DNA of 64,000 bases, taken from Sinosporangium siamense. GTDB taxonomy: Bacteria; Actinomycetota; Actinomycetes; Streptosporangiales; Streptosporangiaceae. Each line of letters begins with the position of its first letter. Position 1 is the first letter of the stretch. Shown in pieces: positions 1 through 64,000 of this stretch. A model generated the notes under the pieces. It saw nothing but the letters and a program-made list of their open reading frames with translations, had not been told where the DNA came from and searched no databases. Where the stretch lies: positions 186,001 through 250,000 of the forward strand of contig NZ_BOOW01000020.1 of assembly GCF_016863435.1 (NCBI RefSeq), given 5' to 3'. Both the position numbers and the translations under genes were made by a program.

Positions 1-206
1 GCGGGCGCGGGCGGGCCGGCCTCCTCGACGGTGGTCGTCTCCCAAGGGTCGGCGGGCCGCTGTGCGCCCTCCTGCGGGCGCGTCTGGAAGGTCTCGTCGG
101 CGGGCAGGAAATCCGGCCGCGCGTCGGGAGGCGACGTCTCCTCGGGGGCCGACGGAGTGCGGCCCTGCCCCTGCTCGGGCTCTTGGGCACGCCTGTCGTC
201 GGTCAT
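1..206 (-). CDS. htrA: Probable HtrA/DegP-type serine protease, N-terminal cytoplasmic tail only (partial)
   Basis: An open frame starts at an ATG (206-204) and runs off the left edge. The visible 68 residues begin MTDDRRAQEPEQGQ and are acidic, proline-rich and disordered. Such tails precede the membrane helix of actinobacterial HtrA proteases. No protease domain is visible, so the assignment rests on gene order alone: sigE, rseA, an rseB-like gene, then this gene on the same strand, matching the M. tuberculosis sigE-rseA-htrA order. It starts about 118 bp after the rseB-like gene. The product would be a membrane-anchored periplasmic quality-control protease linked to envelope stress. Another membrane protein with a disordered N-terminus cannot be excluded. 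Confidence 0.5.
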   Translation of the reverse strand, partial: MTDDRRAQEPEQGQGRTPSAPEETSPPDARPDFLPADETFQTRPQEGAQRPADPWETTTVEEAGPPAP

Positions 207-323
207 GTATAGATCACCCCTTGTCTCACGCGCGGCAGCTCCTGTCGGAGCGATGCTATTTTCTCGGCTTGGCCATACGAGAGATGTAAAGCCGAGAGCC
301 CGCCCCGAGGCGAGGGGGCCGAC

Positions 324-1358
324 TTACTCGAAGGGGTTGACCCAGGCGAAAACGGCTTGGGCTCCGCGCCCGAGCCTCTCCCACACCCCGGGCTCGGGAT
401 CATGAGGCAGCGCGGCGACCGCGGCGTCGACCATGTCCGCCGGCGCGTCGGTGAAGACGGTGTAGACATGACCTCCACTCGCCCAGATCAACTCCTGCTC
501 GACCGAGTCTCGAACCCAGATCGTATGCCCACCGCGGCGTTCGGAGCGCCAGCCCCCCAGTCCCTCCTCGTCGAGGGTGCCGGGCTGGACGAAGACCGAG
601 ATGACCGACAATCCGTCGGAGTAGCCGAGGCGGAGGTAGCCGCCCTCGGCTTCGGACGCGGAGAAGAGCTCAAGCCTGCCGGGGAGCACGCTGGGGAAGG
701 TCCAGCCTTTCGCCTGGAGCGCGAGAACGTCGGGGGCCGCGTAGACGGAGGTGTCCGTGGCCGCGGCGATCTTGGGCGCGGCGGCCGTGGACCGGAAGTC
801 GATGAAAGCGCTCGCGCTGGCCAGGCGCCCCCGGCCGTCGAGGATCTCGCGGCGCAGGATGACGCCGCTGGCATCGTCGATCCAGTAGCGCGCGGCGTCG
901 GCGCCGCCGGGGCGCACCACATGCACGACGCTGCTGGGCCGCCCGCAGACCTGGCCGCCGCCCGCCGCCACCACCTGGTAGTTGCGGGCCATAACGTCGA
1001 TCATCTCGTCCTGCGGGGCGACCAGGCCGCCCGCAGGAGAGGCCGGATCGACGCGTTCGAGGGTGCCGGAGGCCTCGGGGTCGGTCACCGTCGGCCGGAC
1101 GGTCATGCCGAGCCCCGGCGTGCTCGTGATCTCGATCAGCGACGAGACCGACCCGTGCGGGCTCCACGAGGTCACGAACTGCGTGCCGTAGTAGGACTCG
1201 GCGCGTGCCGCGCCTGCGGCCTGGCGGAGCAGGGCCAGGCCGCTGTCGTCGGTCTCATTGTCGTCGGGCGCGGCCGCGTGGGCGGAACCACCCGTCACCG
1301 CGAGCACCAGGAGCAGGACCGCCGCCGAGGCGACGGCGGCGGTGGGCAGGCGGCTCAC
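324..1358 (-). CDS. Secreted RseB/MucB-like sigma-E regulatory protein
   Basis: This 344-residue protein starts with a clear signal peptide (about residues 1-30, ending near AHAAA). The body resembles the MucB/RseB N-terminal fold, a LolA-like sheet that senses envelope stress and acts on the anti-sigma factor. The start ATG overlaps the anti-sigma stop codon by 4 bp, so translation is probably coupled. The family assignment comes from domain style and from its place directly after the anti-sigma factor. It most likely modulates release of the sigma factor in response to lipid or envelope damage. Some actinobacteria lack this gene between rseA and htrA. Confidence 0.65.
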   Translation of the reverse strand: MSRLPTAAVASAAVLLLVLAVTGGSAHAAAPDDNETDDSGLALLRQAAGAARAESYYGTQFVTSWSPHGSVSSLIEITSTPGLGMTVRPTVTDPEASGTLERVDPASPAGGLVAPQDEMIDVMARNYQVVAAGGGQVCGRPSSVVHVVRPGGADAARYWIDDASGVILRREILDGRGRLASASAFIDFRSTAAAPKIAAATDTSVYAAPDVLALQAKGWTFPSVLPGRLELFSASEAEGGYLRLGYSDGLSVISVFVQPGTLDEEGLGGWRSERRGGHTIWVRDSVEQELIWASGGHVYTVFTDAPADMVDAAVAALPHDPEPGVWERLGRGAQAVFAWVNPFE

Positions 1359-1927
1359 GGCCGAGGAACGGCAGAAGCAGGCGTTCCGTAGGGAACCGTG
1401 GTGTTGTGCTGCTGCTTGAACATCTCAACCGGCGGGACCACGGGCTTCGGGTCGGAACCTCCGACAACGAAGAGCGTGCCGATCGCGACGGCCGCTGAAG
1501 CGACACCTGCCGCGACATATCCCACTTTGCGTCTAGTGCTGCTTCGCTGCCCACGCCCCGGACCGGTCAGTCCGAACCCGACGCCCCGCCGCGGCCGGTT
1601 GTCCACGGGCGCGAAACTATAGGGCCCCGGTAGCGAAACCCCGCCAAAGGCAGGTGCGGACTTCTCTTGGGAGCTCCCATCTGGAAAGGGACGCATCCTG
1701 GGCGGCAATGGGCCACCCGGCTCACCCATACGAAGAAGCGACATGGTCAGGTCGGTCGGCATCGACGGCCCCGGCAAGGCGCGCAGCCGCCCCTTGAGGG
1801 CGCGCATGGCCTCGACCTCCGACCTGCAGTCGGCGCAGAAAGTCAGGTGGGCGAGCGCGCGCTCGCGCTCGTGGTGGTTCAGTTCGCCGTCGACGAGCGC
1901 GGAAACGCGCTCTCCAAGATGGCTCAT
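1355..1927 (-). CDS. rseA: ZAS-type anti-sigma factor (RseA-like)
   Basis: This 190-residue protein has a zinc-binding anti-sigma domain at the N-terminus: His27-x3-Cys31-x2-Cys34, in HLTFCADC. One hydrophobic segment near residues 135-160 (VGYVAAGVASAAVAIGTLFV) would anchor it in the membrane. It starts 2 bp after the sigma factor stop and overlaps the RseB-like start by 4 bp, which indicates a tight stress operon. It is expected to bind and silence the adjacent ECF sigma factor until stress inactivates it. The HxxxCxxC motif often marks redox- or kinase-responsive members of this family. Confidence 0.85.
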   Translation of the reverse strand: MSHLGERVSALVDGELNHHERERALAHLTFCADCRSEVEAMRALKGRLRALPGPSMPTDLTMSLLRMGEPGGPLPPRMRPFPDGSSQEKSAPAFGGVSLPGPYSFAPVDNRPRRGVGFGLTGPGRGQRSSTRRKVGYVAAGVASAAVAIGTLFVVGGSDPKPVVPPVEMFKQQHNTTVPYGTPASAVPRP

Positions 1928-1929
1928 AT

Positions 1930-2559
1930 CTACACTTCCTCCCCACGTGTCATGGTCGGGGGGAGTGGCTCGCTCCGGGGTGCCCGGTGGTCCAGCGCCT
2001 CCCTGAGCTGCGCGCGGCCACGGTGGATCCGGCTGCGGACCGTGCCCAGCTTGACACCGAGCGTGGCCGCGATCTCCTCGTAGGAGAGGCCCTCGATGTC
2101 ACACAGCACAACAGCCGCTCGGAATTCAGGCGCCAGAGCATCGAGCGCCGCTTGAATATCGGCCTCAAGATGAGCGTCGTCATAGACCTGGGCGGGAGAC
2201 GGCTCGCGCCCGCGCAGCCGCTCGGCCGCGTCGTCCGCGAGTCCCTCGAAACGGATGCGCTGCCTGCGCCGCGCCATGTCGAGGAAAAGGTTGGTGGTGA
2301 TCCGGTGCAGCCAACCCTCGAACGTGCCGGGCTGGTAGTTCGACAACGACCGGAAAACCCGGACAAACACCTCTTGTGTGAGGTCTTCGGCGTCGTGCAC
2401 GTTGCCGGTCAGCCGATAGGCCAGCCGATACACACGAGCCGAATGCGTCCGAACGACATCCTCCCAACTGGGAGGCGTCCATTCAGACAAGGGAGCATCC
2501 GCCTGGTGGTCGGGCTCGTCCACCAGCACTCCTCTCTCCGGGACCACCGCTACCGCCAT
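1930..2559 (-). CDS. sigE: ECF RNA polymerase sigma factor, SigE type
   Basis: Regions 2 and 4 of an ECF sigma factor are both clear. Region 2 includes [10 protein letters not shown] and [18 protein letters not shown]. Region 4 includes [20 protein letters not shown] followed by [11 protein letters not shown] chose ATG 2559 (209 aa, [10 protein letters not shown]). The longer frame up to 2757 would overlap the divergent methyltransferase start. A GTG at about 2529, closer to an AGAGGAG, is an alternative start. The gene heads the sigE-rseA-rseB operon. A consensus ECF promoter lies upstream (2629-2654), so it probably controls itself. In M. tuberculosis the equivalent responds to surface stress. 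Confidence 0.88.
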
Positions 2560-2628
2560 AGTGCCTGGTTTCGTCCCTCCGTGCGTACTCACTACCCACT
2601 GGGGCGGCAAAGGCCGCTTAAACCGTGC

Positions 2629-2654
2629 AACGCACCGGGGGTGACATGAGTTCC
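2629..2654 (-). promoter_or_regulatory. ECF sigma autoregulatory promoter (GGAAC-N17-CGTT)
   Basis: Read on the minus strand, GGAAC (2654-2650) is followed after exactly 17 bp by CGTT (2632-2629), in the contexts GGGAACT and GCGTTG. This matches the published SigE/SigR-type consensus in actinobacteria. It would start transcription roughly 60 bp upstream of the sigE ATG. Confidence 0.75.
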
Positions 2655-2722
2655 CGATCCTGGTTGACTCCCCTAGGCTTCGAGCCAGTGACCGGTCAGC
2701 ACAAGGGTGGGAGGAGAGGCCG

Positions 2723-3370
2723 ATGACCGCGACGCCGACCAGTCCGGTGGAGGCCACTCTGGCCTATGCCGAGGATTTTCACCATGAGGACGAGATCCTC
2801 ATAACCGCTCGCGCCCGAGGGGAGGAACTCGGCGCGATGCCCATCCGGCCCGGCGGCGGAGCCGCACTCTGCTTCCTCGCCACCGCGATCAACGCCAAGG
2901 CGGTCGTGGAGATCGGCACCGGCTGCGGTGTCTCCGGCCTCTGGCTCCTGCGCGGCATGCGCCCCGACGGCCAGCTCACCAGCGTCGACGTCGAGCCCGA
3001 GCACCAGCGCATGGCCCGCCAGGTCTTCGGCGCCGCAGGATTCTCCGGCGGCCGCACCCGCCTCATCGCCGGCCGCGCCCTGGACGTGCTGCCCCGCCTC
3101 GCCGACGGCAGCTACGACCTCGTCTTCTGCGACGGCGCCAAGCTGGAATACGCCGACTATCTGGCCGAGGCCGTGCGCCTCCTGCGCGTCGGGGGCATTG
3201 TCGCCTTCGACAACGCCCTCTGGCGCCACCGCGTGCCCGACCCCACCCAGCGCGACCCCGACACCGTCGCCCTCCGCGAGGTCGGCCGCCTCGTGCAGAG
3301 CGAGGAGCGCCTCCGGCCACTCCTCATCCCTCTCGGCGACGGCCTCCTGGCGGCCATCAAACTCGCCTGA
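2723..3370 (+). CDS. SAM-dependent O-methyltransferase (Rv1220c-like)
   Basis: This 215-residue protein of the class I (COMT-like) methyltransferase family has motif I at [16 protein letters not shown]. An acidic ribose-binding residue lies in SVDVEPEHQ, and the YDLVFCDG strand with a metal-binding Asp is visible. GGAGAGG lies 4 bp upstream of the ATG. It is divergent from sigE, an arrangement conserved in mycobacteria (Rv1220c next to sigE). The substrate is unknown; small catechol-type acceptors are usual for the family. A strong hairpin follows at 3399-3426. Confidence 0.85.
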
Positions 3371-3400
3371 GGCCCCCACCGAACCTGAGGCCCCCACCGA
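3366..3400 (+). repeat. 17-bp tandem repeat containing the methyltransferase stop codon
   Basis: CCTGAGGCCCCCACCGA occurs at 3366-3382 and again at 3384-3400, a period of 18 bp. The first copy contains the TGA stop of the methyltransferase. It is one of four stop-codon-spanning duplications in the first 12 kb. Confidence 0.9.
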
Positions 3401-3426
3401 TCGGGCGCCGCTCCTGGCGCCCGATC
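3399..3426 (+). terminator. Perfect 11-bp hairpin after the methyltransferase
   Basis: GATCGGGCGCC (3399-3409) pairs perfectly with GGCGCCCGATC (3416-3426) across a 6-nt loop, 28 bp after the stop. There is no U-tract, which is common for actinobacterial terminators. Confidence 0.75.
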
Positions 3427-3830
3427 GCGAACCCTCGCGACCGGGTTCCTGATCGCGAAGCCCCGTGGGCGTCCGGACATCTGGCCGGAAATCTGATCGC
3501 GAGCCGCCGGCCCGCGGCCGGCCGCGGACACACTTTCCCCGGCACCGACGCCTAGCGCCGCGCACGCCTCCCATCACGAGACCCCATGGCTGTGAACGCC
3601 ATTTCCCGTGCCTTGCGCGCCGCTTTCCGTGCCTTGACGCCCCAACGGGGCCACGGCGCCTCAGGCCGGTCCCCGAAAAGCTTTGCTCCCGGGCCGAGAT
3701 CGGCTTTGCCGTACCGGCGTCACCGAGGTCGGCCCTGGAACCCGCCACATCCGCAGGTACGGCAGTGGCCTGGAGAGCAGCCGATCGGAAAGCATGACCG
3801 TCGAGCCCCGAGTGCCGCAGGAAAGCGGAA
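3427..3830. other. Intergenic stretch without a recognisable gene
   Basis: This lies between the ends of two convergent genes. It is GC-rich, with short imperfect repeats such as the doubled CGTGCCTTG near 3608 and 3630. Frames that stay open here show no family resemblance. No promoter or RNA gene was recognised. Confidence 0.6.
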
Positions 3831-3864
3831 GGCCTGGCCGGTGGGGTCACCCGGTGGCCAGGCC
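3831..3864 (-). terminator. Hairpin downstream of pepA
   Basis: GGCCTGGCC (3831-3839) pairs with GGCCAGGCC (3856-3864). The loop itself holds a small GGG/CCC stem. It lies about 50 bp beyond the pepA stop on the minus strand. Confidence 0.6.
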
Positions 3865-3914
3865 CTGCTTGCTTCTCCCAGGGTCGTCTCAGGCCCTTCT
3901 CCCGGACGGCGGGG

Positions 3915-5381
3915 TCAGGAGGGGTCGGTGGTCAGCCATTGGAGAAGGAGACGCACTCCGAAGCCGGTCGCGCCCTTGGCGTTAAGGCCCGCGTCGACGG
4001 TGCTGCGGCCGACGCCGGCGATGTCGAGGTGGGCCCAGGGGCGCTGACCGACGAACTCGCGGAGGAACAGGGCGGCGGTCACCACCTGGGCGCCGTAGGT
4101 GTTGGCGGTCTCCAGGTTGGCGAGGTCGGCGACGTCGGATTTGAGCGCGGGCCGATAGTCCTCGACGAGCGGCATGAGCCACAGGGGGTCGCCGGCGGTG
4201 CGGCCGGCGGCGGCGAGATCGTCGGCGAGGGTGTCGTCGGAGGAGAAGTAGGCGCAGACGTCGCGGCCCAGGGCGACGGTCACGGCGCCGGTGAGAGTGG
4301 CGAGGTCGATCACCACGTCGGGGTCGAGGGCGGCGTCGGCGTAGGCGAGGGCGTCGGCCAGGACGAGGCGGCCTTCGGCGTCGGTGTTGCGCACCTCGAC
4401 GGTGCGTCCGCCGTAGTGGGTGATGATGTCGCCTGGCCGCATGGCGCTGCCGGACGGCATGTTCTCCGCGGCGGCGACCAGGCCGGTGACCTTGGCCTTG
4501 ACGCCCAGCTCGCGCAGCGCGCCCATGACCGCGATCACGACTCCGCCGCCCGCCATGTCGGTCTTCTGGAGCTTCATGGCGTCTGTGGGCTTGAGTGACA
4601 GGCCACCACTGTCGAAGGTGATGCCCTTGCCGACGAGCACGATGTGCCGGAGCGCCGTGCCGTCGTGGTCGTCGGGCTCGTAGGTCATCTGGATCAGCCG
4701 CGGCTCATATGCCGATCCCCCGCCCACGGCGAGAATGCCGCCGAAGCCCTCGTCACGCAGCCTCTCCACGTCCCAGACGACGGTGGGGAGCCCTTGTTCG
4801 GCGGCGCGCTCGGCGAGCCAGACGGGGCTTTTCACGGAGCCTGGCGTGTTGGCGAGGTCCCTGGCCACGGCGACGGCGCGGGCGAGGATCTCCCCCCTGC
4901 GCACGGCAGACTCGATCGAGCCGGAGACCTTGGCCTCCTCCCCGGCGGGCGCCTCGCCCGCGGACACGGCGAACTCGACCGCGGCGACGGCCTTGGACGG
5001 CGCGGACCCCATAGTGAACGTGTAACTGGCGAGAAGGACACCTTCGACGAAGGCCGCGACCTCCCCGTCGGGCAGCACCACGCTCAAGGAGGGACGGCCC
5101 TTGGCCGCCCGCGCGACCGCCGCCCCGGCGCGGCGCAACGCGGCGGCCCCGGCGTCGCCGACCCCGTAGAGCAACACGCGCCCCACGCTCTCGCCGCGCA
5201 CCACGGGCACCTCGACAATCTCTCCCGCCTCGCCTTTGGCCTCGTGGTAGGCCAGCAACCCGGCCACGGGCACGGGTAGGTCGGGGGCGTCGGGCAACAG
5301 GTCGCGGCCGAAGGGTATGGCCAGCAACTGTGCGCCGTCACTCGCGTGAGAGCGTACGGTGACCGAGGTGTCCAGTGGCAC
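3915..5381 (-). CDS. pepA: Leucyl aminopeptidase, M17 family
   Basis: A cytosolic dinuclear-metal aminopeptidase of 488 residues, the usual family length. The signature NTDAEGRLVLADAL lies near residue 331, and the upstream metal/lysine region GKGITFDSGGLSLKP is intact. I chose GTG 5381 (VPLDTSVTV) because AAGGAG lies 5 bp upstream; an in-frame ATG at 5423 has no such site. It cleaves N-terminal residues during peptide turnover. It is monocistronic and ends toward the methyltransferase, with a hairpin at 3831-3864. The stretch between its start and the DUF3117 gene has no further recognised gene. Confidence 0.93.
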   Translation of the reverse strand: MPLDTSVTVRSHASDGAQLLAIPFGRDLLPDAPDLPVPVAGLLAYHEAKGEAGEIVEVPVVRGESVGRVLLYGVGDAGAAALRRAGAAVARAAKGRPSLSVVLPDGEVAAFVEGVLLASYTFTMGSAPSKAVAAVEFAVSAGEAPAGEEAKVSGSIESAVRRGEILARAVAVARDLANTPGSVKSPVWLAERAAEQGLPTVVWDVERLRDEGFGGILAVGGGSAYEPRLIQMTYEPDDHDGTALRHIVLVGKGITFDSGGLSLKPTDAMKLQKTDMAGGGVVIAVMGALRELGVKAKVTGLVAAAENMPSGSAMRPGDIITHYGGRTVEVRNTDAEGRLVLADALAYADAALDPDVVIDLATLTGAVTVALGRDVCAYFSSDDTLADDLAAAGRTAGDPLWLMPLVEDYRPALKSDVADLANLETANTYGAQVVTAALFLREFVGQRPWAHLDIAGVGRSTVDAGLNAKGATGFGVRLLLQWLTTDPS

Positions 5382-5648
5382 GTCTTCTCCTTGCGTATTC
5401 CGGGGGGCGCGGCATGAGCGCAATTCGTCCGGTTCGCGAGTCTGGCGTACCGCGCTGACTCTGGCCAGTTCCCCCAGTCAAGGACCTACTTCGCCTTTAA
5501 CGAACGATCGACGTCGGAGCGGAATCGTTCCGTGGGCTTGCCCTGGCAACGCGATGGCCCCGGCGCAAATGCCGCTCCTACGGCGACATGCGTCCGGGGC
5601 CGTCTGAAGCCTGCGTTTGCAGGACCGACCTCGCGGGGACGTCCCCCG

Positions 5649-5816
5649 TCAGCCCACTACGTTCTTCAACGCGTCTCCGAGGTCGCGAGCCTCGTCGGCG
5701 GACAACTCGACGACGAGCCGGCCGCCACCTTCCAGAGGGACCCGCATGACAATGCCTCGGCCTTCCTTGGTGACCTCCAGCGGACCATCGCCGGTCCGTG
5801 GCTTCATCGCCGCCAT
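5649..5816 (-). CDS. DUF3117 family small protein (55 aa)
   Basis: Begins MAAMKPRTGDGPLEVTKEGR and ends LGDALKNVVG. This is the full length of the actinobacterial DUF3117 family. The central GRGIVMRVPLEGGGRLVVE reads as two beta strands, followed by a short helix. The ATG at 5816 is preceded by GGAAGGG. A longer frame exists upstream, but only this part is conserved family sequence. The M. tuberculosis relative (Rv1211, as I recall it) sits beside tagA, and a tag gene lies nearby here too. The function is unknown. Confidence 0.85.
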   Translation of the reverse strand: MAAMKPRTGDGPLEVTKEGRGIVMRVPLEGGGRLVVELSADEARDLGDALKNVVG

Positions 5817-6679
5817 GCGTGTATCCCTTCCTGCATTGGACTCCGCGGTTGCGATCCCCGACCGCCCCAACGGGTGGCCGACGCATTCACGTCTTCTGTG
5901 ATGTCCTATTATCCCGCCTCGGAGCCACTTCCGGGTAACGATCTCCTCCCGGAATGCGGACACGACCCGCTCGCCCCGGCCCTGACCCGGCACTTGACCG
6001 TCCCGCGTCAACGACCCGGAACCCGGCTCTGATCAGCGCAAACTCATCCAGGCGAGCGCATGCCCACGCGGGCCCGTCCCGCTTCGCAAAGGCGTTCGGC
6101 ACGTGTCCGGAGTTCGCCTGAGGCGCATGACCCGGACTCACCGCGAGGGGGTCATTGAGCGCGAACGAGACCAAGAGCCGCCTTCCCGAGCACGACGGGA
6201 AGCAAGGGTGAGCGGGGAAAGAATTTACCCTTTCATAAGGATGATTTGACCTCACATTGCCCCTCCAAAGCCCGCGAGCGCGGCGGCAGGATCACGCCGG
6301 AGGAACCCGCCTTTCCGGGGTAGGGCACAGCCACGCAAGACCGGGTCCGCAGGAGCCGCCAGGCCGGCCCCACCACGCCCACGGATGTTTCGAACGTCCA
6401 ACACAGTCGGCACCGCCACCTATTCCCCAGCTTTCACAGGAGTCCCACAGGTACGTGCTGCCGAGGGGGCGCTGGACCTGTATCGCACCCTCGTCGAGCG
6501 GGTACGGCAGGAGGCCTGCGCCCGGGGATGGCGACCTCCTGTCCGGAACCCGGCAACCGCCCTGAACACCCTCACCGACCCGCCGAGCGGGTGCTCGGGG
6601 ACACAGGAGAACACCGGGAGACAGGAGGGGGCAGAACCCCCTCACCACGACATAAGCGCACGTCATCCGCACCAAGCCT
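5817..6679. other. Long intergenic region, no gene recognised
   Basis: About 860 bp between the DUF3117 gene and the SRPBCC promoter. Several frames stay open on both strands, but none shows a family motif, a ribosome-binding site and codon-phase GC together. A short AT-rich pocket near 6213-6250 may hold a promoter. It may be degraded coding sequence. Confidence 0.5.
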
Positions 6680-6726
6680 CCGACAACTTCGATTTTCTTG
6701 ACAACTGAAATTGTCGGTGAGAGGCT
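6680..6726 (+). promoter_or_regulatory. Promoter with overlapping inverted repeats ahead of the SRPBCC gene
   Basis: TTGACA (6698-6703) is followed after 17 bp by a weak -10, GAGGCT (6721-6726). CCGACAA (6680-6686) and TTGTCGG (6711-6717) are inverted around the -35. A tighter repeat, GACAA-N6-TTGTC, overlaps the -35 itself. This is the geometry of a repressor operator, although no regulator gene is adjacent. Confidence 0.5.
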
Positions 6727-6814
6727 AGGCCGCATGTTCGACGCCGCATCGGATCACAGTCGCCGTCCACCCGGTTGTGCGGATCCACGCGCCTGAGACG
6801 AAGGGGTGCCCAAC

Positions 6815-7561
6815 GTGGGTCGCGAGTGGGAGCAATACGACGAGGTCGAGGTCGACGCGACCCCGGAGCAGGTATGGGAGGCCATCGCCACCGGACCGGG
6901 CTATGACTCCTGGTTCATGGGACGCACCGAGCTGGACCCGGGCGAGGGCGGTGCCGTCCGCACAGACCTGGGGGGTTACGTCATGGAGTCGACGATCACC
7001 GAGTGGGAGCCGCTGCGGCGGTTCGCCTTCCGCGGTGACGAGAGTCCTGACGGGCGGTTCATCGCCTTCCAGTTCTTCATCGAGGGGCGCGAGCGGTCCG
7101 GCACGACGCTGCGGCTGGTGACCAACGGGTTCCTCCCCGGCGACGACTGGGAGGCCGAGTTCGAGGCGATGCGCATAGGCGGCGCGATGTACTTCGCCAC
7201 GCTCGTCGCGTATCTCACCCACTTCGCCGGGCGCACCGCCACGCCGATCACGGTGTCGGCTCCGGCTGTGCCGTACGCCGTGGCGGTGTTCGAGCGGCTG
7301 CCGGAGGCGCTTGGGCTGGCCGCCGAGCCGGCGGTCGGTGACCGGACGCGGGTCGCGCCGGACGGCCTGCCGGAGATCGACGGCGTCGTGGACTTCGTCA
7401 ACCGGGATGCGATCGGGATCCGGACGCACGATGCGCTGTACCGCTTTGTGCGGGGGTTCGACGGCCCGATGGTCGTCACGCACCATGTCTTCGCCGAGAG
7501 CGTGGACCGCAAGGAAGCCGAGCAGGCATGGCGGGCATGGCTGGCCCGTCTGTCCGCTTGA
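6815..7561 (+). CDS. SRPBCC (AHSA1-like) domain protein
   Basis: A 248-residue protein with a START/AHSA1 fold: VEVDATPEQVWEAIATGPGY at the N-terminus and a typical GGYVMESTITEWEPLRRFAF strand pair. These proteins bind hydrophobic ligands in a cavity, and many are regulated with ArsR-type repressors. The second half (from about residue 135) looks like a further ligand-binding domain. I chose GTG 6815, 8 bp after AAGGGG; GTG 6806 overlaps that site. It is followed at 21 bp by a RibD_C gene, probably in one operon. The ligand is unknown. Confidence 0.7.
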   Translation: MGREWEQYDEVEVDATPEQVWEAIATGPGYDSWFMGRTELDPGEGGAVRTDLGGYVMESTITEWEPLRRFAFRGDESPDGRFIAFQFFIEGRERSGTTLRLVTNGFLPGDDWEAEFEAMRIGGAMYFATLVAYLTHFAGRTATPITVSAPAVPYAVAVFERLPEALGLAAEPAVGDRTRVAPDGLPEIDGVVDFVNRDAIGIRTHDALYRFVRGFDGPMVVTHHVFAESVDRKEAEQAWRAWLARLSA

Positions 7562-7582
7562 GAGGTAAAAGGAGAAAGTCAG

Positions 7583-8122
7583 ATGAGAAAGATCGTGAGT
7601 GGACTCTTCATCTCGCTCGACGGCGTGGTGGAGGCCCCTGACCAGTGGCACTTCCCCTACTTCGACGATGACATGGGCAACGCCGTCCAGAACATGATGA
7701 AGGACAGCGACGCCATGCTCCTGGGACGTCACACATATGAGGAGTTCGCGGCATACTGGCCCACCTCGACCGACGAGATCGCCGGCCACATGAACGGCAC
7801 CCAGAAATACGTCGTGTCCAACACCCTCAATTCGCTCGACTGGCAGAACTCGACGCTGATCAGCGGCGACGTCGCCAAGGAGCTGACCCGGCTCAAGGAG
7901 CAGCCCGGCCAGAACATCAGCGCGACCGGCAGCGGCACACTCGTCGCCTCGTTGCTGCGGGAGGGGCTGCTCGACGAGCTGCACCTGCTGGTGCACCCGA
8001 TCGTGGTCGGCACCGGCAAGCGGCTCTTCGAGGAAGGCTCACAGGTGCCGCTGCGCCTGACCGACTCGCAGATCTTCGGCAGCGGTGTGCTCTACCTGAC
8101 GTATCAGCGGGCGGATTCATAA
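7583..8122 (+). CDS. Dihydrofolate reductase-like (RibD C-terminal domain) protein
   Basis: A 179-residue protein starting MRKIVSGLFISLDGVVEAPD, the standard opening of the RibD_C/DHFR-like family. GRHTYEEFAAYWP and SGTLVASLLREGLLDELHL are the usual later motifs for NADPH binding. AAAGGAG lies 8 bp upstream of the ATG. It is a predicted NAD(P)H-dependent reductase of unknown substrate, not the housekeeping FolA, and is probably co-transcribed with the SRPBCC gene. It runs toward tag, with an 88-bp gap containing the duplicated tag 3' end. Confidence 0.8.
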   Translation: MRKIVSGLFISLDGVVEAPDQWHFPYFDDDMGNAVQNMMKDSDAMLLGRHTYEEFAAYWPTSTDEIAGHMNGTQKYVVSNTLNSLDWQNSTLISGDVAKELTRLKEQPGQNISATGSGTLVASLLREGLLDELHLLVHPIVVGTGKRLFEEGSQVPLRLTDSQIFGSGVLYLTYQRADS

Positions 8123-8167
8123 CGTGGAGCGCCGCATGTGGTGCGGTCGCCCGGCCGCATCACACAG

Positions 8168-8239
8168 GGCGTTCACATGACCAGGCGAAGCCCGTCGACC
8201 GCCCCGGCGTTCACGTGGGCAGGCGGAGCCCGTCGACCG
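8168..8239. repeat. Imperfect 34-bp direct repeat of the tag 3' end
   Basis: 8168-8201 and 8206-8239 match at 30 of 34 positions with a 38-bp period. The right copy contains the last codons and stop of tag. The left copy, outside the gene, would still read DGLRLVM-stop in the same orientation. Confidence 0.85.
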
Positions 8240-8783
8240 TCTCCCGCACCCAGCAGTCGGCCAGGTGGTCGTTGACGAGGCCGATCGCCTGCATGAGGGC
8301 GTAGGCCGTGGTGGGGCCGACGAACCTGAACCCGTGCCTCTTGAGCTCCTTGGCCAGCGCCTTGGATCCGGGGGTGACGGCGGGCACGTCGGCGAGGGTC
8401 TTCGGCATCGGCGCGGTGAGGTCGGCGTGCGCCCACACCAGCGCCGACAGACCGCCGGACACCTCAAGAGCCACCCTGGCGTTGGCCACAGCTGCTTCGA
8501 TCTTGGCTCGGTTGCGCACGATGCCGGTGTCGGTCAGCAGGCGCTCCACGTCGGCTTCGCCGTACTCCGCGACCGCCGCGATGGAGAAGCCGTCGAAGGC
8601 CTTACGGAAGTTCTCCCGCTTGCGGAGGATAGTCAACCAGGACAGACCTGATTGGAACGCCTCCAGGGTGAGCCGTTCGAACACCCGGTCGTCTCCGCGG
8701 ACCGGGCGTCCCCATTCGTCGTCGTGATAGGCCAGGTAGTCGGGAGCCGAGGTCACCCATCCGCAACGGCGAAGCTCGGTCAC
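8211..8783 (-). CDS. tag: DNA-3-methyladenine glycosylase I
   Basis: A 190-residue base-excision repair enzyme that removes 3-methyladenine. The zinc-snap ligands of E. coli Tag are all present: Cys7, His20, His173 and Cys177. The active-site stretch DDEWGRPVRGDDRVFERLTL and the helix-hairpin-helix region are intact. Its start overlaps the stop of the DivIVA-domain gene by 4 bp, so the two are co-translated, as in the mycobacterial tagA neighbourhood. The 3' end is tandemly duplicated downstream. Confidence 0.93.
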   Translation of the reverse strand: MTELRRCGWVTSAPDYLAYHDDEWGRPVRGDDRVFERLTLEAFQSGLSWLTILRKRENFRKAFDGFSIAAVAEYGEADVERLLTDTGIVRNRAKIEAAVANARVALEVSGGLSALVWAHADLTAPMPKTLADVPAVTPGSKALAKELKRHGFRFVGPTTAYALMQAIGLVNDHLADCWVRETVDGLRLPT

Positions 8784-9604
8784 CGCTTCGGCTCCGAATC
8801 GCCTGGCTTGTCGTCCTCCGGGGCCTTGGCCTCCGGGTCCTTGTCCTCTGAGGAAGCGTCCTTTTCGACCGGCTCGGCTGCCTTCTCCTCCGCAGGGACG
8901 GCGGCCGGCTTGTCCTCGATCGGCTTGTCCGCGGAGCCTGCGATCTTTTTGTCCGCAGGAAGGGCGGCCGGAGCCGCCAACTCCTCCGTCACCTCAGAAG
9001 TGACCGCGTCCTTCTTGTCCACGGGGACGGCTGCCGGAGCCGCCGGCTCTTTCGTCCCCTCGACAGTGACCGCGTCCTCCGAGCCCGCGACCTTCTTGTC
9101 CGCAGGGACGGCAGCCGGGCCCGCCAGCTCCTCCGTCACCTCAGTAGTGACCGCGTCCTTCGGCTTCTCCGCTCCCACGGGCCCGCCGAGCTCGCGCAGG
9201 GTCCCGTTCTCGCGGGCCGGGATCGTGGGCTCGTGCATGGTGCGGGGGTCGGTTCCGGGCCGGGCGTGGATCTCCTGGCGGTTGCGCAGCCGAGTCGACA
9301 GAAGCTCGGCGATGCGCTGCTCCAGCACCGCGATCTTGGTGTCTCGCTCGCCGATGGCGGCGGCGGCGCGGTGCAGCGTCTCGTCCACACTCTGGGTGTG
9401 ATAGCCCACCAGACTGACCGGCAGACGCAGTGCCATGAAGTCGACGGGGGCGAGGCGCTTGGCCTCGGGCAGGTCGACCGGCGGCACGTCCGGGGCGAAC
9501 TCGGTCAGCTCCCCGGCTCGGCCCTGCGCGACGAGCACGACACAGGCCAGCACGGCCAAGGCGGCGAGTACGAGGACAACGACCACAAGGGCATCGTGCC
9601 ACAA
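8780..9604 (-). CDS. Membrane-anchored DivIVA-domain protein with Ala/Glu/Lys-rich repeats
   Basis: A 274-residue protein with an N-terminal membrane helix (residues 5-27). A DivIVA-like segment follows near residues 55-105 (VDFMALRLPVSLVGYHTQSV, then a coiled coil ERDTKIAVLEQRIAELL). From about residue 125 the protein is low-complexity, built from degenerate units of the type EVTEELAAPAAVPADKK, with about three copies visible. It overlaps tag by 4 bp. Short DivIVA-domain proteins beside tag are conserved in actinobacteria (Rv1209 in M. tuberculosis). A role in septum or pole organisation is inferred only from the domain. Confidence 0.7.
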   Translation of the reverse strand: MWHDALVVVVLVLAALAVLACVVLVAQGRAGELTEFAPDVPPVDLPEAKRLAPVDFMALRLPVSLVGYHTQSVDETLHRAAAAIGERDTKIAVLEQRIAELLSTRLRNRQEIHARPGTDPRTMHEPTIPARENGTLRELGGPVGAEKPKDAVTTEVTEELAGPAAVPADKKVAGSEDAVTVEGTKEPAAPAAVPVDKKDAVTSEVTEELAAPAALPADKKIAGSADKPIEDKPAAVPAEEKAAEPVEKDASSEDKDPEAKAPEDDKPGDSEPKR

Positions 9605-9688
9605 TTCAGACTCAGCCGGTCTCGGACCCCGTCAGATCACCTACCGCACCGGACGCATCGCGGAGAGCAAGGCATAACATCGAGGGCT

Positions 9689-9994
9689 ATGACGCCCGTG
9701 GTGCTCACTCTGGATGCCCCCCGTGACCCGGCGTGGGTCGAGGCGCGTTCCGTCGACGAGATCGAGACCTTGGTGCGCGACGGTCACACCGTCCTCGTCA
9801 CCCCTGCTGCGCTGCTCGGCGGGGGCGACACGGCAGGTGAGGCCGCCGAGCTCGCCGCCGCCTCGGTGTGCGCGTGGCTGGGCGCGAGGATTTTCCGTAC
9901 GGCACGGCCGGACGCGGTGCGCCAGGCGCTCGACATGACCGACTCCCTGGCCGGGCGGCGCCCGCCGGCGGTGACCCGCCGCGGCCTCGCCTGA
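9689..9994 (+). CDS. Small protein resembling the C-terminus of dihydropteroate synthase
   Basis: A 101-residue protein starting MTPVVLTLDAPRDPAW. The second half (AAASVCAWLGARIFRT, then VRQALDMTDSLAGRRPPAV and a final RRGLA) reads like the last 40 residues of actinobacterial FolP2. The catalytic N-terminal barrel of FolP (the VTPDSFSDGG region) is absent. It occupies the syntenic place of folP2, between a LOG gene and the divIVA/tag pair. It may be a decayed folP2 or a distinct small family sharing this tail. Its last 15 codons are copied in the tandem repeat downstream. Confidence 0.6.
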   Translation: MTPVVLTLDAPRDPAWVEARSVDEIETLVRDGHTVLVTPAALLGGGDTAGEAAELAAASVCAWLGARIFRTARPDAVRQALDMTDSLAGRRPPAVTRRGLA

Positions 9995-10358
9995 GCCCGC
10001 GAACCCCGGGGCCGCGAGCCTGAGCCCGCAAACCTGAGCCCGCAAGCCTGGGGCCGCGAACCTGAGCCCGCGCGCCTGGGGCCGGGCACCCGGGGCCGTC
10101 AGTCACGCCCTGGCCGGGCGGCGAACCGCCGTCGATGACCCGCCGCGGCCTCGCCTGAGCCCGCGAACCCCGGGGCCGCGAGCCTGAGCCCGCAAACCTG
10201 AGCCCGCAAGCCTGGGGCCGCGAGCCTGAGCCCGCGCGCCTGGGGCCGGGCGCCCGGGGCCGTCAGTCACGCCCTGGCCGGGCGGCGAACCGCCGTCGAT
10301 GACCCGCCGCGGCCTCGCCTGAGCCCCCAAACCTGGGGCCGCGAGCCCGGGGCCGTCA
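9947..10358. repeat. 163-164-bp tandem repeat, about 2.4 copies, between convergent gene ends
   Basis: Copies start at 9947, 10110 and 10274; the third is shortened to about 85 bp. Each unit begins with CTGGCCGGGCGGCG, the last 15 codons of the FolP-like gene. It ends with GGGGCCGTCAGTC, which spans the stop of the convergent LOG gene. Inside each unit, CCTGAGCCCGC-type sub-repeats recur four to five times. Copies 2 and 3 carry a 1-bp insertion that would shift the coding frame. Confidence 0.92.
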
Positions 10359-10946
10359 GTCGACGCGCTCGGCCAGCTCTTCCGTGCTGGGGCTGACCGC
10401 CTGGGGCCGGCTTTCGATGTGGTCGAGGGCCTCGGCGACACTTGTCGTCCACGAGATCGCGTCAAAGACGTGCGGCCGGGTGAAGCCCTGGTCGTACATC
10501 CCCTCGATGAGCTCCCGCAGCGGCCGGTAGAGCCCCCACGGGTCCAGCACCACCAGAGGGCGTGCGTGCAGGCCGAGCACGCGCGCCGTCCAGATCTCAA
10601 ACAGCTCCTCCAGCGTGCCGATGCCGCCGGGCAGCACGAGGAAGGCGTCGGACCTGGCATCCATGACACCCTTACGTTCCCGCATGTCGGCGGTGATGAT
10701 GAGCTCGTCGGAGTCCTCGTCTGCGATCTCCACGTCGCGTAGGACCTCGGGGATCACCCCGACCGTGCGCCCGCCGGCGGCGCGTACGGCACGGGCCACG
10801 GCGCCCATGCACGAGATCTTGGCGCCCCCGCTCACCAGATGGTGCCCGCGTCGTGCGATCTCGGTGCCGGTCTGCGTGGCGAGGTCCAGATAACGCTGGT
10901 CGATCCGCTGGCTGGAGGCACAGTAGACGCAGATGAACACGGGCAC
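10356..10946 (-). CDS. LOG family protein (TIGR00730)
   Basis: A 196-residue Rossmann-fold phosphoribohydrolase-like protein with the family signatures SGGAKISCMGAVARAV and LPGGIGTLEELFE (PGGxGTxxE). Plant and bacterial LOG enzymes release free cytokinin bases from their nucleoside monophosphates. In M. tuberculosis the syntenic gene is Rv1205, which fits this neighbourhood. It starts VFICVYCASS. Its stop codon forms the edge of the 163-bp tandem repeat. A second LOG paralogue lies just upstream on the same strand. Confidence 0.87.
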   Translation of the reverse strand: MPVFICVYCASSQRIDQRYLDLATQTGTEIARRGHHLVSGGAKISCMGAVARAVRAAGGRTVGVIPEVLRDVEIADEDSDELIITADMRERKGVMDARSDAFLVLPGGIGTLEELFEIWTARVLGLHARPLVVLDPWGLYRPLRELIEGMYDQGFTRPHVFDAISWTTSVAEALDHIESRPQAVSPSTEELAERVD

Positions 10947-11062
10947 GCTCCCAAGTCAGGCCGATGGAGTGGATTCACCATACTTAGCCGCTTAGCCCGA
11001 TCAAGGAGGAAGGGCCGCCAAGCCTGATCGAGGAGGGAGGACAGGGTGCGCGAAGCCGACGG

Positions 11063-11848
11063 CTAGATGTCGACGGCGCCCTCCTCGGCGAGCTCGCGCA
11101 CGTCGCGCGTGCCGTCGGCTCGGGCGATCATGGCGACCGCCTCGTCCACGTCGTCGGTCATCTGGATCAGGTCCAGGTCCTTCTCGGAGATCATGCCCTC
11201 GGACAGCAGCGTGGAGCGGATCCAGCCGAGCAGGCCGCCCCAGTATTCCGTCCCCATCAGCACCACGGGGAACGAGGTGACCTTGCCGGTCTGCACAAGC
11301 GTCAGCGCCTCGAACAGCTCGTCCAGCGTGCCGAACCCCCCTGGCAGGCTGACGAAGCCGGAGGCGTACTTGACGAACATGGTCTTCCGCACGAAGAAGT
11401 AGCGGAACTCGATCCCGAGGTCCACGTAGTCGTTGATGCCCTGCTCGAACGGCAACTCGATGCCGAGCCCCACCGAGACTCCGCCGGCCTCCCTGGCACC
11501 GCGGTTGGCGGCCTCCATGCAGCCGGGGCCGCCGCCGGTGATGACCGCGTAACCCGCCTCGGCCAGGGCCCGGCCCAGCCGGACGCCGAGCGCGTAGCCG
11601 GGGGTGCCCTCACGGCTGCGGGCCGAGCCGAACACGGTGACGGCCTGCGGCAACTCGGCGAGCTGCCCGAAGCCTTCGACGAACTCCGCCTGAATCCGCA
11701 TGACCCGCCACGGGTCCATGTGCAACCAGTCGGCCGGGCCCCGGCGGTCGAGTAGCCGCTGGTCATAGGTGGATTCGGGAACCAGGTCACCTCTGCGTAG
11801 TGAAGGACCTTGGCGGCGTTCTGGACGACTCTGTCTCATGGGGCACAC
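11063..11848 (-). CDS. Second LOG family protein (TIGR00730), long form
   Basis: About 261 residues, longer than the neighbouring LOG because of a roughly 60-residue N-terminal extension (LHMDPWRVMRIQAEFVEGFG precedes the domain). The signatures FGSARS, TGGGPGCMEAANRGAREAGG and LPGGFGTLDELFE are intact. I chose GTG 11848, just after AGGGGG; an ATG at 11866 and another at 11839 are alternatives. This long type is usually annotated as a nucleotide 5'-monophosphate nucleosidase or decarboxylase-like. It probably differs in substrate from the shorter paralogue. Confidence 0.85.
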   Translation of the reverse strand: MCPMRQSRPERRQGPSLRRGDLVPESTYDQRLLDRRGPADWLHMDPWRVMRIQAEFVEGFGQLAELPQAVTVFGSARSREGTPGYALGVRLGRALAEAGYAVITGGGPGCMEAANRGAREAGGVSVGLGIELPFEQGINDYVDLGIEFRYFFVRKTMFVKYASGFVSLPGGFGTLDELFEALTLVQTGKVTSFPVVLMGTEYWGGLLGWIRSTLLSEGMISEKDLDLIQMTDDVDEAVAMIARADGTRDVRELAEEGAVDI

Positions 11849-11961
11849 GGTAGCCCCCTTTGGCATACCGACGACAAAAAGAATCTTGAAAAACTCGGTG
11901 GACCAGGGGAACCACTAGTGAACAGGGCCGCGTCTAAGAGACGAGGGTGCTGCTCGGGACT

Positions 11962-12007
11962 GAAAGTGGCTTTCCCCGCCAAATGGCCGGCGAGGAAAGC
12001 CACTTTC
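11962..12007. terminator. 14-bp perfect hairpin, bidirectional terminator
   Basis: GAAAGTGGCTTTCC (11962-11975) pairs with GGAAAGCCACTTTC (11994-12007). The right arm is followed by GTTTGT. It lies between dapE and the long LOG gene, both on the minus strand, and probably separates the two transcripts. Confidence 0.8.
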
Positions 12008-12018
12008 GTTTGTCTGCG

Positions 12019-12102
12019 GTGCTGACGCAACAGCGCTGACACAACCGTGCTGACACAACAGCGCTGAGACAACAGTGCTTTCGCAACAGCGCTTGCGCAA
12101 CA
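12019..12102. repeat. 14-bp minisatellite, six contiguous units alternating GTGCT/GCGCT
   Basis: Six units start at 12019, 12033, 12047, 12061, 12075 and 12089, all close to GYGCTGACACAACA. Units alternate GTGCT and GCGCT at their start, giving a 28-bp higher-order period. The array is non-coding and abuts the dapE-derived repeat. Confidence 0.9.
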
Positions 12103-12106
12103 GGAG

Positions 12107-12155
12107 GTCTCGCCTCAGGCAGGTCTCGCCTCAGGCAGGTCTCGCCTCAGGCAAG
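12107..12155. repeat. 16-bp tandem repeat carrying the dapE stop codon
   Basis: GTCTCGCCTCAGGCAG occurs three times (12107, 12123, 12139), the last with one extra base. The third copy holds the dapE stop (TCA at 12147-12149) and final codons. The other two are copies of that gene end. Confidence 0.9.
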
Positions 12156-13202
12156 CCAGGCCAGCATCGCCTGCTCACACTCGGCGATCTGGCTCAGCCG
12201 CACGTGCTCGTCCCGCTGGTGGGCGAAGTTCGGGTCGCCGGGGCCATAGTTGACGGCAGGCACACCGACCGCCGAAAACCGCGACACGTCCGTCCATCCG
12301 TACTTCGCGCGGGGAGTGCCGCCCACGGCGGCGGTGAAGGCCGAGGCCGCCGGATGCGTGAGCCCCGGGCGGGCACCCGGCGATCCGTCGGTGAAGACCA
12401 CGTCGAACCCGTCGAAGATCTTGCGCACGTGCTCCTGGGCGTCGCCGAGGTCGCGGTCGGGGGCGAAACGATAGTTCACCGTGACCACACACTCATCGGG
12501 GATCACATTGCCCGCCACCCCGCCGCGCACCCCGACGGCGGAGAGCCCCTCACGGAACTCCAGTCCGTCGACGATCGGGCGGCGCGGCTCGTAGGAGTTG
12601 AGCGTCTCAAGGATCGGCTGGATGCCGTGGATGGCGTTCACCCCGAACCACGACCGGGCACTGTGGGCACGCTTGCCGCCGGTCCTCACCTCGGCCCGCA
12701 GGGTGCCCTGGCACCCGCCCTCGATGACGCCGTCGGTCGGCTCCATGAGCACCGCGAAGTCGGCCACCAGCCACTCCGGGTGGTTGCGGCTGAGCCGGCC
12801 GAGACCGTTGCGCTCGGCCTCGACCTCCTCGCAGTCGTAGAAGACATAGGTCACGTCGACACGAGGCGAGGTGACGGCGGCGGCGAGCTTCAGCGCCACG
12901 GCGACACCGCTCTTCATGTCGGCGGTGCCGCAGCCGTAGAGCAGGTCGCCCTCCACCCGGCTCGGCAGATTGCCGGCGATCGGCACCGTGTCCAGATGGC
13001 CCGCGATCACCACACGCTCGGCCCTGCCCGCGTATGTGCTCGCCACGATGGCGTCACCGTCACGCCGCACAGTCAGATGCGCCAGCGGGCGAAGCGCTCC
13101 CTCAACGGCGTCGGCCAGCGCACGCTCGTCACCACTGACCGACTCGATGTCCACGATGCGGGCCGTCAACTCGCCGACGTCCTGCGTGAGATCCAACCAC
13201 AT
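12147..13202 (-). CDS. dapE: Succinyl-diaminopimelate desuccinylase
   Basis: A 351-residue M20 metallopeptidase that makes LL-diaminopimelate from the N-succinyl form for lysine and peptidoglycan. Metal and catalytic residues are visible: His69 in GHLDTVP, Asp95 in CGTADMKSG, and Glu125-Glu126 in DCEEVEAE. I chose ATG 13202 (MWLDLTQDV); the longer upstream frame has no conserved sequence. With dapD and dapC nearby, most of the succinylase branch is represented. Its stop codon lies in a 3x16-bp tandem repeat. Confidence 0.95.
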   Translation of the reverse strand: MWLDLTQDVGELTARIVDIESVSGDERALADAVEGALRPLAHLTVRRDGDAIVASTYAGRAERVVIAGHLDTVPIAGNLPSRVEGDLLYGCGTADMKSGVAVALKLAAAVTSPRVDVTYVFYDCEEVEAERNGLGRLSRNHPEWLVADFAVLMEPTDGVIEGGCQGTLRAEVRTGGKRAHSARSWFGVNAIHGIQPILETLNSYEPRRPIVDGLEFREGLSAVGVRGGVAGNVIPDECVVTVNYRFAPDRDLGDAQEHVRKIFDGFDVVFTDGSPGARPGLTHPAASAFTAAVGGTPRAKYGWTDVSRFSAVGVPAVNYGPGDPNFAHQRDEHVRLSQIAECEQAMLAWLA

Positions 13203-13392
13203 GGAACACGAGCCTATCCCCCCACTCCCCACAGCCCTTCGAACGCGCCCAACACCCTCCACCTGCTCCTTTTGTCCCCCCGGCCAAACCCCCTTGCACG
13301 TACGGAACATCCACCGAGACGTGTCGCCCCGAAGGCCCGCCTTATGCCTGAGGAGCGACTGCAGGGCGGGGGCTTCGCCGTACAGGCCACGG

Positions 13393-13456
13393 CATGGCGC
13401 CGCCGTACAGGCCCATGGGCAAGGCGTCGCCGCACAGGATGCCAGGCGGCGCCGTG
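13393..13456. terminator. Long-loop hairpin after dapD
   Basis: CATGGCGCCGCC (13393-13404) pairs, with one G-U, to GGCGGCGCCGTG (13445-13456) across a 40-nt loop. It is about 40 bp beyond the dapD stop on the minus strand. The long loop makes terminator function uncertain. Confidence 0.4.
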
Positions 13457-13494
13457 AAAGCCGTGAAGCCGTGGGAGCCGCAGGACCGGGTGGG

Positions 13495-14331
<837 letters not shown>

Positions 14332-14407
14332 GGCCTGGGAGCTTAGCCGTACGGGGATGATCTTCATGCCCCGCGTCGGCGCATACCGACCAGAGGAACG
14401 TTCCAGA

Positions 14408-15304
14408 ATGCACGTGCTGGGGGTGTGGGCGGGTAGGTTCTCTGTCGTGCGAAGGCACTTCTCCAAAGGGGTTTTGACAATTGCGATCGTCGTCTTGGTG
14501 CTGGGGGTGGCCATCACATGGGGGGTCTACTCGCTGCTCAAGCGGGCGACTCCACTAGCGCAGGGAGCACACTGCAAGATTGCCACTCCACAAGGTGACC
14601 TGGAAATGGACGTCGACCAGGCCGTCGTGGCGGCGACGATCGCCGCGGTTGCCGAGCGCCGCCGGCTGCCCGAGCGGGCGGTGGTGATCGCATACGCGAC
14701 CGGGATCCAGGAGTCGAAGCTGCTGAACATCCCGTTCGGCGACCGGGACTCCGTCGGGGTCTTCCAGCAGCGCCCCTCGATGGGGTGGGGCACGCAAAAG
14801 CAGCTCCTCGACGTCGTCTACTCGACGGACAAGTTCTTCGAGGGCCTCGTCAAGGTGAAGAACTACCAGCGGATCCCGCTCCACATCGCCGCGCAGGAGG
14901 TGCAGCGGTCGGCCGACGGTTCGCTTTACGCCCAGCACGAGAACGACGCCAAGATCATGGCCGCGGCCTTCACCGGCCGGGTGCCGGCGGCGCTGCAGTG
15001 CTGGACTCCCCCGCCCAAGGACGAGAGCAAGGTCAAAAAGCCCCGGGTGGAGGCGGCGAGCCGCGAGCTGCGGCGCGCGCTCGGCGACACTCCGGTGAGC
15101 GGCGACAAGATCACGGCCTCCTCCACCCGGCGCGGGTGGCTCGTGGCGGCCTGGTCGGTGGCCCATGCTCGTGACTACGGGTTGCGGGGCGTGCGTTACG
15201 ACGGCCGCGCCTGGGCGGCGGACGCCGGCTTCGAGGGGTGGCAGGAAGACGACGGCGCCACGACACGGCATGTGATCCTTAACCGCCCGGCCCCTGCGGC
15301 CTGA
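14408..15304 (+). CDS. Membrane-anchored lysozyme-like (transglycosylase-type) protein
   Basis: About 298 residues with one N-terminal membrane helix (near LTIAIVVLVLGVAITWGVY) and an extracellular domain. AVVIAYATGIQESKL followed by GDRDSVGVFQQRPSMGWG is typical of lysozyme-like hydrolases, with the Glu in QESKL the likely catalytic acid. The C-terminal third (GWLVAAWSVAHARDYGLRGV) has no clear family. The start is uncertain: ATG 14408 or GTG 14447. The palindrome GGAACGTTCC (14395-14404) sits just upstream in the gap to dapD. It is probably involved in cell-wall turnover. Confidence 0.6.
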   Translation: MHVLGVWAGRFSVVRRHFSKGVLTIAIVVLVLGVAITWGVYSLLKRATPLAQGAHCKIATPQGDLEMDVDQAVVAATIAAVAERRRLPERAVVIAYATGIQESKLLNIPFGDRDSVGVFQQRPSMGWGTQKQLLDVVYSTDKFFEGLVKVKNYQRIPLHIAAQEVQRSADGSLYAQHENDAKIMAAAFTGRVPAALQCWTPPPKDESKVKKPRVEAASRELRRALGDTPVSGDKITASSTRRGWLVAAWSVAHARDYGLRGVRYDGRAWAADAGFEGWQEDDGATTRHVILNRPAPAA

Positions 15305-15328
15305 CACCGCCGGGCCAGACCAAAACCC

Positions 15329-15373
15329 CCGGCACACCAAAGGGCCCCAGCGCCCTGGAACGAGGTGTGCCGG
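15329..15373. terminator. Nested hairpin between convergent genes
   Basis: CCGGCACACC (15329-15338) pairs with GGTGTGCCGG (15364-15373). An inner AGGG/CCCT stem adds stability. It lies in the 75-bp gap between two convergent genes and would serve both strands. Confidence 0.75.
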
Positions 15374-15379
15374 AAGCCC

Positions 15380-16048
15380 TCAGACACGTTCGATCGACCC
15401 GGGAGGCAGCGGCTCGGCATAGGCCGCCGCCCACGCCTCCCCCTGAACCCGGTCAAACGACAACAGCCGCCCGTCGGCGGCGCGGTAGTCGGCGAAGTCG
15501 AGCAGCCCCCGATCCGGGTAGCCCGTCCTGCCCTCGGATTTGAAGGCGATCGTCCCCCGGTCGGCCGGGGAGAACTCAACCCCCTCCATGACCAATGTGC
15601 TCTTGGCGGGGATCATGCCCTGGGTGGGCACGGACGTCCACAGGAGGACCTCCAGGTGAGGAGGGTCCGCCTCCAATAAACCCGGCCGCACCTCGATGGA
15701 CAACCACTGGGACCTCGGCGTGCCGTCGTCGAGCAGCAACTCGGTCCACTGCCGCCCCTGCCAGGACAGGTGCATGGCGCCGGGCACCCGCGCGCGGATG
15801 CCCTGGCAGTCGATGGTGTCCCCCACCTTGATGGTGCGGGGGTCGAAATAGTCGGTGCCGACCTGCCCGGCGCGCCCGGTGGGCGCGGCGAGCGGAGGGG
15901 CGGGCGTGTCGGGAGCGGGTGGGTCTGGCGGGCCCGGCGCCGTGGGAAGCGGCGGCTTACGCCGGTCTCTCTGTCTCGTCGCGAAGAACGCGATGAGGAG
16001 AAGCAGGAGCAGAGCGATGCTGAGAGCGAGGACGACCGCCGAGGTCAT
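15380..16048 (-). CDS. DUF4178-like membrane protein
   Basis: A 222-residue protein with an N-terminal membrane helix (residues 4-22, VVLALSIALLLLLLIAFFAT) and a Pro/Ala linker. A soluble domain beginning near FDPRTIKVGDTIDCQG resembles DUF4178 (WTELLLDDGTPRSQWLSIEV). The ATG at 16048 lies 11 bp after the dapC stop, so the pair probably forms an operon. The function is unknown; DUF4178 proteins occur in envelope-stress loci of other bacteria. Confidence 0.65.
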   Translation of the reverse strand: MTSAVVLALSIALLLLLLIAFFATRQRDRRKPPLPTAPGPPDPPAPDTPAPPLAAPTGRAGQVGTDYFDPRTIKVGDTIDCQGIRARVPGAMHLSWQGRQWTELLLDDGTPRSQWLSIEVRPGLLEADPPHLEVLLWTSVPTQGMIPAKSTLVMEGVEFSPADRGTIAFKSEGRTGYPDRGLLDFADYRAADGRLLSFDRVQGEAWAAAYAEPLPPGSIERV

Positions 16049-16059
16049 GGCGCGGCACC

Positions 16060-17154
16060 TTACTGGAGCCGGCCGGCAGCAGCGGCGATGCGCTCGTCCG
16101 TGGCGGTGACGCCGATCCGGACGTGGTTCTTCCCGGCTTCGCCGTAGAAATCGCCCGGTGCGACGAGGATGCCGCGTTCGGCGAGCCACCGCACCTGGTC
16201 CCAGCAGCCGGTGCCGTTGGTGGCCCAGAGATAGAGCCCGGCGGTGGAGTGCTCGATCGTCCAGCCGGCGGCCTCCAGCAGCGGCCGAAGCGCGGCCCGC
16301 CGCGCTGCGTATAGATCGCGCTGGCGGTCGGCGTGCTCGTCGTCGCCGAGCGCCGCGGCCATGGCGGCCTGGACGGGCGCCGGCACCATCATGCCGGCGT
16401 GCTTGCGGACCTCCAGGAGCCGGCGGATCAGCGCCGGATCGCCGGTGACGAACGCCGCGCGATATCCGGCGAGGTTGGACCTCTTCGACAGGGAATGCAC
16501 GGCGAGCAGGCCATCGTGGGAGCCGCCGCACACCTCCGGGTGGAGCACCGACACCGGCTGCTCCTCGAACCCGAGCCCGATGTAGCACTCGTCGGACGCC
16601 ACGACCGCCCCGTGCTCCCGCGCCCAGTCCACGACCTTGCGCAGGTGGGGCACGCCGAGCACCCGGCCGGTCGGGTTGGACGGCGAGTTGACCCACACGA
16701 GCGGCACCCGCTCCGGCCCGAGGCTCACGAGGCCGTCCGTCGCGTACGGCGAAGCCCCGGCGAGCCTCGCCCCGACGTCGTAGGTCGGGTAGGCCAGCTC
16801 GGGAAAGACGACCCGGTCGCCTGAGCCCACGCCGAGCAGCGTGGGCAACCAGGCGACCAGTTCCTTGGACCCGATCGTCGGCAGAACGTCGACCGGGTCC
16901 ACAGCAACCCCATGCTGCCTGTGCAGCCACCCCGCCGCGGCCCGCCGCACCGTGTCGGTGCCGTGGGTCGTCGGATAACCGGGACTGTTCGACGCGTTGG
17001 CGAGCGCCTTCCTGACCACATCGGGCACCGGATCGACCGGAGTGCCCACCGAGAGGTCCACGATCCCGTCGGGATGCGACTCCGCGAGCTTCTTGTACGG
17101 CACAAGCCGGTCCCAGGGGAAGTCGGGCAGCGCGCTTACCATCTGCGTCCTCAC
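16060..17154 (-). CDS. dapC: Succinyldiaminopimelate transaminase
   Basis: A 364-residue class I/II PLP aminotransferase that aminates N-succinyl-2-amino-6-ketopimelate in the DAP pathway. The PLP lysine lies in VHSLSKRSNLAGYR. WVNSPSNPTGRV and the DECYIGLG aspartate region are intact. The start is ATG 17154 or the in-frame ATG four codons on. Adjacent fdxA plus aminotransferase is a conserved actinobacterial arrangement (Rv1177-Rv1178 in M. tuberculosis), which supports the DapC role over a general aminotransferase. Confidence 0.9.
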   Translation of the reverse strand: MRTQMVSALPDFPWDRLVPYKKLAESHPDGIVDLSVGTPVDPVPDVVRKALANASNSPGYPTTHGTDTVRRAAAGWLHRQHGVAVDPVDVLPTIGSKELVAWLPTLLGVGSGDRVVFPELAYPTYDVGARLAGASPYATDGLVSLGPERVPLVWVNSPSNPTGRVLGVPHLRKVVDWAREHGAVVASDECYIGLGFEEQPVSVLHPEVCGGSHDGLLAVHSLSKRSNLAGYRAAFVTGDPALIRRLLEVRKHAGMMVPAPVQAAMAAALGDDEHADRQRDLYAARRAALRPLLEAAGWTIEHSTAGLYLWATNGTGCWDQVRWLAERGILVAPGDFYGEAGKNHVRIGVTATDERIAAAAGRLQ

Positions 17155-17370
17155 GTGATCGTCATGTGGTCGAGGGCTTGGCCGCCTCAGGCTTCAGGCA
17201 CGTCGACATGGCCGGCCCCGAGACCCCGGTGAAGGGGCTCCCTGCCCGGGGTGAGGGCAGGCTCGGACATTCTCAACCGTCTACGCGTCCCTATGGAAGT
17301 GGACAGCCCGGCCAGGGGAGGCGACTCCCGGCTCGGCCCACCCGAGGGTCACGGGATGGTGAAATCGGGG

Positions 17371-17694
17371 TCAGTGTTCCCCACCCGGCGGCGCTGCGGC
17401 GACCACGGGGTGGTCGCTCTCGATCTTGCCAACCTTGGAGGCACCACCGGGTGAGCCGAGCTCGTCGAAGAACTCGACGTTCGCCTTGTAGTAGTCCTTC
17501 CACTGGTCGGGTAGATCGTCCTCATAGAAGATCGCCTCTACCGGGCAGACCGGCTCGCACGCACCGCAGTCCACGCACTCGTCGGGGTGGATGTAGAGCA
17601 TGCGGTTGCCCTCGTAGATGCAATCGACGGGGCATTCTTCGATGCATGCCTTGTCTAGGACATCAACGCAAGGCTGCGCGATGACGTAGGTCAC
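17371..17694 (-). CDS. fdxA: 7Fe ferredoxin
   Basis: A 107-residue ferredoxin beginning [20 protein letters not shown]. CxxxxxxxCxxxCP holds a [3Fe-4S] cluster, and [16 protein letters not shown] holds a [4Fe-4S] cluster. GTG 17694 is supported by AAGGAG 6 bp upstream. It is an electron carrier, in actinobacteria often serving cytochromes P450 or other redox partners. It is transcribed toward dapC with a 216-bp gap. Confidence 0.93.
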
Positions 17695-17801
17695 CTCGGG
17701 CTCCTTCTTTCTCCGCACCTTGGCACGACTTCGATCGCGGGTTGCTATGCCTAGTATTGCCGTGCCAAGCAAATGTCTGAAACAGCAGGGGGGCGAAGTC
17801 G

Positions 17802-18023
17802 GTGACTCCTCGGTTCGGAGCGCGCCTGGCGGTGGCCATCACACCCTCCGACGTCGGCAAACGAGTGACCGTGCGACGCGCCGACCAGGGCGGTTTCCGC
17901 GACGTCGTGGGCACTCTGATCTCGTGGACGGACGGCACACTCACCATTGTCCGCCGTGACGGCACCGTCGCGGAAATCTCGGAAAAATCCCTGGTGGCGG
18001 CCAAGGTCGTGGTCCCGCGCTGA
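17802..18023 (+). CDS. Small beta-barrel-like protein (73 aa), N-terminal domain of GNAT-type proteins
   Basis: Begins [20 protein letters not shown], with strands [16 protein letters not shown] and [10 protein letters not shown]. This resembles the N-terminal domain found ahead of the acetyltransferase domain in proteins encoded beside fdxA in Streptomyces, but no acetyltransferase follows here. It starts at GTG 17802 after AGGGGGG. It is divergent from fdxA across a 107-bp gap. It may be a stand-alone version or the remnant of a longer gene. Confidence 0.55.
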
Positions 18024-18093
18024 GACAATCTGCGGCGCGGGCGACGGCCGCGCCTCCTCGACGCGAGGATTGACTGCGCGCAGTATTCTTAGG

Positions 18094-19170
18094 GTGACCG
18101 TACGTAACATTCTCGCAACGACCCTAGGCTGCGTGGTCCTGTCCGGCGTGCTCTCCGGGTGCGGCTCGGCCGATGAGCGGGTCTATCCGCCGCCCAATCC
18201 GCAGGGGGCGTCGCTCGCCGCGGGCTTCTCCACGATGGATCGCCTCATCGAGGCGGCCAAGAAGGAGGGTGTGCTCAACGTCGCGGCGCTGCCGCGCGAC
18301 TGGGTCAACTACGGCGAGATCATCGACATCTTCGCCAACGAATACGGCATCAAGGTCAGCCAGCTGGATCCGGGCGGCAACAGCCAGAGAGAGATCGAGG
18401 CCGTCAAGCGGGGCGGCGCTCAGGCGCCCGACGTGCTCGACCTGACGCTGGACGCGGCGGTGGCCAATTCTGAGCTCTTCGCGCCTTACAAGGTGCTCGG
18501 GTGGCAGGACATCCCGGACGACCTCAAAGAGCCGGGCGGCGCCTGGTATGCGGCTTACGGGGGCTACATCTCGATCGGCTATGACTCGCGCAAGGTGCAG
18601 CCGCCGACGACCTTCGCCGACCTGCTCAAACCCGGTTACACCGTCGCCTTGCCCGGAGATCCGCGGGAGACCGTGGCGGCGTTCAGCGGGGTGATGGCCA
18701 CGTCGTTGTCGGCCGGACGGCCGGAGGCGGCCCGCGGGGTGGAGTTCTTCGGCAAACTGAAGCAGGCCGGCAACCTCGCCGACCCGAAGGGCCAGGCCAC
18801 CGCCGTGCTCGACTGGGATTATCTGAACTCCGCGCGGGCGGCCAAGGAGCCCGGGGCGTGGAAGGTGACGATTCCGCGCGACGCGGTGCTCGGGTCTTAT
18901 TACGTGCAGGCCGTCAACCGCAAGGCGCCGCATCCGGCGGCGGCCCGGCTGTGGCAGGAGTTCCTGTTCTCCGACCGGGGGCAGAACCTGTTCCTCAAGG
19001 GCTTCGCACGTCCGGCGAGGATGGAGGCGCTGCTGATGAAGGGCACGGTCGACCAGGAGGCCGCGGACAGGCTCCCGGCGGCTCTGGGCAAGCCGGTGAT
19101 CCTCACCGTTCCGCAGACGGACGAGGCCAAGTCCTACTTGCACCGCTCCTGGGCCAAGACCCTGGGTTGA
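18094..19170 (+). CDS. Lipoprotein, ABC transporter solute-binding protein family 1
   Basis: 358 residues from GTG 18094. A lipobox LSGVLSGC has Cys23 as the lipidation site. The body is a family 1 solute-binding protein resembling those for iron(III) or polyamine-type ligands (LIEAAKKEGVLNVAALPRDW; YGGYISIGYDSRKV). No permease or ATPase gene is nearby, so it either works with a distant transporter or acts as a sensor. TATTCT (18084-18089) just before the GTG suggests a very short leader. The ligand is unknown. Confidence 0.75.
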   Translation: MTVRNILATTLGCVVLSGVLSGCGSADERVYPPPNPQGASLAAGFSTMDRLIEAAKKEGVLNVAALPRDWVNYGEIIDIFANEYGIKVSQLDPGGNSQREIEAVKRGGAQAPDVLDLTLDAAVANSELFAPYKVLGWQDIPDDLKEPGGAWYAAYGGYISIGYDSRKVQPPTTFADLLKPGYTVALPGDPRETVAAFSGVMATSLSAGRPEAARGVEFFGKLKQAGNLADPKGQATAVLDWDYLNSARAAKEPGAWKVTIPRDAVLGSYYVQAVNRKAPHPAAARLWQEFLFSDRGQNLFLKGFARPARMEALLMKGTVDQEAADRLPAALGKPVILTVPQTDEAKSYLHRSWAKTLG

Positions 19171-19322
19171 GGCGAATCTGTGAGAATCCTGGCTATTAGT
19201 ACACCTACCATGCGCTTGGGCAGGTGATGCGGGGAGTGGGATAGATATGTCATGGGCACATCCAGGCTCTAAAGTGTCATCTCCATGGAGTCTTGAGGCA
19301 CCTTGCCGAAGATTGTGAGCTG

Positions 19323-20105
19323 ATGGTCTTGCGCTACGTCACCCCGACAACGACGCGGTGGAACGCAAGGACCTACGACAGCTCGTTCGGCTATGTCTCC
19401 GCCCTCGGCGCCCCGCTGGTCGACCTGCTCGACCCCCAACCCGGCGAACGCATCCTGGATCTCGGCTGCGGCACCGGGGTGCTCACCGCCGAGATCCACT
19501 CGCGGGGCGCGGAGGTGCTCGGCATCGACGGCTCCGCCATGATGATCGAGAAGGCCCTAGCGCATTACCCCGGGCTGGACTTCATCGTGGGCGACGGGCA
19601 CGACTTCAGCGTGGCCCAGCAGTACGACGCGGTCTTCTCCAACGCCGCCCTTCACTGGATGAGCCGCGACCCCGACATGGTGATCGCCAACGTGCGCGAG
19701 GCGCTCAGGCCCGGCGGGCGTTTCATCGCCGAGATGGGCGGAGCGGGCAACTGCGCCGAACTCCGGGCCGCCCTGGCGACCGCCTGGCGGGAACACGGCC
19801 TCGGCGAACCGGAGTTCCCGTGGTACTTCCCCACCCCGGCCGAATATTCGCTCCGGCTGGAGAAGGAGGGCTTTGTGGTGCGACTCCTCGAACACTTCGA
19901 ACGTCCGACACCTTTGAACGAGTGCCCCGGAGGCGCCGCAGACTGGGTGCGGATGTTCGCCGCGGAGCAGCTCACCAAGGCGCCGGCCGACCAGGTCGAG
20001 CCGCTGCTGCGCCGGGTCAACGAACTGGCCGCCCCCGCGCTCCGCACGGAGAACGGCTGGATGGCCGACTACGTTCGGCTGCGATTCGCTGCCGTTCGCC
20101 GCTAA
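19323..20105 (+). CDS. Class I SAM-dependent methyltransferase
   Basis: A 260-residue protein with motif I ILDLGCGTGVLTAEI, an acidic loop VLGIDGSAMM, and YDAVFSNAALHWM. That last stretch resembles trans-aconitate methyltransferases and small-molecule methyltransferases of the UbiE/Tam type. I chose ATG 19323; an in-frame TTG ten codons upstream is less likely. It is monocistronic in appearance, and the substrate cannot be inferred from the neighbours. Confidence 0.75.
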   Translation: MVLRYVTPTTTRWNARTYDSSFGYVSALGAPLVDLLDPQPGERILDLGCGTGVLTAEIHSRGAEVLGIDGSAMMIEKALAHYPGLDFIVGDGHDFSVAQQYDAVFSNAALHWMSRDPDMVIANVREALRPGGRFIAEMGGAGNCAELRAALATAWREHGLGEPEFPWYFPTPAEYSLRLEKEGFVVRLLEHFERPTPLNECPGGAADWVRMFAAEQLTKAPADQVEPLLRRVNELAAPALRTENGWMADYVRLRFAAVRR

Positions 20106-20133
20106 CAGGGCCCAACACATGGGGGCGATTTGC

Positions 20134-20147
20134 CAGACTATGGTCTG
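20134..20147. promoter_or_regulatory. Perfect inverted repeat CAGAC-N4-GTCTG upstream of the helicase module
   Basis: CAGACTATGGTCTG lies about 105 bp before the first gene of the helicase module. The complementary half-site CATAGTCTG recurs at 25211-25219, in the gap before the third gene. It is a candidate operator; the regulator is unknown. Confidence 0.4.
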
Positions 20148-20252
20148 TTCCGTGGTTCCCGTCTGTAGCAGCACAGGACAGTATGGCGAGGCTTGGGCCA
20201 TGAGAGGCGAAAGGCTGGTGAACGGTGACTCAGCCGGAGAGGGAACAGAGAG

Positions 20253-23117
20253 ATGAACTTCTGCCTCAGTGACCTCGTACCGCCGCTCCGATGGAGCGAC
20301 GCGGCCGTCATCCCCCGGCTCAGGGAGTGGCCCGACCTGCCCCCGGCCTGGTGGCGCAGCACACCGATCTCCCGGCTGCTCCACACGGTCGGCCCGGAGG
20401 CCCTCGGCGACCTGCTGACCGACCTCGCCGTCGATCAGTGGCCCGCCGCCGCCGTCGGCGACATCCTGCCCGCGCTACACGTGCTGGACCCCGACGACCT
20501 GGACAACCCACAGGTCTCGATCGCCCTCGACCGCGCCGGCTCGTTCCCGGGCCTGCTCGCCCTCACCGGCCGCGAACTCCTCGACCAGCCGTTTGTCCAC
20601 GCCCGCCCGGTGCTGCGAGCCTTGTTCACCGGGGTTCTCGCACGGCTGGCGCCGGCTCAGGCGGGCACCCCGGCCTCGGCCCCGCCGGCGCGTGAGGCGG
20701 AGGAGCAGGCCGCGTCCCGGGAAGAGGTGCAGGGGACCGACAAGCAGGAGTCCGACAAACCGGGCGCCGAGGTGCGGAGCTCGCCGGCGCAGGCCGTGCT
20801 GGCCCAGGCCACTTCGGCGCTCGCCGCCTCCGCCCAGGCCGCGCTGGGGCAACCGGACGCGGCAGAGGCCGAGGCCGACTCCCCCGCCAAAGACTCGGCC
20901 GAGCCGGCGCAGGACACACCTTCCCCCTCGGAGGTCGGGAGGAAGGACAAGGCATCCGAGCAGGGTGCGGCGGAGCCCGCTTCAGCGGGTGCCGACGAGC
21001 CGGAGCCGGGTCAGGCCGCCCAGAAGCAGGACATCCTTGAGCCGGACGACGCCACATCGGGTGACACCGAATCGGGCGGCACAAAAGCGAGCGGCACAGA
21101 AGCGAGCGGCACGGAAGCGAGCGGCACGGAAGCGAGCGGCGCCGAAAAGGGCAGTGACGGAAAGCGCAGTGACGGAAAGGGCAGCGCCGAAGCGGAGGGT
21201 GAGGAGCGGGCTGCTGATTCCGCCCAGGGCACCCCGCCGAATGCCGACCAGGCCGACGATGCCTCCGAGCGGAGCCCGGCCACCCCACCCGCGGAAACCG
21301 CCGGCGAACCTCCGGCGGAGCGGGCGGGCGCGCTTGAAGGCAGCGCCGTAAAAGACAGTGCCGTAAAAGACAGTGCCATAAAGGACGGTGCCGCAAAGGA
21401 CGGTGCTGCAAAGGGCGGTGCTGCAAAGGGCGGTGCTGCGGAAAGCAGCGCCGCAGACGGCAGCGCCGAAGAGACCAACCCCGCAACAGGCAGCGCGGCA
21501 GACGGCAAGGCCGAAGAAGGCAGTGCCGTAGAGAACAGTGCCGCGGAAAACAACGCCGAGGGCAGCGCCGCAGAAGCCTCTGCGGAGAGCGCGGGCAAGG
21601 CGGAGGAGAACGACGCCAAGGGCGGCGGCAGCGGGACCGAGGAAAGCAAGAACAGCAAGGACGGCAAGGACGGCGACGCGGAGGCCGAGGAGAACGGGCC
21701 GCACGGTGGTGTGCCGCTGGCGGAGCCGTTGGAGCCGTTGCCGCCCGCCGAGCCGGCTGCGGGACAGGACGCCGCCGGGCAGGAGGCGGAGCGGGCGAGT
21801 GGGCCCGCGGCGCCGATGCCTGCGGGGCCGCCCGTCCCGGAGCCGGCGGCGAAGGCGGGGACGCCGTTCCTGCCGTTCACGCCGGCGCCGAAACGGCGGG
21901 AGGACGGTTTCGCCTCGACGACGGGTGATCAGGGCGGGTTGAAGATCGACCTGCACGCTCTGATCGAGGCGTCTTTCGCGGGGCTGGACGACAAGAGCTG
22001 GGCGGTGGCGCAGAACCGGGTGTTCACCGACGCGCCGTCGTCGTCCGATGAGCTGGCGAAGTTGTTCGCGGTGTCGGCGGCCGACATAGAGGAAATCGAA
22101 GCCGACATGCGGGTGCGGTTGAAGAAGTGGCTCGTCAGTGACGAGGCCACGCCGTACCGGGCGCATGCGGCCGAGACGCAGAAGCAGCTGGGGAAGGCGG
22201 CGCCGAAGGCGCGGTTGCTGGCGCTGGCGGAGTGGCACGGCAAGGAGTTGCACGCGCTGGATGTGCCGGCGTGGCAGTTCGTGCTGGCGACGCTGCCTGG
22301 TTATCGCCTGATCGACGGCTGGGTGGTGGACGGCGATCTGGCGGAGTTGCAGGAGCGCACCCGGGAGCTGATCATCGGCTCGGAGCGGCCGCCCACGGTG
22401 AGCAAGGCGCTGGAGCTTGTGGTGTCGCTCGGCATCCACCCCGATCTGGCGAAGGAGTGGCTGGAGAACGTTCCGCAGCTGCGGATCACGCCGCCGGATC
22501 GCAACGGCACTCCTCCGCAGCAGCAGGAGGGACGGGACGAGGGCGGCCAGGGCGAGGCTGAGCAGACGCCGCAGTCCCCGGCTCCCGCGGCGGCGCCGGT
22601 GCGGGCGTTGAAGGACGTGTCGGCGACCAGGCGGTGTTTCCGGCAGCCGGACGGACGCTGGTGGTTGCGGGTGGATGTGACGGTGGACCACCTGAAGAAC
22701 GCTGAGTGTTCGCTGCCGAGTGGTTTCGCGGCTTATCTGGGGCTTGCACCGGATGAGCGGAGGACGGTGCGGAGCGCGGCGGGCGACGTCACGTTGAGCT
22801 GGATCTCGGGTCCGGCGATCGAGTCGGTGCTGCCGCTGCTGACGGACGTCGGCGCGAAGGAGGGGGGTCACCTGTTCCTGACGTTGTCGGAGGAGGGCGT
22901 GTTGCGCGCCCGGCATCTGGCGGCGGCGGGACCGGGGGTGGACCCGCTGACAAAGGCACTGCGCCTGGTGGGGTATACGGCTCCGGGTGGCACGATTGAG
23001 CAGGCGGCAAGGGTGATAGCGACCAGAATCGGCATGTCGGGTCAGGTGACCGTGCCCGACCTCATGTCCCGGCTGCGTGAACGTGGGGACCGCGACCTGC
23101 TGTCCCTACTGGCCTGA
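20253..23117 (+). CDS. Large protein with sigma-70 region-4-like helix and a 420-residue disordered insert
   Basis: 954 residues in three parts. The N-terminal 135 residues (MNFCLSDLVPPLRW) match the start of the 614-residue paralogue at 25257. Residues about 135-558 are low-complexity Ala/Glu/Ser/Asp, with five-residue repeats such as GTEAS and AVKDS. Residues about 560-954 again match the paralogue: a degenerate sigma-70 region-4-like helix pair near 596-627 (DELAKLFAVSAADIEEIEAD) and a C-terminal domain ending LMSRLRERGDRDLLSLLA. The RERIRQIE recognition helix of the paralogue is replaced by AADIEEIE, so DNA binding may be lost. GAGGG and AGAGAG precede the ATG. The function is unknown. 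Confidence 0.7.
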   Translation: MNFCLSDLVPPLRWSDAAVIPRLREWPDLPPAWWRSTPISRLLHTVGPEALGDLLTDLAVDQWPAAAVGDILPALHVLDPDDLDNPQVSIALDRAGSFPGLLALTGRELLDQPFVHARPVLRALFTGVLARLAPAQAGTPASAPPAREAEEQAASREEVQGTDKQESDKPGAEVRSSPAQAVLAQATSALAASAQAALGQPDAAEAEADSPAKDSAEPAQDTPSPSEVGRKDKASEQGAAEPASAGADEPEPGQAAQKQDILEPDDATSGDTESGGTKASGTEASGTEASGTEASGAEKGSDGKRSDGKGSAEAEGEERAADSAQGTPPNADQADDASERSPATPPAETAGEPPAERAGALEGSAVKDSAVKDSAIKDGAAKDGAAKGGAAKGGAAESSAADGSAEETNPATGSAADGKAEEGSAVENSAAENNAEGSAAEASAESAGKAEENDAKGGGSGTEESKNSKDGKDGDAEAEENGPHGGVPLAEPLEPLPPAEPAAGQDAAGQEAERASGPAAPMPAGPPVPEPAAKAGTPFLPFTPAPKRREDGFASTTGDQGGLKIDLHALIEASFAGLDDKSWAVAQNRVFTDAPSSSDELAKLFAVSAADIEEIEADMRVRLKKWLVSDEATPYRAHAAETQKQLGKAAPKARLLALAEWHGKELHALDVPAWQFVLATLPGYRLIDGWVVDGDLAELQERTRELIIGSERPPTVSKALELVVSLGIHPDLAKEWLENVPQLRITPPDRNGTPPQQQEGRDEGGQGEAEQTPQSPAPAAAPVRALKDVSATRRCFRQPDGRWWLRVDVTVDHLKNAECSLPSGFAAYLGLAPDERRTVRSAAGDVTLSWISGPAIESVLPLLTDVGAKEGGHLFLTLSEEGVLRARHLAAAGPGVDPLTKALRLVGYTAPGGTIEQAARVIATRIGMSGQVTVPDLMSRLRERGDRDLLSLLA
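21057..21570 (+). repeat. 15-bp in-frame coding repeats in the disordered region
   Basis: Units of the type GCGAGCGGCACGGAA (about 4 copies, 21085-21140) and GCCGTAAAAGACAGT (about 8 diverged copies, 21345-21470) encode five-residue repeats. Their 15-bp period keeps the frame, so the disordered insert appears to have grown by slippage. Confidence 0.85.
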
Positions 23118-23131
23118 GCGAGGTCGCCCAC

Positions 23132-25207
23132 GTGCCACGTTTAGCCATCGCACCGGAGTTCCCCAGGGACCTCGCGACCCTGGCCGATTCCGTGCGCCGC
23201 GACGTGGTCGTGGCGGTGAGACGGTTTCTCGCGTCGATGGCGGCCGCCCCGCACGCCGAACGTGTGCGGGGCGCCAGGGACGACCGTATGGCCACCCTGC
23301 GCCTGGCGGACCGGCACCGCGGTGTGGTGGTGCGGCAGCGGGATGTGTACTGGTTGCTCGCGGTGCTTCCCGACGCCGAGGCGTGGTTGTTCGCGCAGAG
23401 GTTCCGGGTGGGGGTGAACCTGGAGATCGGCGTGGTGGAGCTGTGGGACGCCGAGGCGCTGGAACGCATCGAGCCCGCTTTGCACCGCGCCGCCGAGACG
23501 ACCGAGTCGCGGCTGCTGTCGCATGTCTGCGACGCCGATCTGCTGTCGGTGGGGATCGACCCGCAGTTCCTGCCGCTGGTACGGCTGGTCGCCACCGAGA
23601 TCGCGCTGGAGGCGATCGAGCCGCTGATCCCGCGCACGCAGTTCCTGCCGCTGGCGGTGCTGGCGCGGGGCGGCACGCTGGCCGACGCCTGGCGTGAGCT
23701 GGCGTCGTGCCGCACCGCGGCGGTCGTGCCGGGGCCGATCGCCCCCGACGATCTGCACGCGGCGCTGCGCCGCAGCCCCGACCGGGCGATGTTCACCCCC
23801 GACCGGCACGAGCTGGACCGGGTGCTGACCCGCCCGCTTTGGTGCACGTTCCTGTATCCGCAGCAACATCGTCTGGCCCGCACCGACCGCTACGACCGGC
23901 CGGTGCTCGTCACGGGCGGCGCCGGCACGGGCAAGACGCTCGTCGCGCTGCACCGGGCCGCGCATCTGGCGCGGCAGGGGGCCGGGGCGGTGTTGCTGGT
24001 GTCGTTCTCGCAGCGGCTCAGCAGCGACCTGTCCGCCCGGCTCGACCTGCTGATCGACGACGACGTGGTGCGCAAGCGGGTGGAGGTCGGCAACGTCGAC
24101 CGGCTGGCGCAGCGGATCGTCGCCGAGGCCGAGGGCCGGCAGCCGACGCTGGCGGGCAACGCCGAACTGGCCGAGTTGTGGCAGGAGGCCGGCGAGCTGT
24201 CGGGCACGTCCCACGGCGCGGCGTTCCTGATGCGCGAGTGGGAGCAGGTGGTTCTCGCCCAGAACCTCCAGACCTTGGATGAATATCGCAACGCCGAGCG
24301 GTTCGGGCGCAGCGTGGAGCTTTCCGGGGCCGAACGTGAGGCGGTGTGGAAGGCCATCACCTACGTGATGACCAGGCTGCGGGAGTCGGGCCGACGCACC
24401 CTGCTGCAACTGGCCGCGGAGGCGTCTGCGCTGCTCGGCCGGTCGACCGGCGATCTGCTTGACGAGACGGGGCCGAGGCGGGAGCCGTACCGGCACATCG
24501 TGGTGGACGAGGCGCAGGATTTGCACCCGGCGCAGTGGCGGCTGCTGCGGGCCGCGGTGCCGAGGGCCTCCAACGACCTGTTCATCGTGGGCGACCCGCA
24601 CCAGCGGATCTTCGACACGCGGGTGACGCTGAGCGCGGTGGGCATCAGCGCGGTGCCGCGCCGGCTGCACGCGTCCCACCGGCTGCCGCAGGAGATCCTG
24701 TCGTTCGGGGTGCGGCTGCGCGGCGGGGGGCCGGTGGACGGCCTGGTGGAGGGCGTGCAGGAGATGTACGGCTATCGCGCCACGCGGCCGGGTGCCCGGC
24801 CCGTGGTGCGGGCGTACGACTCCCTTGAATCCGAGCTCAACGGACTTGTCACCCACATCACCACCTGGCTGGGTGAAGACGTGGAACCCGACCAGATCGC
24901 AGTCGCGGCTCGCACGACCGACCTGGTGCGTGACGCGCGTACGGCACTGCGCACCGCGGGGCTCGCGGTTAGGGTGACCACACTGCACGGTATGAAGGGG
25001 CTGGAGTTCCGGCGGGTGGCGGTGATCGGCGTGGCGGACGGTGTGGTGCCCGCCCCCGGCGCGCTCACCCCCGCGGGCGAGGACCCCACGGCACGCGCCC
25101 ACGATCTCCAGCGTGAGCGTGGGTTGCTTTACGTGGCGTGCACACGTGCCTACGAACTGCTTTACGTGTCCTACTCAGGGAGGGCGAGCCCCTTCCTGCC
25201 ACCCTGA
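23132..25207 (+). CDS. UvrD-family SF1A helicase with N-terminal ParE/RelE-like domain
   Basis: 691 residues. The first ~95 (MPRLAIAPEFPRDLATL, then VRGARDDRMATLRLADRHRG) resemble a ParE/RelE toxin fold fused to UvrD helicases in many actinobacteria. Helicase motifs follow in order: Walker A GGAGTGKT (about 261-268), motif II DEAQD (about 459), GDPHQRIF, THLG-type LHGMKGLEF (about 621) and LLYVACTRA (about 664). It starts at GTG 23132, 14 bp after the previous gene. It is predicted to translocate 3'-5' on DNA or RNA. Whether the toxin-like domain keeps nuclease or gyrase-binding activity cannot be told. Confidence 0.85.
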   Translation: MPRLAIAPEFPRDLATLADSVRRDVVVAVRRFLASMAAAPHAERVRGARDDRMATLRLADRHRGVVVRQRDVYWLLAVLPDAEAWLFAQRFRVGVNLEIGVVELWDAEALERIEPALHRAAETTESRLLSHVCDADLLSVGIDPQFLPLVRLVATEIALEAIEPLIPRTQFLPLAVLARGGTLADAWRELASCRTAAVVPGPIAPDDLHAALRRSPDRAMFTPDRHELDRVLTRPLWCTFLYPQQHRLARTDRYDRPVLVTGGAGTGKTLVALHRAAHLARQGAGAVLLVSFSQRLSSDLSARLDLLIDDDVVRKRVEVGNVDRLAQRIVAEAEGRQPTLAGNAELAELWQEAGELSGTSHGAAFLMREWEQVVLAQNLQTLDEYRNAERFGRSVELSGAEREAVWKAITYVMTRLRESGRRTLLQLAAEASALLGRSTGDLLDETGPRREPYRHIVVDEAQDLHPAQWRLLRAAVPRASNDLFIVGDPHQRIFDTRVTLSAVGISAVPRRLHASHRLPQEILSFGVRLRGGGPVDGLVEGVQEMYGYRATRPGARPVVRAYDSLESELNGLVTHITTWLGEDVEPDQIAVAARTTDLVRDARTALRTAGLAVRVTTLHGMKGLEFRRVAVIGVADGVVPAPGALTPAGEDPTARAHDLQRERGLLYVACTRAYELLYVSYSGRASPFLPP

Positions 25208-25256
25208 TCACATAGTCTGAACTGCGGATATCTTCCCTTTTGCCGGTTGGACCCCA

Positions 25257-27101
25257 ATGAACCTGAGTCTGAGCGACATCGCGCCGCCCCTGCGCTGGAC
25301 ATCCCCCGGCCAGATCGCGCCCATCGCCAACGATCCACGCCTCCCCGAGGCGTGGTGGCAGGCGATCCCGCTCGACCGCGCCTGCGCCACCCTCGGCGCA
25401 TCCGACGTGGCCGCGCGGCTCGCCGACCTCACCCTCGCGTCCTGGGGCCACTTGATATTGGGGGACGTGCTTCCGCTCCTCAGGTTCACCGACCCGGTGG
25501 AAAGCACCCGCACCGCCGACGGGCTCGGCAGAGACACCGTGCACAAGCTCTTCAGCGGCGTCATCGAACGGCTGCTGATCCCCGCCGAGGAACGCTCGGC
25601 CGTGCCCCTGCCACCGTCACGGCCCGAACGGCCGCTGCCGGAGGTCATCGACGAGGTCTTCGAAGGGCTCGACGAGCGCCAGCGGGCCATCGCGAGAGAC
25701 CGACTGTACGCCTCGCAGCGGGCCACGCTCGACGAACTCGCCCAGAGGTTCTCCGTCACCCGGGAACGCATCCGGCAGATCGAACGTGACCTGCGTGAAC
25801 ACGTCGACGAATGGCTCGGCGGGCCCGACGCCGCCCCGCTCGTCGCCCACGTCTCCTGGCTGCGGGGGCGCCTTGGCTCCGCCGTACCGGCCGACGACCT
25901 CGCCGCCGCCGTGCCGTGGCACCGCACCGAGCTCACCACACTCACCATCCCCGCGTGGCGGTTCGTGCGCACGCTGCTGACCGGCTATGAGCAGGTCGAC
26001 GGCTGGCTCGTCACCGGCGGCGCCGACGAGCTGCGGGAGAAGACCCGGCAGCTCTTCACCGACGGGCCCCGGCCCCTCCCGGAAGCCGTCACCGTGGTCG
26101 CCCAGCTCGGCGTGCGCGAAGACGTCGCCGAGCGCTGGATCGCCGCCGTGCCCCAGCTGCGCCTCCTCGAAGAACACGTGGTCGCCTGGCCGCGCAGCGT
26201 CAACGAGAAGGCCGAAGCGGTGCTCGCCGTCACCGGGAGCGCCCTGACCCCCGAGGAGATCCAGGAGCGCATCGGCGAGGACTACAGCCTCGTCGGCATC
26301 CGCAACCAGCTCACCGCCGACGACCGGTTCCTGCGGGTCGACCGGAACAAGTACGGACTGACCCGGTGGGGCGGCGAGGAATATCTCGGCATCCGGGAAA
26401 TGATCGTCCGGGAGATCGAGCGGGCCGGCGGCGAGGCGTCGGTCTCCACGATCGTCGCCAACCTGACCTCCCGCTACGACGTCAGCGAAAGCTCCGTGCG
26501 CGCCTACGCCGGCGGCCCCGGCTTCGAACGCACCCAGCGCGGCTGGGTGCGCGTCGCAGGCTCCGACGGCAACGGCGCCTACCAGCCGCGCAAGGACGTC
26601 TCGGAGACCCGGCGCTGCTTCCGCAGCCGCGACGGCCGCTGGTGGCACCGCGTCGACGTCAACGCCGAACACCTCCGCGGCTCCGGCTCCCCCCTGCCCA
26701 CCGGCTTCGCCGCCTACCTCGGTATGGCCCCCGGCGGCCAGCTCACTGGCTCCGCCCCCTCCGGCGACGTGGTCATCAGCTGGCATAACCAGCCCACCAT
26801 GGGGTCGATCCGCAACATCCTCTCCGAGTCCAACGCGGCCGAGGGCGACCACGTCTTCCTCACCGTCTCCGACGGCGGCGAACTCCTCACCCGCTACCTC
26901 CCCGCCGCACCCCCCGCCATGCCCCCGGTCAACCGCGCCCTCCACCTCATCGGCTACACCGCCCCCGTCGCCTCGGAAGCCGAAGGCTACCGCCTCATCG
27001 GCGCCCGCATCGGCCTCCCCGAGACCGCCCCCCGAGAGGACATCATCGCCAGACTCCGCGAACGCGGCGACCGAGACATCCTCGGCTTCCTCGGGGTGTA
27101 A
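25257..27101 (+). CDS. Sigma-70 region-4-like/HARE-HTH-like DNA-binding protein, helicase-associated
   Basis: 614 residues, a shorter paralogue of the first gene of the module and without the disordered insert. A well-kept sigma region-4 type helix-turn-helix lies at about 158-187 (LDELAQRFSVTRERIRQIER). A second winged-helix segment near 328-368 (LTPEEIQERIGEDYSLVGIR) resembles HARE-HTH domains, as in the RNA polymerase delta subunit. The C-terminal domain (SETRRCFRSRDGRWWHRVDV) is shared with the paralogue and ends in LRERGDRDILGFLG. It follows the helicase after 49 bp. It may target the module to promoters or damaged templates; this is inference. Confidence 0.72.
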   Translation: MNLSLSDIAPPLRWTSPGQIAPIANDPRLPEAWWQAIPLDRACATLGASDVAARLADLTLASWGHLILGDVLPLLRFTDPVESTRTADGLGRDTVHKLFSGVIERLLIPAEERSAVPLPPSRPERPLPEVIDEVFEGLDERQRAIARDRLYASQRATLDELAQRFSVTRERIRQIERDLREHVDEWLGGPDAAPLVAHVSWLRGRLGSAVPADDLAAAVPWHRTELTTLTIPAWRFVRTLLTGYEQVDGWLVTGGADELREKTRQLFTDGPRPLPEAVTVVAQLGVREDVAERWIAAVPQLRLLEEHVVAWPRSVNEKAEAVLAVTGSALTPEEIQERIGEDYSLVGIRNQLTADDRFLRVDRNKYGLTRWGGEEYLGIREMIVREIERAGGEASVSTIVANLTSRYDVSESSVRAYAGGPGFERTQRGWVRVAGSDGNGAYQPRKDVSETRRCFRSRDGRWWHRVDVNAEHLRGSGSPLPTGFAAYLGMAPGGQLTGSAPSGDVVISWHNQPTMGSIRNILSESNAAEGDHVFLTVSDGGELLTRYLPAAPPAMPPVNRALHLIGYTAPVASEAEGYRLIGARIGLPETAPREDIIARLRERGDRDILGFLGV

Positions 27102-27136
27102 CAGGCACGGTCACCGCGGTTCGCCTCTCCTGCGAA

Positions 27137-27446
27137 CTCCCAACTCCCAGGATTGGGAGAATCTGGGAGCAAACTGGGAGCACCAGCGTCCACCCACGCT
27201 GACCTGGCACTTCTCCGGGGCGATCACCCAACTGGGAGAAGCTGGGAACAGACTGGGAGCAGTGGCGCCCCACCCCGCTGACCTGGCGTGTCACCGAATC
27301 CTCCCAAGGCGATCTTCCAACTCCCAGAACTGGGAGAACCTGGGAGCAAACTGTGAGCAGGCTCAGCCCACAGTCGCCATCTCGTGTTTTACTAGGTCGA
27401 CAGCCCCAACTCCCAGAACTGGGAGAACCTGGGAGCAAACTGGGAG
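27137..27446. repeat. Four clusters of helically phased CTGGGAG heptamers upstream of fic
   Basis: Each cluster reads CTGGGAG-N3-CTGGGAG-N4-CTGGGAG, so heptamers start every 10 then 11 bp, on one face of the helix. First heptamers start at 27153, 27232, 27330 and 27419. Three of the clusters also have an inverted CTCCCAG two bases before the first heptamer (for example CTCCCAG-AA-CTGGGAG at 27321-27336). The whole 392-bp gap from 27102 to the fic ATG at 27494 has no other gene. Likely roles are a multi-site operator or a protein-assembly site. Confidence 0.9.
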
Positions 27447-27493
27447 ATCGCCTGGATGGTGGTCCCCGCCGAGCGCACGAAACTCGAGGCCAG

Positions 27494-28840
27494 ATGCGAA
27501 CCCCACAGGTGCCACCCCCGACCGCCGAGGTGCTTCAACGGCTCAGCGACCCGCGAGTGCTGGCCATTCTGGCGGGTCACGACCATGGGACGCCCTATCA
27601 CCATTGGGAGGACACCCGATATCGGAAACCTCCACAGGAGTTGTCACGAGAAGAATGGTGGGCGGTCATCAAGGCGGCCCGGCTCGCCGACAGCCGGCGC
27701 ATCCCCCTCGCGGACACCGCGGGCAGGCCATTCTTCTACTGTCTCCCCGACGAGGTGCTGCGGGATAACGAGTTCGTCAGCACACAAACGGGCGGCGGCA
27801 TCGGCCTGGGGGAAGACGTGGCCAACCCCGCCGTGCGGGACCAATACCTCGTCAACTCACTGATCGAGGAGGCGGTCACCTCCAGCCAGCTGGAGGGCGC
27901 AAGGACCGACAAGCGTGTCGCTCAAGCGATGATCAGGTCGGGGCGCGAACCTCGCGACAAGAGCGAGCGCATGATCCTGAACAACTTCCGGGCCATGGAG
28001 TTCGTAAGCGAGATCCGCTCCGAACCACTCACCCCGGAGATCATCTGCCAGATCCAGCGCATCGCCACCGAAGGGACCTTGGACAACCCGGCGAGCGCCG
28101 GAAGGTTCCAACTCCCGCACGAGGAGCGTGTCGGCGTCTACGACACCGAGGGAAACCTCCTTTACCGGCCGCCGCCGGCCGAGGTGCTGCCCGAACGCAT
28201 TGAGCAGCTGTGCAGATTCGCCAACACCATGGACAGCGGACCGTATCTTCCGTGCGCGGTCCGGGCGATCGTCATCCATTTCATGCTGGCTTATGAACAT
28301 CCTTTCGAGGACGGAAACGGGCGGACGGCGCGGCTGCTTTTCTATTGGTCGATGCTGCACCACGGATATTGGCTAACGGAGTTCATCTCCATATCCAGCA
28401 TCATCGGCAGAGCGCCCGCGAAATACGGCCGCGCCTTTCTCCGGACCGAGACCGACGACAACGATCTCACCTATTTCATTCTCTTCCATCTGCGGGTCCT
28501 GCGCACCGCAATCGATGAACTCCACACCTACCTCGCCCGGAAGGTCACCGAGGTCCGCGAGCTGACCGGGAAGCTGCACAACGAAGCCGGCCATTTCAAT
28601 CACCGGCAGCTCGCACTGCTCGGCGACGCCCTCAAGAACCCCGGCGCGAGCTACTCCGTCCAGTCCCACCGAACCTCGCACCGCGTGTCCGCGGAGACGG
28701 CCCGGCAGGACCTTTTGGAGCTTGAGGGCAATGGTTTCCTGGAGAAAAGCCGCATGGGCAAGAAATTCGTCTACCGCCCCAGAGCGAATCTCGCAGAGAA
28801 GGTCAGAATGTTCAGCGGCACCCACCCGGAAATCGGTTAA
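27494..28840 (+). CDS. Fic family protein with N-terminal self-inhibitory motif and C-terminal winged helix
   Basis: 448 residues. The Fic motif HPFEDGNGR is at about 269-277, as expected for an AMP-transferase. The inhibitory motif (S/T)xxxE(G/N) appears as SSQLEG (about 130-135), so Glu134 should block ATP positioning until inhibition is relieved. The C-terminal region (SAETARQDLLELEGNGFLEK) is a winged-helix type, common in this class. I chose ATG 27494 after GAGG. Upstream lie the phased heptamers. Its TAA stop overlaps the stop of the antisense rraA fragment at 28837-28901. The protein target is unknown. Confidence 0.88.
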   Translation: MRTPQVPPPTAEVLQRLSDPRVLAILAGHDHGTPYHHWEDTRYRKPPQELSREEWWAVIKAARLADSRRIPLADTAGRPFFYCLPDEVLRDNEFVSTQTGGGIGLGEDVANPAVRDQYLVNSLIEEAVTSSQLEGARTDKRVAQAMIRSGREPRDKSERMILNNFRAMEFVSEIRSEPLTPEIICQIQRIATEGTLDNPASAGRFQLPHEERVGVYDTEGNLLYRPPPAEVLPERIEQLCRFANTMDSGPYLPCAVRAIVIHFMLAYEHPFEDGNGRTARLLFYWSMLHHGYWLTEFISISSIIGRAPAKYGRAFLRTETDDNDLTYFILFHLRVLRTAIDELHTYLARKVTEVRELTGKLHNEAGHFNHRQLALLGDALKNPGASYSVQSHRTSHRVSAETARQDLLELEGNGFLEKSRMGKKFVYRPRANLAEKVRMFSGTHPEIG

Positions 28841-28901
28841 TCCTCCGGTGATTGCGGGCTTATGACGATGCCGTCCTCGTCGCTGTAGAGCCAGGAGCCG
28901 G
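28838..28901 (-). pseudogene. rraA 3'-end fragment (left copy of a 64-bp direct repeat)
   Basis: 28838-28901 matches 32351-32414 at 58 of 64 positions. On the minus strand it still encodes the RraA tail: [20 protein letters not shown] and a stop, compared with [18 protein letters not shown] in the intact gene. No upstream part of rraA is present here. Together with the intact gene end it brackets the first NLR cassette. Confidence 0.9.
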
Positions 28902-31301
28902 AGGCAGTAGAGCTTTGATCGCCTCCTGTCGGCGCATGGACTCGGGGTCGTCGAAACGCGAGAGGATGCCCAGTGCTTCACGACCGTGCCGCGCCGCTTC
29001 CTCCTCTGCTCCCAGGGCATGCAAAGCGGCGGCCAGGTCTCCCAGTGCGAGGGCGAGGAACCATTGGTGGCCGATGTCGCGGTGGACCGCCGCCGCGCGA
29101 CGGTGGAAGTCGGCGGCCTCGGAGTGGCGCTCCATTCCCTGATAGGCCCGGCCGGTGCCGCTCCAGGCGAGGGCTTCACGAGTGCGGTCCCCGATGGTGC
29201 GCTGGATGACGGCTGAACGTTGGCAGGAGATCAGAGCCTCGGGGAACCGGCCTGCTGCGCACTGGACCTCTCCGAGTTCAATCAGCCAGAAACCTTCCCA
29301 CATCTGGTTTCTATGCGCTTGGGCAATGGCGATGGCGTCTTCGATGTACGGCAGAGCCTCGGCCGGTCGGCCGGCTCTGCGGAGATTCATGCTGATCAGG
29401 CGTAGGGCGTTGCCCTCGCTTCCGGCGTTGCCCTGGGAGCGGTAGGAAGCGAGGGCGGCCTCCAGCATTGTGGCGGCGAGTTCGTGTTCGCCGAGTTCGG
29501 CGTGCACCTGGCCGAGGTTGCCGGAGACCACGGCCTCCCGTCCTGGCTCGTTGAGCTCTGCATATATCGCCGCGCTCGCCGTGAAATGCGTTTGGGCCTC
29601 ACGCAGGCGATGTGCACGGAGGTGAACCAGTCCCAGCCGGTTGCGGGATCTCGCCTCACCCTGACGGTCACCGAGCTCGCGGTAGACGGCCAAGGCTGCT
29701 TCGGCGTACTCGATCGCCTTGTCTGAACGCTGAGCCTGTGTGTAGGCCATGGCGAGGCCGTCGAGGTTCTCGGCTTCGCCGTACCGATCCCCGAGGAGGC
29801 GTGCGGCGTCGAGGCCGCGCTGCCCGACCTCGAACCAGTGCTGAAACTCGTTGAGGCGCGCGTAGATCTCTTTGAGGACGGCGGAGAGTCGCCACACCGT
29901 CGCATGGTGCCCGGTGTCGAAGGCGGATCTCACGACGTCGACGAGGTTGCTGCGCTCCGCTTCGTACCAGGCCATCGCGGCGTCGTAGTCGGGGAAGGCC
30001 GGTGGCCTCGGCTCGTCGGCGGCATCGCTCAGGCGGATCGGAGCCGGCCCCGGCACGATGTGGGCCCGGGCCGCGGCGGCGCCCAGCGTATACCAGGAAT
30101 ACAACCGCTGCTCGATCACGCGGCGACTTGCCGCGGTCTCCTCGCGCTCGATCTGGTCGATGGCATAGGCACGCAACAGATCATGGAACTGATAGCGGCC
30201 GGGTCGATGCTGCTCAACGAGGTGTGCCCCGGCCAGGAGATCCAAAGTGGGGCGCACGCGGACCTCGTCCGTTCCGGCCACGGCGGCTGCGGCAGCTGTG
30301 CTGAAGTCGGCTCCCGGGTGGACTCCGAGCGTGCGGAACAGCCGGGCGGCCTCTTCCGGCAGCGCCCGATAGGACCAGGCGAACACTCCACGCACGGCAT
30401 CGGCTTCCTCGCCGTCGACGACCGTCAACGCCTCCCACAGGCCGGATTCGTCGCGGAGATCAGCGATCAGTTCGCTGAGCGGCATCCACGGACGACTCGC
30501 CGCCCGCTCGGCTGCGATCCGCAGGGCGAGCGGCAGGCCCGCACAAAGCCGGGAGAGTTCGGCGAGCGAGTCCGGGTCGTCGCCGCCGCGGTAGGCGTCG
30601 GTGACCCGGCGCAGCAGCGCGATGGCGTCTTGTTCCGGCAGAATGCCGAGTGTCAGGCGTTCCGCGCCGTCGCGGGCGACAAGTGCCGACAACCTGTTGC
30701 GGCTGGTGATCAGAACCAGGCATCCGGCGGCGCCCGGGAGGAGAGGACGGATCTGGCCTGCGGTCACGGCGTTGTCCAAGACCACCAGCAGGCGGCGGCC
30801 GGCCAGCAGGGATCGATAGAGGGCCGACCTGTCGTCGAGGTCGCTGGGAATCGCGGCCGGTTCGACACCGAGTGCTCGCAGGAAACGTTCGAGCACGTAT
30901 GCGGCTTCCAGGGGAGGGCCGGGATCATAGCCCCTGAGGTTGACGTAGAGCTGTCCGTCGGGAAACCGCTCCTTGGCGCGATGTGCCCAGTGAAGTGCGA
31001 GTGAAGTCTTGCCGACCCCGGCGGTGCCGACGATCACCGCGATGGTAACCGCGGATCCTTCGTGCTCGTGATCGTCGAGCGTCGCCTCCAGGCGCGTGAG
31101 TTCGTGTCCGCGGTTGACGAAGCCCCGCACGTCTCGGGGAAGCTCGCGGGGTATCCGCGGTGCCTGGCGGGCGGCCTGTTGAAAGTGCACCCCACCGTAG
31201 ACATCTCTCGCCTGGACGACGTCTGACGCATTGCCGGACAGGATCGACTGCGAGTCGCCGGACGGGGGATCCGGCGTGGGGGCCGGTTCCTGGCCCTGCA
31301 C
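28860..31301 (-). CDS. NB-ARC/TPR protein (bacterial NLR-like), cassette 1
   Basis: 813 residues from GTG 31301, with GGAGGG upstream. The order is: N-terminal leader DVVQARDVYGGVHF, NB-ARC ATPase with Walker A GTAGVGKTS (92-100), Walker B LLVVLDNA (171-178), a LITSRNR sensor and GLPLALRIAAERA. A winged-helix-like stretch (RYQFHDLLRAYAIDQ) follows, then about eight TPR units from about residue 470. There is no SARP DNA-binding domain. Such STAND ATPases oligomerise on sensing a ligand, and many act in antiphage defence. The last 13 codons lie inside the rraA-derived repeat, so the C-terminus is chimeric. Confidence 0.85.
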   Translation of the reverse strand: MQGQEPAPTPDPPSGDSQSILSGNASDVVQARDVYGGVHFQQAARQAPRIPRELPRDVRGFVNRGHELTRLEATLDDHEHEGSAVTIAVIVGTAGVGKTSLALHWAHRAKERFPDGQLYVNLRGYDPGPPLEAAYVLERFLRALGVEPAAIPSDLDDRSALYRSLLAGRRLLVVLDNAVTAGQIRPLLPGAAGCLVLITSRNRLSALVARDGAERLTLGILPEQDAIALLRRVTDAYRGGDDPDSLAELSRLCAGLPLALRIAAERAASRPWMPLSELIADLRDESGLWEALTVVDGEEADAVRGVFAWSYRALPEEAARLFRTLGVHPGADFSTAAAAAVAGTDEVRVRPTLDLLAGAHLVEQHRPGRYQFHDLLRAYAIDQIEREETAASRRVIEQRLYSWYTLGAAAARAHIVPGPAPIRLSDAADEPRPPAFPDYDAAMAWYEAERSNLVDVVRSAFDTGHHATVWRLSAVLKEIYARLNEFQHWFEVGQRGLDAARLLGDRYGEAENLDGLAMAYTQAQRSDKAIEYAEAALAVYRELGDRQGEARSRNRLGLVHLRAHRLREAQTHFTASAAIYAELNEPGREAVVSGNLGQVHAELGEHELAATMLEAALASYRSQGNAGSEGNALRLISMNLRRAGRPAEALPYIEDAIAIAQAHRNQMWEGFWLIELGEVQCAAGRFPEALISCQRSAVIQRTIGDRTREALAWSGTGRAYQGMERHSEAADFHRRAAAVHRDIGHQWFLALALGDLAAALHALGAEEEAARHGREALGILSRFDDPESMRRQEAIKALLPPAPGSTATRTASS

Positions 31302-31329
31302 GTCCAGCCCTCCGGTTCCGGGTGAGCGA

Positions 31330-31944
31330 TCACGACTTCACGGCCGGAGGGGCGAGTCCGGCTACTTCGCGAGCGAAGTAGGAGCGGATGTCCTCGCCTT
31401 GTTCGTGCAGGGACTTGATGACATGCCGGCAGCGCTCGATCAGCAGGGGATCGGTGAAGCGTGTGGATCCGTCACCAACGCCTTGTGCGGTGTAGTGAAT
31501 TCGATACATCGTCTTGGCGCCCAGGGTGATGATTTCCGGAAACGGCCCCGACGTCTCTCGGTCAGCCGTCTGGTCGACGGTCACAATGTGAATGCGCTCT
31601 CCGCACTCCGCCCTGAGGTTGAGCAGATGCAGTTCCCACTGGAGGTAAGGCGTCAACGGCCACTCGACGACGCGCACCCGATAGGACGCCACGCCTCGAT
31701 TCGCATGCTCGCCGAAATATTCTTCGAGCCTGTTTCTTCCCTCTGCGATGAGCCGGAGCGCGGTCTGCCAGTCACCGGCGTCGAACGCCTCCCAACTCGG
31801 CACTCCCGGTTCCGCGAACGACTGCCGGCGCTCGAGTTTCCATGACTCGTCGTCGTAGAGCCGCTGGTATTCGGTCCTGAACTCCGCCCTGTAGACGGCT
31901 CTTTCGAGCCGCTCGCCGGAAAAACCCTCAAGGAGGTCAGTCAT
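31330..31944 (-). CDS. DUF6879 family protein, cassette 1
   Basis: A 204-residue protein with the DUF6879 hallmarks ESWKLERRQSF, SWEAFDAGDW and a final YFAREVAGL. The ATG overlaps the stop of the upstream small gene by 8 bp, and the NLR gene starts 28 bp downstream. DUF6879 proteins are widespread in actinomycetes, usually beside HTH or DUF397 genes, and have no proven biochemical function. The fixed position before an NB-ARC/TPR gene, repeated in cassette 2, suggests that it works with the NLR as an effector, adaptor or regulator. Confidence 0.8.
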   Translation of the reverse strand: MTDLLEGFSGERLERAVYRAEFRTEYQRLYDDESWKLERRQSFAEPGVPSWEAFDAGDWQTALRLIAEGRNRLEEYFGEHANRGVASYRVRVVEWPLTPYLQWELHLLNLRAECGERIHIVTVDQTADRETSGPFPEIITLGAKTMYRIHYTAQGVGDGSTRFTDPLLIERCRHVIKSLHEQGEDIRSYFAREVAGLAPPAVKS

Positions 31945-32206
31945 CGGGGAGGTCTGCCTTTGCGGAGACGAACGTGGAGCGTGGGATCACTACCAGACTC
32001 TCCCCTTCGGCGATCTTCAGGTCCGCGGGGAGGCGGGAGGCATAGGCACCGGTGAGATCTTGACCGACAACAACGATATCCCCGTTATCCAGCTCCCAGA
32101 TATCGGGGCACTCATCGTCGTTGCCGGTGTGTCCAAGCGCGGCAGGAGTGTCGCCGAGCCGCCTCGAGAGCGAGGCCGTTGGATCGGCGCGCCAAGGAAT
32201 GCTCAT
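31937..32206 (-). CDS. Small acidic protein, first gene of cassette 1
   Basis: 89 residues from ATG 32206 (MSIPWRADPTASLSRRLG), with GGGGAG 6 bp upstream. The core CPDIWELDNGDIVVVGQDLT is nearly identical in the cassette 2 homologue. Its stop overlaps the DUF6879 start by 8 bp (ATGACTGA). I do not recognise the family. The order and coupling suggest a partner of the DUF6879 protein. It is compact and acidic at its end, as an antitoxin or inhibitor could be, but no DNA-binding motif is seen. Confidence 0.65.
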   Translation of the reverse strand: MSIPWRADPTASLSRRLGDTPAALGHTGNDDECPDIWELDNGDIVVVGQDLTGAYASRLPADLKIAEGESLVVIPRSTFVSAKADLPDD

Positions 32207-32305
32207 GCGGCGCTCCCCTCGCCACTCTTCTCGGTGGCGGCAATCTATCACGACAAAGAGGAATGGATTTCCCCGGTTAGCAGAAAGTTGCCGCCTCGTG
32301 AGCTA

Positions 32306-32334
32306 TAACTACCTGATCCCGCAATCGGTGACAA
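32306..32334 (-). promoter_or_regulatory. Candidate promoter of cassette 1
   Basis: On the minus strand TTGTCA (32334-32329) and TAGTTA (32311-32306) are separated by 17 bp, about 100 bp before the small gene start. The match is moderate. Confidence 0.45.
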
Positions 32335-32349
32335 TCGTAGATAAATCGA

Positions 32350-32832
32350 CTAATCCTCCAGTGGTTCCGGGCTTACGACGATGCCGTCTTCGTCGCTGTA
32401 GAGCCAGGCGCCGGGGGTGAAGGTGGTGTCGCCGAAGGAGACGGGGATGTCTACTTCGCCGGTGCCGGTCTTGGTGCTTTTGCGGGGGTTTGAGCCGAGG
32501 GCCTTGATGCCGAGGTCGAGGGTGGAGAGGGCGACGGTGTCGCGGACGGCGCCGTTGACGACGACGCCGGACCAGTTGTTCCCGACGGCGGAGGCGGCGA
32601 TGAGGTCGCCCATGAGGGCGGTGCGCAAGGAGGCGCCACCGTCGACGACCAGGACGCGCGCGTTGCCGGGGGTGGCAAGGATCTGTTTGACCAGGGCGTT
32701 GTCTTCGAGGCAGCGGATGGTGGCGACCTGGCCGCTGAAGCGGTCGCGTGTGCCGAACGAGCGGAACTGAGTGACGCAGCTCGACAGGGCGTCACCGTAC
32801 TTGTCGATGAGGTCGGCCGTCGTGAAGTCCAT
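32350..32832 (-). CDS. rraA: RraA family protein (4-hydroxy-4-methyl-2-oxoglutarate aldolase type)
   Basis: 160 residues, the typical RraA length. [15 protein letters not shown] carries the Gly-x-x-Arg-Asp motif that binds metal and pyruvate in HMG/CHA aldolases. E. coli RraA instead inhibits RNase E; the bare fold cannot separate these roles. I chose ATG 32832 ([14 protein letters not shown]). It sits between the two NLR cassettes, and a second copy of its 3' end lies 3.5 kb away beside fic. It was probably the resident gene into whose end cassette 1 moved. Confidence 0.85.
32351..32414. repeat. rraA 3' end (right copy of the 64-bp direct repeat)
   Basis: This is the counterpart of 28838-28901 (58 of 64 identical, same orientation). 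The distance between copy starts is 3,513 bp, enclosing exactly cassette 1. Confidence 0.9.
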
Positions 32833-33169
32833 GAGAGGGATTCTGCCCAAGAGTAGGGCGAAGGTGACCCTGACCCCGCCGGTTTGAGCAACGTGGCAGG
32901 TGCCGGCTGCTCACAAAACACGACCTGCCGAGCTCGGGCTCCTGCTTTCGGGGGGCGGACAATAGAGATCATCTGAAGTCCATGCCCTCACGTTGAGATC
33001 TTGCTACGGTTTCGGAGGATACTTAATCGACCCTGACCGAAGGTTACGGCACCCTCACGAACTTGCGACTTCAGTCAGGGGCCTGCCCTGGCCTGCCTTA
33101 CGAGTAAGGAAATCGTATCAGGCAGCGAGCTTTTCCCTTCGCGCATATAGGTTAAACTTTTGGAGAGCA
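32833..33169. other. Intergenic stretch between rraA and cassette 2
   Basis: About 340 bp, less GC-rich than its surroundings. CCCTGAC near 33030 and GTCAGGG near 33075 are inverted 40 bp apart. No gene, tRNA or integrase fragment was recognised. It should hold the rraA promoter. Confidence 0.5.
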
Positions 33170-33198
33170 TTGACCTAGTGAACCTCTGGGACTATTCT
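33170..33198 (+). promoter_or_regulatory. Promoter of cassette 2
   Basis: TTGACC (33170-33175), a 17-bp spacer and TATTCT (33193-33198) form a near-consensus housekeeping promoter. It lies 17 bp before the start at 33216, so the leader is only about 10 nt. Confidence 0.7.
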
Positions 33199-33215
33199 CC
33201 CACGAAGGGATGTGT

Positions 33216-33488
33216 ATGATGCCAAGTCTTTGGGAAGCGGATCCGGCGGCGTCGTTCAAACGTCGACTAGGAAAATCAGCGCTTGAACTCGACCAGACCA
33301 ACGATGGCCCTACATGTCCCGACATATGGGAGCTGGACAACGGCGATATCGCCATCATCGGTCGAGATCTGACGACAAACTACACCAGCAGGCTACCTGC
33401 CGGGGTGAAGGTCGGCCTCGACGAACGGCTCGTCGTCATTCCCGGCGTCATGCTCAAGGCCGCAAAACCGGATATATCAGATGAGTGA
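33216..33488 (+). CDS. Small acidic protein, first gene of cassette 2
   Basis: 90 residues (MMPSLWEADPAASFKRRLG). It is homologous to the 89-residue protein of cassette 1: both share CPDIWELDNGDI followed by a SRLPA stretch and an acidic tail. AAGGG lies 6 bp before ATG 33216; ATG 33219 matches the partner start. The stop overlaps the DUF6879 ATG by 8 bp (ATGAGTGA), as in cassette 1. The family was not recognised. Confidence 0.65.
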   Translation: MMPSLWEADPAASFKRRLGKSALELDQTNDGPTCPDIWELDNGDIAIIGRDLTTNYTSRLPAGVKVGLDERLVVIPGVMLKAAKPDISDE

Positions 33489-34092
33489 AATTCTGCCTGT
33501 CTTTCCAGGCCACCGGCTGGGCCTAGATGATTACATCGCCGACTACTACCACTACTTCTGGCAGACCGACAGCACCGGTTGCTGGAAGCTGGAACGCCGA
33601 CAGACCTTCAGAGAACTGAACAATCCCAGTTGGGAGGCCTCCTCCCAGGGGGACTGGCCATGCGCCTTGAAGCTGCTGGAGGAGGGGCGTGCTCAGGTCA
33701 AGGACTATCAGCGGCGCGTCCTGGAGCACGGATTCGAGTTCCGCCGTGTGCGCATCGTGGAGGTGCCCTTCAGCGCGTACTTGATATGGGAGCTGAACTC
33801 GCTGCTCATCCGCCATGAATACGGTGAGAGGATCCGTGTCGTAACCGGAGGTGCGATCAGCCGGTTCGAGAGGCACGCCCCTCTTCCCGAGATCGTCGTT
33901 CTGGGAACCCAGGTCGTTTATCAAGTGATCTACGGGAGCAGCGGCCTGGCGGAAGGTGCGATGAAATCCACGGATCCAACGGACATCCGATTCTGGGCGG
34001 ACTTCATTGAGCGGCTATACGGAGACGGCGAGGAACTCGACAGCTACTTCCAACGGGAGGTCGCCGGACTGCGTCCCGTTGAAGAGGAATAG
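33481..34092 (+). CDS. DUF6879 family protein, cassette 2
   Basis: 203 residues with CWKLERRQTF, NPSWEASSQGDW and a final YFQREVAGL, clearly paralogous to the cassette 1 protein. It differs at many positions, so the duplication is old or the cassettes arrived separately. It is translationally coupled to the small gene through the 8-bp overlap and followed by the NLR gene 36 bp later. The function is unknown. Confidence 0.8.
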   Translation: MSEILPVFPGHRLGLDDYIADYYHYFWQTDSTGCWKLERRQTFRELNNPSWEASSQGDWPCALKLLEEGRAQVKDYQRRVLEHGFEFRRVRIVEVPFSAYLIWELNSLLIRHEYGERIRVVTGGAISRFERHAPLPEIVVLGTQVVYQVIYGSSGLAEGAMKSTDPTDIRFWADFIERLYGDGEELDSYFQREVAGLRPVEEE

Positions 34093-34128
34093 GGCGACGG
34101 CGGTGACTTACGGGAACGATTGAGTGAG

Positions 34129-36513
34129 ATGTCCGACCAGGGCAAAGGCGCTGAATCCCAGAACGACCTCTCAGGACAAGCACATGAGGTGGTTCAAGCC
34201 GGCCGGATAAGCGGCGGTGTCCACTTTCATAGGGCAGGCCGGGATAAACAGGATCCTCCGCGGCAACTGCCTGCCGACGTGCGTGGATTCGTCAATCGAA
34301 CCGAGGGGATCGAATATCTCGACCTGATTCTCTCAGGCAGCGAGCCGGGTTCGAGGGCAGCCGTCACGTGTGTCATCGCGGGCACGGCCGGCGTGGGCAA
34401 GACCTCGCTCGCGGTTCATTGGGCACACCGGGTGGCGGAGAGTTTTCCCGACGGGCAGCTGTATGCGAATCTTCGCGGCTACGATCCTGGAGAGCCGGCC
34501 ACCGCCGGAGAAGTGCTGGATTATTTCCTTCGTGCACTAGGCGTCCCCGCCGGCTCCATCCCGTCCGGTCTCGAACCGAGGGCGGCGCTCTATCGCTCCC
34601 GTTTGGCGGGGCGGCGCGTGTTGATTGTGCTGGACAACGCCGCGACCGTCGGCCAGGTCAGACCGCTGCTACCGGGCGTCGCCGGGTGCATGGTTTTGAT
34701 CACCAGTCGCGGCCGGCTGTCCGGGCTGGTGGCCCGCGACGGTGCATATCGACTGCCGCTCGCTCTATTGACCGACCAGCAAGCCGTTGAATTGCTGCGG
34801 CGCGCAACTGCGGGCCACCGGTCGGCGGACGAGACCGGCGAGCTCGAAGAGCTGGCCGGTCTTTGCGCCCGCCTGCCGCTCGCTCTGCGCATCGCGGCCG
34901 AACGCGCTCTCGCTCGTCCCTGGACCCCGATGCGAAACCTGGTCGAGGACCTACGGGATGAATCGGGGCTTTGGGACGCGCTGACAGCGGGAGACGACGA
35001 TGAGTCCGATGCGGTTCGCACCGTTTTCGCGTGGTCTTACCGTGCGTTGTCTGATGACACCAGCCGGCTCTTCCGACTTCTTGGCCTGCATCCCGGCTCC
35101 GAGTTCAGCTCCCGTGCGGCCGCGGTGCTCGGCGACCTGCCGGTCGGGCGCACCCGGCGGCTGCTCGACGACCTCGTCGGTGCACATCTGCTGGAACAGT
35201 CCCAGCCCGACCGCTATCAGTTCCACGACCTGCTCCGGCTGTTCGCCACAGATCAGGCCCATGCCGAAGAGTCCCTTGAAACCTGCCGGGCCGGAGTGCG
35301 GCGCATATTGACCTGGTATCTCCACACGGTCAAGGCCGCCGCTTCGCTCTTGGCGCCGGAGGGTGCGAGTTTTCCGCTCCACGGTGTCGAGGGGAGTGAT
35401 AAAGCGCTCGGTTTCGCAGACCGTGAGGAGGCGGAGCACTGGTTCAGGCAGGAGGCAGGCAATCTGCGTGCCGCTGTCTCCGCAGCGGCACGCACAGATA
35501 TGGATGAGCTGGCCTGGCACCTTTCCGCGGCGTTGTTTCCTGTTTACGCCAACCGCAATCAGTTCGAGGACTGGATCGGGACCAGCACCATCGCCCTGGA
35601 GGCGGTCCGTCGCACAGACGATCGCCGGGGAGAGGCGAGGATTCTCGAGAGTCTCGGCAAAGCCCGTCTTCAGTCCTCGAGAAGGAGTGAGGGGATCGGC
35701 TTCCAGACGGCGGCACTCGCCATCTATCGCGATCTCGGAGACCGGCTCGGCGAGATAACCTCCACCAATGCCATCGGGCTCGCTCACCTGCGCGGTCGTG
35801 AACTCGACCGGGCATTGTTGCTGTTCGAGCAGGTGCACGCCATTGCCGTTGAGCTCGGCAGTGACTACTGGGTGGCGATGTCGTGCAACAACTCCGCCAA
35901 CGTCTACCTTGAACGGGATCAATTCCATGAGGCCCTCGGCCGGCTTCATCGGGCTCTGGAGATCCTGCGGCGGCTTGACCTCCCCGCTTACGTGGGCGAC
36001 GCCCTGCGAGGTCTCAGCCATGCGCATCGCGGTCTGCGGGAGCCGCGCAAGGCGAGCGTGCTGATCGAAGAGGCGATCCGGATCGACCAAGAACAGCGCA
36101 ATCCCGCGTGGGAGGCGCATTGGCTGCTTGAGCAAAGCCGAGTGCACATGGATCTCGGCGAATTTTCCGAGGCCCTGATCTGTTGCCAACGCGCCGCCGC
36201 GCACCAGCGGGGGATCGGCGACCGCGGTCGAGAGGCATGGGCCCTTGACGCGACAGGTGAGGTCTACCAGCGGCTTGACCGCCATGAGGAGGCGGCCGGG
36301 TTTCACAAGGTGGCGCTCAAGGTCTTCCGCGAGCTCGGAGACAGCTGGAATACGGCCGTCGTGTTGAACCATCTGGCCGACGCTCTGCAAGCCATCGGAG
36401 CTGAAGGCGAGGCCGAGCCCCTGTGGCGTGAGGCGATGGCATTGGTAGCCGAGTTCGACGACCCACGGGCGAATCGGCTCCGGGACAGGATTCGTTCCAC
36501 AGGCCTCTTCTGA
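34129..36513 (+). CDS. NB-ARC/TPR protein (bacterial NLR-like), cassette 2
   Basis: 794 residues from ATG 34129; an in-frame TTG lies three codons upstream. The leader EVVQAGRISGGVHFH is followed by NB-ARC with Walker A GTAGVGKTS (85-93), Walker B VLIVLDNA (164-171), LITSRGR and LPLALRIAAERA. A winged-helix-like RYQFHDLLRLFATDQ and a long TPR array to the C-terminus (FDDPRANRLRDRIRSTGLF) come next. It is colinear with the cassette 1 protein but has its own natural end. It is a predicted signal-dependent ATPase switch whose TPR end senses the trigger. Confidence 0.85.
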   Translation: MSDQGKGAESQNDLSGQAHEVVQAGRISGGVHFHRAGRDKQDPPRQLPADVRGFVNRTEGIEYLDLILSGSEPGSRAAVTCVIAGTAGVGKTSLAVHWAHRVAESFPDGQLYANLRGYDPGEPATAGEVLDYFLRALGVPAGSIPSGLEPRAALYRSRLAGRRVLIVLDNAATVGQVRPLLPGVAGCMVLITSRGRLSGLVARDGAYRLPLALLTDQQAVELLRRATAGHRSADETGELEELAGLCARLPLALRIAAERALARPWTPMRNLVEDLRDESGLWDALTAGDDDESDAVRTVFAWSYRALSDDTSRLFRLLGLHPGSEFSSRAAAVLGDLPVGRTRRLLDDLVGAHLLEQSQPDRYQFHDLLRLFATDQAHAEESLETCRAGVRRILTWYLHTVKAAASLLAPEGASFPLHGVEGSDKALGFADREEAEHWFRQEAGNLRAAVSAAARTDMDELAWHLSAALFPVYANRNQFEDWIGTSTIALEAVRRTDDRRGEARILESLGKARLQSSRRSEGIGFQTAALAIYRDLGDRLGEITSTNAIGLAHLRGRELDRALLLFEQVHAIAVELGSDYWVAMSCNNSANVYLERDQFHEALGRLHRALEILRRLDLPAYVGDALRGLSHAHRGLREPRKASVLIEEAIRIDQEQRNPAWEAHWLLEQSRVHMDLGEFSEALICCQRAAAHQRGIGDRGREAWALDATGEVYQRLDRHEEAAGFHKVALKVFRELGDSWNTAVVLNHLADALQAIGAEGEAEPLWREAMALVAEFDDPRANRLRDRIRSTGLF

Positions 36514-36836
36514 GAATTCCTGCCGGCCGTCCGGCCAGGTAGGCACGCGCGGGGATGGTCAAGCGGGCCCATCCGTGCGCCCTTTGGGCGACCGTGGGGT
36601 CTCGTCGTGAGGCCATAAGGGGGATTTGCCCGGAACCGGCGAGAGGGGAGTCCGCTCTCGGCGTAGTGGGGATGCGTACCTTGCAGCCGGGAATCGTGGG
36701 GGTTTCCCGAGTTGATGGACTGCTGAGGGCTGTCAAACTTGGTCGGGTACATCAAGCGAATCTTCTTCACGCTCCGGAGTCGCCTTTGTCGGGTGGTTGG
36801 CCGAAGGGGCGCGGCGTGGGCTGGAGTGGGTTCTCC
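36514..36836. other. Intergenic region before the acylase gene
   Basis: About 320 bp without a recognised gene. An imperfect GC-rich inverted repeat near 36521-36541 may end the NLR transcript. No clear promoter was seen. GGGGAGG at 36837-36843 is the ribosome-binding site for the acylase. Confidence 0.5.
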
Positions 36837-36847
36837 GGGGAGGTTGT

Positions 36848-39709
36848 GTGAGGCTCAAGCTGTTCGCACGGTTGCCGCGGCCGTGGCGCTGGGTGGCGCG
36901 GATCGTCAGCGTTCTCCTTGTGCTGGCGTTGGTCTTCGCGGGGGCGGCGGTCTGGGCGGTGCAGAGATCGTTCCCGCAGGTGGACGGCACGCTTACGGTG
37001 AAGGGCCTCACCGGAAAGGTCACGATTTATCGGGATAAATTCGGCATTCCACATATTTATGCGGATACGTCGGAAGACCTGTTTATGGCGCAAGGCTATG
37101 TGCACGCTCAGGACCGGTTCTGGGAGATGGATTTCCGCCGGCACGTCACGGCCGGCCGGCTGTCCGAGCTGTTCGGCAAGGCGACGCTGACCGAGGACAA
37201 GGTCATCCGGACGATGGGCTGGCGCAGGGTGGCGGAGAAGGAGCTCCCCATGTTGAGCGAGTCGACGCGGCGCTACCTCGACGCCTACGCCAAGGGTGTG
37301 AACGCCTGGCTCGCCGACAACGGCGGGGCCACCGAGCGCGGCCTCGAATACGCCGTGCTGATGGCCACCGTCCCGGATTACGAGCCCGCCGTTTGGACCG
37401 CGGTCGACTCGCTGGCCTGGTTGAAGGCGATGGCCTGGGATCTGCGCTCCAATGTGGAGGACGAGGTCGAGCGGGCGACGGCCGCGGCGGGGTTGTCCAA
37501 GGAGCGGGTGGAGGCGCTATGGCCGGATTATCCATACGACAGGCACGCGCCGATCGTCACCAGAGGCGGCATCAGCGGTGGCGGTTTCGACCAGAACACC
37601 GAGGCGCGGGACGTCGAGGGGCGGGACAAGGACCGGGAGGGCACCAAGGCGCGTGACATGAGGGGCAGCCGGGAAAGCGGCGAAGGAGGCACGCGCGACG
37701 CGCGGGCGGGGCAGGTGTCGCCAGACACGGCGGTGGCCGGAGGGGCACGACCCGGCGCGCCGTACGGCGGAGCCACGGCTCCGCGGGCGGCTGCCGATGG
37801 GGAGGCGTCGAAGGTCGAGCGGCCGGCCCCGGAGCCGGCGGGCGAGAAGGCCCAGCCGTCGCCGGCTACGGCGGAGCCGAGCGATGACGCAGGCGCACAG
37901 ACCACTACGGAAGAGGCCACGCCGTCGCCGGAGGAGGCACAGACCGGGGCGGCGCTGGCGCGGGTGGCGGCGGCGATGCGGTCGGTGCCCGATCTGATCG
38001 GCCGCGGCGAACGGGAGGGGCTCGGGTCGAACTCGTGGGTGGTGAGCGGGCGGCACACGGCGTCGGGCAAGCCGCTGCTGGCGAACGACCCGCACCTCGG
38101 GGCGTCGATGCCCTCGGTCTGGTATCAAGTCGGCCTGCACTGCCGCACTCGCTCTGGAGCGTGCCCGTTCGATGTGACGGGGTTCTCGTTCGCGGGTCTG
38201 CCCGGTGTGATGATCGGGCAGAACGACCGGATCGCGTGGGGGTTCACGAACCTCGCCCCGGATGTCGCGGACCTCTACCTGGAGAAGGTGCGTGACGACA
38301 CCTACCTCTATCGCGGGCAGTGGCGGCCGCTGACGACACGCGAGGAGGAGATCAAGGTCGCGGGGGGCGACGCGGTCAAGGTGACGGTGCGGGAGACGGG
38401 CAACGGGCCGATCATGTCCGAGGTGCACCGTGCCACGGGCCGCGCGCAGGACGGCGGGGGCAAGGCCGCCGGCGAGACGGCGGACGCGGTGTCGATGCGC
38501 TGGACGGCGCTTCAGCCGGGCACGTCGGCGGATGCGATCTTCACCCTCAACGCGGCCCGCGACTGGGCGGAGTTCCGCACGGCGGCGTCCCAGTTCGCCG
38601 TCCCCTCACAAAACCTGATTTATGCCGACATCGAGGGCAACATCGGTTACCAGGCGCCGGGAGTGATCCCCGTCCGGGCGAAGGGCGACGGCAGGTGGCC
38701 CGTTCCCGGATGGACCGGTGAATACGAGTGGACCGGCACCATCCCCTTTGGCGACCTCCCCAGCGTGTTCAATCCCCCCGAGGGCTACATCGTCACCGCC
38801 AACAACGCGGTCATCGACCCGGCGAAATACCCGCCGCTGCTGACGAAGGACTGGTCGTACGGTTACCGCTCGCAACGCATCCTCGACCGCCTGAAGGGGT
38901 CCGTGAAGACGGGCAAGATCGATGCGGCGGAGATGAGCCGCATCCAGCAGGACAGCGCCAACGGCATGGCCGCGGTGCTGCGGCCCGAGCTGATGAAGAT
39001 CCCCCTGGCCGGTCCGAGCCAGGAGGCCCGCGAGCTGCTGCGCACCTGGGACTTCTCGCAGGACGCCGACTCGGCCCCCGCGGCCTACTTCAACGCGGTG
39101 TGGCGGCACCTGCTCGTCGAGACGTTCAACGACGATCTTCCCGAGGGCGCGCGGCCCGAGGGCGGCAGCCGGTGGTTCGAGGTCGTGCGGAGGATGCTGG
39201 CCGAGCCGGCGGATCCGTTCTGGGATGACTCGCGCACCCCCATCGTCGAGCGCAGGGATGACATCCTCCGCCGGAGCCTGGCTCTGGCCTACGGCGAGCT
39301 GCGGGAGCGCCTCGGTGACAATCCCAAACGGTGGCGCTGGAGTGACCTCCACACCCTGACCTTGGTCAACGAGAGCCTGGGCAAGTCGGGGATCGCCCCG
39401 GTCGAGTGGCTGTTCAACCGCGGCCCGATCGCCGCCCCCGGCAGCAGGGACGCGGTCAACGCGGTGAGCTGGGACGTGCAGGAGGGCTACGAGGTCACCG
39501 CGGTGCCGTCGATGCGCATGGTGGTGGACCTCGCGGACGCCGACAAATCCCGCTGGATCAACCTCACAGGCGCCTCAGGCCACGCTTTCCACGACAACTA
39601 CTGGGATCAGGCCCCCTTGTGGGCGAACGGGGAGACCACCCCCATGCTCGCCCGAGAGGAGTCGATCCGAGCAGCCGCGACCCACACGCTCACCCTGTCC
39701 CCGGGCTGA
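36848..39709 (+). CDS. Penicillin acylase family protein (peptidase S45)
   Basis: 953 residues from GTG 36848, set by GGGGAGG 5 bp upstream. A membrane/signal segment lies near residues 15-36. The alpha chain includes YRDKFGIPHIYADT and GYVHAQDRFWEMDF. The new N-terminal catalytic Ser of the beta chain is about residue 394, in LGSNSWVVSG. Between them lies an unusually long Pro/Ala/Glu-rich spacer of about 135 residues (about 242-375). S45 enzymes are Ntn-hydrolases that mature by self-cleavage and hydrolyse penicillins, cyclic lipopeptides or acyl-homoserine lactones. The substrate here is unknown. Confidence 0.88.
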   Translation: MRLKLFARLPRPWRWVARIVSVLLVLALVFAGAAVWAVQRSFPQVDGTLTVKGLTGKVTIYRDKFGIPHIYADTSEDLFMAQGYVHAQDRFWEMDFRRHVTAGRLSELFGKATLTEDKVIRTMGWRRVAEKELPMLSESTRRYLDAYAKGVNAWLADNGGATERGLEYAVLMATVPDYEPAVWTAVDSLAWLKAMAWDLRSNVEDEVERATAAAGLSKERVEALWPDYPYDRHAPIVTRGGISGGGFDQNTEARDVEGRDKDREGTKARDMRGSRESGEGGTRDARAGQVSPDTAVAGGARPGAPYGGATAPRAAADGEASKVERPAPEPAGEKAQPSPATAEPSDDAGAQTTTEEATPSPEEAQTGAALARVAAAMRSVPDLIGRGEREGLGSNSWVVSGRHTASGKPLLANDPHLGASMPSVWYQVGLHCRTRSGACPFDVTGFSFAGLPGVMIGQNDRIAWGFTNLAPDVADLYLEKVRDDTYLYRGQWRPLTTREEEIKVAGGDAVKVTVRETGNGPIMSEVHRATGRAQDGGGKAAGETADAVSMRWTALQPGTSADAIFTLNAARDWAEFRTAASQFAVPSQNLIYADIEGNIGYQAPGVIPVRAKGDGRWPVPGWTGEYEWTGTIPFGDLPSVFNPPEGYIVTANNAVIDPAKYPPLLTKDWSYGYRSQRILDRLKGSVKTGKIDAAEMSRIQQDSANGMAAVLRPELMKIPLAGPSQEARELLRTWDFSQDADSAPAAYFNAVWRHLLVETFNDDLPEGARPEGGSRWFEVVRRMLAEPADPFWDDSRTPIVERRDDILRRSLALAYGELRERLGDNPKRWRWSDLHTLTLVNESLGKSGIAPVEWLFNRGPIAAPGSRDAVNAVSWDVQEGYEVTAVPSMRMVVDLADADKSRWINLTGASGHAFHDNYWDQAPLWANGETTPMLAREESIRAAATHTLTLSPG

Positions 39710-39843
39710 AAACGACCCCCCGGTCCTGAAACCGCACATGCGGAATGCGGGTTGCGGGGTGGGGCGGAAGACTTGCGCTCATCGAGCATGGGAACAGCTC
39801 CCCAGCCGTGCCGGCGCCTGGTCACCGCGTCTCCTCTCCGCAA

Positions 39844-39867
39844 CCGGCGCCTCACGAGTGGCGCCGG
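39844..39867. terminator. 8-bp perfect hairpin between convergent genes
   Basis: CCGGCGCC (39844-39851) pairs with GGCGCCGG (39860-39867) across an 8-nt loop. It serves the acylase on the plus strand and possibly the convergent membrane protein gene. Confidence 0.55.
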
Positions 39868-39874
39868 CCGGGGG

Positions 39875-39916
39875 GATCCTCAAAGGACCGGGAAAGATCC
39901 TCAAAGGACCGGGAAA
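39875..39916. repeat. 21-bp perfect tandem duplication
   Basis: The 21-bp unit starting GATCCTCAAAGGACC occurs at 39875-39895 and 39896-39916 without change. It is non-coding, in the 240-bp gap between convergent genes. Confidence 0.92.
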
Positions 39917-39949
39917 GGTGGCCGGCGCAGGCCGAGGTTGGCTGGGGCC

Positions 39950-40411
39950 TCAGGCTCGCCCCCGCCGCCCCTTCCTGCGCGGTCTACGCCACCAAGGAGG
40001 TCGTCGCACATAGCCGCCGTCGTCCAGACCGGCGAGCCGCTCGAAGGGATTCCAGCTCCAGTGATCGCCACAGGCGGCGTAGGACACCGCGAGCCCGGTG
40101 ACGTACATCGGCAACATCAGCACCCCCAGGCAGAACGCGTATTGCGTGGCGTGCCTGTCCTCGTGACGCAGGAGGTCGCTGCGGGAAAGGAGGGCGAGGT
40201 CGTGCTTGGTCAGCACGACGTTGCCGATGGTGAACGCCCTCGCTATGGGAAAGCCGTAGCGATAGCCGACCGCCAGGATCAGCCCGTCGGGGCCGGGAGT
40301 GCGGCGGGCACCCCCGATCACGCTGACGAGCAGACCCAGCGGGGTGCTCAAGTTGACGTAGTTGATCACGCGGCGGGCCGTCGTCCAGCGCGTGCTCTCA
40401 CCGGGTGCCAT
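39950..40411 (-). CDS. Zincin-like membrane-associated protein (HExxH)
   Basis: 153 residues with an HExxH motif (HEDRHATQYAF) and a downstream NPFERLAGLDDGGY whose Glu could be the third metal ligand. A hydrophobic segment VLMLPMYVTGLAVSYAA lies between them, and another lies near LSTPLGLLVSVIGG. The layout recalls small membrane-associated zincins of unknown substrate. The C-terminus is Arg-rich. It is monocistronic. The annotation rests on the motif only. Confidence 0.5.
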   Translation of the reverse strand: MAPGESTRWTTARRVINYVNLSTPLGLLVSVIGGARRTPGPDGLILAVGYRYGFPIARAFTIGNVVLTKHDLALLSRSDLLRHEDRHATQYAFCLGVLMLPMYVTGLAVSYAACGDHWSWNPFERLAGLDDGGYVRRPPWWRRPRRKGRRGRA

Positions 40412-40567
40412 GTGCGCTCCTCACCGGCGGAATACCCCCGTTTTCCCTATCCCCACGGGGATGTAGTGCGATACCAGGTCGTGACCAGAAATCTCACGTC
40501 GCGGTTGACCATGTCGGTCATGCCGAGATAATTACCGGAACAACTGTCCCTTTCGACGCCCCCGATC

Positions 40568-41518
40568 ATGAATGGCATCCCCCTGCTCATGAGATCGATC
40601 ATCGTGGCGGCCCTGGTGTGTTTTATCGCGCTCGGTGCTGTCGGCGGCCTCATACTCCTCCAGACCCCCGCAGGCGACTCCGACTCTCTCACGCTCAGAT
40701 CCGCCGGATCCATCGTCAACGAACCCGGCCAGGCGGGTGACCTGCGTCTTCAGACCCCCACGCCGACGCCGGCCCCCACCGCCACTCCTGCGGCCACCCC
40801 CTCCTACACGGCCACCACCAAGATTATTAAGAAGAGCGGCTCGTCCTACCTCCAGGTCAAGGTCAAGACGCGGTCGAGCGCCAAGTTCAATGTGCGGCAG
40901 CGCGTCTGCCGCGGCGACTCCTGCCGCACCCAGTCGGCCGACCTGATCGTGGCGAGCGGCCAGACCCTCAGCACGACCCCCAAGCTGGGCAAGGGCTCCT
41001 ACCGCAAGAGCGGGCGGCACGTGGTCACGGTGCTGCCGCTGCCCACGGTCACCGCGACCGTGACGGCGACGCCCACGGTGACCACCACGGTCACCGCCAC
41101 CCCGAGGGTCACGGTCACGACCACCCCGGCCCCCACCCCCGGCCCGACGGTCACCGCGACGGTCACGGTGACGGCCACGCCGGGCGCCACGACCCGCCCC
41201 ACGGCCAACCCGGACCGCTGCGGCGCGCCGGACAACAACTGGGGCCTGCACTACTGCGCATCGCCCGGCAACCTCGTCACCTCCGCCCCTGCCGGTCTGT
41301 GTGACAGCGGGATCTTCGAGTGCATCCCCAACTTCAACAACGGCACGGGCCACATCGTCGTCTGCAGCGACGGCAAGCTCAGCAAATCGGGCGGGATCGG
41401 GGGGAGCTGCTCCTCCCACGGCGGCAACAAGGCCGACGTCCGGGACGGCTGGGTGCCCCCGAGCAACACCGAGGAGCCGATCGAGGAGGAAGACCCCCTG
41501 TCCCAGTGGCCGGGCTGA
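40568..41518 (+). CDS. Secreted/membrane-anchored protein with Thr/Val/Pro linker and DUF3761-like C-terminus
   Basis: 316 residues. An N-terminal hydrophobic segment (about 10-32) is followed by a small Cys-containing beta domain. The linker then repeats TVTATPTVT from a 9- to 12-bp DNA repeat (41030-41200). The C-terminal Cys-rich part (VVCSDGKLSKSGGIGG, then SCSSHGG) resembles DUF3761. It starts at ATG 40568 or 40589; no convincing ribosome-binding site is visible. Probably a cell-surface protein of unknown role. Confidence 0.6.
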   Translation: MNGIPLLMRSIIVAALVCFIALGAVGGLILLQTPAGDSDSLTLRSAGSIVNEPGQAGDLRLQTPTPTPAPTATPAATPSYTATTKIIKKSGSSYLQVKVKTRSSAKFNVRQRVCRGDSCRTQSADLIVASGQTLSTTPKLGKGSYRKSGRHVVTVLPLPTVTATVTATPTVTTTVTATPRVTVTTTPAPTPGPTVTATVTVTATPGATTRPTANPDRCGAPDNNWGLHYCASPGNLVTSAPAGLCDSGIFECIPNFNNGTGHIVVCSDGKLSKSGGIGGSCSSHGGNKADVRDGWVPPSNTEEPIEEEDPLSQWPG

Positions 41519-41525
41519 TTCCCCC

Positions 41526-42128
41526 TCAAAGCCTCCGGTAGCGGCCCTCGTAGTAAAGCAAAGGGCTCGTCTCCGCAGCCCCCGAGTGCATCTCCACGAC
41601 GGAGCCGACCACGATCGAATGGTCGCCTCCGTCGTGGACCGCGCTGGTGCGGCACGCCAGTGTGGCCACGGCCCCGTCCAAGAGCGCGACGCCCAGAGAA
41701 CCGCGGCGGTAGCCATACCCTTCGAGTGGCCGGGAAAGATCACGCCCGCGCCGGGCGAACTCCGACGACGCCGACTCCATCGTGTCGGCGAGCACCGACA
41801 CCCCCCACACCCCCGCCTTGAGCACCACGTCGTGGAACCTCGACCGCCGATCGGGGCAGAAGAGCACAAGCAGCGGGTCCAGCGACACCGATGTGAACGA
41901 GTTGACCGTCATCGCATGGTCGACGCCGTCGAGGCGGGTGGTGATCACGGTGACGCCGGTGGCGAAGCGGCCGACGACGCGGCGGAAGGCGTCCTGGGCG
42001 AGTTCCTGTTCGACCCGCGCGTGGGAGACGGCGGGCGGGGGCCAGAGCATCCATTCGAGCGGCTGCTCGTGCGACCAGGCGGGCAGGTGCGGGCGGCGGG
42101 GGGACGGGCGCTGATCGGAACTGCGCAT
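41526..42128 (-). CDS. Flavin reductase-like (FMN-binding split barrel) protein
   Basis: 200 residues with FRRVVGRFATGVTVITT and FTSVSLDPLLVLFC, the signatures of the flavin reductase family that supply reduced flavin to monooxygenases. The first ~30 residues are Pro/Arg-rich and not family-like, so translation may start at GTG about 42029. It lies 12 bp after a small membrane protein gene and at the end of the mshB operon. The partner oxygenase is not in the window. Confidence 0.8.
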   Translation of the reverse strand: MRSSDQRPSPRRPHLPAWSHEQPLEWMLWPPPAVSHARVEQELAQDAFRRVVGRFATGVTVITTRLDGVDHAMTVNSFTSVSLDPLLVLFCPDRRSRFHDVVLKAGVWGVSVLADTMESASSEFARRGRDLSRPLEGYGYRRGSLGVALLDGAVATLACRTSAVHDGGDHSIVVGSVVEMHSGAAETSPLLYYEGRYRRL

Positions 42129-42140
42129 GGACGGACCCGC

Positions 42141-42614
42141 CTATCGAGGTGACCCGGGGAGGTGGCTGCGCAGCAGCCAGGATCCGGCAGCCGCGGCGTT
42201 CGACGGCACGAGGAGCACCGCGAGCACCATAACCGCGAAGCCCCCGAAAAGGTAGACGCGGCCGGCGAGGTCGTCGACGAAGACCAGGTCCCTGCCGGGT
42301 GGCTCGGTGAGCAGGACCGTGGTGACGACGACCCAGCCGAGGGCGGTCGTGATGGCCGCGACGCGGCTTTGGGCGAGCCGCCCCATGCCGTTGACGACGG
42401 CGAACAGCACGATCAGGCAGACGACGGCGGCGACGGGAAGGTCGTTCCCGAAATACCAGTGTTGTCCGAACGCGCCGATCGTGCCGACGACGAGTCCCAG
42501 CACGATGAGGGTGCCGTGGAGCATGCCGGTCAGGATCGGCGGCGGGATCCTGGGGCCCCTGGGCTCGGGCTCCACCTCGGGGGTGGGGACCAGGGGAGTC
42601 TCACTCATAGACAT
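42141..42614 (-). CDS. Four-helix membrane protein linked to mshB (DUF6113-like)
   Basis: 157 residues with a Pro/Glu-rich N-terminus and four hydrophobic helices, for example LHGTLIVLGLVVGTIGAFG and LPVAAVVCLIVLFAVV. It starts 5 bp after the mshB stop. A small membrane protein at this place is conserved beside mshB in actinobacteria (Rv1171 in M. tuberculosis). The function is unknown; the family name is given with modest confidence. Confidence 0.65.
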   Translation of the reverse strand: MSMSETPLVPTPEVEPEPRGPRIPPPILTGMLHGTLIVLGLVVGTIGAFGQHWYFGNDLPVAAVVCLIVLFAVVNGMGRLAQSRVAAITTALGWVVVTTVLLTEPPGRDLVFVDDLAGRVYLFGGFAVMVLAVLLVPSNAAAAGSWLLRSHLPGSPR

Positions 42615-42619
42615 CGAGG

Positions 42620-43519
42620 CTAGTTGATGCCCGCGAAAAGATCGGATTCACGAGGTTCGCCCAGTCCACCCGCTTCGATGGGGGCGCCGGGTACGGCACC
42701 GCCTCGGCGGCCGGTCTTGAGTATGTAATGCTCGACCCCGAGCGCCTCCTGCCCGATGTTGTTGGACAGGGCGAACCACGGGGCGTCGACGCTGATCTGG
42801 GTCGCGTGGGCCCGCATGGCGTCGAGTTTGGCGCCCACGTAGGGGCGGGCGTCGATCTCGGTGGTGATCTCGTCGTCGGTGCTGCCGAAGGGCAGTTCGT
42901 CGACGTCGCCGGGGAAGAACTCGGTGCCTGCCTCGCGCATGGCCTCGGCGGTGCGGCGCAGGACGGACTTGGGTATGGCGGTGAAGTAGAACTTGGCGAC
43001 GCGCCAAGGCTCGCCCTCGCCGTGGGCGGGGTCGGCGGCGAGGTCGGCGGCGCGCCACGCCACGCGGTAGGCCTGGATGTGGTCGGGGTGGCCGTAGAAG
43101 CCGTTCTCGTCGTAGGTCACGAGCACCTGGGGCCGCACCTCGCGAATGACCTTGACCAGCTCTCCTGCGGCCTCGTCGAGGTCGGCCTGCCAGAACGCCT
43201 TCGGGTGCTCGTTGGAGGCGACGCCCATCATCCCGGAGTCGCGCCAGCGCCCCGGGCCGCCGAGGAAGCGGTGGTCGGTGACGCCGAGGGCCTCGCACGC
43301 CTTGGCCAGCTCGTCGATGCGATATTCGCCGAGCCTGTCCTCCCGGTCGGCCGCGAGGTGGCCGAGGTCTTCCGGAATGACCTCACCCTCCTCACCAAGC
43401 GTGCAGGTGACAAGCGTGACGTGGGCACCTTCCGCCGCATATTTCGCCATGGTCGCCCCGGTGCCAATGGCCTCGTCGTCGGGGTGAGCATGCACAAGCA
43501 GCAAACGCCGGTCATTCAT
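42620..43519 (-). CDS. mshB: N-acetyl-glucosaminyl-inositol deacetylase of mycothiol synthesis
   Basis: A 299-residue LmbE-family zinc deacetylase. The zinc motif is [13 protein letters not shown], and a later ligand lies in [10 protein letters not shown]. It removes the acetyl group from GlcNAc-Ins in the mycothiol pathway, the thiol buffer of actinobacteria. I chose ATG 43519 ([10 protein letters not shown]). It leads an operon with the membrane protein and flavin reductase genes and is divergent from the S9 peptidase gene. Confidence 0.93.
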
Positions 43520-43566
43520 ACGGCTGAGCCTAACGTTCCCGCAAATCACTGGCAGGATGGGGGACT

Positions 43567-45636
43567 ATGGGTGAGAGCTTCCCGCGTCTACAGGCCAAGA
43601 CCCGCAGATTCTCCCTAGGGGTCCCCAGAGGTATCACCATCGTCGACGCCACCCGCGTCGTCTTCCTGCGCTCCCGAGGCGGCACCGATCCGGTGACCTG
43701 CCTGTGGGAGTTCGATCTCATAACCGCGACCGAGCGGCTGATCGCCGACCCGCGCGCCCTCAACGTGGATGAGGAGAACCTCCCGCCCGAGGAGCGCGCC
43801 AGGCGCGAGCGGGCCAGAGAGGGGGCCGGCGGCATTGTCGCCTACTCGGTCGACGGGGCGGTGAGACGGGCGGCCTTCGCGCTGGCCGGCGGGCTCTATG
43901 TGGCGGAGATCGCCTCGGGCGAGGTGCGCCACATCGCCACCCCGGGCCCGGCGGTTGAGCCGCGCCTGTCGCCCGACGGCACCCGGATCGCCTATGTGTG
44001 CGGCGGCGCGCTGCGTGTGCTCGACCTCGGCAGCGGCGCCGACACCGCGCTCGCCCACCCCGAGACCACCACGGTGGCCTACGGCCTGGCCGACTTCATC
44101 GCGGCCGAGGAACTCGACCGCTCACGCGGCTTTTGGTGGTCGCCGTCGAGCGACGCGCTGCTGGTGGCGCGGGTCGACGTGGCGCCGGTGCAGCGGTGGT
44201 TCATCGCCGACCCGACGCACCCCGAGCGGGAGCCGGTCGAACACCACTATCCGGCGGCCGGCACCGCCAACGCCAGGGTCGAGCTGTTCGTCATGAACCT
44301 CGCCGGGGACAGGGTGGCTGTGCCGTACAGCCAGGAATACCTGGTGGAGGCGCTGTGGGACCTCCACGGCCTGGCGATCGTGACGCTCTCCCGGGATCAG
44401 CGCTCGCTGCGGCTGCTTGAGGTCGACCCGGTGACGGGGGCCTCGACGCAGATCCGGGAGGAGACCGACGAGGCCTGGGTGGAGCTCGGGTCCGGCACTC
44501 CGGCGCGCCTGTCGGACGGCACACTCGTGTGGATCGCGCCCGCCGAGGGCGGGCACCGCCTGTTCATCGGCGATCGGCCGGTCACCCCGCCGACGCTCCA
44601 GGTGCGCGCCGTGCTCGACATCGACGACGACACCGTGTTGTTCCGGGCCAGCGGCGGCGACCCGGCCTCAGTCCAGCTCTGGACCTGGGCCGCCGGCGTG
44701 ATCAGCCCGATCACGCCGGAGCCCGGCGTCTACTCCGGCACCCGCTGCGCCGGGGTCACCGTGATCACCTCGCAGGACATGGAGAGCGACGGCGCCACCG
44801 TCAAGGTCGTCCGCCCGGGGCACCCGCCGGTCACCATTCCCAACCTGGCCGAGCGGCCGGGGCTGGACCTGCGGGTCTCGCTCCTGCGGGCGGGCGCACG
44901 GGATCTGTCGACCGCCGTGGTGTTCCCCTCGTGGCACGAGCCGGGCTCGGCGAGGTTGCCGGTGCTCATGGATCCGTACGGCGGCCCGCACGCTCAGCGT
45001 GTGCTGACGGCGCGCAGCGCCTACCTGACCAGCCAGTGGTTCGCCGAGCAGGGCTTCGCCGTGGTCGTCGTGGACGGCAGGGGCACCCCGGGCCGGGGCC
45101 CGGCGTTCGAGCGGGAGATCCTGGACGACCTCGCGGGGCCGATCCTCGACGACCAGGTCGACGCGCTCGCCGGCGTGGCCAAGCAGTTCCCGGGCGACCT
45201 GGACCTCACGCGGGTCGGGATCCGGGGCTGGTCGTTCGGCGGCTATCTCGCCGCTCTGGCCGTGCTCCGCAGGCCCGACGTCTTCCACAGCGCGGTCGCG
45301 GGGGCGCCGGTGACCGAGTGGCGGTTGTACGACACGGCTTACACCGAGCGCTACCTCGGCGACCCCAAGGCCCGGCCGCACATCTACGATCAGTCGTCGT
45401 TGTTCGACGACGCCGGCAAGCTCGACCGGCCGCTGCTGCTGATCCACGGCCTGGCCGACGACAACGTGGTGGCCGCCCACACCCTGAAGTTGTCGTCGGC
45501 GCTCATGGCCGCGGGCCGCCCGCACACGGTGCTACCGCTGTCGGGCGTCACCCACATGACCCCGCAGGAGGTCGTGGCGGAAAACCTCCTCCTGCTCCAG
45601 GTGGAGTTCCTGAAGCGCACGCTGGGCATGAGCTAG
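43567..45636 (+). CDS. S9 family peptidase (dipeptidyl peptidase IV/prolyl oligopeptidase type)
   Basis: 689 residues: an N-terminal beta-propeller, then an alpha/beta hydrolase domain. The nucleophile Ser is about residue 556 in GWSFGGYLAAL. The acid lies in HGLADDNV and the His in SGVTHMT. There is no signal peptide, so it is probably cytosolic. The start is ATG 43567. Its TAG stop shares the palindrome CTAG with the TAG stop of the convergent ABC gene, so the genes overlap by 3 bp. Confidence 0.9.
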   Translation: MGESFPRLQAKTRRFSLGVPRGITIVDATRVVFLRSRGGTDPVTCLWEFDLITATERLIADPRALNVDEENLPPEERARRERAREGAGGIVAYSVDGAVRRAAFALAGGLYVAEIASGEVRHIATPGPAVEPRLSPDGTRIAYVCGGALRVLDLGSGADTALAHPETTTVAYGLADFIAAEELDRSRGFWWSPSSDALLVARVDVAPVQRWFIADPTHPEREPVEHHYPAAGTANARVELFVMNLAGDRVAVPYSQEYLVEALWDLHGLAIVTLSRDQRSLRLLEVDPVTGASTQIREETDEAWVELGSGTPARLSDGTLVWIAPAEGGHRLFIGDRPVTPPTLQVRAVLDIDDDTVLFRASGGDPASVQLWTWAAGVISPITPEPGVYSGTRCAGVTVITSQDMESDGATVKVVRPGHPPVTIPNLAERPGLDLRVSLLRAGARDLSTAVVFPSWHEPGSARLPVLMDPYGGPHAQRVLTARSAYLTSQWFAEQGFAVVVVDGRGTPGRGPAFEREILDDLAGPILDDQVDALAGVAKQFPGDLDLTRVGIRGWSFGGYLAALAVLRRPDVFHSAVAGAPVTEWRLYDTAYTERYLGDPKARPHIYDQSSLFDDAGKLDRPLLLIHGLADDNVVAAHTLKLSSALMAAGRPHTVLPLSGVTHMTPQEVVAENLLLLQVEFLKRTLGMS

Positions 45637-47414
45637 CTCGCGGCCGGCTCCCTCGGCGCCGGGGCCCGCTCGGTCCCGGCGCCGTGCCAGCTCTCCCAGA
45701 GGGCCGCGTAGGACCCGCCCGCGGCGACGAGCTCGTCGTGGGAGCCGAGCTCGGTGATGCGCCCGTCCTCGACGACGGCGACGCGGTCGGCGTCGTGGGC
45801 CGTGTAGAGCCGGTGCGCGATGGCGATCACCGTGCGGCCCTCCAGCACCGCCGCGAGCGAACGCTCCAGGTGCCGGGCCGCCTTCGGGTCGATGAGCGAG
45901 GTGGCCTCGTCGAGCACGAGCGTGTGCGGGTCGGCGAGCACGAGCCGGGCGAGGGCGAGCTGCTGCGCCTGGGCCGGTGAGACGATCTCTCCGCCGGAGC
46001 CGACGACCGTGTCGAGCCCGCCGGGCAGCGCCTCGACCCACTCCCATGCCTCCACGGCGGACAGCGCCCGGATCACCGCCTCGTCGTCGGCCTCGGGCCG
46101 GGCGATCAGCACGTTGTCGCGCAGGGTGCCGCGGAACACGTGGTGTTCCTGGGTGACGAGGGCGACGTGGCCGCGGAGCTCGTCGAGCGGCAGGTCGACG
46201 AGGGGCACCCCGCCCAGGGTGACCGCCCCCTCGCGGGGTCCGTGGATGCCGGCGAGCAGCCGCCCGAGGGTCGACTTGCCGGCGCCGGAGGGCCCCACCA
46301 TCGCGATGCGCTCGCCGGGCGCGATGGTCAGCGACACGTCGTGCAGCACGTCGTGCCCCTCGCGGTAGGCGAACCTGACCCCGGTCGCCACGATCTCCTC
46401 ACCGCGGGGTACGGCGTCGCCCGGCACCCGGTCGTCCGGCACGTTGGCCACGCCGAGGAGCCGGGACATGGCCGCGCCGCCGACCTGCAGTTCGTCGATC
46501 CACGACAGGAGCCGGTCGAGCGGGTCGATGAGGAGCTGGATGTAGAGGGTGGCGGCGGTGACCTGCCACAGCGCGGCCCAGCCCTGGATGTAGAAGACGC
46601 CGCCGGCGACCAGCGTGGCCACCACGGGGATGACGTAGCCGACCTCGATGCTGGGGAACCACACCGTGCGCAGGCGCAGGGTGTAACGCTCGGCGGTGTA
46701 GGAGCGGCTGATGTCGTCGTCGACCCGCTGGTGCCTGCGCCGCTGGAGGCCGAGGGCCTCGATCGTGCGGGCGCCCTCCACGGTCTCGGCGAGCCCCTCG
46801 GTCATGTCGGCGTAGGCGGCGTTCTCCCTCAGGTAGCCGTCCCTGGCCCGCTTGAGATACCAGCGGGTCGATACCCAGAGCAGCGGGACCGCGATCAGGC
46901 TGGGCAGGGCCAGCAGCGGCCCCACGATCAGCAGGGCACCGACGGCGAAGACGCAGGTCACCATCGCGATCAGGGTCTCGGGCACGGCCTGGCGCACGCT
47001 GCGCTGCAAGGCCGACACGTCGCGCGAGGTGCGGGTGATCAGGTCGCCCGAGCCCGCGCGCTCGACGGTGGACAGCGGCAGGGACAGGACGCGGTCGACG
47101 AACTCCTCGCGCAGCTCGGCCAGCACCTTCTCGCCGAGCCGCGACGAGGCGAAGATCGCGAGCTTCACCAGCACGCCCTGCGCCACGAGGAAGCCGACGA
47201 TGGCGAGCACGATGAGCGGCACGTCGACGCCGCCACGCCGCTCCACGCCCTCGACGAGCCGCCCGAGCAGCGGCGGCGAGGCGAGCCCCGCCACGGCGGC
47301 CAGGGCGTGCATGCCGAGGGCGTAGGTCAGCTCCTTCGGATATTTGAGCATCAGTCGCCGCGCGTAGGCACGCACCTGGGCCTGGTCGGCGACCGGCAGG
47401 CTCCGCCCGCTCAT
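45633..47414 (-). CDS. ABC exporter half-transporter with catalytic NBD
   Basis: 593 residues from ATG 47414 (GGGGAG 8 bp upstream). Six membrane helices are followed by a nucleotide-binding domain. Walker A MVGPSGAGKST, Q-loop VTQEHHVF, Walker B TLVLDEATS and H-loop AIAHRL are intact. The signature is degenerate (VSPAQAQQ instead of LSGGQ). It lies 2 bp downstream of a second half-transporter, with which it should form a heterodimer having one active ATP site. The substrate is unknown; lipid or drug export is usual for this type. Confidence 0.88.
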   Translation of the reverse strand: MSGRSLPVADQAQVRAYARRLMLKYPKELTYALGMHALAAVAGLASPPLLGRLVEGVERRGGVDVPLIVLAIVGFLVAQGVLVKLAIFASSRLGEKVLAELREEFVDRVLSLPLSTVERAGSGDLITRTSRDVSALQRSVRQAVPETLIAMVTCVFAVGALLIVGPLLALPSLIAVPLLWVSTRWYLKRARDGYLRENAAYADMTEGLAETVEGARTIEALGLQRRRHQRVDDDISRSYTAERYTLRLRTVWFPSIEVGYVIPVVATLVAGGVFYIQGWAALWQVTAATLYIQLLIDPLDRLLSWIDELQVGGAAMSRLLGVANVPDDRVPGDAVPRGEEIVATGVRFAYREGHDVLHDVSLTIAPGERIAMVGPSGAGKSTLGRLLAGIHGPREGAVTLGGVPLVDLPLDELRGHVALVTQEHHVFRGTLRDNVLIARPEADDEAVIRALSAVEAWEWVEALPGGLDTVVGSGGEIVSPAQAQQLALARLVLADPHTLVLDEATSLIDPKAARHLERSLAAVLEGRTVIAIAHRLYTAHDADRVAVVEDGRITELGSHDELVAAGGSYAALWESWHGAGTERAPAPREPAAS

Positions 47415-47416
47415 GA

Positions 47417-49105
47417 TCAATTCTCCCCTCGGGTCACGGTCGCCCGATATCCGGCGTCTCGCGACAACAGCTCGTGGTGGGTGCCCTCCGCGCGGACCAC
47501 TCCGTCCGCCAGATGAAGCACACGGTCGGTACGGCCCAGCACGAGTGGACTGGTCGTGCACACCAGCGTGGTGCGGCCCTTCCTGGCGGCGGCGAGCCGC
47601 TCGGCGATGCGGGCCTCGCTGTGGGCGTCGACGGCGCTGGTGGGCTCGACGAGGATCAGCACCTCGGGGTCGGCGAGGAGGGCGCGGGCGAGCCGGAGCC
47701 GCTGCTGCTGGCCGCCGGAGAACTCCCGGCCCGACTCGGCTACGTGGGAGGCGAGTCCGCCGGGGAGGGCGTCCACGATGTCCTCGGCGCAGGCCGCGCG
47801 CAGCGCCAGCCGTACCTTCTCGTCGTCGGCCTCACCGGTGATGTCGAGCTCGTCGCGCAGGCGGCCGGCGAACAGCCTGGCGTTGTTGTCCGCCACCAGG
47901 ATGCGGCGGCGCACCTCCGCCGGCGCCAGGTCGGCGAGGGGCGTGCCGCCGAAGCGCACGTCGCCCTCGGTGTAGCGGCCGAGGCGGTCGGCGACGGCGA
48001 TGGCCTCCTCGGGCGTATCGGTCACGAGCGCGGTGAACATGCCGGGCTGTACGGCGACGCCCGACTCGGTGTCGACCAGCTCTCCCCCGGCCTCCGTCCC
48101 GGCGCCGCCCTTGATCTCAGGCTCGATGGACAGGATGTTCACGATGCGGCGGGCGGCGACGTGGCCCTTGGTGATGGCGTCGGCGGCCTCGGTGAGGGTG
48201 CGCAGCGGGGCGATGAGGAAGAGCGCGTAGCCGTAGAACGCGACGAGCTGCCCGGCGGTGATCGAGCCGCCCAGGGCGAGGGTGGCGCCGACGCCGGTCA
48301 CGGTGGCGATCAGCAGGCCGGGCAGCAGCACCTGCGCGCCCTCCATGAACGACTCCACCTTGGCGACCCGGACGCCCGCCGCCCGCACCCGCTGGGACTC
48401 CTCTTGGTAGCGGGCGGAGAAGACGGGTTCGCCGCCGACGCCGCGCAGCACGCGCAGGCCGGCGACGATGTCGGCGGCGCGGGTGGCGAGGTCGCCTTGA
48501 AGCTCCCGCTGGGCGTTCTGGCGCTTGTGGAGGGGTTTGAGCAGCGGGCCGACGGCGACCACCATGATCGGCACGCCGATCAGCACCAGCAGGCCGAGGG
48601 CGGGCGAGGTGACCAGCAGGATGACGGTGACGGTGATGATCGCCACGATCGAGCCCGAGGCCCGCAGGAGGATGTCGAAGGCGCTGCCGATGTAGGCGAT
48701 GTCGGAGGTGCCGACGCTGACGGTCTCCCCCGTGGAGAGCCGCTTCGGCAGCGTCGCCCCCAGCCTCGTGGCGTGCCGGGTCGTCAGCTGGACGGTGCGG
48801 TAGGCCGCGGCGAGCCAGTTGAAGACCGCGTAGCGGTGGCGTATGACGCCGCTGACCGCCTGGACGACGCCGAGGGCCAAGAGCACGGCGCCCCAGATCA
48901 GGAGGGCGTCGAGGTCCTTGGCGGTGATCGCGTCGATGCCGTTGCCGATGACGGCGGGGACGAATGCCTGAGCGAGGTACCACAGGATGGCGAGGAGGAT
49001 CCCGATTGTGAGCGGTCTCGCCTGGCGGCGGACGTTCCACAGGAGATATCTGCTTGGGCTTCTGAGGTCTGGGGTGCCGGGATCGGCCTCGGGTAGGGAG
49101 CGCAT
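47417..49105 (-). CDS. ABC exporter half-transporter with strongly degenerate NBD
   Basis: 562 residues from ATG 49105 (GGAGAGG upstream). The six-helix domain is normal, but the NBD has lost its catalytic set. Where Walker A should be there is LVTDTPEEAIAVAD, with no Gly-Lys-Ser/Thr. The Q-loop Gln is Asp (VADNNARLF), the Walker B Asp is Val (LILVEPTS), and the H-loop His is Ser (CTTSPLV). The signature SGGQQQR and D-loop SAVD are kept. It should act only as signature donor to its partner's ATP site. It is more degenerate than typical heterodimeric exporters. Confidence 0.88.
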   Translation of the reverse strand: MRSLPEADPGTPDLRSPSRYLLWNVRRQARPLTIGILLAILWYLAQAFVPAVIGNGIDAITAKDLDALLIWGAVLLALGVVQAVSGVIRHRYAVFNWLAAAYRTVQLTTRHATRLGATLPKRLSTGETVSVGTSDIAYIGSAFDILLRASGSIVAIITVTVILLVTSPALGLLVLIGVPIMVVAVGPLLKPLHKRQNAQRELQGDLATRAADIVAGLRVLRGVGGEPVFSARYQEESQRVRAAGVRVAKVESFMEGAQVLLPGLLIATVTGVGATLALGGSITAGQLVAFYGYALFLIAPLRTLTEAADAITKGHVAARRIVNILSIEPEIKGGAGTEAGGELVDTESGVAVQPGMFTALVTDTPEEAIAVADRLGRYTEGDVRFGGTPLADLAPAEVRRRILVADNNARLFAGRLRDELDITGEADDEKVRLALRAACAEDIVDALPGGLASHVAESGREFSGGQQQRLRLARALLADPEVLILVEPTSAVDAHSEARIAERLAAARKGRTTLVCTTSPLVLGRTDRVLHLADGVVRAEGTHHELLSRDAGYRATVTRGEN

Positions 49106-49332
49106 AGCCTCTCCAGGCTGGCAAATCCCCCCTTTTACCGGCAAATGCTTTTCGGGGCGGCGAAACAGCGTCTTGGAGTCACCTTTGCGGCGCGGTGACG
49201 GCGCGGCGACAGGGCGCCACGGGGAGCCGGAGGGAGCCTCGGAGCCCCTGCGGGACGGCGTGGCCGGCGCTCGCGGCACGGCGCTGGGCGGGCTCCCGCC
49301 GTACGGGCGCCGTAGAACTCCCGCGAAAAACG

Positions 49333-49371
49333 AGGCCGGAGGGGGCCCCGCGCGGTGGGCTCCTCCGGCCT
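49333..49371 (-). terminator. Hairpin after the first sdh operon
   Basis: AGGCCGGAGG (49333-49342) pairs with CCTCCGGCCT (49362-49371), with further partial GGGCC pairing inside. It lies 18 bp after the sdhB stop on the minus strand. Confidence 0.75.
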
Positions 49372-49388
49372 GGGGATCACGTGGTGGA

Positions 49389-50128
49389 CTACTTGGCCGA
49401 CAGGTAGTCGCGGTTCATCCGGGCGATCGTGGACAGCGGGATGCCCTTCGGGCAGACCGCCGTGCATTCGCCGGTGTTGGTGCAGCCGCCGAAGCCCTCG
49501 GCGTCCATCTGCTCGACCATGGCCTTGGCGCGGGAGTCGCGTTCCGGCTGGCCCTGCGGCAGGAGGCCCAGGTGGGTGATCTTGGCGGCGGTGAACAGCG
49601 AGGCCGAGCCGTTCGGGCAGGCCGCGACGCAGGCGCCGCAGCCGATGCAGGTGGCGGCGTCGAAGGCGGCGTCCGCCGCGTCCTTCTGCACGGGCAGGCT
49701 GTGGGCGTCGGGGGCCGAGCCCGCCGGCACCGAGATGAAGCCGCCGGCCTGGATGATGCGGTCGAACGACGTACGGTCGACCACCAGGTCCTTGACGACC
49801 GGGAAGGCCGCGGCGCGCCAGGGCTCGATGGTGATGGTGTCGCCGTCGTTGAAGTGGCGCATGTGGAGCTGGCAGGTCGTGGTGGCCCGCTGCTCGCCGT
49901 GCGGCACGCCGTTGATCACCATGCCGCACATGCCGCAGATGCCCTCACGGCAGTCGTGGTCGAACGCGATCGGCTCGTCGCCCTCGACGATGAGCCGGTC
50001 GTTCAGCACGTCGAGCATCTCCAGGAAGGACATGTCCGGCGAGACGTCGACGACCTTGTAGGTCACCATCCGGCCCTTGTCCTCCGGGCCCTTCTGGCGC
50101 CAGACGCGCAGCGTCAGGTTCATGGTGC

Positions 50129-50132
<4 letters not shown>
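49389..50132 (-). CDS. sdhB: Succinate dehydrogenase/fumarate reductase iron-sulfur subunit (operon 1)
   Basis: 247 residues. A [2Fe-2S] site is at [10 protein letters not shown] with a later Cys in TTTCQLH. [4Fe-4S] and [3Fe-4S] sites are at [12 protein letters not shown] and [12 protein letters not shown]. It passes electrons from the flavoprotein to the quinone site. It begins at GTG 50132, overlapping the sdhA stop by 4 bp. The Cys pattern and the partner cytochrome place it in the B. subtilis/Bacteroides-like type. Confidence 0.93.
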
Positions 50133-52056
<1,924 letters not shown>

Positions 52057-52057
<1 letters not shown>

Positions 52058-52815
52058 CACTTCAAGACTCCGATCATCACCGCGAACGGGACCGCGAGGA
52101 ACCCGGCCACGAGGAGCAGGGAGAAGACGGCGGCGCCCGCAGAAAGGCCCTGCCGTGCACGTGCGTTGCCGACGCCGAGCGTCTGGAAGGCGCTCCACAG
52201 ACCGTGCCTGAGGTGCAGGCCGAGCATGATCACAGACAGGGCGTAGAAGACGGTCACCCACCAGCGCTCAAGCGCGAAGCCCTGCACCATGCGGTCGTAC
52301 GGCAGGCCCGCCGGGCCCGCGGGGTTGACCACCGCGAAGGTGAGGTCGAGCAGGTGCCAGACGAGGAACAGCACGATGATGAGGCCGCCGAAGCGCATGG
52401 TGTGCGTGGCGTAGCCGGACGCCTGGTTCTTCCGCTTGGCGGCGTACTTAACGGGCCGCGCCTTGTTCGCCCGCCGGGCCAGCGAGATCGCCGACCACAT
52501 GTGCAGGATCACGGCGGCGGCCAGCACGACCTCGACGAGCGTCAGCACCGTGCGGCGCGGCACGGCGGGCTCACCCACCGTGCGGAGCCACTCGGCGTAG
52601 TCGTTGAACGCCTGGGGGCCCGAGAACATCTTCAGGTTGCCGAGCACGTGGCCGACCAGGAAGAGCACCATGACGGCCCCGGTCACGGCCATGACGGCCT
52701 TCTTGCCGTTGCTGGTGGTGAATCGGGAGGGTTTCTTCGTTGCCGGCTTGGGGCTTGACGCTGCGGGAGGGCGCACCAGGCTGGTGGCCGATCCCCGGTC
52801 GATCGTCGCGGTCAC
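52057..52815 (-). CDS. sdhC: Succinate dehydrogenase cytochrome b subunit (operon 1)
   Basis: 252 residues from GTG 52815; a longer TTG-started frame is less likely. Five membrane helices include [15 protein letters not shown] and [16 protein letters not shown]. The His residues fit a di-haem type B anchor. It starts the sdhCAB operon. Upstream TAGCGT suggests a nearly leaderless transcript, and a LysR-type site is centred at about -68 relative to the GTG. It anchors the complex and reduces menaquinone. Confidence 0.88.
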
Positions 52816-52875
52816 AGTGGTTAACGCTAGGTATGCGGAAATCTGACCGTCCAAGTCATCACGAGTCTCGTTTCC

Positions 52876-52890
52876 ATAGCTGCGAGCTAT
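52876..52890. promoter_or_regulatory. LysR-type site ATAGC-N5-GCTAT, sdhC side
   Basis: The inverted repeat (ATAGC 52876-52880, GCTAT 52886-52890) fits the T-N11-A rule of LysR regulators. It is centred about 68 bp upstream of the sdhC GTG, the usual place of an LTTR recognition site. Confidence 0.7.
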
Positions 52891-53046
52891 GATCTGTGGT
52901 TTCGCGGGCGCTCAGCCCTCATCAAGTGCCGCTTTTGCGACCAATCTCACAGCCCTGACCTCGTGTTCGTCGAGTATGCGACCTTGGGGTGCCGGTCCCA
53001 CGACCAGATGGCTTCATGCCTGGGGCGCCGGATATTGATCTTGGCG

Positions 53047-53061
53047 ATAGCCGTACGCTAT
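53047..53061. promoter_or_regulatory. LysR-type site ATAGC-N5-GCTAT, lysR side
   Basis: A second site with the same half-sites and spacing (53047-53051 and 53057-53061) ends 6 bp before the lysR GTG. This suggests autorepression. Confidence 0.7.
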
Positions 53062-53067
53062 GGAAGT

Positions 53068-54015
53068 GTGCAGCTCCAGCAACTCGCCTACTTCGTCACC
53101 GTGGCAGAAACCCGGCATTTCACTCAGGCTGCCGAGCGTATGCGGGTCGCACAGCCGTCGCTGAGCAAGCAGATCAAGGCGCTGGAGACCGAGCTCGGGG
53201 CACCATTGTTCAGCCGGGCGCGGGGCAACGTGACGCTGACCCCGGCGGGTGAGGCACTGCTCCCCCTGGCCAGGCGCATGCTGGCCGACGCCGACACCGC
53301 GCGCCGCGAGGTCGGCGAGCTGGCCGGGCTGCGGCGCGGCCGGGTGCGGCTCGGGGCGACGCCGTCGCTCTGCGCGGGGCTGCTGGCCGACGCGCTGGCG
53401 AGGTTCCACCGCGACTATCCGGGCATCGAGTTGCTCGTCGAGGAGGGCGGGTCGCGCGACCTGGTGCGGGCGCTGGCCCGGGGGCAGCTCGACCTGGCGC
53501 TGATCATCCTGCCGCTCCAGGGGGACGACCCGGCCCTGGTGACCGAGGAGATCCTGCGCGAGCACCTCGTGGTGGCCTCCCCGTCACACGCCAGGGGCCG
53601 GGTGCGCAAGCCGTACATGAGGATCGACGAGTTGCGCGGGCGGCCGATGGTGATGTTCCGCCGGGGCTACGACCTGCGGGAGGCGACGCTCAGTGCGTGC
53701 CGTCAGGCGGGGTTCGAGCCGCGGTTCGCGGTCGAGGGCGGCGAGATGGACGCGGTGCTGCGCTTCGTGGAGGCGGGGCTCGGCGTGGCGGTGGTGCCGT
53801 CGATGGTGCTGGACGGGCGGCCCGGGCTGACGGGCACGCCGCTGATGCCGCCGGGGCTGCGGCGCACGGTCGCGCTGGCGCACCGCAAGGACGTGGAGCC
53901 GACGCGCGCCGCGCAGGCGTTCCGGGCGACGCTGGTGTTCTACCTGGCCGAGGCGGCCCATGAGCAGAGTCTGCCGGCGGGGGTCGAGCTCATCACGGCG
54001 GCGAAGCGCCGGTAA
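53068..54015 (+). CDS. LysR family transcriptional regulator
   Basis: 315 residues from GTG 53068 (VQLQQLAYFVTVAETRHF). A winged helix-turn-helix (FTQAAERMRVAQPSLSKQIK) is followed by a type 2 periplasmic-binding-like effector domain. It is divergent from sdhCAB, with two identical-architecture operators in the gap, so sdhCAB and itself are the likely targets. The effector may be a C4-dicarboxylate, by context only. A longer in-frame start at 52963 would swallow the proximal operator and is unlikely. Confidence 0.88.
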   Translation: MQLQQLAYFVTVAETRHFTQAAERMRVAQPSLSKQIKALETELGAPLFSRARGNVTLTPAGEALLPLARRMLADADTARREVGELAGLRRGRVRLGATPSLCAGLLADALARFHRDYPGIELLVEEGGSRDLVRALARGQLDLALIILPLQGDDPALVTEEILREHLVVASPSHARGRVRKPYMRIDELRGRPMVMFRRGYDLREATLSACRQAGFEPRFAVEGGEMDAVLRFVEAGLGVAVVPSMVLDGRPGLTGTPLMPPGLRRTVALAHRKDVEPTRAAQAFRATLVFYLAEAAHEQSLPAGVELITAAKRR

Positions 54016-54122
54016 CCGCGTCTGAGCTGCCGGGAAGCGCCCACGCTCCCAGTGGGGCGCGAGGTTGGGGTGAGATTTCCGTTTCATTGCGAATGCCGGT
54101 TATGCCCCGGTCCACGCTCTGA

Positions 54123-54138
54123 CGTGATAGGAATCACA
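54123..54138. promoter_or_regulatory. CRP-like site upstream of sdh operon 2
   Basis: CGTGATAGGAATCACA matches the TGTGA-N6-TCACA consensus at 9 of 10 defined bases. It lies about 260 bp before the first gene. The rest of the 54016-54397 gap holds no gene. A second, looser inverted repeat GTGAG/CTCAC lies near 54152-54169. Confidence 0.55.
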
Positions 54139-54397
54139 CCCAGTGAGGGAAAGAGTGAGTGACCGCGCTCACATACCGGGGTGCCGTCACCGTAACGTAT
54201 CCCCCACTAATCGCGTGTACGGAGCGCAGTGCGACCATGGGCAGAGTGACACGTGCACCCTGCACAAGGCTCCACGTGCTACCGGATGACGAGCGCGACC
54301 GCGCCTGCTGGAGGCGTCCAGATCCAGCCCGCGCGGCACCCGCTAACGACCCGGACCCTCTGGCGAGCGGGGTCCGTGGGAGGTGGAGAAGTCTCTG

Positions 54398-55201
54398 ATG
54401 TCCCAGATGACGACCGACAACTCGGTCAGGCGACAACGAGCACAACTCAAGGTACGTACGCTGCGCACCGACCGATGGTGGCTGGCTCCGGCCTTCACCT
54501 TCGCCGCGCTGGCGTTGTTCGTTGTGTACGGTTTTTGGGCGATCTTCGACCCCAGCTACTTCGTCGAACCCTACGTCGCGCCCTTCTCGTCGCCCTGCCT
54601 GGCCACGTCCTGCCCTGAAGGCGCACGCTTCCTGGGCTTCGCCCCCTTCGGCGACTGGTTCACGTTGCCGCCCGGCATCCTCATCCTCGGGCTGCCCGCC
54701 GGCTTCCGTCTCACCTGTTACTACTACCGCAAGTCGTACTACCGGTCGTTCTGGCTCTCGCCGCCCGCGTGCGCCGTGGCCGAGCCGCACAAGAAGTACT
54801 CCGGCGAGACGCGCTTCCCGCTGATCATCCAGAACGTCCACCGCTACTTCTTCTACGGCGCCATCGTCATCGGCGCCGTGCTGAGCTACGACGCGGTCAT
54901 CGCCTTCCGCGACAAGCACGGCGAGTGGGGTCACATGGGGCTCGGCACGCTGATCCTGGTGATCAACGCCGTGCTCATCGTGCTCTACACCCTGTCCTGC
55001 CACTCCTGCCGGCACATCACCGCCGGGCGGCTTAACCACTTCTCGCGCCATCCGCTGCGCTACAAGGCGTGGACCTGGGTGTCCAAGCTCAACGCCAAAC
55101 ACCAGCAACTGGCCTGGGTGTCGATGTTCTCCGTCATGATCGCCGACCTCTACGTGCGGCTCGTGGCCAAGGGCGTCATCACCGACATCCAATTCTTCTA
55201 A
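54398..55201 (+). CDS. Succinate dehydrogenase membrane anchor, Sdh1 (Rv0249c) type
   Basis: 267 residues from ATG 54398 (MSQMTTDNSV). About five membrane helices are present. Cys-containing loops SPCLATSCPEGARFLGFAP and LSCHSCRHITAGR and the run RFPLIIQNVHRYFFYGAIV resemble the M. tuberculosis Sdh1 anchor Rv0249c. It is followed at 28 bp by sdhA2. It is unrelated in sequence to the cytochrome b of operon 1, so the window encodes two different complexes. Confidence 0.82.
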   Translation: MSQMTTDNSVRRQRAQLKVRTLRTDRWWLAPAFTFAALALFVVYGFWAIFDPSYFVEPYVAPFSSPCLATSCPEGARFLGFAPFGDWFTLPPGILILGLPAGFRLTCYYYRKSYYRSFWLSPPACAVAEPHKKYSGETRFPLIIQNVHRYFFYGAIVIGAVLSYDAVIAFRDKHGEWGHMGLGTLILVINAVLIVLYTLSCHSCRHITAGRLNHFSRHPLRYKAWTWVSKLNAKHQQLAWVSMFSVMIADLYVRLVAKGVITDIQFF

Positions 55202-55229
55202 GCCGTCCACATAGGAACCCTGGATAGTC

Positions 55230-57128
55230 ATGGAAATCGAACGCCAACAATTCGACGTAGTCGTGATCGGCGCGGGCGGCGCCGGCCTCAGAGCCGCCAT
55301 CGAGGCGCGTCAGCAGGGCAAGCGCACCGCCATCCTGTGCAAGTCGCTGTTCGGCAAGGCCCACACGGTCATGGCCGAGGGCGGCGCGGCGGCCGCCATG
55401 GGCAACGTCAACAGCGACGACAACTGGAAGGTGCACTTCCGGGACACCATGCGCGGCGGCAAGTTCCTCAACAACTGGCGCATGGCCGAGCTGCACGCCA
55501 AGGAGTCACCCGACCGCGTGTGGGAGCTTGAGGCGTGGGGCGCGCTCTTCGACCGCACCAAAGACGGCAAGATCAGCCAGCGCAACTTCGGCGGCCACGA
55601 ATATCCCCGTCTGGCCCATGTCGGCGACCGCACCGGCCTGGAGCTGATCCGCACCCTCCAGCAGCGCGTGGTCGCGCTCCAGCAGGAGGACGCCGAGCGC
55701 ACGGGCGACCCCGAGGCCTATATCAAGGTCTTCGCGGAGTTCACCGTCACGCGGCTGCTGAAGGACGGCGACGCCATCGCGGGCGCCTTCGGCTACTGGC
55801 GGGAGAACGGCACCCTGGTCGTCTTCGAGGCCCCCGCCGTCGTGCTGGCCACCGGCGGCATCGGCAAGTCCTACGTGGTCACCTCCAACTCGTGGGAATA
55901 CACCGGTGACGGGCACGCGCTGGCGCTGCTGGCCGGAGCCAAGCTCATCAACATGGAGTTCATCCAGTTCCACCCCACCGGGATGGTCTGGCCCCCGTCC
56001 GTTCGCGGGATCCTCGTCACCGAGTCGGTGCGTGGAGACGGCGGGGTGCTGCGCAACTCCGAGGGCAAGCGCTTCATGTTCGACTACATCCCCGAGGTGT
56101 TCAAGGACAAATACGCGACCACCGAGGAGGAGGGCGACCGCTGGTATACCGACCAGGCCAACAACCGGCGCCCTCCGGAGCTGCTGCCTCGCGATGAGGT
56201 GGCGCGTGCCATCAACTCCGAGGTGAAGGCCGGCCGCGGATCCCCGCAGGGCGGGGTGTTCCTCGACGTCTCGACCCGGCTGCCCGCCGCCGAGATCGTC
56301 AGGCGGCTGCCGTCGATGCACCACCAGTTCAAGGAGCTGGCCGACGTCGACATCACCAAGGAGCCCATGCAGGTCGGCCCCACCTGCCACTACATCATGG
56401 GCGGCGTCGAGGTCGAGGCCGACACCGGGGCCGCCGCCGTCCCCGGCCTGTTCGCGGCGGGTGAGGTCTCCGGCGGCATGCACGGCTCCAACCGCCTCGG
56501 CGGCAACTCGCTGTCGGACCTGCTCGTCTTCGGCCGCCGCGCCGGAGCCGGAGCCGCGGCCTACGTCGACCGCCTGGCCACCCGGCCCAAGATCTCCGAC
56601 GAGGCGGTGGAGGCGGCCCGCCAGGAGGCCCTCGCGCCGCTGGAGCGCACCGGCGAGAACCCCTACGAGCTCCACCAGGAGCTCCAGCGCAGCATGAACG
56701 AGCTGGTCGGCATCATCCGGACCTCCCGCGAGGTCTCCGAGGCGCTCGGCGTGGTCGGGAAGCTCCGCGCCCGGGCCAAGAACGTCGGCGCGGCCGGCGG
56801 ACGGATCTACAACCCCGGCTGGCACCTCGCCCTCGACCTGCGCAACATGCTGCTCGTGTCCGAGTGCGTCGCCCGCGCCGCCCTCATCCGCGAGGAGAGC
56901 CGGGGCGGCCACACCCGCGACGACTTCCCGGTGATGTCGCCGGACTGGCGGCGTAAGCTGCTCGTCTGCTCGGCGTCGGAGGACGGCCAGGACGTCACCG
57001 TCGAGGAGCAGGTTCAGCCGGCCATGCGCGACGACCTCATCGTGCTGTTCGACCGGGACGAGCTGAAGAAGTATCTGACCGAGGAAGAGCTGGCCGACTT
57101 CGACGCGGTGGCCAAGGAGGCGTCATGA
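55230..57128 (+). CDS. sdhA: Succinate dehydrogenase flavoprotein, Sdh1 type (operon 2)
   Basis: 632 residues. The FAD motif VVVIGAGGAGLRAAIEA, flavin-linked His KAHTVMAEGGAAAAMG, HPTGMVWPPS and RGDGGVLRN, and a C-terminal HGSNRLGGNSLSDLLVFG are present. It is only distantly similar to the sdhA of operon 1 and is of the Rv0248c type. It starts at ATG 55230 and overlaps sdhB2 by 4 bp. Sdh1-type complexes are reported as aerobic, growth-linked dehydrogenases in mycobacteria. Confidence 0.93.
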   Translation: MEIERQQFDVVVIGAGGAGLRAAIEARQQGKRTAILCKSLFGKAHTVMAEGGAAAAMGNVNSDDNWKVHFRDTMRGGKFLNNWRMAELHAKESPDRVWELEAWGALFDRTKDGKISQRNFGGHEYPRLAHVGDRTGLELIRTLQQRVVALQQEDAERTGDPEAYIKVFAEFTVTRLLKDGDAIAGAFGYWRENGTLVVFEAPAVVLATGGIGKSYVVTSNSWEYTGDGHALALLAGAKLINMEFIQFHPTGMVWPPSVRGILVTESVRGDGGVLRNSEGKRFMFDYIPEVFKDKYATTEEEGDRWYTDQANNRRPPELLPRDEVARAINSEVKAGRGSPQGGVFLDVSTRLPAAEIVRRLPSMHHQFKELADVDITKEPMQVGPTCHYIMGGVEVEADTGAAAVPGLFAAGEVSGGMHGSNRLGGNSLSDLLVFGRRAGAGAAAYVDRLATRPKISDEAVEAARQEALAPLERTGENPYELHQELQRSMNELVGIIRTSREVSEALGVVGKLRARAKNVGAAGGRIYNPGWHLALDLRNMLLVSECVARAALIREESRGGHTRDDFPVMSPDWRRKLLVCSASEDGQDVTVEEQVQPAMRDDLIVLFDRDELKKYLTEEELADFDAVAKEAS

Positions 57129-57889
57129 GTTACAAGGCGAAATTCCGCGTCTGGCGCGGCGAAAGCGGCGAGGGCAAACTGGAGGACTTCACCGTCGAGG
57201 TGAACGAGGGTGAGGTCGTGCTCGACATCATCCACAGGCTCCAGGCCACCCAGGCGCCCGACCTCGCCGTCCGATGGAACTGCAAGGCCGGCAAGTGCGG
57301 CTCGTGTTCGGTCGAGATCAACGGCAAGCCGCGCCTCAGTTGCATGACCCGGATGTCGACCTTCAGCGAGGACGAGGTCATCACGGTCACGCCGATGCGC
57401 ACCTTCCCCGTCATCAAGGACCTCGTCACCGACGTTTCCTTCAACTACGAGAAGGCGCGGCAGATCCCCTCCTTCACGCCGCCCAAGGACGTGAAGCCCG
57501 GGGAATACCGCATGCAGCAGATCGACGTAGAGCGGTCCCAGGAGTTCCGCAAGTGCATCGAGTGCTTCATGTGCAACAACGTCTGCCACGTCATCCGTGA
57601 CCACGACGAGAACAAGCAGTCGTTCGCCGGGCCGCGTTTCCTCATGCGGATCGCCGAGCTCGACATGCACCCCTACGACGTGGCCGACCGCAAGGACATG
57701 GCGCAGGAGGACCACGGTCTCGGTTACTGCAACATCACCAAGTGCTGCACCGAGGTCTGCCCAGAGCACATCAAGATCACCGACAACGCGTTGATCCCGA
57801 TGAAGGAGCGGGTCGTCGACCGCAAATACGACCCGCTGGTGTGGCTGGGTAACAAGATCTTCAAGCGCTCGTCGAGCAAGACGGGCTGA
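57125..57889 (+). CDS. sdhB: Succinate dehydrogenase iron-sulfur subunit, Sdh1 type (operon 2)
   Basis: 254 residues. The 2Fe-2S site is CKAGKCGSCSVEI with a later Cys in LSCMTRM. The further clusters lie at CIECFMCNNVCH and CNITKCCTEVCPEH. It overlaps sdhA2 by 4 bp and ends the operon, followed by two hairpins. It is of the Rv0247c type and differs in Cys spacing from the operon 1 subunit. Confidence 0.93.
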   Translation: MSYKAKFRVWRGESGEGKLEDFTVEVNEGEVVLDIIHRLQATQAPDLAVRWNCKAGKCGSCSVEINGKPRLSCMTRMSTFSEDEVITVTPMRTFPVIKDLVTDVSFNYEKARQIPSFTPPKDVKPGEYRMQQIDVERSQEFRKCIECFMCNNVCHVIRDHDENKQSFAGPRFLMRIAELDMHPYDVADRKDMAQEDHGLGYCNITKCCTEVCPEHIKITDNALIPMKERVVDRKYDPLVWLGNKIFKRSSSKTG

Positions 57890-57903
57890 GCCTCACGTTC
57901 CAG

Positions 57904-57927
57904 CACGGGCCGGGATCCCGGCCCGTG
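57904..57927 (+). terminator. Perfect 24-bp palindrome terminator after sdh operon 2
   Basis: CACGGGCCGGGA pairs with TCCCGGCCCGTG without mismatch, 14 bp after the sdhB stop. Confidence 0.85.
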
Positions 57928-57936
57928 GTGACATGA

Positions 57937-57970
57937 GTACGGCGGAGCCCGGACGTGGACTCCGCCGTAC
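57937..57970 (-). terminator. 11-bp hairpin after the Pro-rich surface protein gene
   Basis: GTACGGCGGAG (57937-57947) pairs with CTCCGCCGTAC (57960-57970), 10 bp beyond the minus-strand stop at 57981. Confidence 0.8.
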
Positions 57971-57980
57971 TAGGGGCGTA

Positions 57981-59186
57981 CTACTTCTTGCCCTTCGGGT
58001 CCTTCGGGTCCTTCTTGCCGAAGCCGAAGCGGCGGCGCTTCTCCTCCACCGTGGGGTGGACCGCTGTGGTGTCGTCGTCCACCGGAGGGGCCGGGCTCTT
58101 CGCCGGCGGCTCAGTTGTGCCCACAGGCGGCTGGGGAACGGTCTGCGGGGCCGGCGGTGGCTGGACGCCCGGGAAGGTGGGGGCGGCGGTCTGCGGGGCG
58201 CCGGGGTGGACGACAGGGGTGCCGGTGGTGGCGTCGTAGGCCTGGCCGGTGGCGGGGTCGATCAGATAGCCGGTCGACGGGTCGTACATCATGCCGTGCC
58301 CCTGCCTGCCCGGATCCCCGGGATAGACGCCGGGCTGGGGATAGGCCGGGTAAGCCTGGACCGGGACGAAGCTAATGATCGGGGCATATGCCGGACCGCC
58401 CTGGTAGGCGGAGGTCGCATAACCCGGACCCGCCGGATAGGACGGATAGCCGCCCATGGGCGGAACGGGCCTGCGCGGACCCACCTTGCGGACCGCCGCG
58501 GCGTGCGCCATGCGGCGAAGATGCCCCTCGAAGATGAGCACACCGAACAACGCGAGCAACACCAGGATCAGCGCGGGGATGCCCAGCATGCGGCTGAGCC
58601 TCGTCTGGTTGTATTCCGGCGACGCCTCGCGCAATTCCATCTGCACCGACTCGTCGGACGCCTCCTCCATGCCCTGGAATGTGTCCGTTGGAGTCGTCGT
58701 CGGGGCGGCGCTCGGGTCGCCCGCCGTGGGGAACGCCAACTGCGGGGCGGAGTCCTCCGGGGTCGCGGACGGAGTCGTGACAGGCGGAGGCTGGATCTGC
58801 TGCTGCGGCGGCTGCGGGGCCGGTGCCTGCGGCGTGGCACTCGTCTGCGGCGTGGGTGCCGTGCTCGGAGCGGTCGTCCGCGGACGCTTGGGCGTGGCGG
58901 TGATGGTCTTCGTCACCGTGGCGGTCGCGGTGCCGGTCGGTTCCTCCGGGGGCTGGCCCGGGGTGCGGGTGACGGTGACGGTCTCCACGGGCTCCGGATC
59001 ACCGCTGGCACCGGGGTCGCCGCTGGCGCCGGGTTCACCCCCCGGGATCTCTGACGCCTGCACCGACGCGGCGGCGAGGCTCGTGTCCCCACTCATCAGC
59101 GGCGCGGCCGCGAGCGTCACAAGACCGGCGAGGCCCAGGGACAAGGCCGCCGCCGATATGGCCCTGGATCGTGCGAGTGCCGCCAC
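57981..59186 (-). CDS. Secreted/single-pass Pro-Thr-rich protein with cytoplasmic tyrosine-rich tail
   Basis: 401 residues. The order is signal peptide (1-33), a long Thr/Pro/Ala region with TVTVTRTPG and TATATVTKTITATPK, a membrane helix near 215-235 (IPALILVLLALFGVLIFEG), and a Pro/Gly/Tyr-rich tail ending in Lys-rich KKDPKDPKGKK. There is no enzyme motif. The outer part looks like a cell-wall-spanning stalk. It shares the TVTATP style with the protein at 40568. The function is unknown. Confidence 0.65.
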   Translation of the reverse strand: MAALARSRAISAAALSLGLAGLVTLAAAPLMSGDTSLAAASVQASEIPGGEPGASGDPGASGDPEPVETVTVTRTPGQPPEEPTGTATATVTKTITATPKRPRTTAPSTAPTPQTSATPQAPAPQPPQQQIQPPPVTTPSATPEDSAPQLAFPTAGDPSAAPTTTPTDTFQGMEEASDESVQMELREASPEYNQTRLSRMLGIPALILVLLALFGVLIFEGHLRRMAHAAAVRKVGPRRPVPPMGGYPSYPAGPGYATSAYQGGPAYAPIISFVPVQAYPAYPQPGVYPGDPGRQGHGMMYDPSTGYLIDPATGQAYDATTGTPVVHPGAPQTAAPTFPGVQPPPAPQTVPQPPVGTTEPPAKSPAPPVDDDTTAVHPTVEEKRRRFGFGKKDPKDPKGKK

Positions 59187-59337
59187 CGGTGCCCTCCGCG
59201 ATATCCCCGTGGTAAGTCAGAGGAAATTCTATGCGGGCAAAAGTAACAGTAAACCCCTGTATTCACTACACCAGGCGTTTCATCGGCTGATTGTGACGTG
59301 ACAACGCGAACTTTGTGCAGGTGGCTGACGCTTCGGG

Positions 59338-60684
59338 TCAGATCCTGGTCAATGTATGACGTCGTCGAATCACACTCTGCGCCCACAGAAGCCCGGTCAA
59401 CCCGCCGACCGCCCCCACCGCGAACAACCACCCCACCACACCAGTCAACGGCCTCTCCGGCTCTGCTCTGACCTGCCTCTTCCCGATCGCGACCGCCCTC
59501 GGCCAGGGCGCCCCCAGCGGCTCCCGGCCGGACACACCGAGATCCGGCCCCGGAGTGGCCTCCGGCAACCGCACCGCGGGCTCCCCGAAACCCAACATGC
59601 CGGCCATGCCTTCGGGACTCAGCCCCGCCCCGATATCTGCCCCCGGCGGAACGGCACCCGGCACTTGTGCACCCGGAGGCAGAGCACCCGGCACCTGCGC
59701 GGCGGGAGCCGGAGCCGCCGCATTGGGTGCCGCCGCATTAGGTGGCGCCGGGTTAGGTGGCGCCGGGTTAGGTGCCACTGGCTTAGGTGCCGCTGCATTG
59801 GACGCCGCATCAGGTACGGCATGAGCCCGATCGGCCGGCCGGCTGTCTCGCGTGGCCCCGATCTCGCCTCCCGGCCTCACCCCTGCCTGGCCGCTCGCAC
59901 TCCCCGCCCCCGGCGTGGACCCCACATGACCCGGCACACCCCCCGCAACACCCGGAGCGATCACCACCCCCGCCGAACCCGGCCGCACTCCCCCGCCGAC
60001 CCCCGCACCGGCGGAGCCCCCGACGCCCTCGCCGCCGACCCCGAACCCGAGAGCCGCTCCAGATCCCGCCTCCCCAGCCGGCCCCACCGATCCGCCCGGC
60101 TCCCGCGCACTCCCCTGCGGACCGTTCCCCGGCGGCCCGGCCGAGGCGTCCACCGCGGTGGGCCGAGGTGCCGCGCCCACCTGCCGCTCCACACCCGGGC
60201 GAAGCCCGGCGGCCGCCTGCGGCACACGCGCCCCGCTCGCGGTCAGGTCCGCGCCGGCTCCCGCCGGATCGACCGGCTCGGAGCCCCCCGCCCGGCCACC
60301 CGAACTCGTCCCGCCGTGCACCCGGCGCGCGCCCGCAGCGCCCCCGAGGTCGCCGACGACCGGCGAGCACCACCCGGCGACACCCTCCGAGACCCTCCGC
60401 TCACGCCTCGGCACCCACGCACACCCGGGTTCCCCCGAACGGGCCTCCCGTGAAGGCACGCCGGCAGGAAGCTCACCTGCAGAAGAGCCCGTGGCGGAAG
60501 GCACCGGAGAGCCCAGCCCCGAAAAGGCCGAAGACGCCGGAGCGCCATACACAAACACCCCCGGTGTCGGCTCCGCCCCCGCGTTCGCCACGGCGTGGAC
60601 CGCACCACCTCCCGAGGTGAGGGTCAGCACGCCGACGCCACACACCGATGCCAGCCGGGCGCGAGCCCACCAGTCGGTCACCAC
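59338..60684 (-). CDS. Gly/Ala/Pro-rich surface protein with C-terminal membrane anchor
   Basis: 448 residues. A signal peptide (about 1-36) is followed by a low-complexity Gly/Ala/Pro body. Tandem NPAPP/NAAAP repeats come from 15-bp DNA units (59715-59810), then a small conserved-looking stretch (SPEGMAGMLGFGEPAVRLPE) and a C-terminal helix (GWLFAVGAVGGLTGLLWA) with a basic end. The anchor resembles a sorting-type tail but has no LPxTG. The composition is unlike an enzyme. It is the likely next gene in a surface-protein pair. Confidence 0.6.
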   Translation of the reverse strand: MVTDWWARARLASVCGVGVLTLTSGGGAVHAVANAGAEPTPGVFVYGAPASSAFSGLGSPVPSATGSSAGELPAGVPSREARSGEPGCAWVPRRERRVSEGVAGWCSPVVGDLGGAAGARRVHGGTSSGGRAGGSEPVDPAGAGADLTASGARVPQAAAGLRPGVERQVGAAPRPTAVDASAGPPGNGPQGSAREPGGSVGPAGEAGSGAALGFGVGGEGVGGSAGAGVGGGVRPGSAGVVIAPGVAGGVPGHVGSTPGAGSASGQAGVRPGGEIGATRDSRPADRAHAVPDAASNAAAPKPVAPNPAPPNPAPPNAAAPNAAAPAPAAQVPGALPPGAQVPGAVPPGADIGAGLSPEGMAGMLGFGEPAVRLPEATPGPDLGVSGREPLGAPWPRAVAIGKRQVRAEPERPLTGVVGWLFAVGAVGGLTGLLWAQSVIRRRHTLTRI

Positions 60685-60734
60685 GCTTCTCCGTTCCCCC
60701 GATACGGACTCGCGTCAACAACTGTCAGTAATCG

Positions 60735-61151
60735 TTATGTCACCCCACGACGGGAATAACCCTCGCGGAGGAAATCTTCCACAGCCCGCACAATGGGCAG
60801 GTCGGCCGGCAACCACGGCACGCCGTACAGCTCGTCCGCCGTGAGCCAGCGAAGGTCGAGGTGCTCCTTAGCCTCCGGCACCCCCGAGACGATCTCGGCC
60901 AGCCACACCCGCATGATGTAGCCCTTGCCGAGAGGCCAGTCGCCGCCGACGCGGCGGCCGAGGCGGACGTGCACGCCGAGCTCCTCGACGCACTCGCGCA
61001 CGAGCGCGTCGGCCTCGTGCTCGCCGGGGTCGACCTTGCCGCCGGGGAACTCCCACCCGCCCGCCAGCTCGGGCGGCTCGGCCCGCTGGGCGGCGAGCAG
61101 GCGTCCGTCCTCGACGATGGCGGCTCCGACCACGAGCACGTCGGTGAGCAT
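60735..61151 (-). CDS. Nudix hydrolase, MutT/8-oxo-dGTP diphosphatase type
   Basis: 138 residues with a complete Nudix box: Gly38, Glu44, Arg52-Glu53, Glu56-Glu57 and Gly59. The upstream GGWEFPGGK and the short length fit the MutT subgroup that cleans oxidised nucleotides. It starts MLTDVLVVGAAIVEDG. It lies downstream of a hairpin that separates it from the secretion-like cluster. Confidence 0.85.
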   Translation of the reverse strand: MLTDVLVVGAAIVEDGRLLAAQRAEPPELAGGWEFPGGKVDPGEHEADALVRECVEELGVHVRLGRRVGGDWPLGKGYIMRVWLAEIVSGVPEAKEHLDLRWLTADELYGVPWLPADLPIVRAVEDFLREGYSRRGVT

Positions 61152-61175
61152 GGAGCATCCTCCCCCGGAATTGGC

Positions 61176-61203
61176 GCGAGCGGCGTCTAAGCGCGCCGCT
61201 CGC
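61176..61203 (-). terminator. 10-bp hairpin after the secretion-like cluster
   Basis: GCGAGCGGCG (61176-61185) pairs with CGCCGCTCGC (61194-61203), 23 bp after the stop at 61227 on the minus strand. Confidence 0.75.
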
Positions 61204-61226
61204 GGCCGACCTTGCGCCCGATTGTG

Positions 61227-62312
61227 TCAGCCCTGCTGGATCCGTTTGAGCTGCTCCACAACATCGGGGTGAGCGAGCGGCCGGGTGTAGCCCATAATCT
61301 TGGCCCTATTCCTGTATGTCGTCACCTTGATGGGGCCACACAGGGTGCACCGCGCCTCAATCATTTTGCCGGGCGAGACGACCATTCCCACATGGCCGGG
61401 ATTGTTTGGCCCGGTGCCCGGCCCGGCGTCGAAGAACACCAGGTCTCCCGGCTGTTCCGCACCGGCCTCAACACGTATGCCGAAAGGCCACTGCACAAAA
61501 GTCGTGCGCGGGATCGACAACCCCGCCTGCCGGTAGGCCATGTAGATGATGCCCGAGCAGTCGTAGCCGTCCGGCCCGGTGCCGCCCCAGATGTACGGCT
61601 TGCCGCGCTGAGCCAGCGCGTAGTCGAGGATCTTGCGGACCACGTCGTTCGGCGCCGCCGCCACCAGCGGGTCGTCGCAGCTCTCGTCGGCCTCGGGCGG
61701 CGTCTTGATCTGCCCGTCCTTCGCGTAACGCTTGGCGATCTCCAGCACTTGGTCGACGTACCACCAGGCCCGGTTGTAGACGAACAGGGCCCGCCGCACA
61801 TTCTCCGGAGCGCCGTTGCGCTTGAGCATCTTGGCCGCGCCGAGGATCGCGTCCGCCGGGTTGTAGACGTCGGCCCACCCGTCGCCGTCGCCGTCGGAGG
61901 CGTAGCCGTTGAAGGTCGACGGAATCTTGATCTTGGACTTGCCGCCCCACGTGCTGATGAGGAACTGCATGGGACCGGCGGCCCCGGCGTAGTTCGTGCC
62001 GCTGCTCACGCCTCTCAGCGTGGAGCGCCCGTGGTCGGTCTCACGTTTGCCCACCGCGGCCAGCACATTCCACGGCACACCGATGTCCTTGCCGTGCTTG
62101 CGGTAGAGCTCCATGTAGTCCGAGGGGATGTCGGTCCCCGCCGCCTCCGACTCGTCGTCGCCGGGGTTCAGGTCGACCTCGCCGCAGTCGGGCCCGGAGG
62201 TGGTGTTGAAGAAGGAAGGCACGGTGATCATGATCATCGGGGCGACGATCACGGTCAGCAGAAGCAACCCGGCCAGGCCCACGAGGAGGGCGATGCGCAC
62301 CCGGGGGGTCAA
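61227..62312 (-). CDS. Bifunctional lytic transglycosylase/C40 (NlpC/P60) peptidase
   Basis: About 361 residues from TTG 62312 (or GTG 62300). A membrane helix LLVGLAGLLLLTVIVAP is followed by a lysozyme-like domain (VGKRETDHGRS with the probable catalytic Glu; AGAAGPMQFLISTWGG). An NlpC/P60 domain then has Cys in GYDCSG and His in GHVGM. Such two-domain hydrolases open peptidoglycan for type IV secretion machines in Gram-positives (VirB1-like role). It overlaps the upstream VirB8-like gene by 4 bp. Confidence 0.82.
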   Translation of the reverse strand: MTPRVRIALLVGLAGLLLLTVIVAPMIMITVPSFFNTTSGPDCGEVDLNPGDDESEAAGTDIPSDYMELYRKHGKDIGVPWNVLAAVGKRETDHGRSTLRGVSSGTNYAGAAGPMQFLISTWGGKSKIKIPSTFNGYASDGDGDGWADVYNPADAILGAAKMLKRNGAPENVRRALFVYNRAWWYVDQVLEIAKRYAKDGQIKTPPEADESCDDPLVAAAPNDVVRKILDYALAQRGKPYIWGGTGPDGYDCSGIIYMAYRQAGLSIPRTTFVQWPFGIRVEAGAEQPGDLVFFDAGPGTGPNNPGHVGMVVSPGKMIEARCTLCGPIKVTTYRNRAKIMGYTRPLAHPDVVEQLKRIQQG

Positions 62313-62962
62313 TGCTCGTTGTCTCCCTCCTGGCCGTCGCCTGCGGGTTGCAGGTCGAAGACCCGCCATTCGGCGCCGACCTGGGTCAGCGTCACGGCGT
62401 ATTCCTCCGCCCGGTCGGCGGGGCCGTTCTTGCTCTCGATGTTCTGCATGCTGCGCACCACGAGGATCACCGAGGTGCGGTCGACCTTGCGGATCTCCTT
62501 GAGCTTCGCGTCGGCCTTGGCCACGATCTGGTCGGCGCGGTCACGCTCGACGGTGCCCGGCGCGGTGATGGTGCGGGTGAGCAGGCCGCCCAGCTCACCC
62601 GTGGCGTAGGCGGACACGCGGCGGGCCCGCGCCACCGGGTCCTCGTCGTGCTTGTAGGTGCCGTGCTCCTCAACGAAACGTTCGGCCACATCGGCCGCGG
62701 CGGCCAGCTCCTCCTTGCTCATCGGCAGATAGGAGTAGATGTCGAACGGCGCGAGGCTTCCCGTCGGGCGGGGCACGGGCGGCAGCGCGCCCGTGCCCTC
62801 CTCACGCCTGTCGCTTTCGCCGTCGGCCTGGCTCGCACCGACGGGCTCCGCCGTGCCTCCCTCGTCGCTCGGGCCGAGCGTCAGGAAGATGCCCACCGCC
62901 GCGAGCACCGCGACCAGTCCGGCGAACGCGAGCCCCCTGCGCCCGCCACCTACCTGTGACAC
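62309..62962 (-). CDS. VirB8/TcpC-like single-pass membrane protein
   Basis: 217 residues: short cytoplasmic start, one membrane helix (FAGLVAVLAAVGIFLTL), an acidic linker and an extracellular domain with alternating strands (SVILVVRSMQNIE; YAVTLTQVGAEWRVFDLQPA). This resembles the TcpC/VirB8 (NTF2-like) domain of conjugation systems. The place between a cell-wall hydrolase and a Gly-rich membrane protein supports that reading. Direct motif support is weak. Confidence 0.45.
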   Translation of the reverse strand: MSQVGGGRRGLAFAGLVAVLAAVGIFLTLGPSDEGGTAEPVGASQADGESDRREEGTGALPPVPRPTGSLAPFDIYSYLPMSKEELAAAADVAERFVEEHGTYKHDEDPVARARRVSAYATGELGGLLTRTITAPGTVERDRADQIVAKADAKLKEIRKVDRTSVILVVRSMQNIESKNGPADRAEEYAVTLTQVGAEWRVFDLQPAGDGQEGDNEH

Positions 62963-62965
62963 GTA

Positions 62966-64000
62966 TCAGTCCCTGTCAGAGCTCGACGGGCGAAGCCAGA
63001 ACGGCACCGGCGGCTCGCCGCCGCCACCGCCGCCACCACTGCGACCACTGCCGCCCTCACGCCCGGACGACGATTCGGTACGGCCGAGCCAGAGTGGCGG
63101 CGCCTCCGAACGGCGTGACCCGTTCGACCCGCCACCGGACCCGCCGGAACGGCCGCCTCCACCGGATCGGCTGGAACCGCCGCCGAACAGGCTGCCGCCG
63201 CCGGAGCCGCGCGAACCCGACGAGGAACCGGAGGATCCACCGCCGAACAACGCGCCACCGCCGCTCGTGCGCTCACCCCGAGCCCGGGGCACCCTCGCCC
63301 CGCCGGAGCCGCCAGAACCGCCGGAGCCGCGGGAACCACCCGAGGCGCGCGATCCGCCCGAGCCGCCGAACAGGCCGCCGCCGCGGCCCCCACCCCCGCC
63401 GCCTCCGCTGGAGCCGGAGGAGCCCGACCGGGGAGCGCGGGAGGAGGTGCCCGACGAGCCGCCCACGGGCGCCCATCCGCCTGCCGACCTGCCGCCGAAC
63501 CACCCGCCCAGAGCGCCGCCCGACGGGCTGCCCGAGCCGCCACCGCCGCCGGGAGTGCCGACCGAGGGGCCGGACGCTCCCGCCGACCTGGCCGGGCCGG
63601 GGCGTGTGCCCGACAGGTTGAGCGGCGGCGCCGCTCCCGTGCGGGCGGGCGCCGCGCCCCGCGCGCCGAGCTTACGCTTGGCGCCGCCTGTGGCGTCGGT
63701 GTCGAGCGGGGCCGGCTGCACCCCGACGGGCACACGGGCGCCGGAAGGCGTCGTGCCCTGGGCGTCCTCGCCGCGGACCCTGCCCTGCGCCACCGCCCCT
63801 GCCGCCGCGCCCGCGCTGCCGCCCATGGCGGCGGCCTGGACGAGGGGCTCGGCCTTGCGCATGCCCCAGCGCCCGACGCGGGCCGCCGCGACGGGAGGCA
63901 GCACGTTGGCGGCGCGGCTGAGCATCGGCGACGTGGCCGCCTCACCCAGCATGCGCGTGGCGATCGAGTGGCCGTCCATCCTGGCGAACAGGTGCTGGAA
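62966..64000 (-). CDS. Gly/Ser-rich tail of a probable VirB6/TrbL-like membrane protein (partial)
   Basis: The frame is open to the right edge. FQHLFAR precedes the internal Met at 63979, so the gene very probably begins outside the window. The visible ~344 residues are Gly/Ser/Arg-rich with SGGGSLFGG-type repeats and end FWLRPSSSDRD. Actinobacterial T4SS-like clusters often encode a polytopic TrbL-like protein with such a disordered tail just before TcpC and NlpC/P60 genes. The assignment depends on context. Confidence 0.45.
   Translation of the reverse strand, partial: FQHLFARMDGHSIATRMLGEAATSPMLSRAANVLPPVAAARVGRWGMRKAEPLVQAAAMGGSAGAAAGAVAQGRVRGEDAQGTTPSGARVPVGVQPAPLDTDATGGAKRKLGARGAAPARTGAAPPLNLSGTRPGPARSAGASGPSVGTPGGGGGSGSPSGGALGGWFGGRSAGGWAPVGGSSGTSSRAPRSGSSGSSGGGGGGGRGGGLFGGSGGSRASGGSRGSGGSGGSGGARVPRARGERTSGGGALFGGGSSGSSSGSRGSGGGSLFGGGSSRSGGGGRSGGSGGGSNGSRRSEAPPLWLGRTESSSGREGGSGRSGGGGGGGEPPVPFWLRPSSSDRD

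Follow-up and report, generated by a model that had tools for sequence, protein, structure and literature searches.

A conserved operon of an ArmD-type helicase and two sigma region 4-like paralogues at a fixed chromosomal site in Streptosporangiaceae

Introduction

The 64,000-nucleotide stretch of the Sinosporangium siamense genome analysed here (the window) contains a UvrD helicase gene placed between two genes whose products resemble each other. Do these three genes form a unit, and if so, what would it do? A first-pass annotation made from the sequence had read them as a three-gene module in which an active and an inactive DNA-binding subunit surround a translocase, and had proposed a transcription-coupled or invader-sensing complex. 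We refer to the genes, in gene order and by names of our own, as P954 (20253..23117), HEL (23132..25207), and P614 (25257..27101). The ORFs were confirmed at these coordinates, all on the forward strand, as are all features described below.

Gene order and spacing

The order P954-HEL-P614 is conserved in all of the 80 Streptosporangiaceae loci that were kept (the best 80 of 116 relatives), which represent many genera of this soil-dwelling family. P614 adjoins HEL in each of them, and P954 is present in all 80 when two counts are pooled, the contig stopping inside P954 in three; P954 matches of <50% identity or overlying P614 were excluded from the locus count. The gap between P954 and HEL is 2–18 nt (77 loci), and that between HEL and P614 is 35–71 nt (80 loci). 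For alignments, 38 of the 80 loci were used in A3, after removal of five TTG-start P614 rows and then every second row, and 46 in A4. The idea that the genes are chance neighbours, or are ordered in this way in a single strain, retains virtually no probability and was ruled out by the 80 loci, the many genera, and the conserved spacing. Judged from order and spacing, P954-HEL-P614 is a genuine operon.

Neither a nuclease, a DNA methyltransferase, nor an ArmA/B/C-type partner is found within the conserved unit. Relatives were detected at E 9.1e-253 or better in 117 of the 249 genomes searched, and 106 genomes gave no match. The region 19900–27500 had no hit in Rfam at E ≤0.5, nor any sigma-70-type promoter or terminator by consensus (shuffle averages, 0.2 and 3.0). 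The combination of the three genes appears not to have been described before.

Chromosomal site and inheritance

A SAM methyltransferase gene (MT, 19323..20105) accompanies the triad in 77 of the 80 loci; in the remaining three, the contigs are cut. We used MT as a site marker and rejected it as a fourth member, because five sister-clade genomes carry MT without the triad. Among loci with enough upstream sequence, genes for a ferredoxin (FDX), a solute-binding protein (SBP), and an aminotransferase lie upstream of the triad in 76, 76, and 75 of 77, respectively, and a CysRS-like gene lies downstream in 75 of 77. The triad thus occupies one fixed housekeeping site, with the same flanks in 75–76 of 77 loci, rather than a changeable location with many mobile or defence genes; placement in a defence island, for which the first-pass annotation had suggested an enrichment score, is not supported. 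It is vertically inherited in a single clade.

In the five sister-clade genomes, MT and a CysRS-like match are present at the site and the triad is absent; in genome G365, the called ORFs of MT and CysRS are separated by 10 nt. The triad rows are a single clade in the aminotransferase trees (98/95 and 100/98), and the five triad-less genomes are its sister group; in the MT tree (midpoint root; three non-triad rows), the rows with and without the triad are separated with 100/100 support. Given the absence of the triad from this site in five sister-clade genomes, the simplest account is a single gain, or else a single loss in the sister clade.

The genes at the site evolve at different rates, with median identities of 80.5% for P614, 77.7% for MT, 76.3% for the aminotransferase, 65.7% for HEL, and 57.9% for SBP. 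HEL evolves faster than MT, the aminotransferase, and the ferredoxin, but the flanking SBP is still more variable; therefore, the rate of HEL is by itself no sign of defence.

The RelE–UvrD helicase

HEL is an ArmD-type protein, in which a RelE fold is fused to an SF1A UvrD/GajB-like motor. The motor is matched by the Pfam family UvrD (PF00580, E 9.2e-22), whereas Pfam gives no match for the first ~115 residues. A ParE/RelE-like N-terminus had been claimed for this helicase, and the AlphaFold (AF2) model of residues 1–125 (pLDDT 92) agrees with the claim: its best structural matches are RelE-superfamily toxins, including RelE 3bpq (Foldseek, 4.8e-4) and RelE 2khe (VIA Z 10.0, above the trust level of 8). 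Residues 1–105 (23132..23446) are accordingly assigned a predicted RelE fold. A search of PDB sequences with the N-domain profile found no RelE, and hence yielded no alignment of the catalytic residues at the sequence level.

The motor motifs are well conserved. Walker A (GGAGTGKT, residues 262–269, 23915..23938) shows minor variants among the 81 rows, GDPHQ is present in 81 of 81, and DE(A/G)QD is found in 78, with DDAQD in the remaining three. However, ~75–80 aa between the Walker motifs are absent in 37 of the 80 helicases, mostly those of Nonomuraea, so that the motor's mode of action may not be the same in all of them. In phylogeny, the triad helicases group in a separate clade (100/100 support) set on a long branch. 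HelD and PcrA profiles match HEL far below their cut-offs, which reflects shared helicase motifs.

An intact and a degenerate paralogue

P614 consists of an N-domain, a sigma region 4 domain, a number of winged helices (one of them HARE-like), and a B3-like C-terminal domain. Its AF2 model (mean pLDDT 82, pTM 0.44) makes the domains credible but not their arrangement. The sigma region 4 domain (residues 127–187, 25635..25817), which contains the helix TRERIRQIERD, is detected by both Pfam (Sigma70_r4, 2.6e-7, exceeding the cut-off) and VIA, the latter against sigmaA region 4 bound to -35 DNA (1ku7; Z 6.4, rmsd 2.0, 71 residues). Arg, Glu, and Gln at positions 169, 170, and 174 are retained in 81 of 81 P614 sequences. 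P614 thus retains region 4 with its -35 recognition helix; region 2, which binds core RNAP and the -10 element, gave no match at E up to 1 (Sigma70_r2, Pfam).

A further segment (residues 314–371, 26196..26369) is HARE-like: it shows a winged-helix pattern of helices and strands, partly at pLDDT <50, and its Pfam match to HARE-HTH (E 0.0044) scores 17.8 bits, below the curated cut-off of 25.9. An additional winged helix (residues 374–440, 26376..26576) gives VIA matches to winged helices such as MecI (Z up to 7.8) and, at a middling Z of 6.3, to a model of RPOE, the RNAP delta subunit. The C-terminal domain (residues 454–551, 26616..26909) matches the B3 domains of VRN1 (VIA Z 7.0, 91 residues), ARF1 (6.7, 95 residues), VAL1 (6.4), and NGA1 (6.3), as well as the N-domain of LlaJI.R1 (Foldseek E 0.038); since every B3 Z lies below 8, the B3-like assignment is suggestive. 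With the whole model, the top Foldseek matches were UFL1-DDRGK1 (1.6e-4) and EF-Sec (0.02), which are not transcription factors.

An RNAP alpha-CTD in the N-terminus of P614 was considered and is not supported (hhalign probability 0.1%, versus 94% for the L168 control); the N-terminus compared with those of seven distant P614-like proteins gave 14.8% (hhalign). Spread of P614 by phages found no support, the phage collection being without a match at 1e-4. The relatives on plasmids are distant, except for one 11.85 Mb Nonomuraea plasmid record, which looks like a chromosome misfiled as a plasmid.

P954 is built of an N-domain (residues 1–138), a long variable linker, a sigma region 4-like segment (residues ~570–628, 21960..22136), and a C-terminal domain (787–953) that is homologous to the B3-like domain of P614. 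It matches no Pfam family at E up to 1 and nothing in PADLOC. P954 and P614 can be aligned at 49% identity over 167 aa at the C-terminus, 39% over 176 aa in the middle, and 27% over 221 aa at the N-terminus, and both finish with LRERGDRD plus a few residues; on these sequence similarities, they are paralogues, as previously annotated.

The two differ in their recognition helices. In P954, the helix reads AADIEEIE and the basic recognition helix is lost: among 78 sequences, Lys or Arg occurs not at all in 63, once in 14, and twice in one. The HARE-like segment, likewise, is present in P614 and absent from P954. The contrast between an intact and a degenerate helix, noted in the first-pass annotation for a single pair, is therefore fixed across the P614/P954 family.

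Outside P614, a profile alignment showed that (T/S)RER(I/V)RQ is kept in 11 of 14 HARE-bearing rows; rows L176–L178 retain the HARE region with an altered helix, and five suf-linked rows and three P954 rows among those listed lack both the helix and the complete HARE region. In this alignment, the P954 of L112 and all but one of the six psu rows consist largely of gaps, which precludes a firm statement on the psu rows; the remaining one, L053, covers 40 of 58 HARE columns. Further paralogues occur in suf-like and pseudouridine-type gene rows. A supposed frameshift in a third paralogue ('1 TGA') was rejected, as it is apparently the end of a shorter ORF.

Conserved noncoding elements

Two noncoding elements are conserved at the locus. 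E1 (GATTTGCCAGACTATGGTCTG, 20127..20147) lies upstream of P954 and contains the inverted repeat CAGAC-TATG-GTCTG. It is found with ≤2 mismatches in 71 and with ≤3 in 75 of 78 upstream regions, while letter-shuffled upstream regions never gave fewer than 6 mismatches. E2 (25217..25253) lies in the HEL–P614 gap and extends nearly to the start codon of P614; its parts E2a (15 nt) and E2b (12 nt) occur with ≤1 mismatch in 73 and 77 of 81 sequences, respectively.

We searched ten genomes for E1 with the pattern TTTGCCNGACTATGGTCTG, allowing up to 3 mismatches. It was found at the triad locus in nine of them, and off-locus matches numbered 7, compared with 10 for a reversed control pattern. The first 21 nt of E2 (≤3 mismatches) gave a single match, at the locus, in nine of the ten genomes, and none elsewhere for either the element or its control. 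An E1/E2 regulon is therefore unsupported in these genomes, the elements not recurring above the control level. As local and highly conserved sequences, E1 and E2 offer an immediate handle for binding assays.

Relatives outside the triad clade

The first-pass annotation took regular association of the flanking families with the helicase as decisive. Within the family, this association is complete (80 of 80 loci), so that the refuting condition fails there, but outside the family it partly holds: none of 22 other RelE–UvrD loci has a P614-like gene within four called genes, and none of 11 P614-like loci from outside the family (a class sample) has a HEL match nearby. Microbacterium plasmids were rejected as a second triad, the UvrD-annotated neighbour of P614 there having no HEL-profile match at 1e-3.

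Some relatives of HEL and P614 have links to defence. Within six called genes on either side, 11 of the 22 RelE–UvrD loci contain DrmA, DrmB, or DrmC-cluster genes, three contain only a kinase or methyltransferase of the DISARM neighbourhood, and eight contain none; these loci were hand-picked, mostly as top HEL matches, so that the proportion near Drm genes should not be taken as an unbiased frequency. The labels are from PADLOC for the proteins of locus L214 (DrmA 7.9e-295, DrmB 6.6e-70, DrmC 1.5e-100) and two of L215, and otherwise from BLAST clusters. Of the five HEL relatives nearest to the triad clade in the tree (L040, L209, L210, L211, and L227), only L209 is near DISARM genes, and L227 adjoins an OLD-like nuclease gene. 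Some distant P614-like genes adjoin GmrSD or REase-ARP nucleases.

Possible functions of the unit

The proposal of an active/inactive pair around a translocase is partly borne out: the intact and degenerate paralogues, the conserved motor motifs, and inheritance as a unit are observed, and it is their assembly into a complex that we infer. As to the proposed mechanism, the links of the parts to ArmD and, through some of their relatives, to DISARM and restriction nucleases stand, and the sigma region 4, HARE-like, and winged-helix modules make a role in transcription or DNA reading plausible, but placement in a defence island is not supported.

We tentatively favour, at somewhat less than an even chance, the reading of the triad as a DNA-surveillance complex that has been domesticated and whose motor is positioned by P614. 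P614 would be the reader, binding DNA or RNA polymerase through its sigma region 4 helix, winged helices, and B3-like domain; its DNA target could be -35-like, modified, or structured. It would recruit HEL to the bound target, where the UvrD part would translocate along DNA at the expense of ATP, and the RelE-fold head may touch, and perhaps cleave, RNA or serve as a docking or regulatory domain. P954 may be a structural partner, a duplicated reader minus the base-reading helix and the HARE part; retaining the shared N- and C-domains, it could bind to P614 or keep HEL in place. Autoregulation of the operon, through E1 and E2, is probable. The parts would derive from families used in defence, and the unit would have been fixed at one site in the ancestor of those Streptosporangiaceae that carry it; it might serve either immunity or the maintenance of the cell's own DNA. 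If true, this model would show clearly how components of defence can be turned into a lasting part of the cell, and would connect the recognition of promoters with the control of invaders in a way that is open to test.

Other readings account for part of the same evidence. The intact -35-type residues of P614, its slow evolution, and its middling winged-helix match to the RNAP delta model (Z 6.3) are consistent with a core transcription or repair complex acting in the manner of HelD or PcrA, in which P614 docks on RNA polymerase through its sigma region 4 and HARE/delta-like parts, leaving the motor to clear stalled polymerase or to repair the template. Broad retention within the family (117 of 249 genomes) and the paralogues in suf-like and pseudouridine-type gene rows also fit, but the triad is found in this clade only, the HelD and PcrA profiles match far below their cut-offs, and many HEL relatives lie in defence loci, so that we regard this explanation as possible, if on the unlikely side. 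Those defence loci would instead favour active defence against phages by a slimmed-down relative of ARMADA or DISARM: P614 and P954 would stand in for the other partners, and the damage would be done by the RelE head or by an enzyme encoded elsewhere. HEL is ArmD-like, and the preprint on ARMADA type II presents all four of its genes, armD included, as required (PMC12458937); 11 of the 22 hand-picked loci near Drm genes, the OLD-like nuclease beside L227, the GmrSD and REase-ARP neighbours of P614-like genes, and the faster divergence of HEL than of MT, the aminotransferase, and the ferredoxin point the same way. We nonetheless consider it somewhat unlikely in view of the fixed housekeeping site, the conservation of P614 at about the level of MT and the aminotransferase, the even greater variability of SBP, the single DISARM-linked locus among the five nearest relatives, and the lack of an effector nuclease in the unit.

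The RelE fold, the position of P954 2–18 nt ahead of HEL, and the palindromic E1 before the operon, with no recurrence above the control level, could also be those of a toxin–antitoxin-like operon, with the RelE head as a restrained RNase, P954 as an antitoxin-like protein, and E1 as the autoregulatory operator. As P954 matches no antitoxin family, and the ARMADA II cluster is described in the preprint as four genes with no antitoxin among them (PMC12458937), this seems quite improbable. A bolder version of the surveillance model, in our judgement improbable, is a guardian anchored at promoters or polymerase: the -35 helix of P614, of the housekeeping sigma factor type, would station the ArmD-type motor, the RelE head would attack the RNA of foreign or stalled transcription, P954 as a locked, non-reading twin would set the resting state, and the operon would sense its own level via E1 and E2. 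Such a guardian, if real, would amount to an innate immunity complex of an undescribed kind, coupled to transcription, domesticated, and shared across the clade.

Comparison with known systems

P614 resembles SigA/RpoD region 4 in its helix TRERIRQIE and in its fold match to 1ku7 and SigA region 4, and SigA chains are among the sequence matches. However, no sigma region 2 was found in it at E up to 1, and its region 4 is one of several DNA-binding domains arranged in series. It also shares a sigma region 4 segment with MzaA of the MZA anti-phage system (NCBIfam 1.1e-9), but the match covers ~50 residues of a 726-position profile and scores 37.7 bits against a cut-off of 800, which places P614 outside MZA. 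In the P614-like proteins beside GmrSD and REase-ARP, the sigma region 4, HARE-like, winged-helix, and B3-like regions align with P614, whereas they have a different N-terminus, which in L168 is an RNAP alpha-CTD (Pfam 8.2e-7), and no HEL match is nearby.

The DISARM-associated RelE–UvrD helicases of actinobacteria are full-length homologues of HEL (2e-156 to 5e-207 in the 11 labelled loci). In contrast, no Drm gene belongs to the conserved flanks of the triad, and no DrmA, DrmB, or DrmC is among the PADLOC matches listed for six window proteins (for HEL, the best 25 of 51).

Another close counterpart of HEL is ArmD of ARMADA type II, reported in a 2025 preprint as a UvrD/GajB-like helicase with an N-terminal RelE-like domain; the helicase type of HEL has already been described (PMC12458937), a point absent from the first-pass annotation. 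A homologue on an E. coli plasmid spans positions 2–687 of the HEL profile (E 5.5e-101) and shows 31.7% identity over 76% of HEL, from residue 167 (tblastn). Its K266 and D454 bear the numbers of the residues given as mutated in ArmD (PMC12458937), and we take this homologue, which looks like ArmD, for that protein. The partners differ: those named in the preprint are ArmA (BrxHII), ArmB (PglX), and ArmC (YprA) (PMC12458937), while those in the triad are P954 and P614. BrxHII-, PglX-, and YprA-like genes in strict order were not found among the window neighbours scanned or in the 80 loci, whose conserved neighbours are FDX, SBP, MT, and the CysRS-like gene. A helicase type that is essential in an anti-phage system is thus present here as a fixed chromosomal gene of one family, with partners resembling the transcription machinery.

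Conservation of the unit and its chromosomal site

A scan of the named genomes with the P614 alignment yielded 116 relatives, the best 80 of which were taken. Judged by their titles, all 80 loci come from genera that we place in Streptosporangiaceae, and this label was confirmed for the loci included in the trees. HEL adjoins P614 in all 80 loci (the best 80 of 116 relatives), P954 was found in 80/80 when two neighbourhood searches were combined, and the intergenic gaps are 2–18 nt between P954 and HEL (77 loci) and 35–71 nt between HEL and P614 (80 loci). The three-gene module proposed in the first-pass annotation is sound and, within one family, more firmly established than was stated there.

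The triad follows a SAM methyltransferase gene (MT), which is present at 77/80 loci, the remaining three being on cut contigs. Among loci with enough upstream sequence, ferredoxin and solute-binding protein genes were each found in 76/77 and an aminotransferase gene in 75/77; downstream, a CysRS-like gene is present in 75 of the 77 loci with enough sequence, the exceptions being L076 and L078. The latter is Sinosporangium album, the nearest relative of the window (P614, 95%). In the window and in Sinosporangium album, a Fic gene (27353–28840 in the window, 3′ of P614) and then an AfsR/HaaT-like NB-ARC/TPR gene (28860–31301) occupy the place that a CysRS-like gene has in most relatives. Close to the AfsR-like gene are two DUF6879 genes (31333–31944 and 33481–34089), one on each strand.

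Relative to the window, P614 has a median identity of 80.5% and HEL of 65.7% (80 loci each); for the flanking genes the medians are 90.6% (ferredoxin, 76 loci), 77.7% (MT, 77), 76.3% (aminotransferase, 75) and 57.9% (solute-binding protein, 76). The P954–HEL–P614 unit includes neither a nuclease nor a DNA methyltransferase. Its composition, these identity values and the constancy of the flanks speak against placement in a defence island.

Origin and distribution

In the family sample, a P614 match at ≤9.1e-253 was found in 117/249 genomes, and six further genomes, all of genus g30, contain a weaker relative (8.8e-117 region). In the class sample, 53/393 genomes have a P614-like match at 1e-12, 42 of them from the triad's own family. 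Five genomes contain MT and a nearby CysRS-like match without the triad; no P614 match was detected in G002 and G016 at 0.001 or in G240, G344 and G365 at 1e-12. The distance from MT to the CysRS-like match is 10 nt between called ORFs in G365 and approximately 1.4 kb in G002, and in G016 the match is on the other strand. Gene trees of the aminotransferase and MT served as a stand-in for the species tree. In the aminotransferase trees, the non-triad genomes are sister to the triad rows, with triad clade support of 98/95 when three of them are included and 100/98 with all five; in the midpoint-rooted MT tree, three non-triad genomes split from the triad rows at 100/100. The distribution would be explained if the triad had been acquired once on the stem of its clade, or lost once in the sister clade.

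Conserved noncoding elements

Two conserved noncoding elements precede the paralogous genes and have TTTGCC in common. E1 (20127–20147) contains an inverted repeat, lies 45–135 nt upstream of P954 in the rows printed and is present with ≤2 mismatches in 71/78 upstream regions. E2 (25217–25253) occupies most of the HEL–P614 gap, where 27 of 49 columns are at ≥95% identity. Across ten triad genomes, E1 occurred at the locus in 9/10 and seven times elsewhere, compared with ten matches of the reversed control pattern; E2, searched by its first 21 nt, also occurred at the locus in 9/10 and nowhere else, and its control gave 0 matches. An Rfam search covering both elements returned no match. The simplest reading of this pattern is that E1 and E2 constitute a putative local control site, to which the DNA-reading proteins of the operon itself most likely bind; E2 may form an RNA hairpin.

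Intact and degenerate twins

P614 (25257–27101, on the same strand as HEL) contains a sigma-70 region 4 (2.6e-7). Its predicted structure has several winged helices C-terminal of the sigma domain, followed by a B3-like C-terminal domain (VIA Z below 8 for the B3 match); the domains are credible individually (mean pLDDT 82), but their relative arrangement is not (pTM 0.44). For the model as a whole, Foldseek ranked UFL1-DDRGK1 (1.6e-4) and the elongation factor EF-Sec (0.02) highest; both contain tandem winged helices.

P954 (20253–23117, on the same strand) is a paralogue of P614, as the first-pass annotation had recognized. Its linker is long and variable, total length ranging from 545 to 1580 aa (77 loci). 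Searches of Pfam, PADLOC and PHROGs found nothing for P954, and those of NCBIfam only matches far below cut-off. The proposed contrast between an intact and a lost recognition helix was also borne out. R, E and Q at P614 positions 169, 170 and 174, which we take from the sigmaA–DNA structure 1ku7 (fold match Z 6.4) to be the −35-element contact positions of principal sigma factors, are invariant in 81/81 sequences, whereas the P954 helix lacks Lys/Arg in 63/78, has a single one in 14 and has two in the remaining sequence. The HARE-HTH match in P614 falls below the curated cut-off; helix and full HARE region are both absent from the three P954 rows printed and from five suf-linked rows (psu rows being mostly unalignable). 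The motif (T/S)RER(I/V)RQ is kept in 11 of 14 other relatives bearing the HARE region and changed in L176–L178.

Further paralogues occur within the family. In seven triad genomes, a third copy (L039:9392–11092 in C15 of the window's own genome, and L052–L057) lies 3′ of psuK/psuG-like PfkB and Indigoidine_A-like genes (Pfam check on L039 and L054). In five non-triad genomes (L047–L051), a solo paralogue is located beside sufS/sufU-like class V aminotransferase and NifU-type genes (Pfam check on L047 only).

Outside the family, P614-like genes adjoin GmrSD in L169, overlap a REase-ARP gene in L175 and lie near GmrSD, with a transposase gene in between, in L168; no restriction genes were found among the scanned neighbours in L171 and L178. 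The L168 protein (8997–11201) carries a fused alpha-CTD domain of RNA polymerase, and its gene also lies near one for an SMC-like ATPase. On actinobacterial plasmids, P614-like genes are near thermonuclease or ParA/ParB genes in four annotated cases (L260–L262 and L267). Three small plasmids of Microbacterium chocolatum (L258, L265 and L266) also contain P614-like genes, two of them with DUF4011 genes and with ORFs annotated as UvrD and exonuclease, perhaps parts of a single split gene.

HEL and comparison with known systems

HEL (23132–25207, on the same strand as P954 and P614) contains UvrD helicase domains (9.2e-22). A model of its N-terminal 125 residues reached pLDDT 92, and all seven Foldseek matches at ≤0.001 are RelE-superfamily toxins (VIA Z 10.0), in agreement with the ParE/RelE-like N-terminus noted initially. 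Thirty-seven of the 80 helicases (L066, L073, L091 and L097 among them), mostly from Nonomuraea, are short (601–620 aa), lacking approximately 75–80 aa of the segment that separates Walker A from Walker B, and many have an altered motif V. A second helicase of 927 aa in C8 of the window's own genome (L040:7742–10522) is sister to the triad HELs (98/96); it aligns only from HEL residue 216–219 onward and therefore differs at the N-terminus.

HEL-profile matches at ≤1e-60 were found in 94/393 class genomes, many beginning well past the RelE part. Among 22 other loci with the RelE part, which we picked and then fetched, 11 are near DrmA, DrmB or DrmC-cluster genes, three have only a DISARM-neighbourhood kinase or methyltransferase nearby and eight have neither; the labels were checked with PADLOC for the L214 proteins and two L215 proteins. 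In the actinobacterial DISARM cluster of L214 (3198–15931), DrmA, DrmB and DrmC are succeeded in turn by genes for a PD-T4-6-like kinase, a RelE-UvrD helicase and GmrSD, and portions of this gene row recur at other loci. Of the five tree-nearest HEL relatives, one is near DISARM genes, one is near a kinase only, one (L227) adjoins an OLD-like nuclease gene and two are near none of these.

An E. coli plasmid protein matches HEL-profile positions 2 to 687 (5.5e-101), with K266 as the Walker A lysine and D454 as the Walker B aspartate. Its gene follows that of a 2113-aa DEAD/DEAH helicase, which has DELH at 234 and no Walker A by pattern search. We infer that this HEL homologue is ArmD, the required RelE-UvrD helicase of the anti-phage system ARMADA type II (PMC12458937). 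No description of the triad was found in the literature, judged by titles and abstract openings among the matches listed, and its mechanism is one that we infer. The HEL motor is of a known anti-phage kind; what is new, within the reach of our searches, is the pair of readers flanking it and the unit's fixed existence at a single site.
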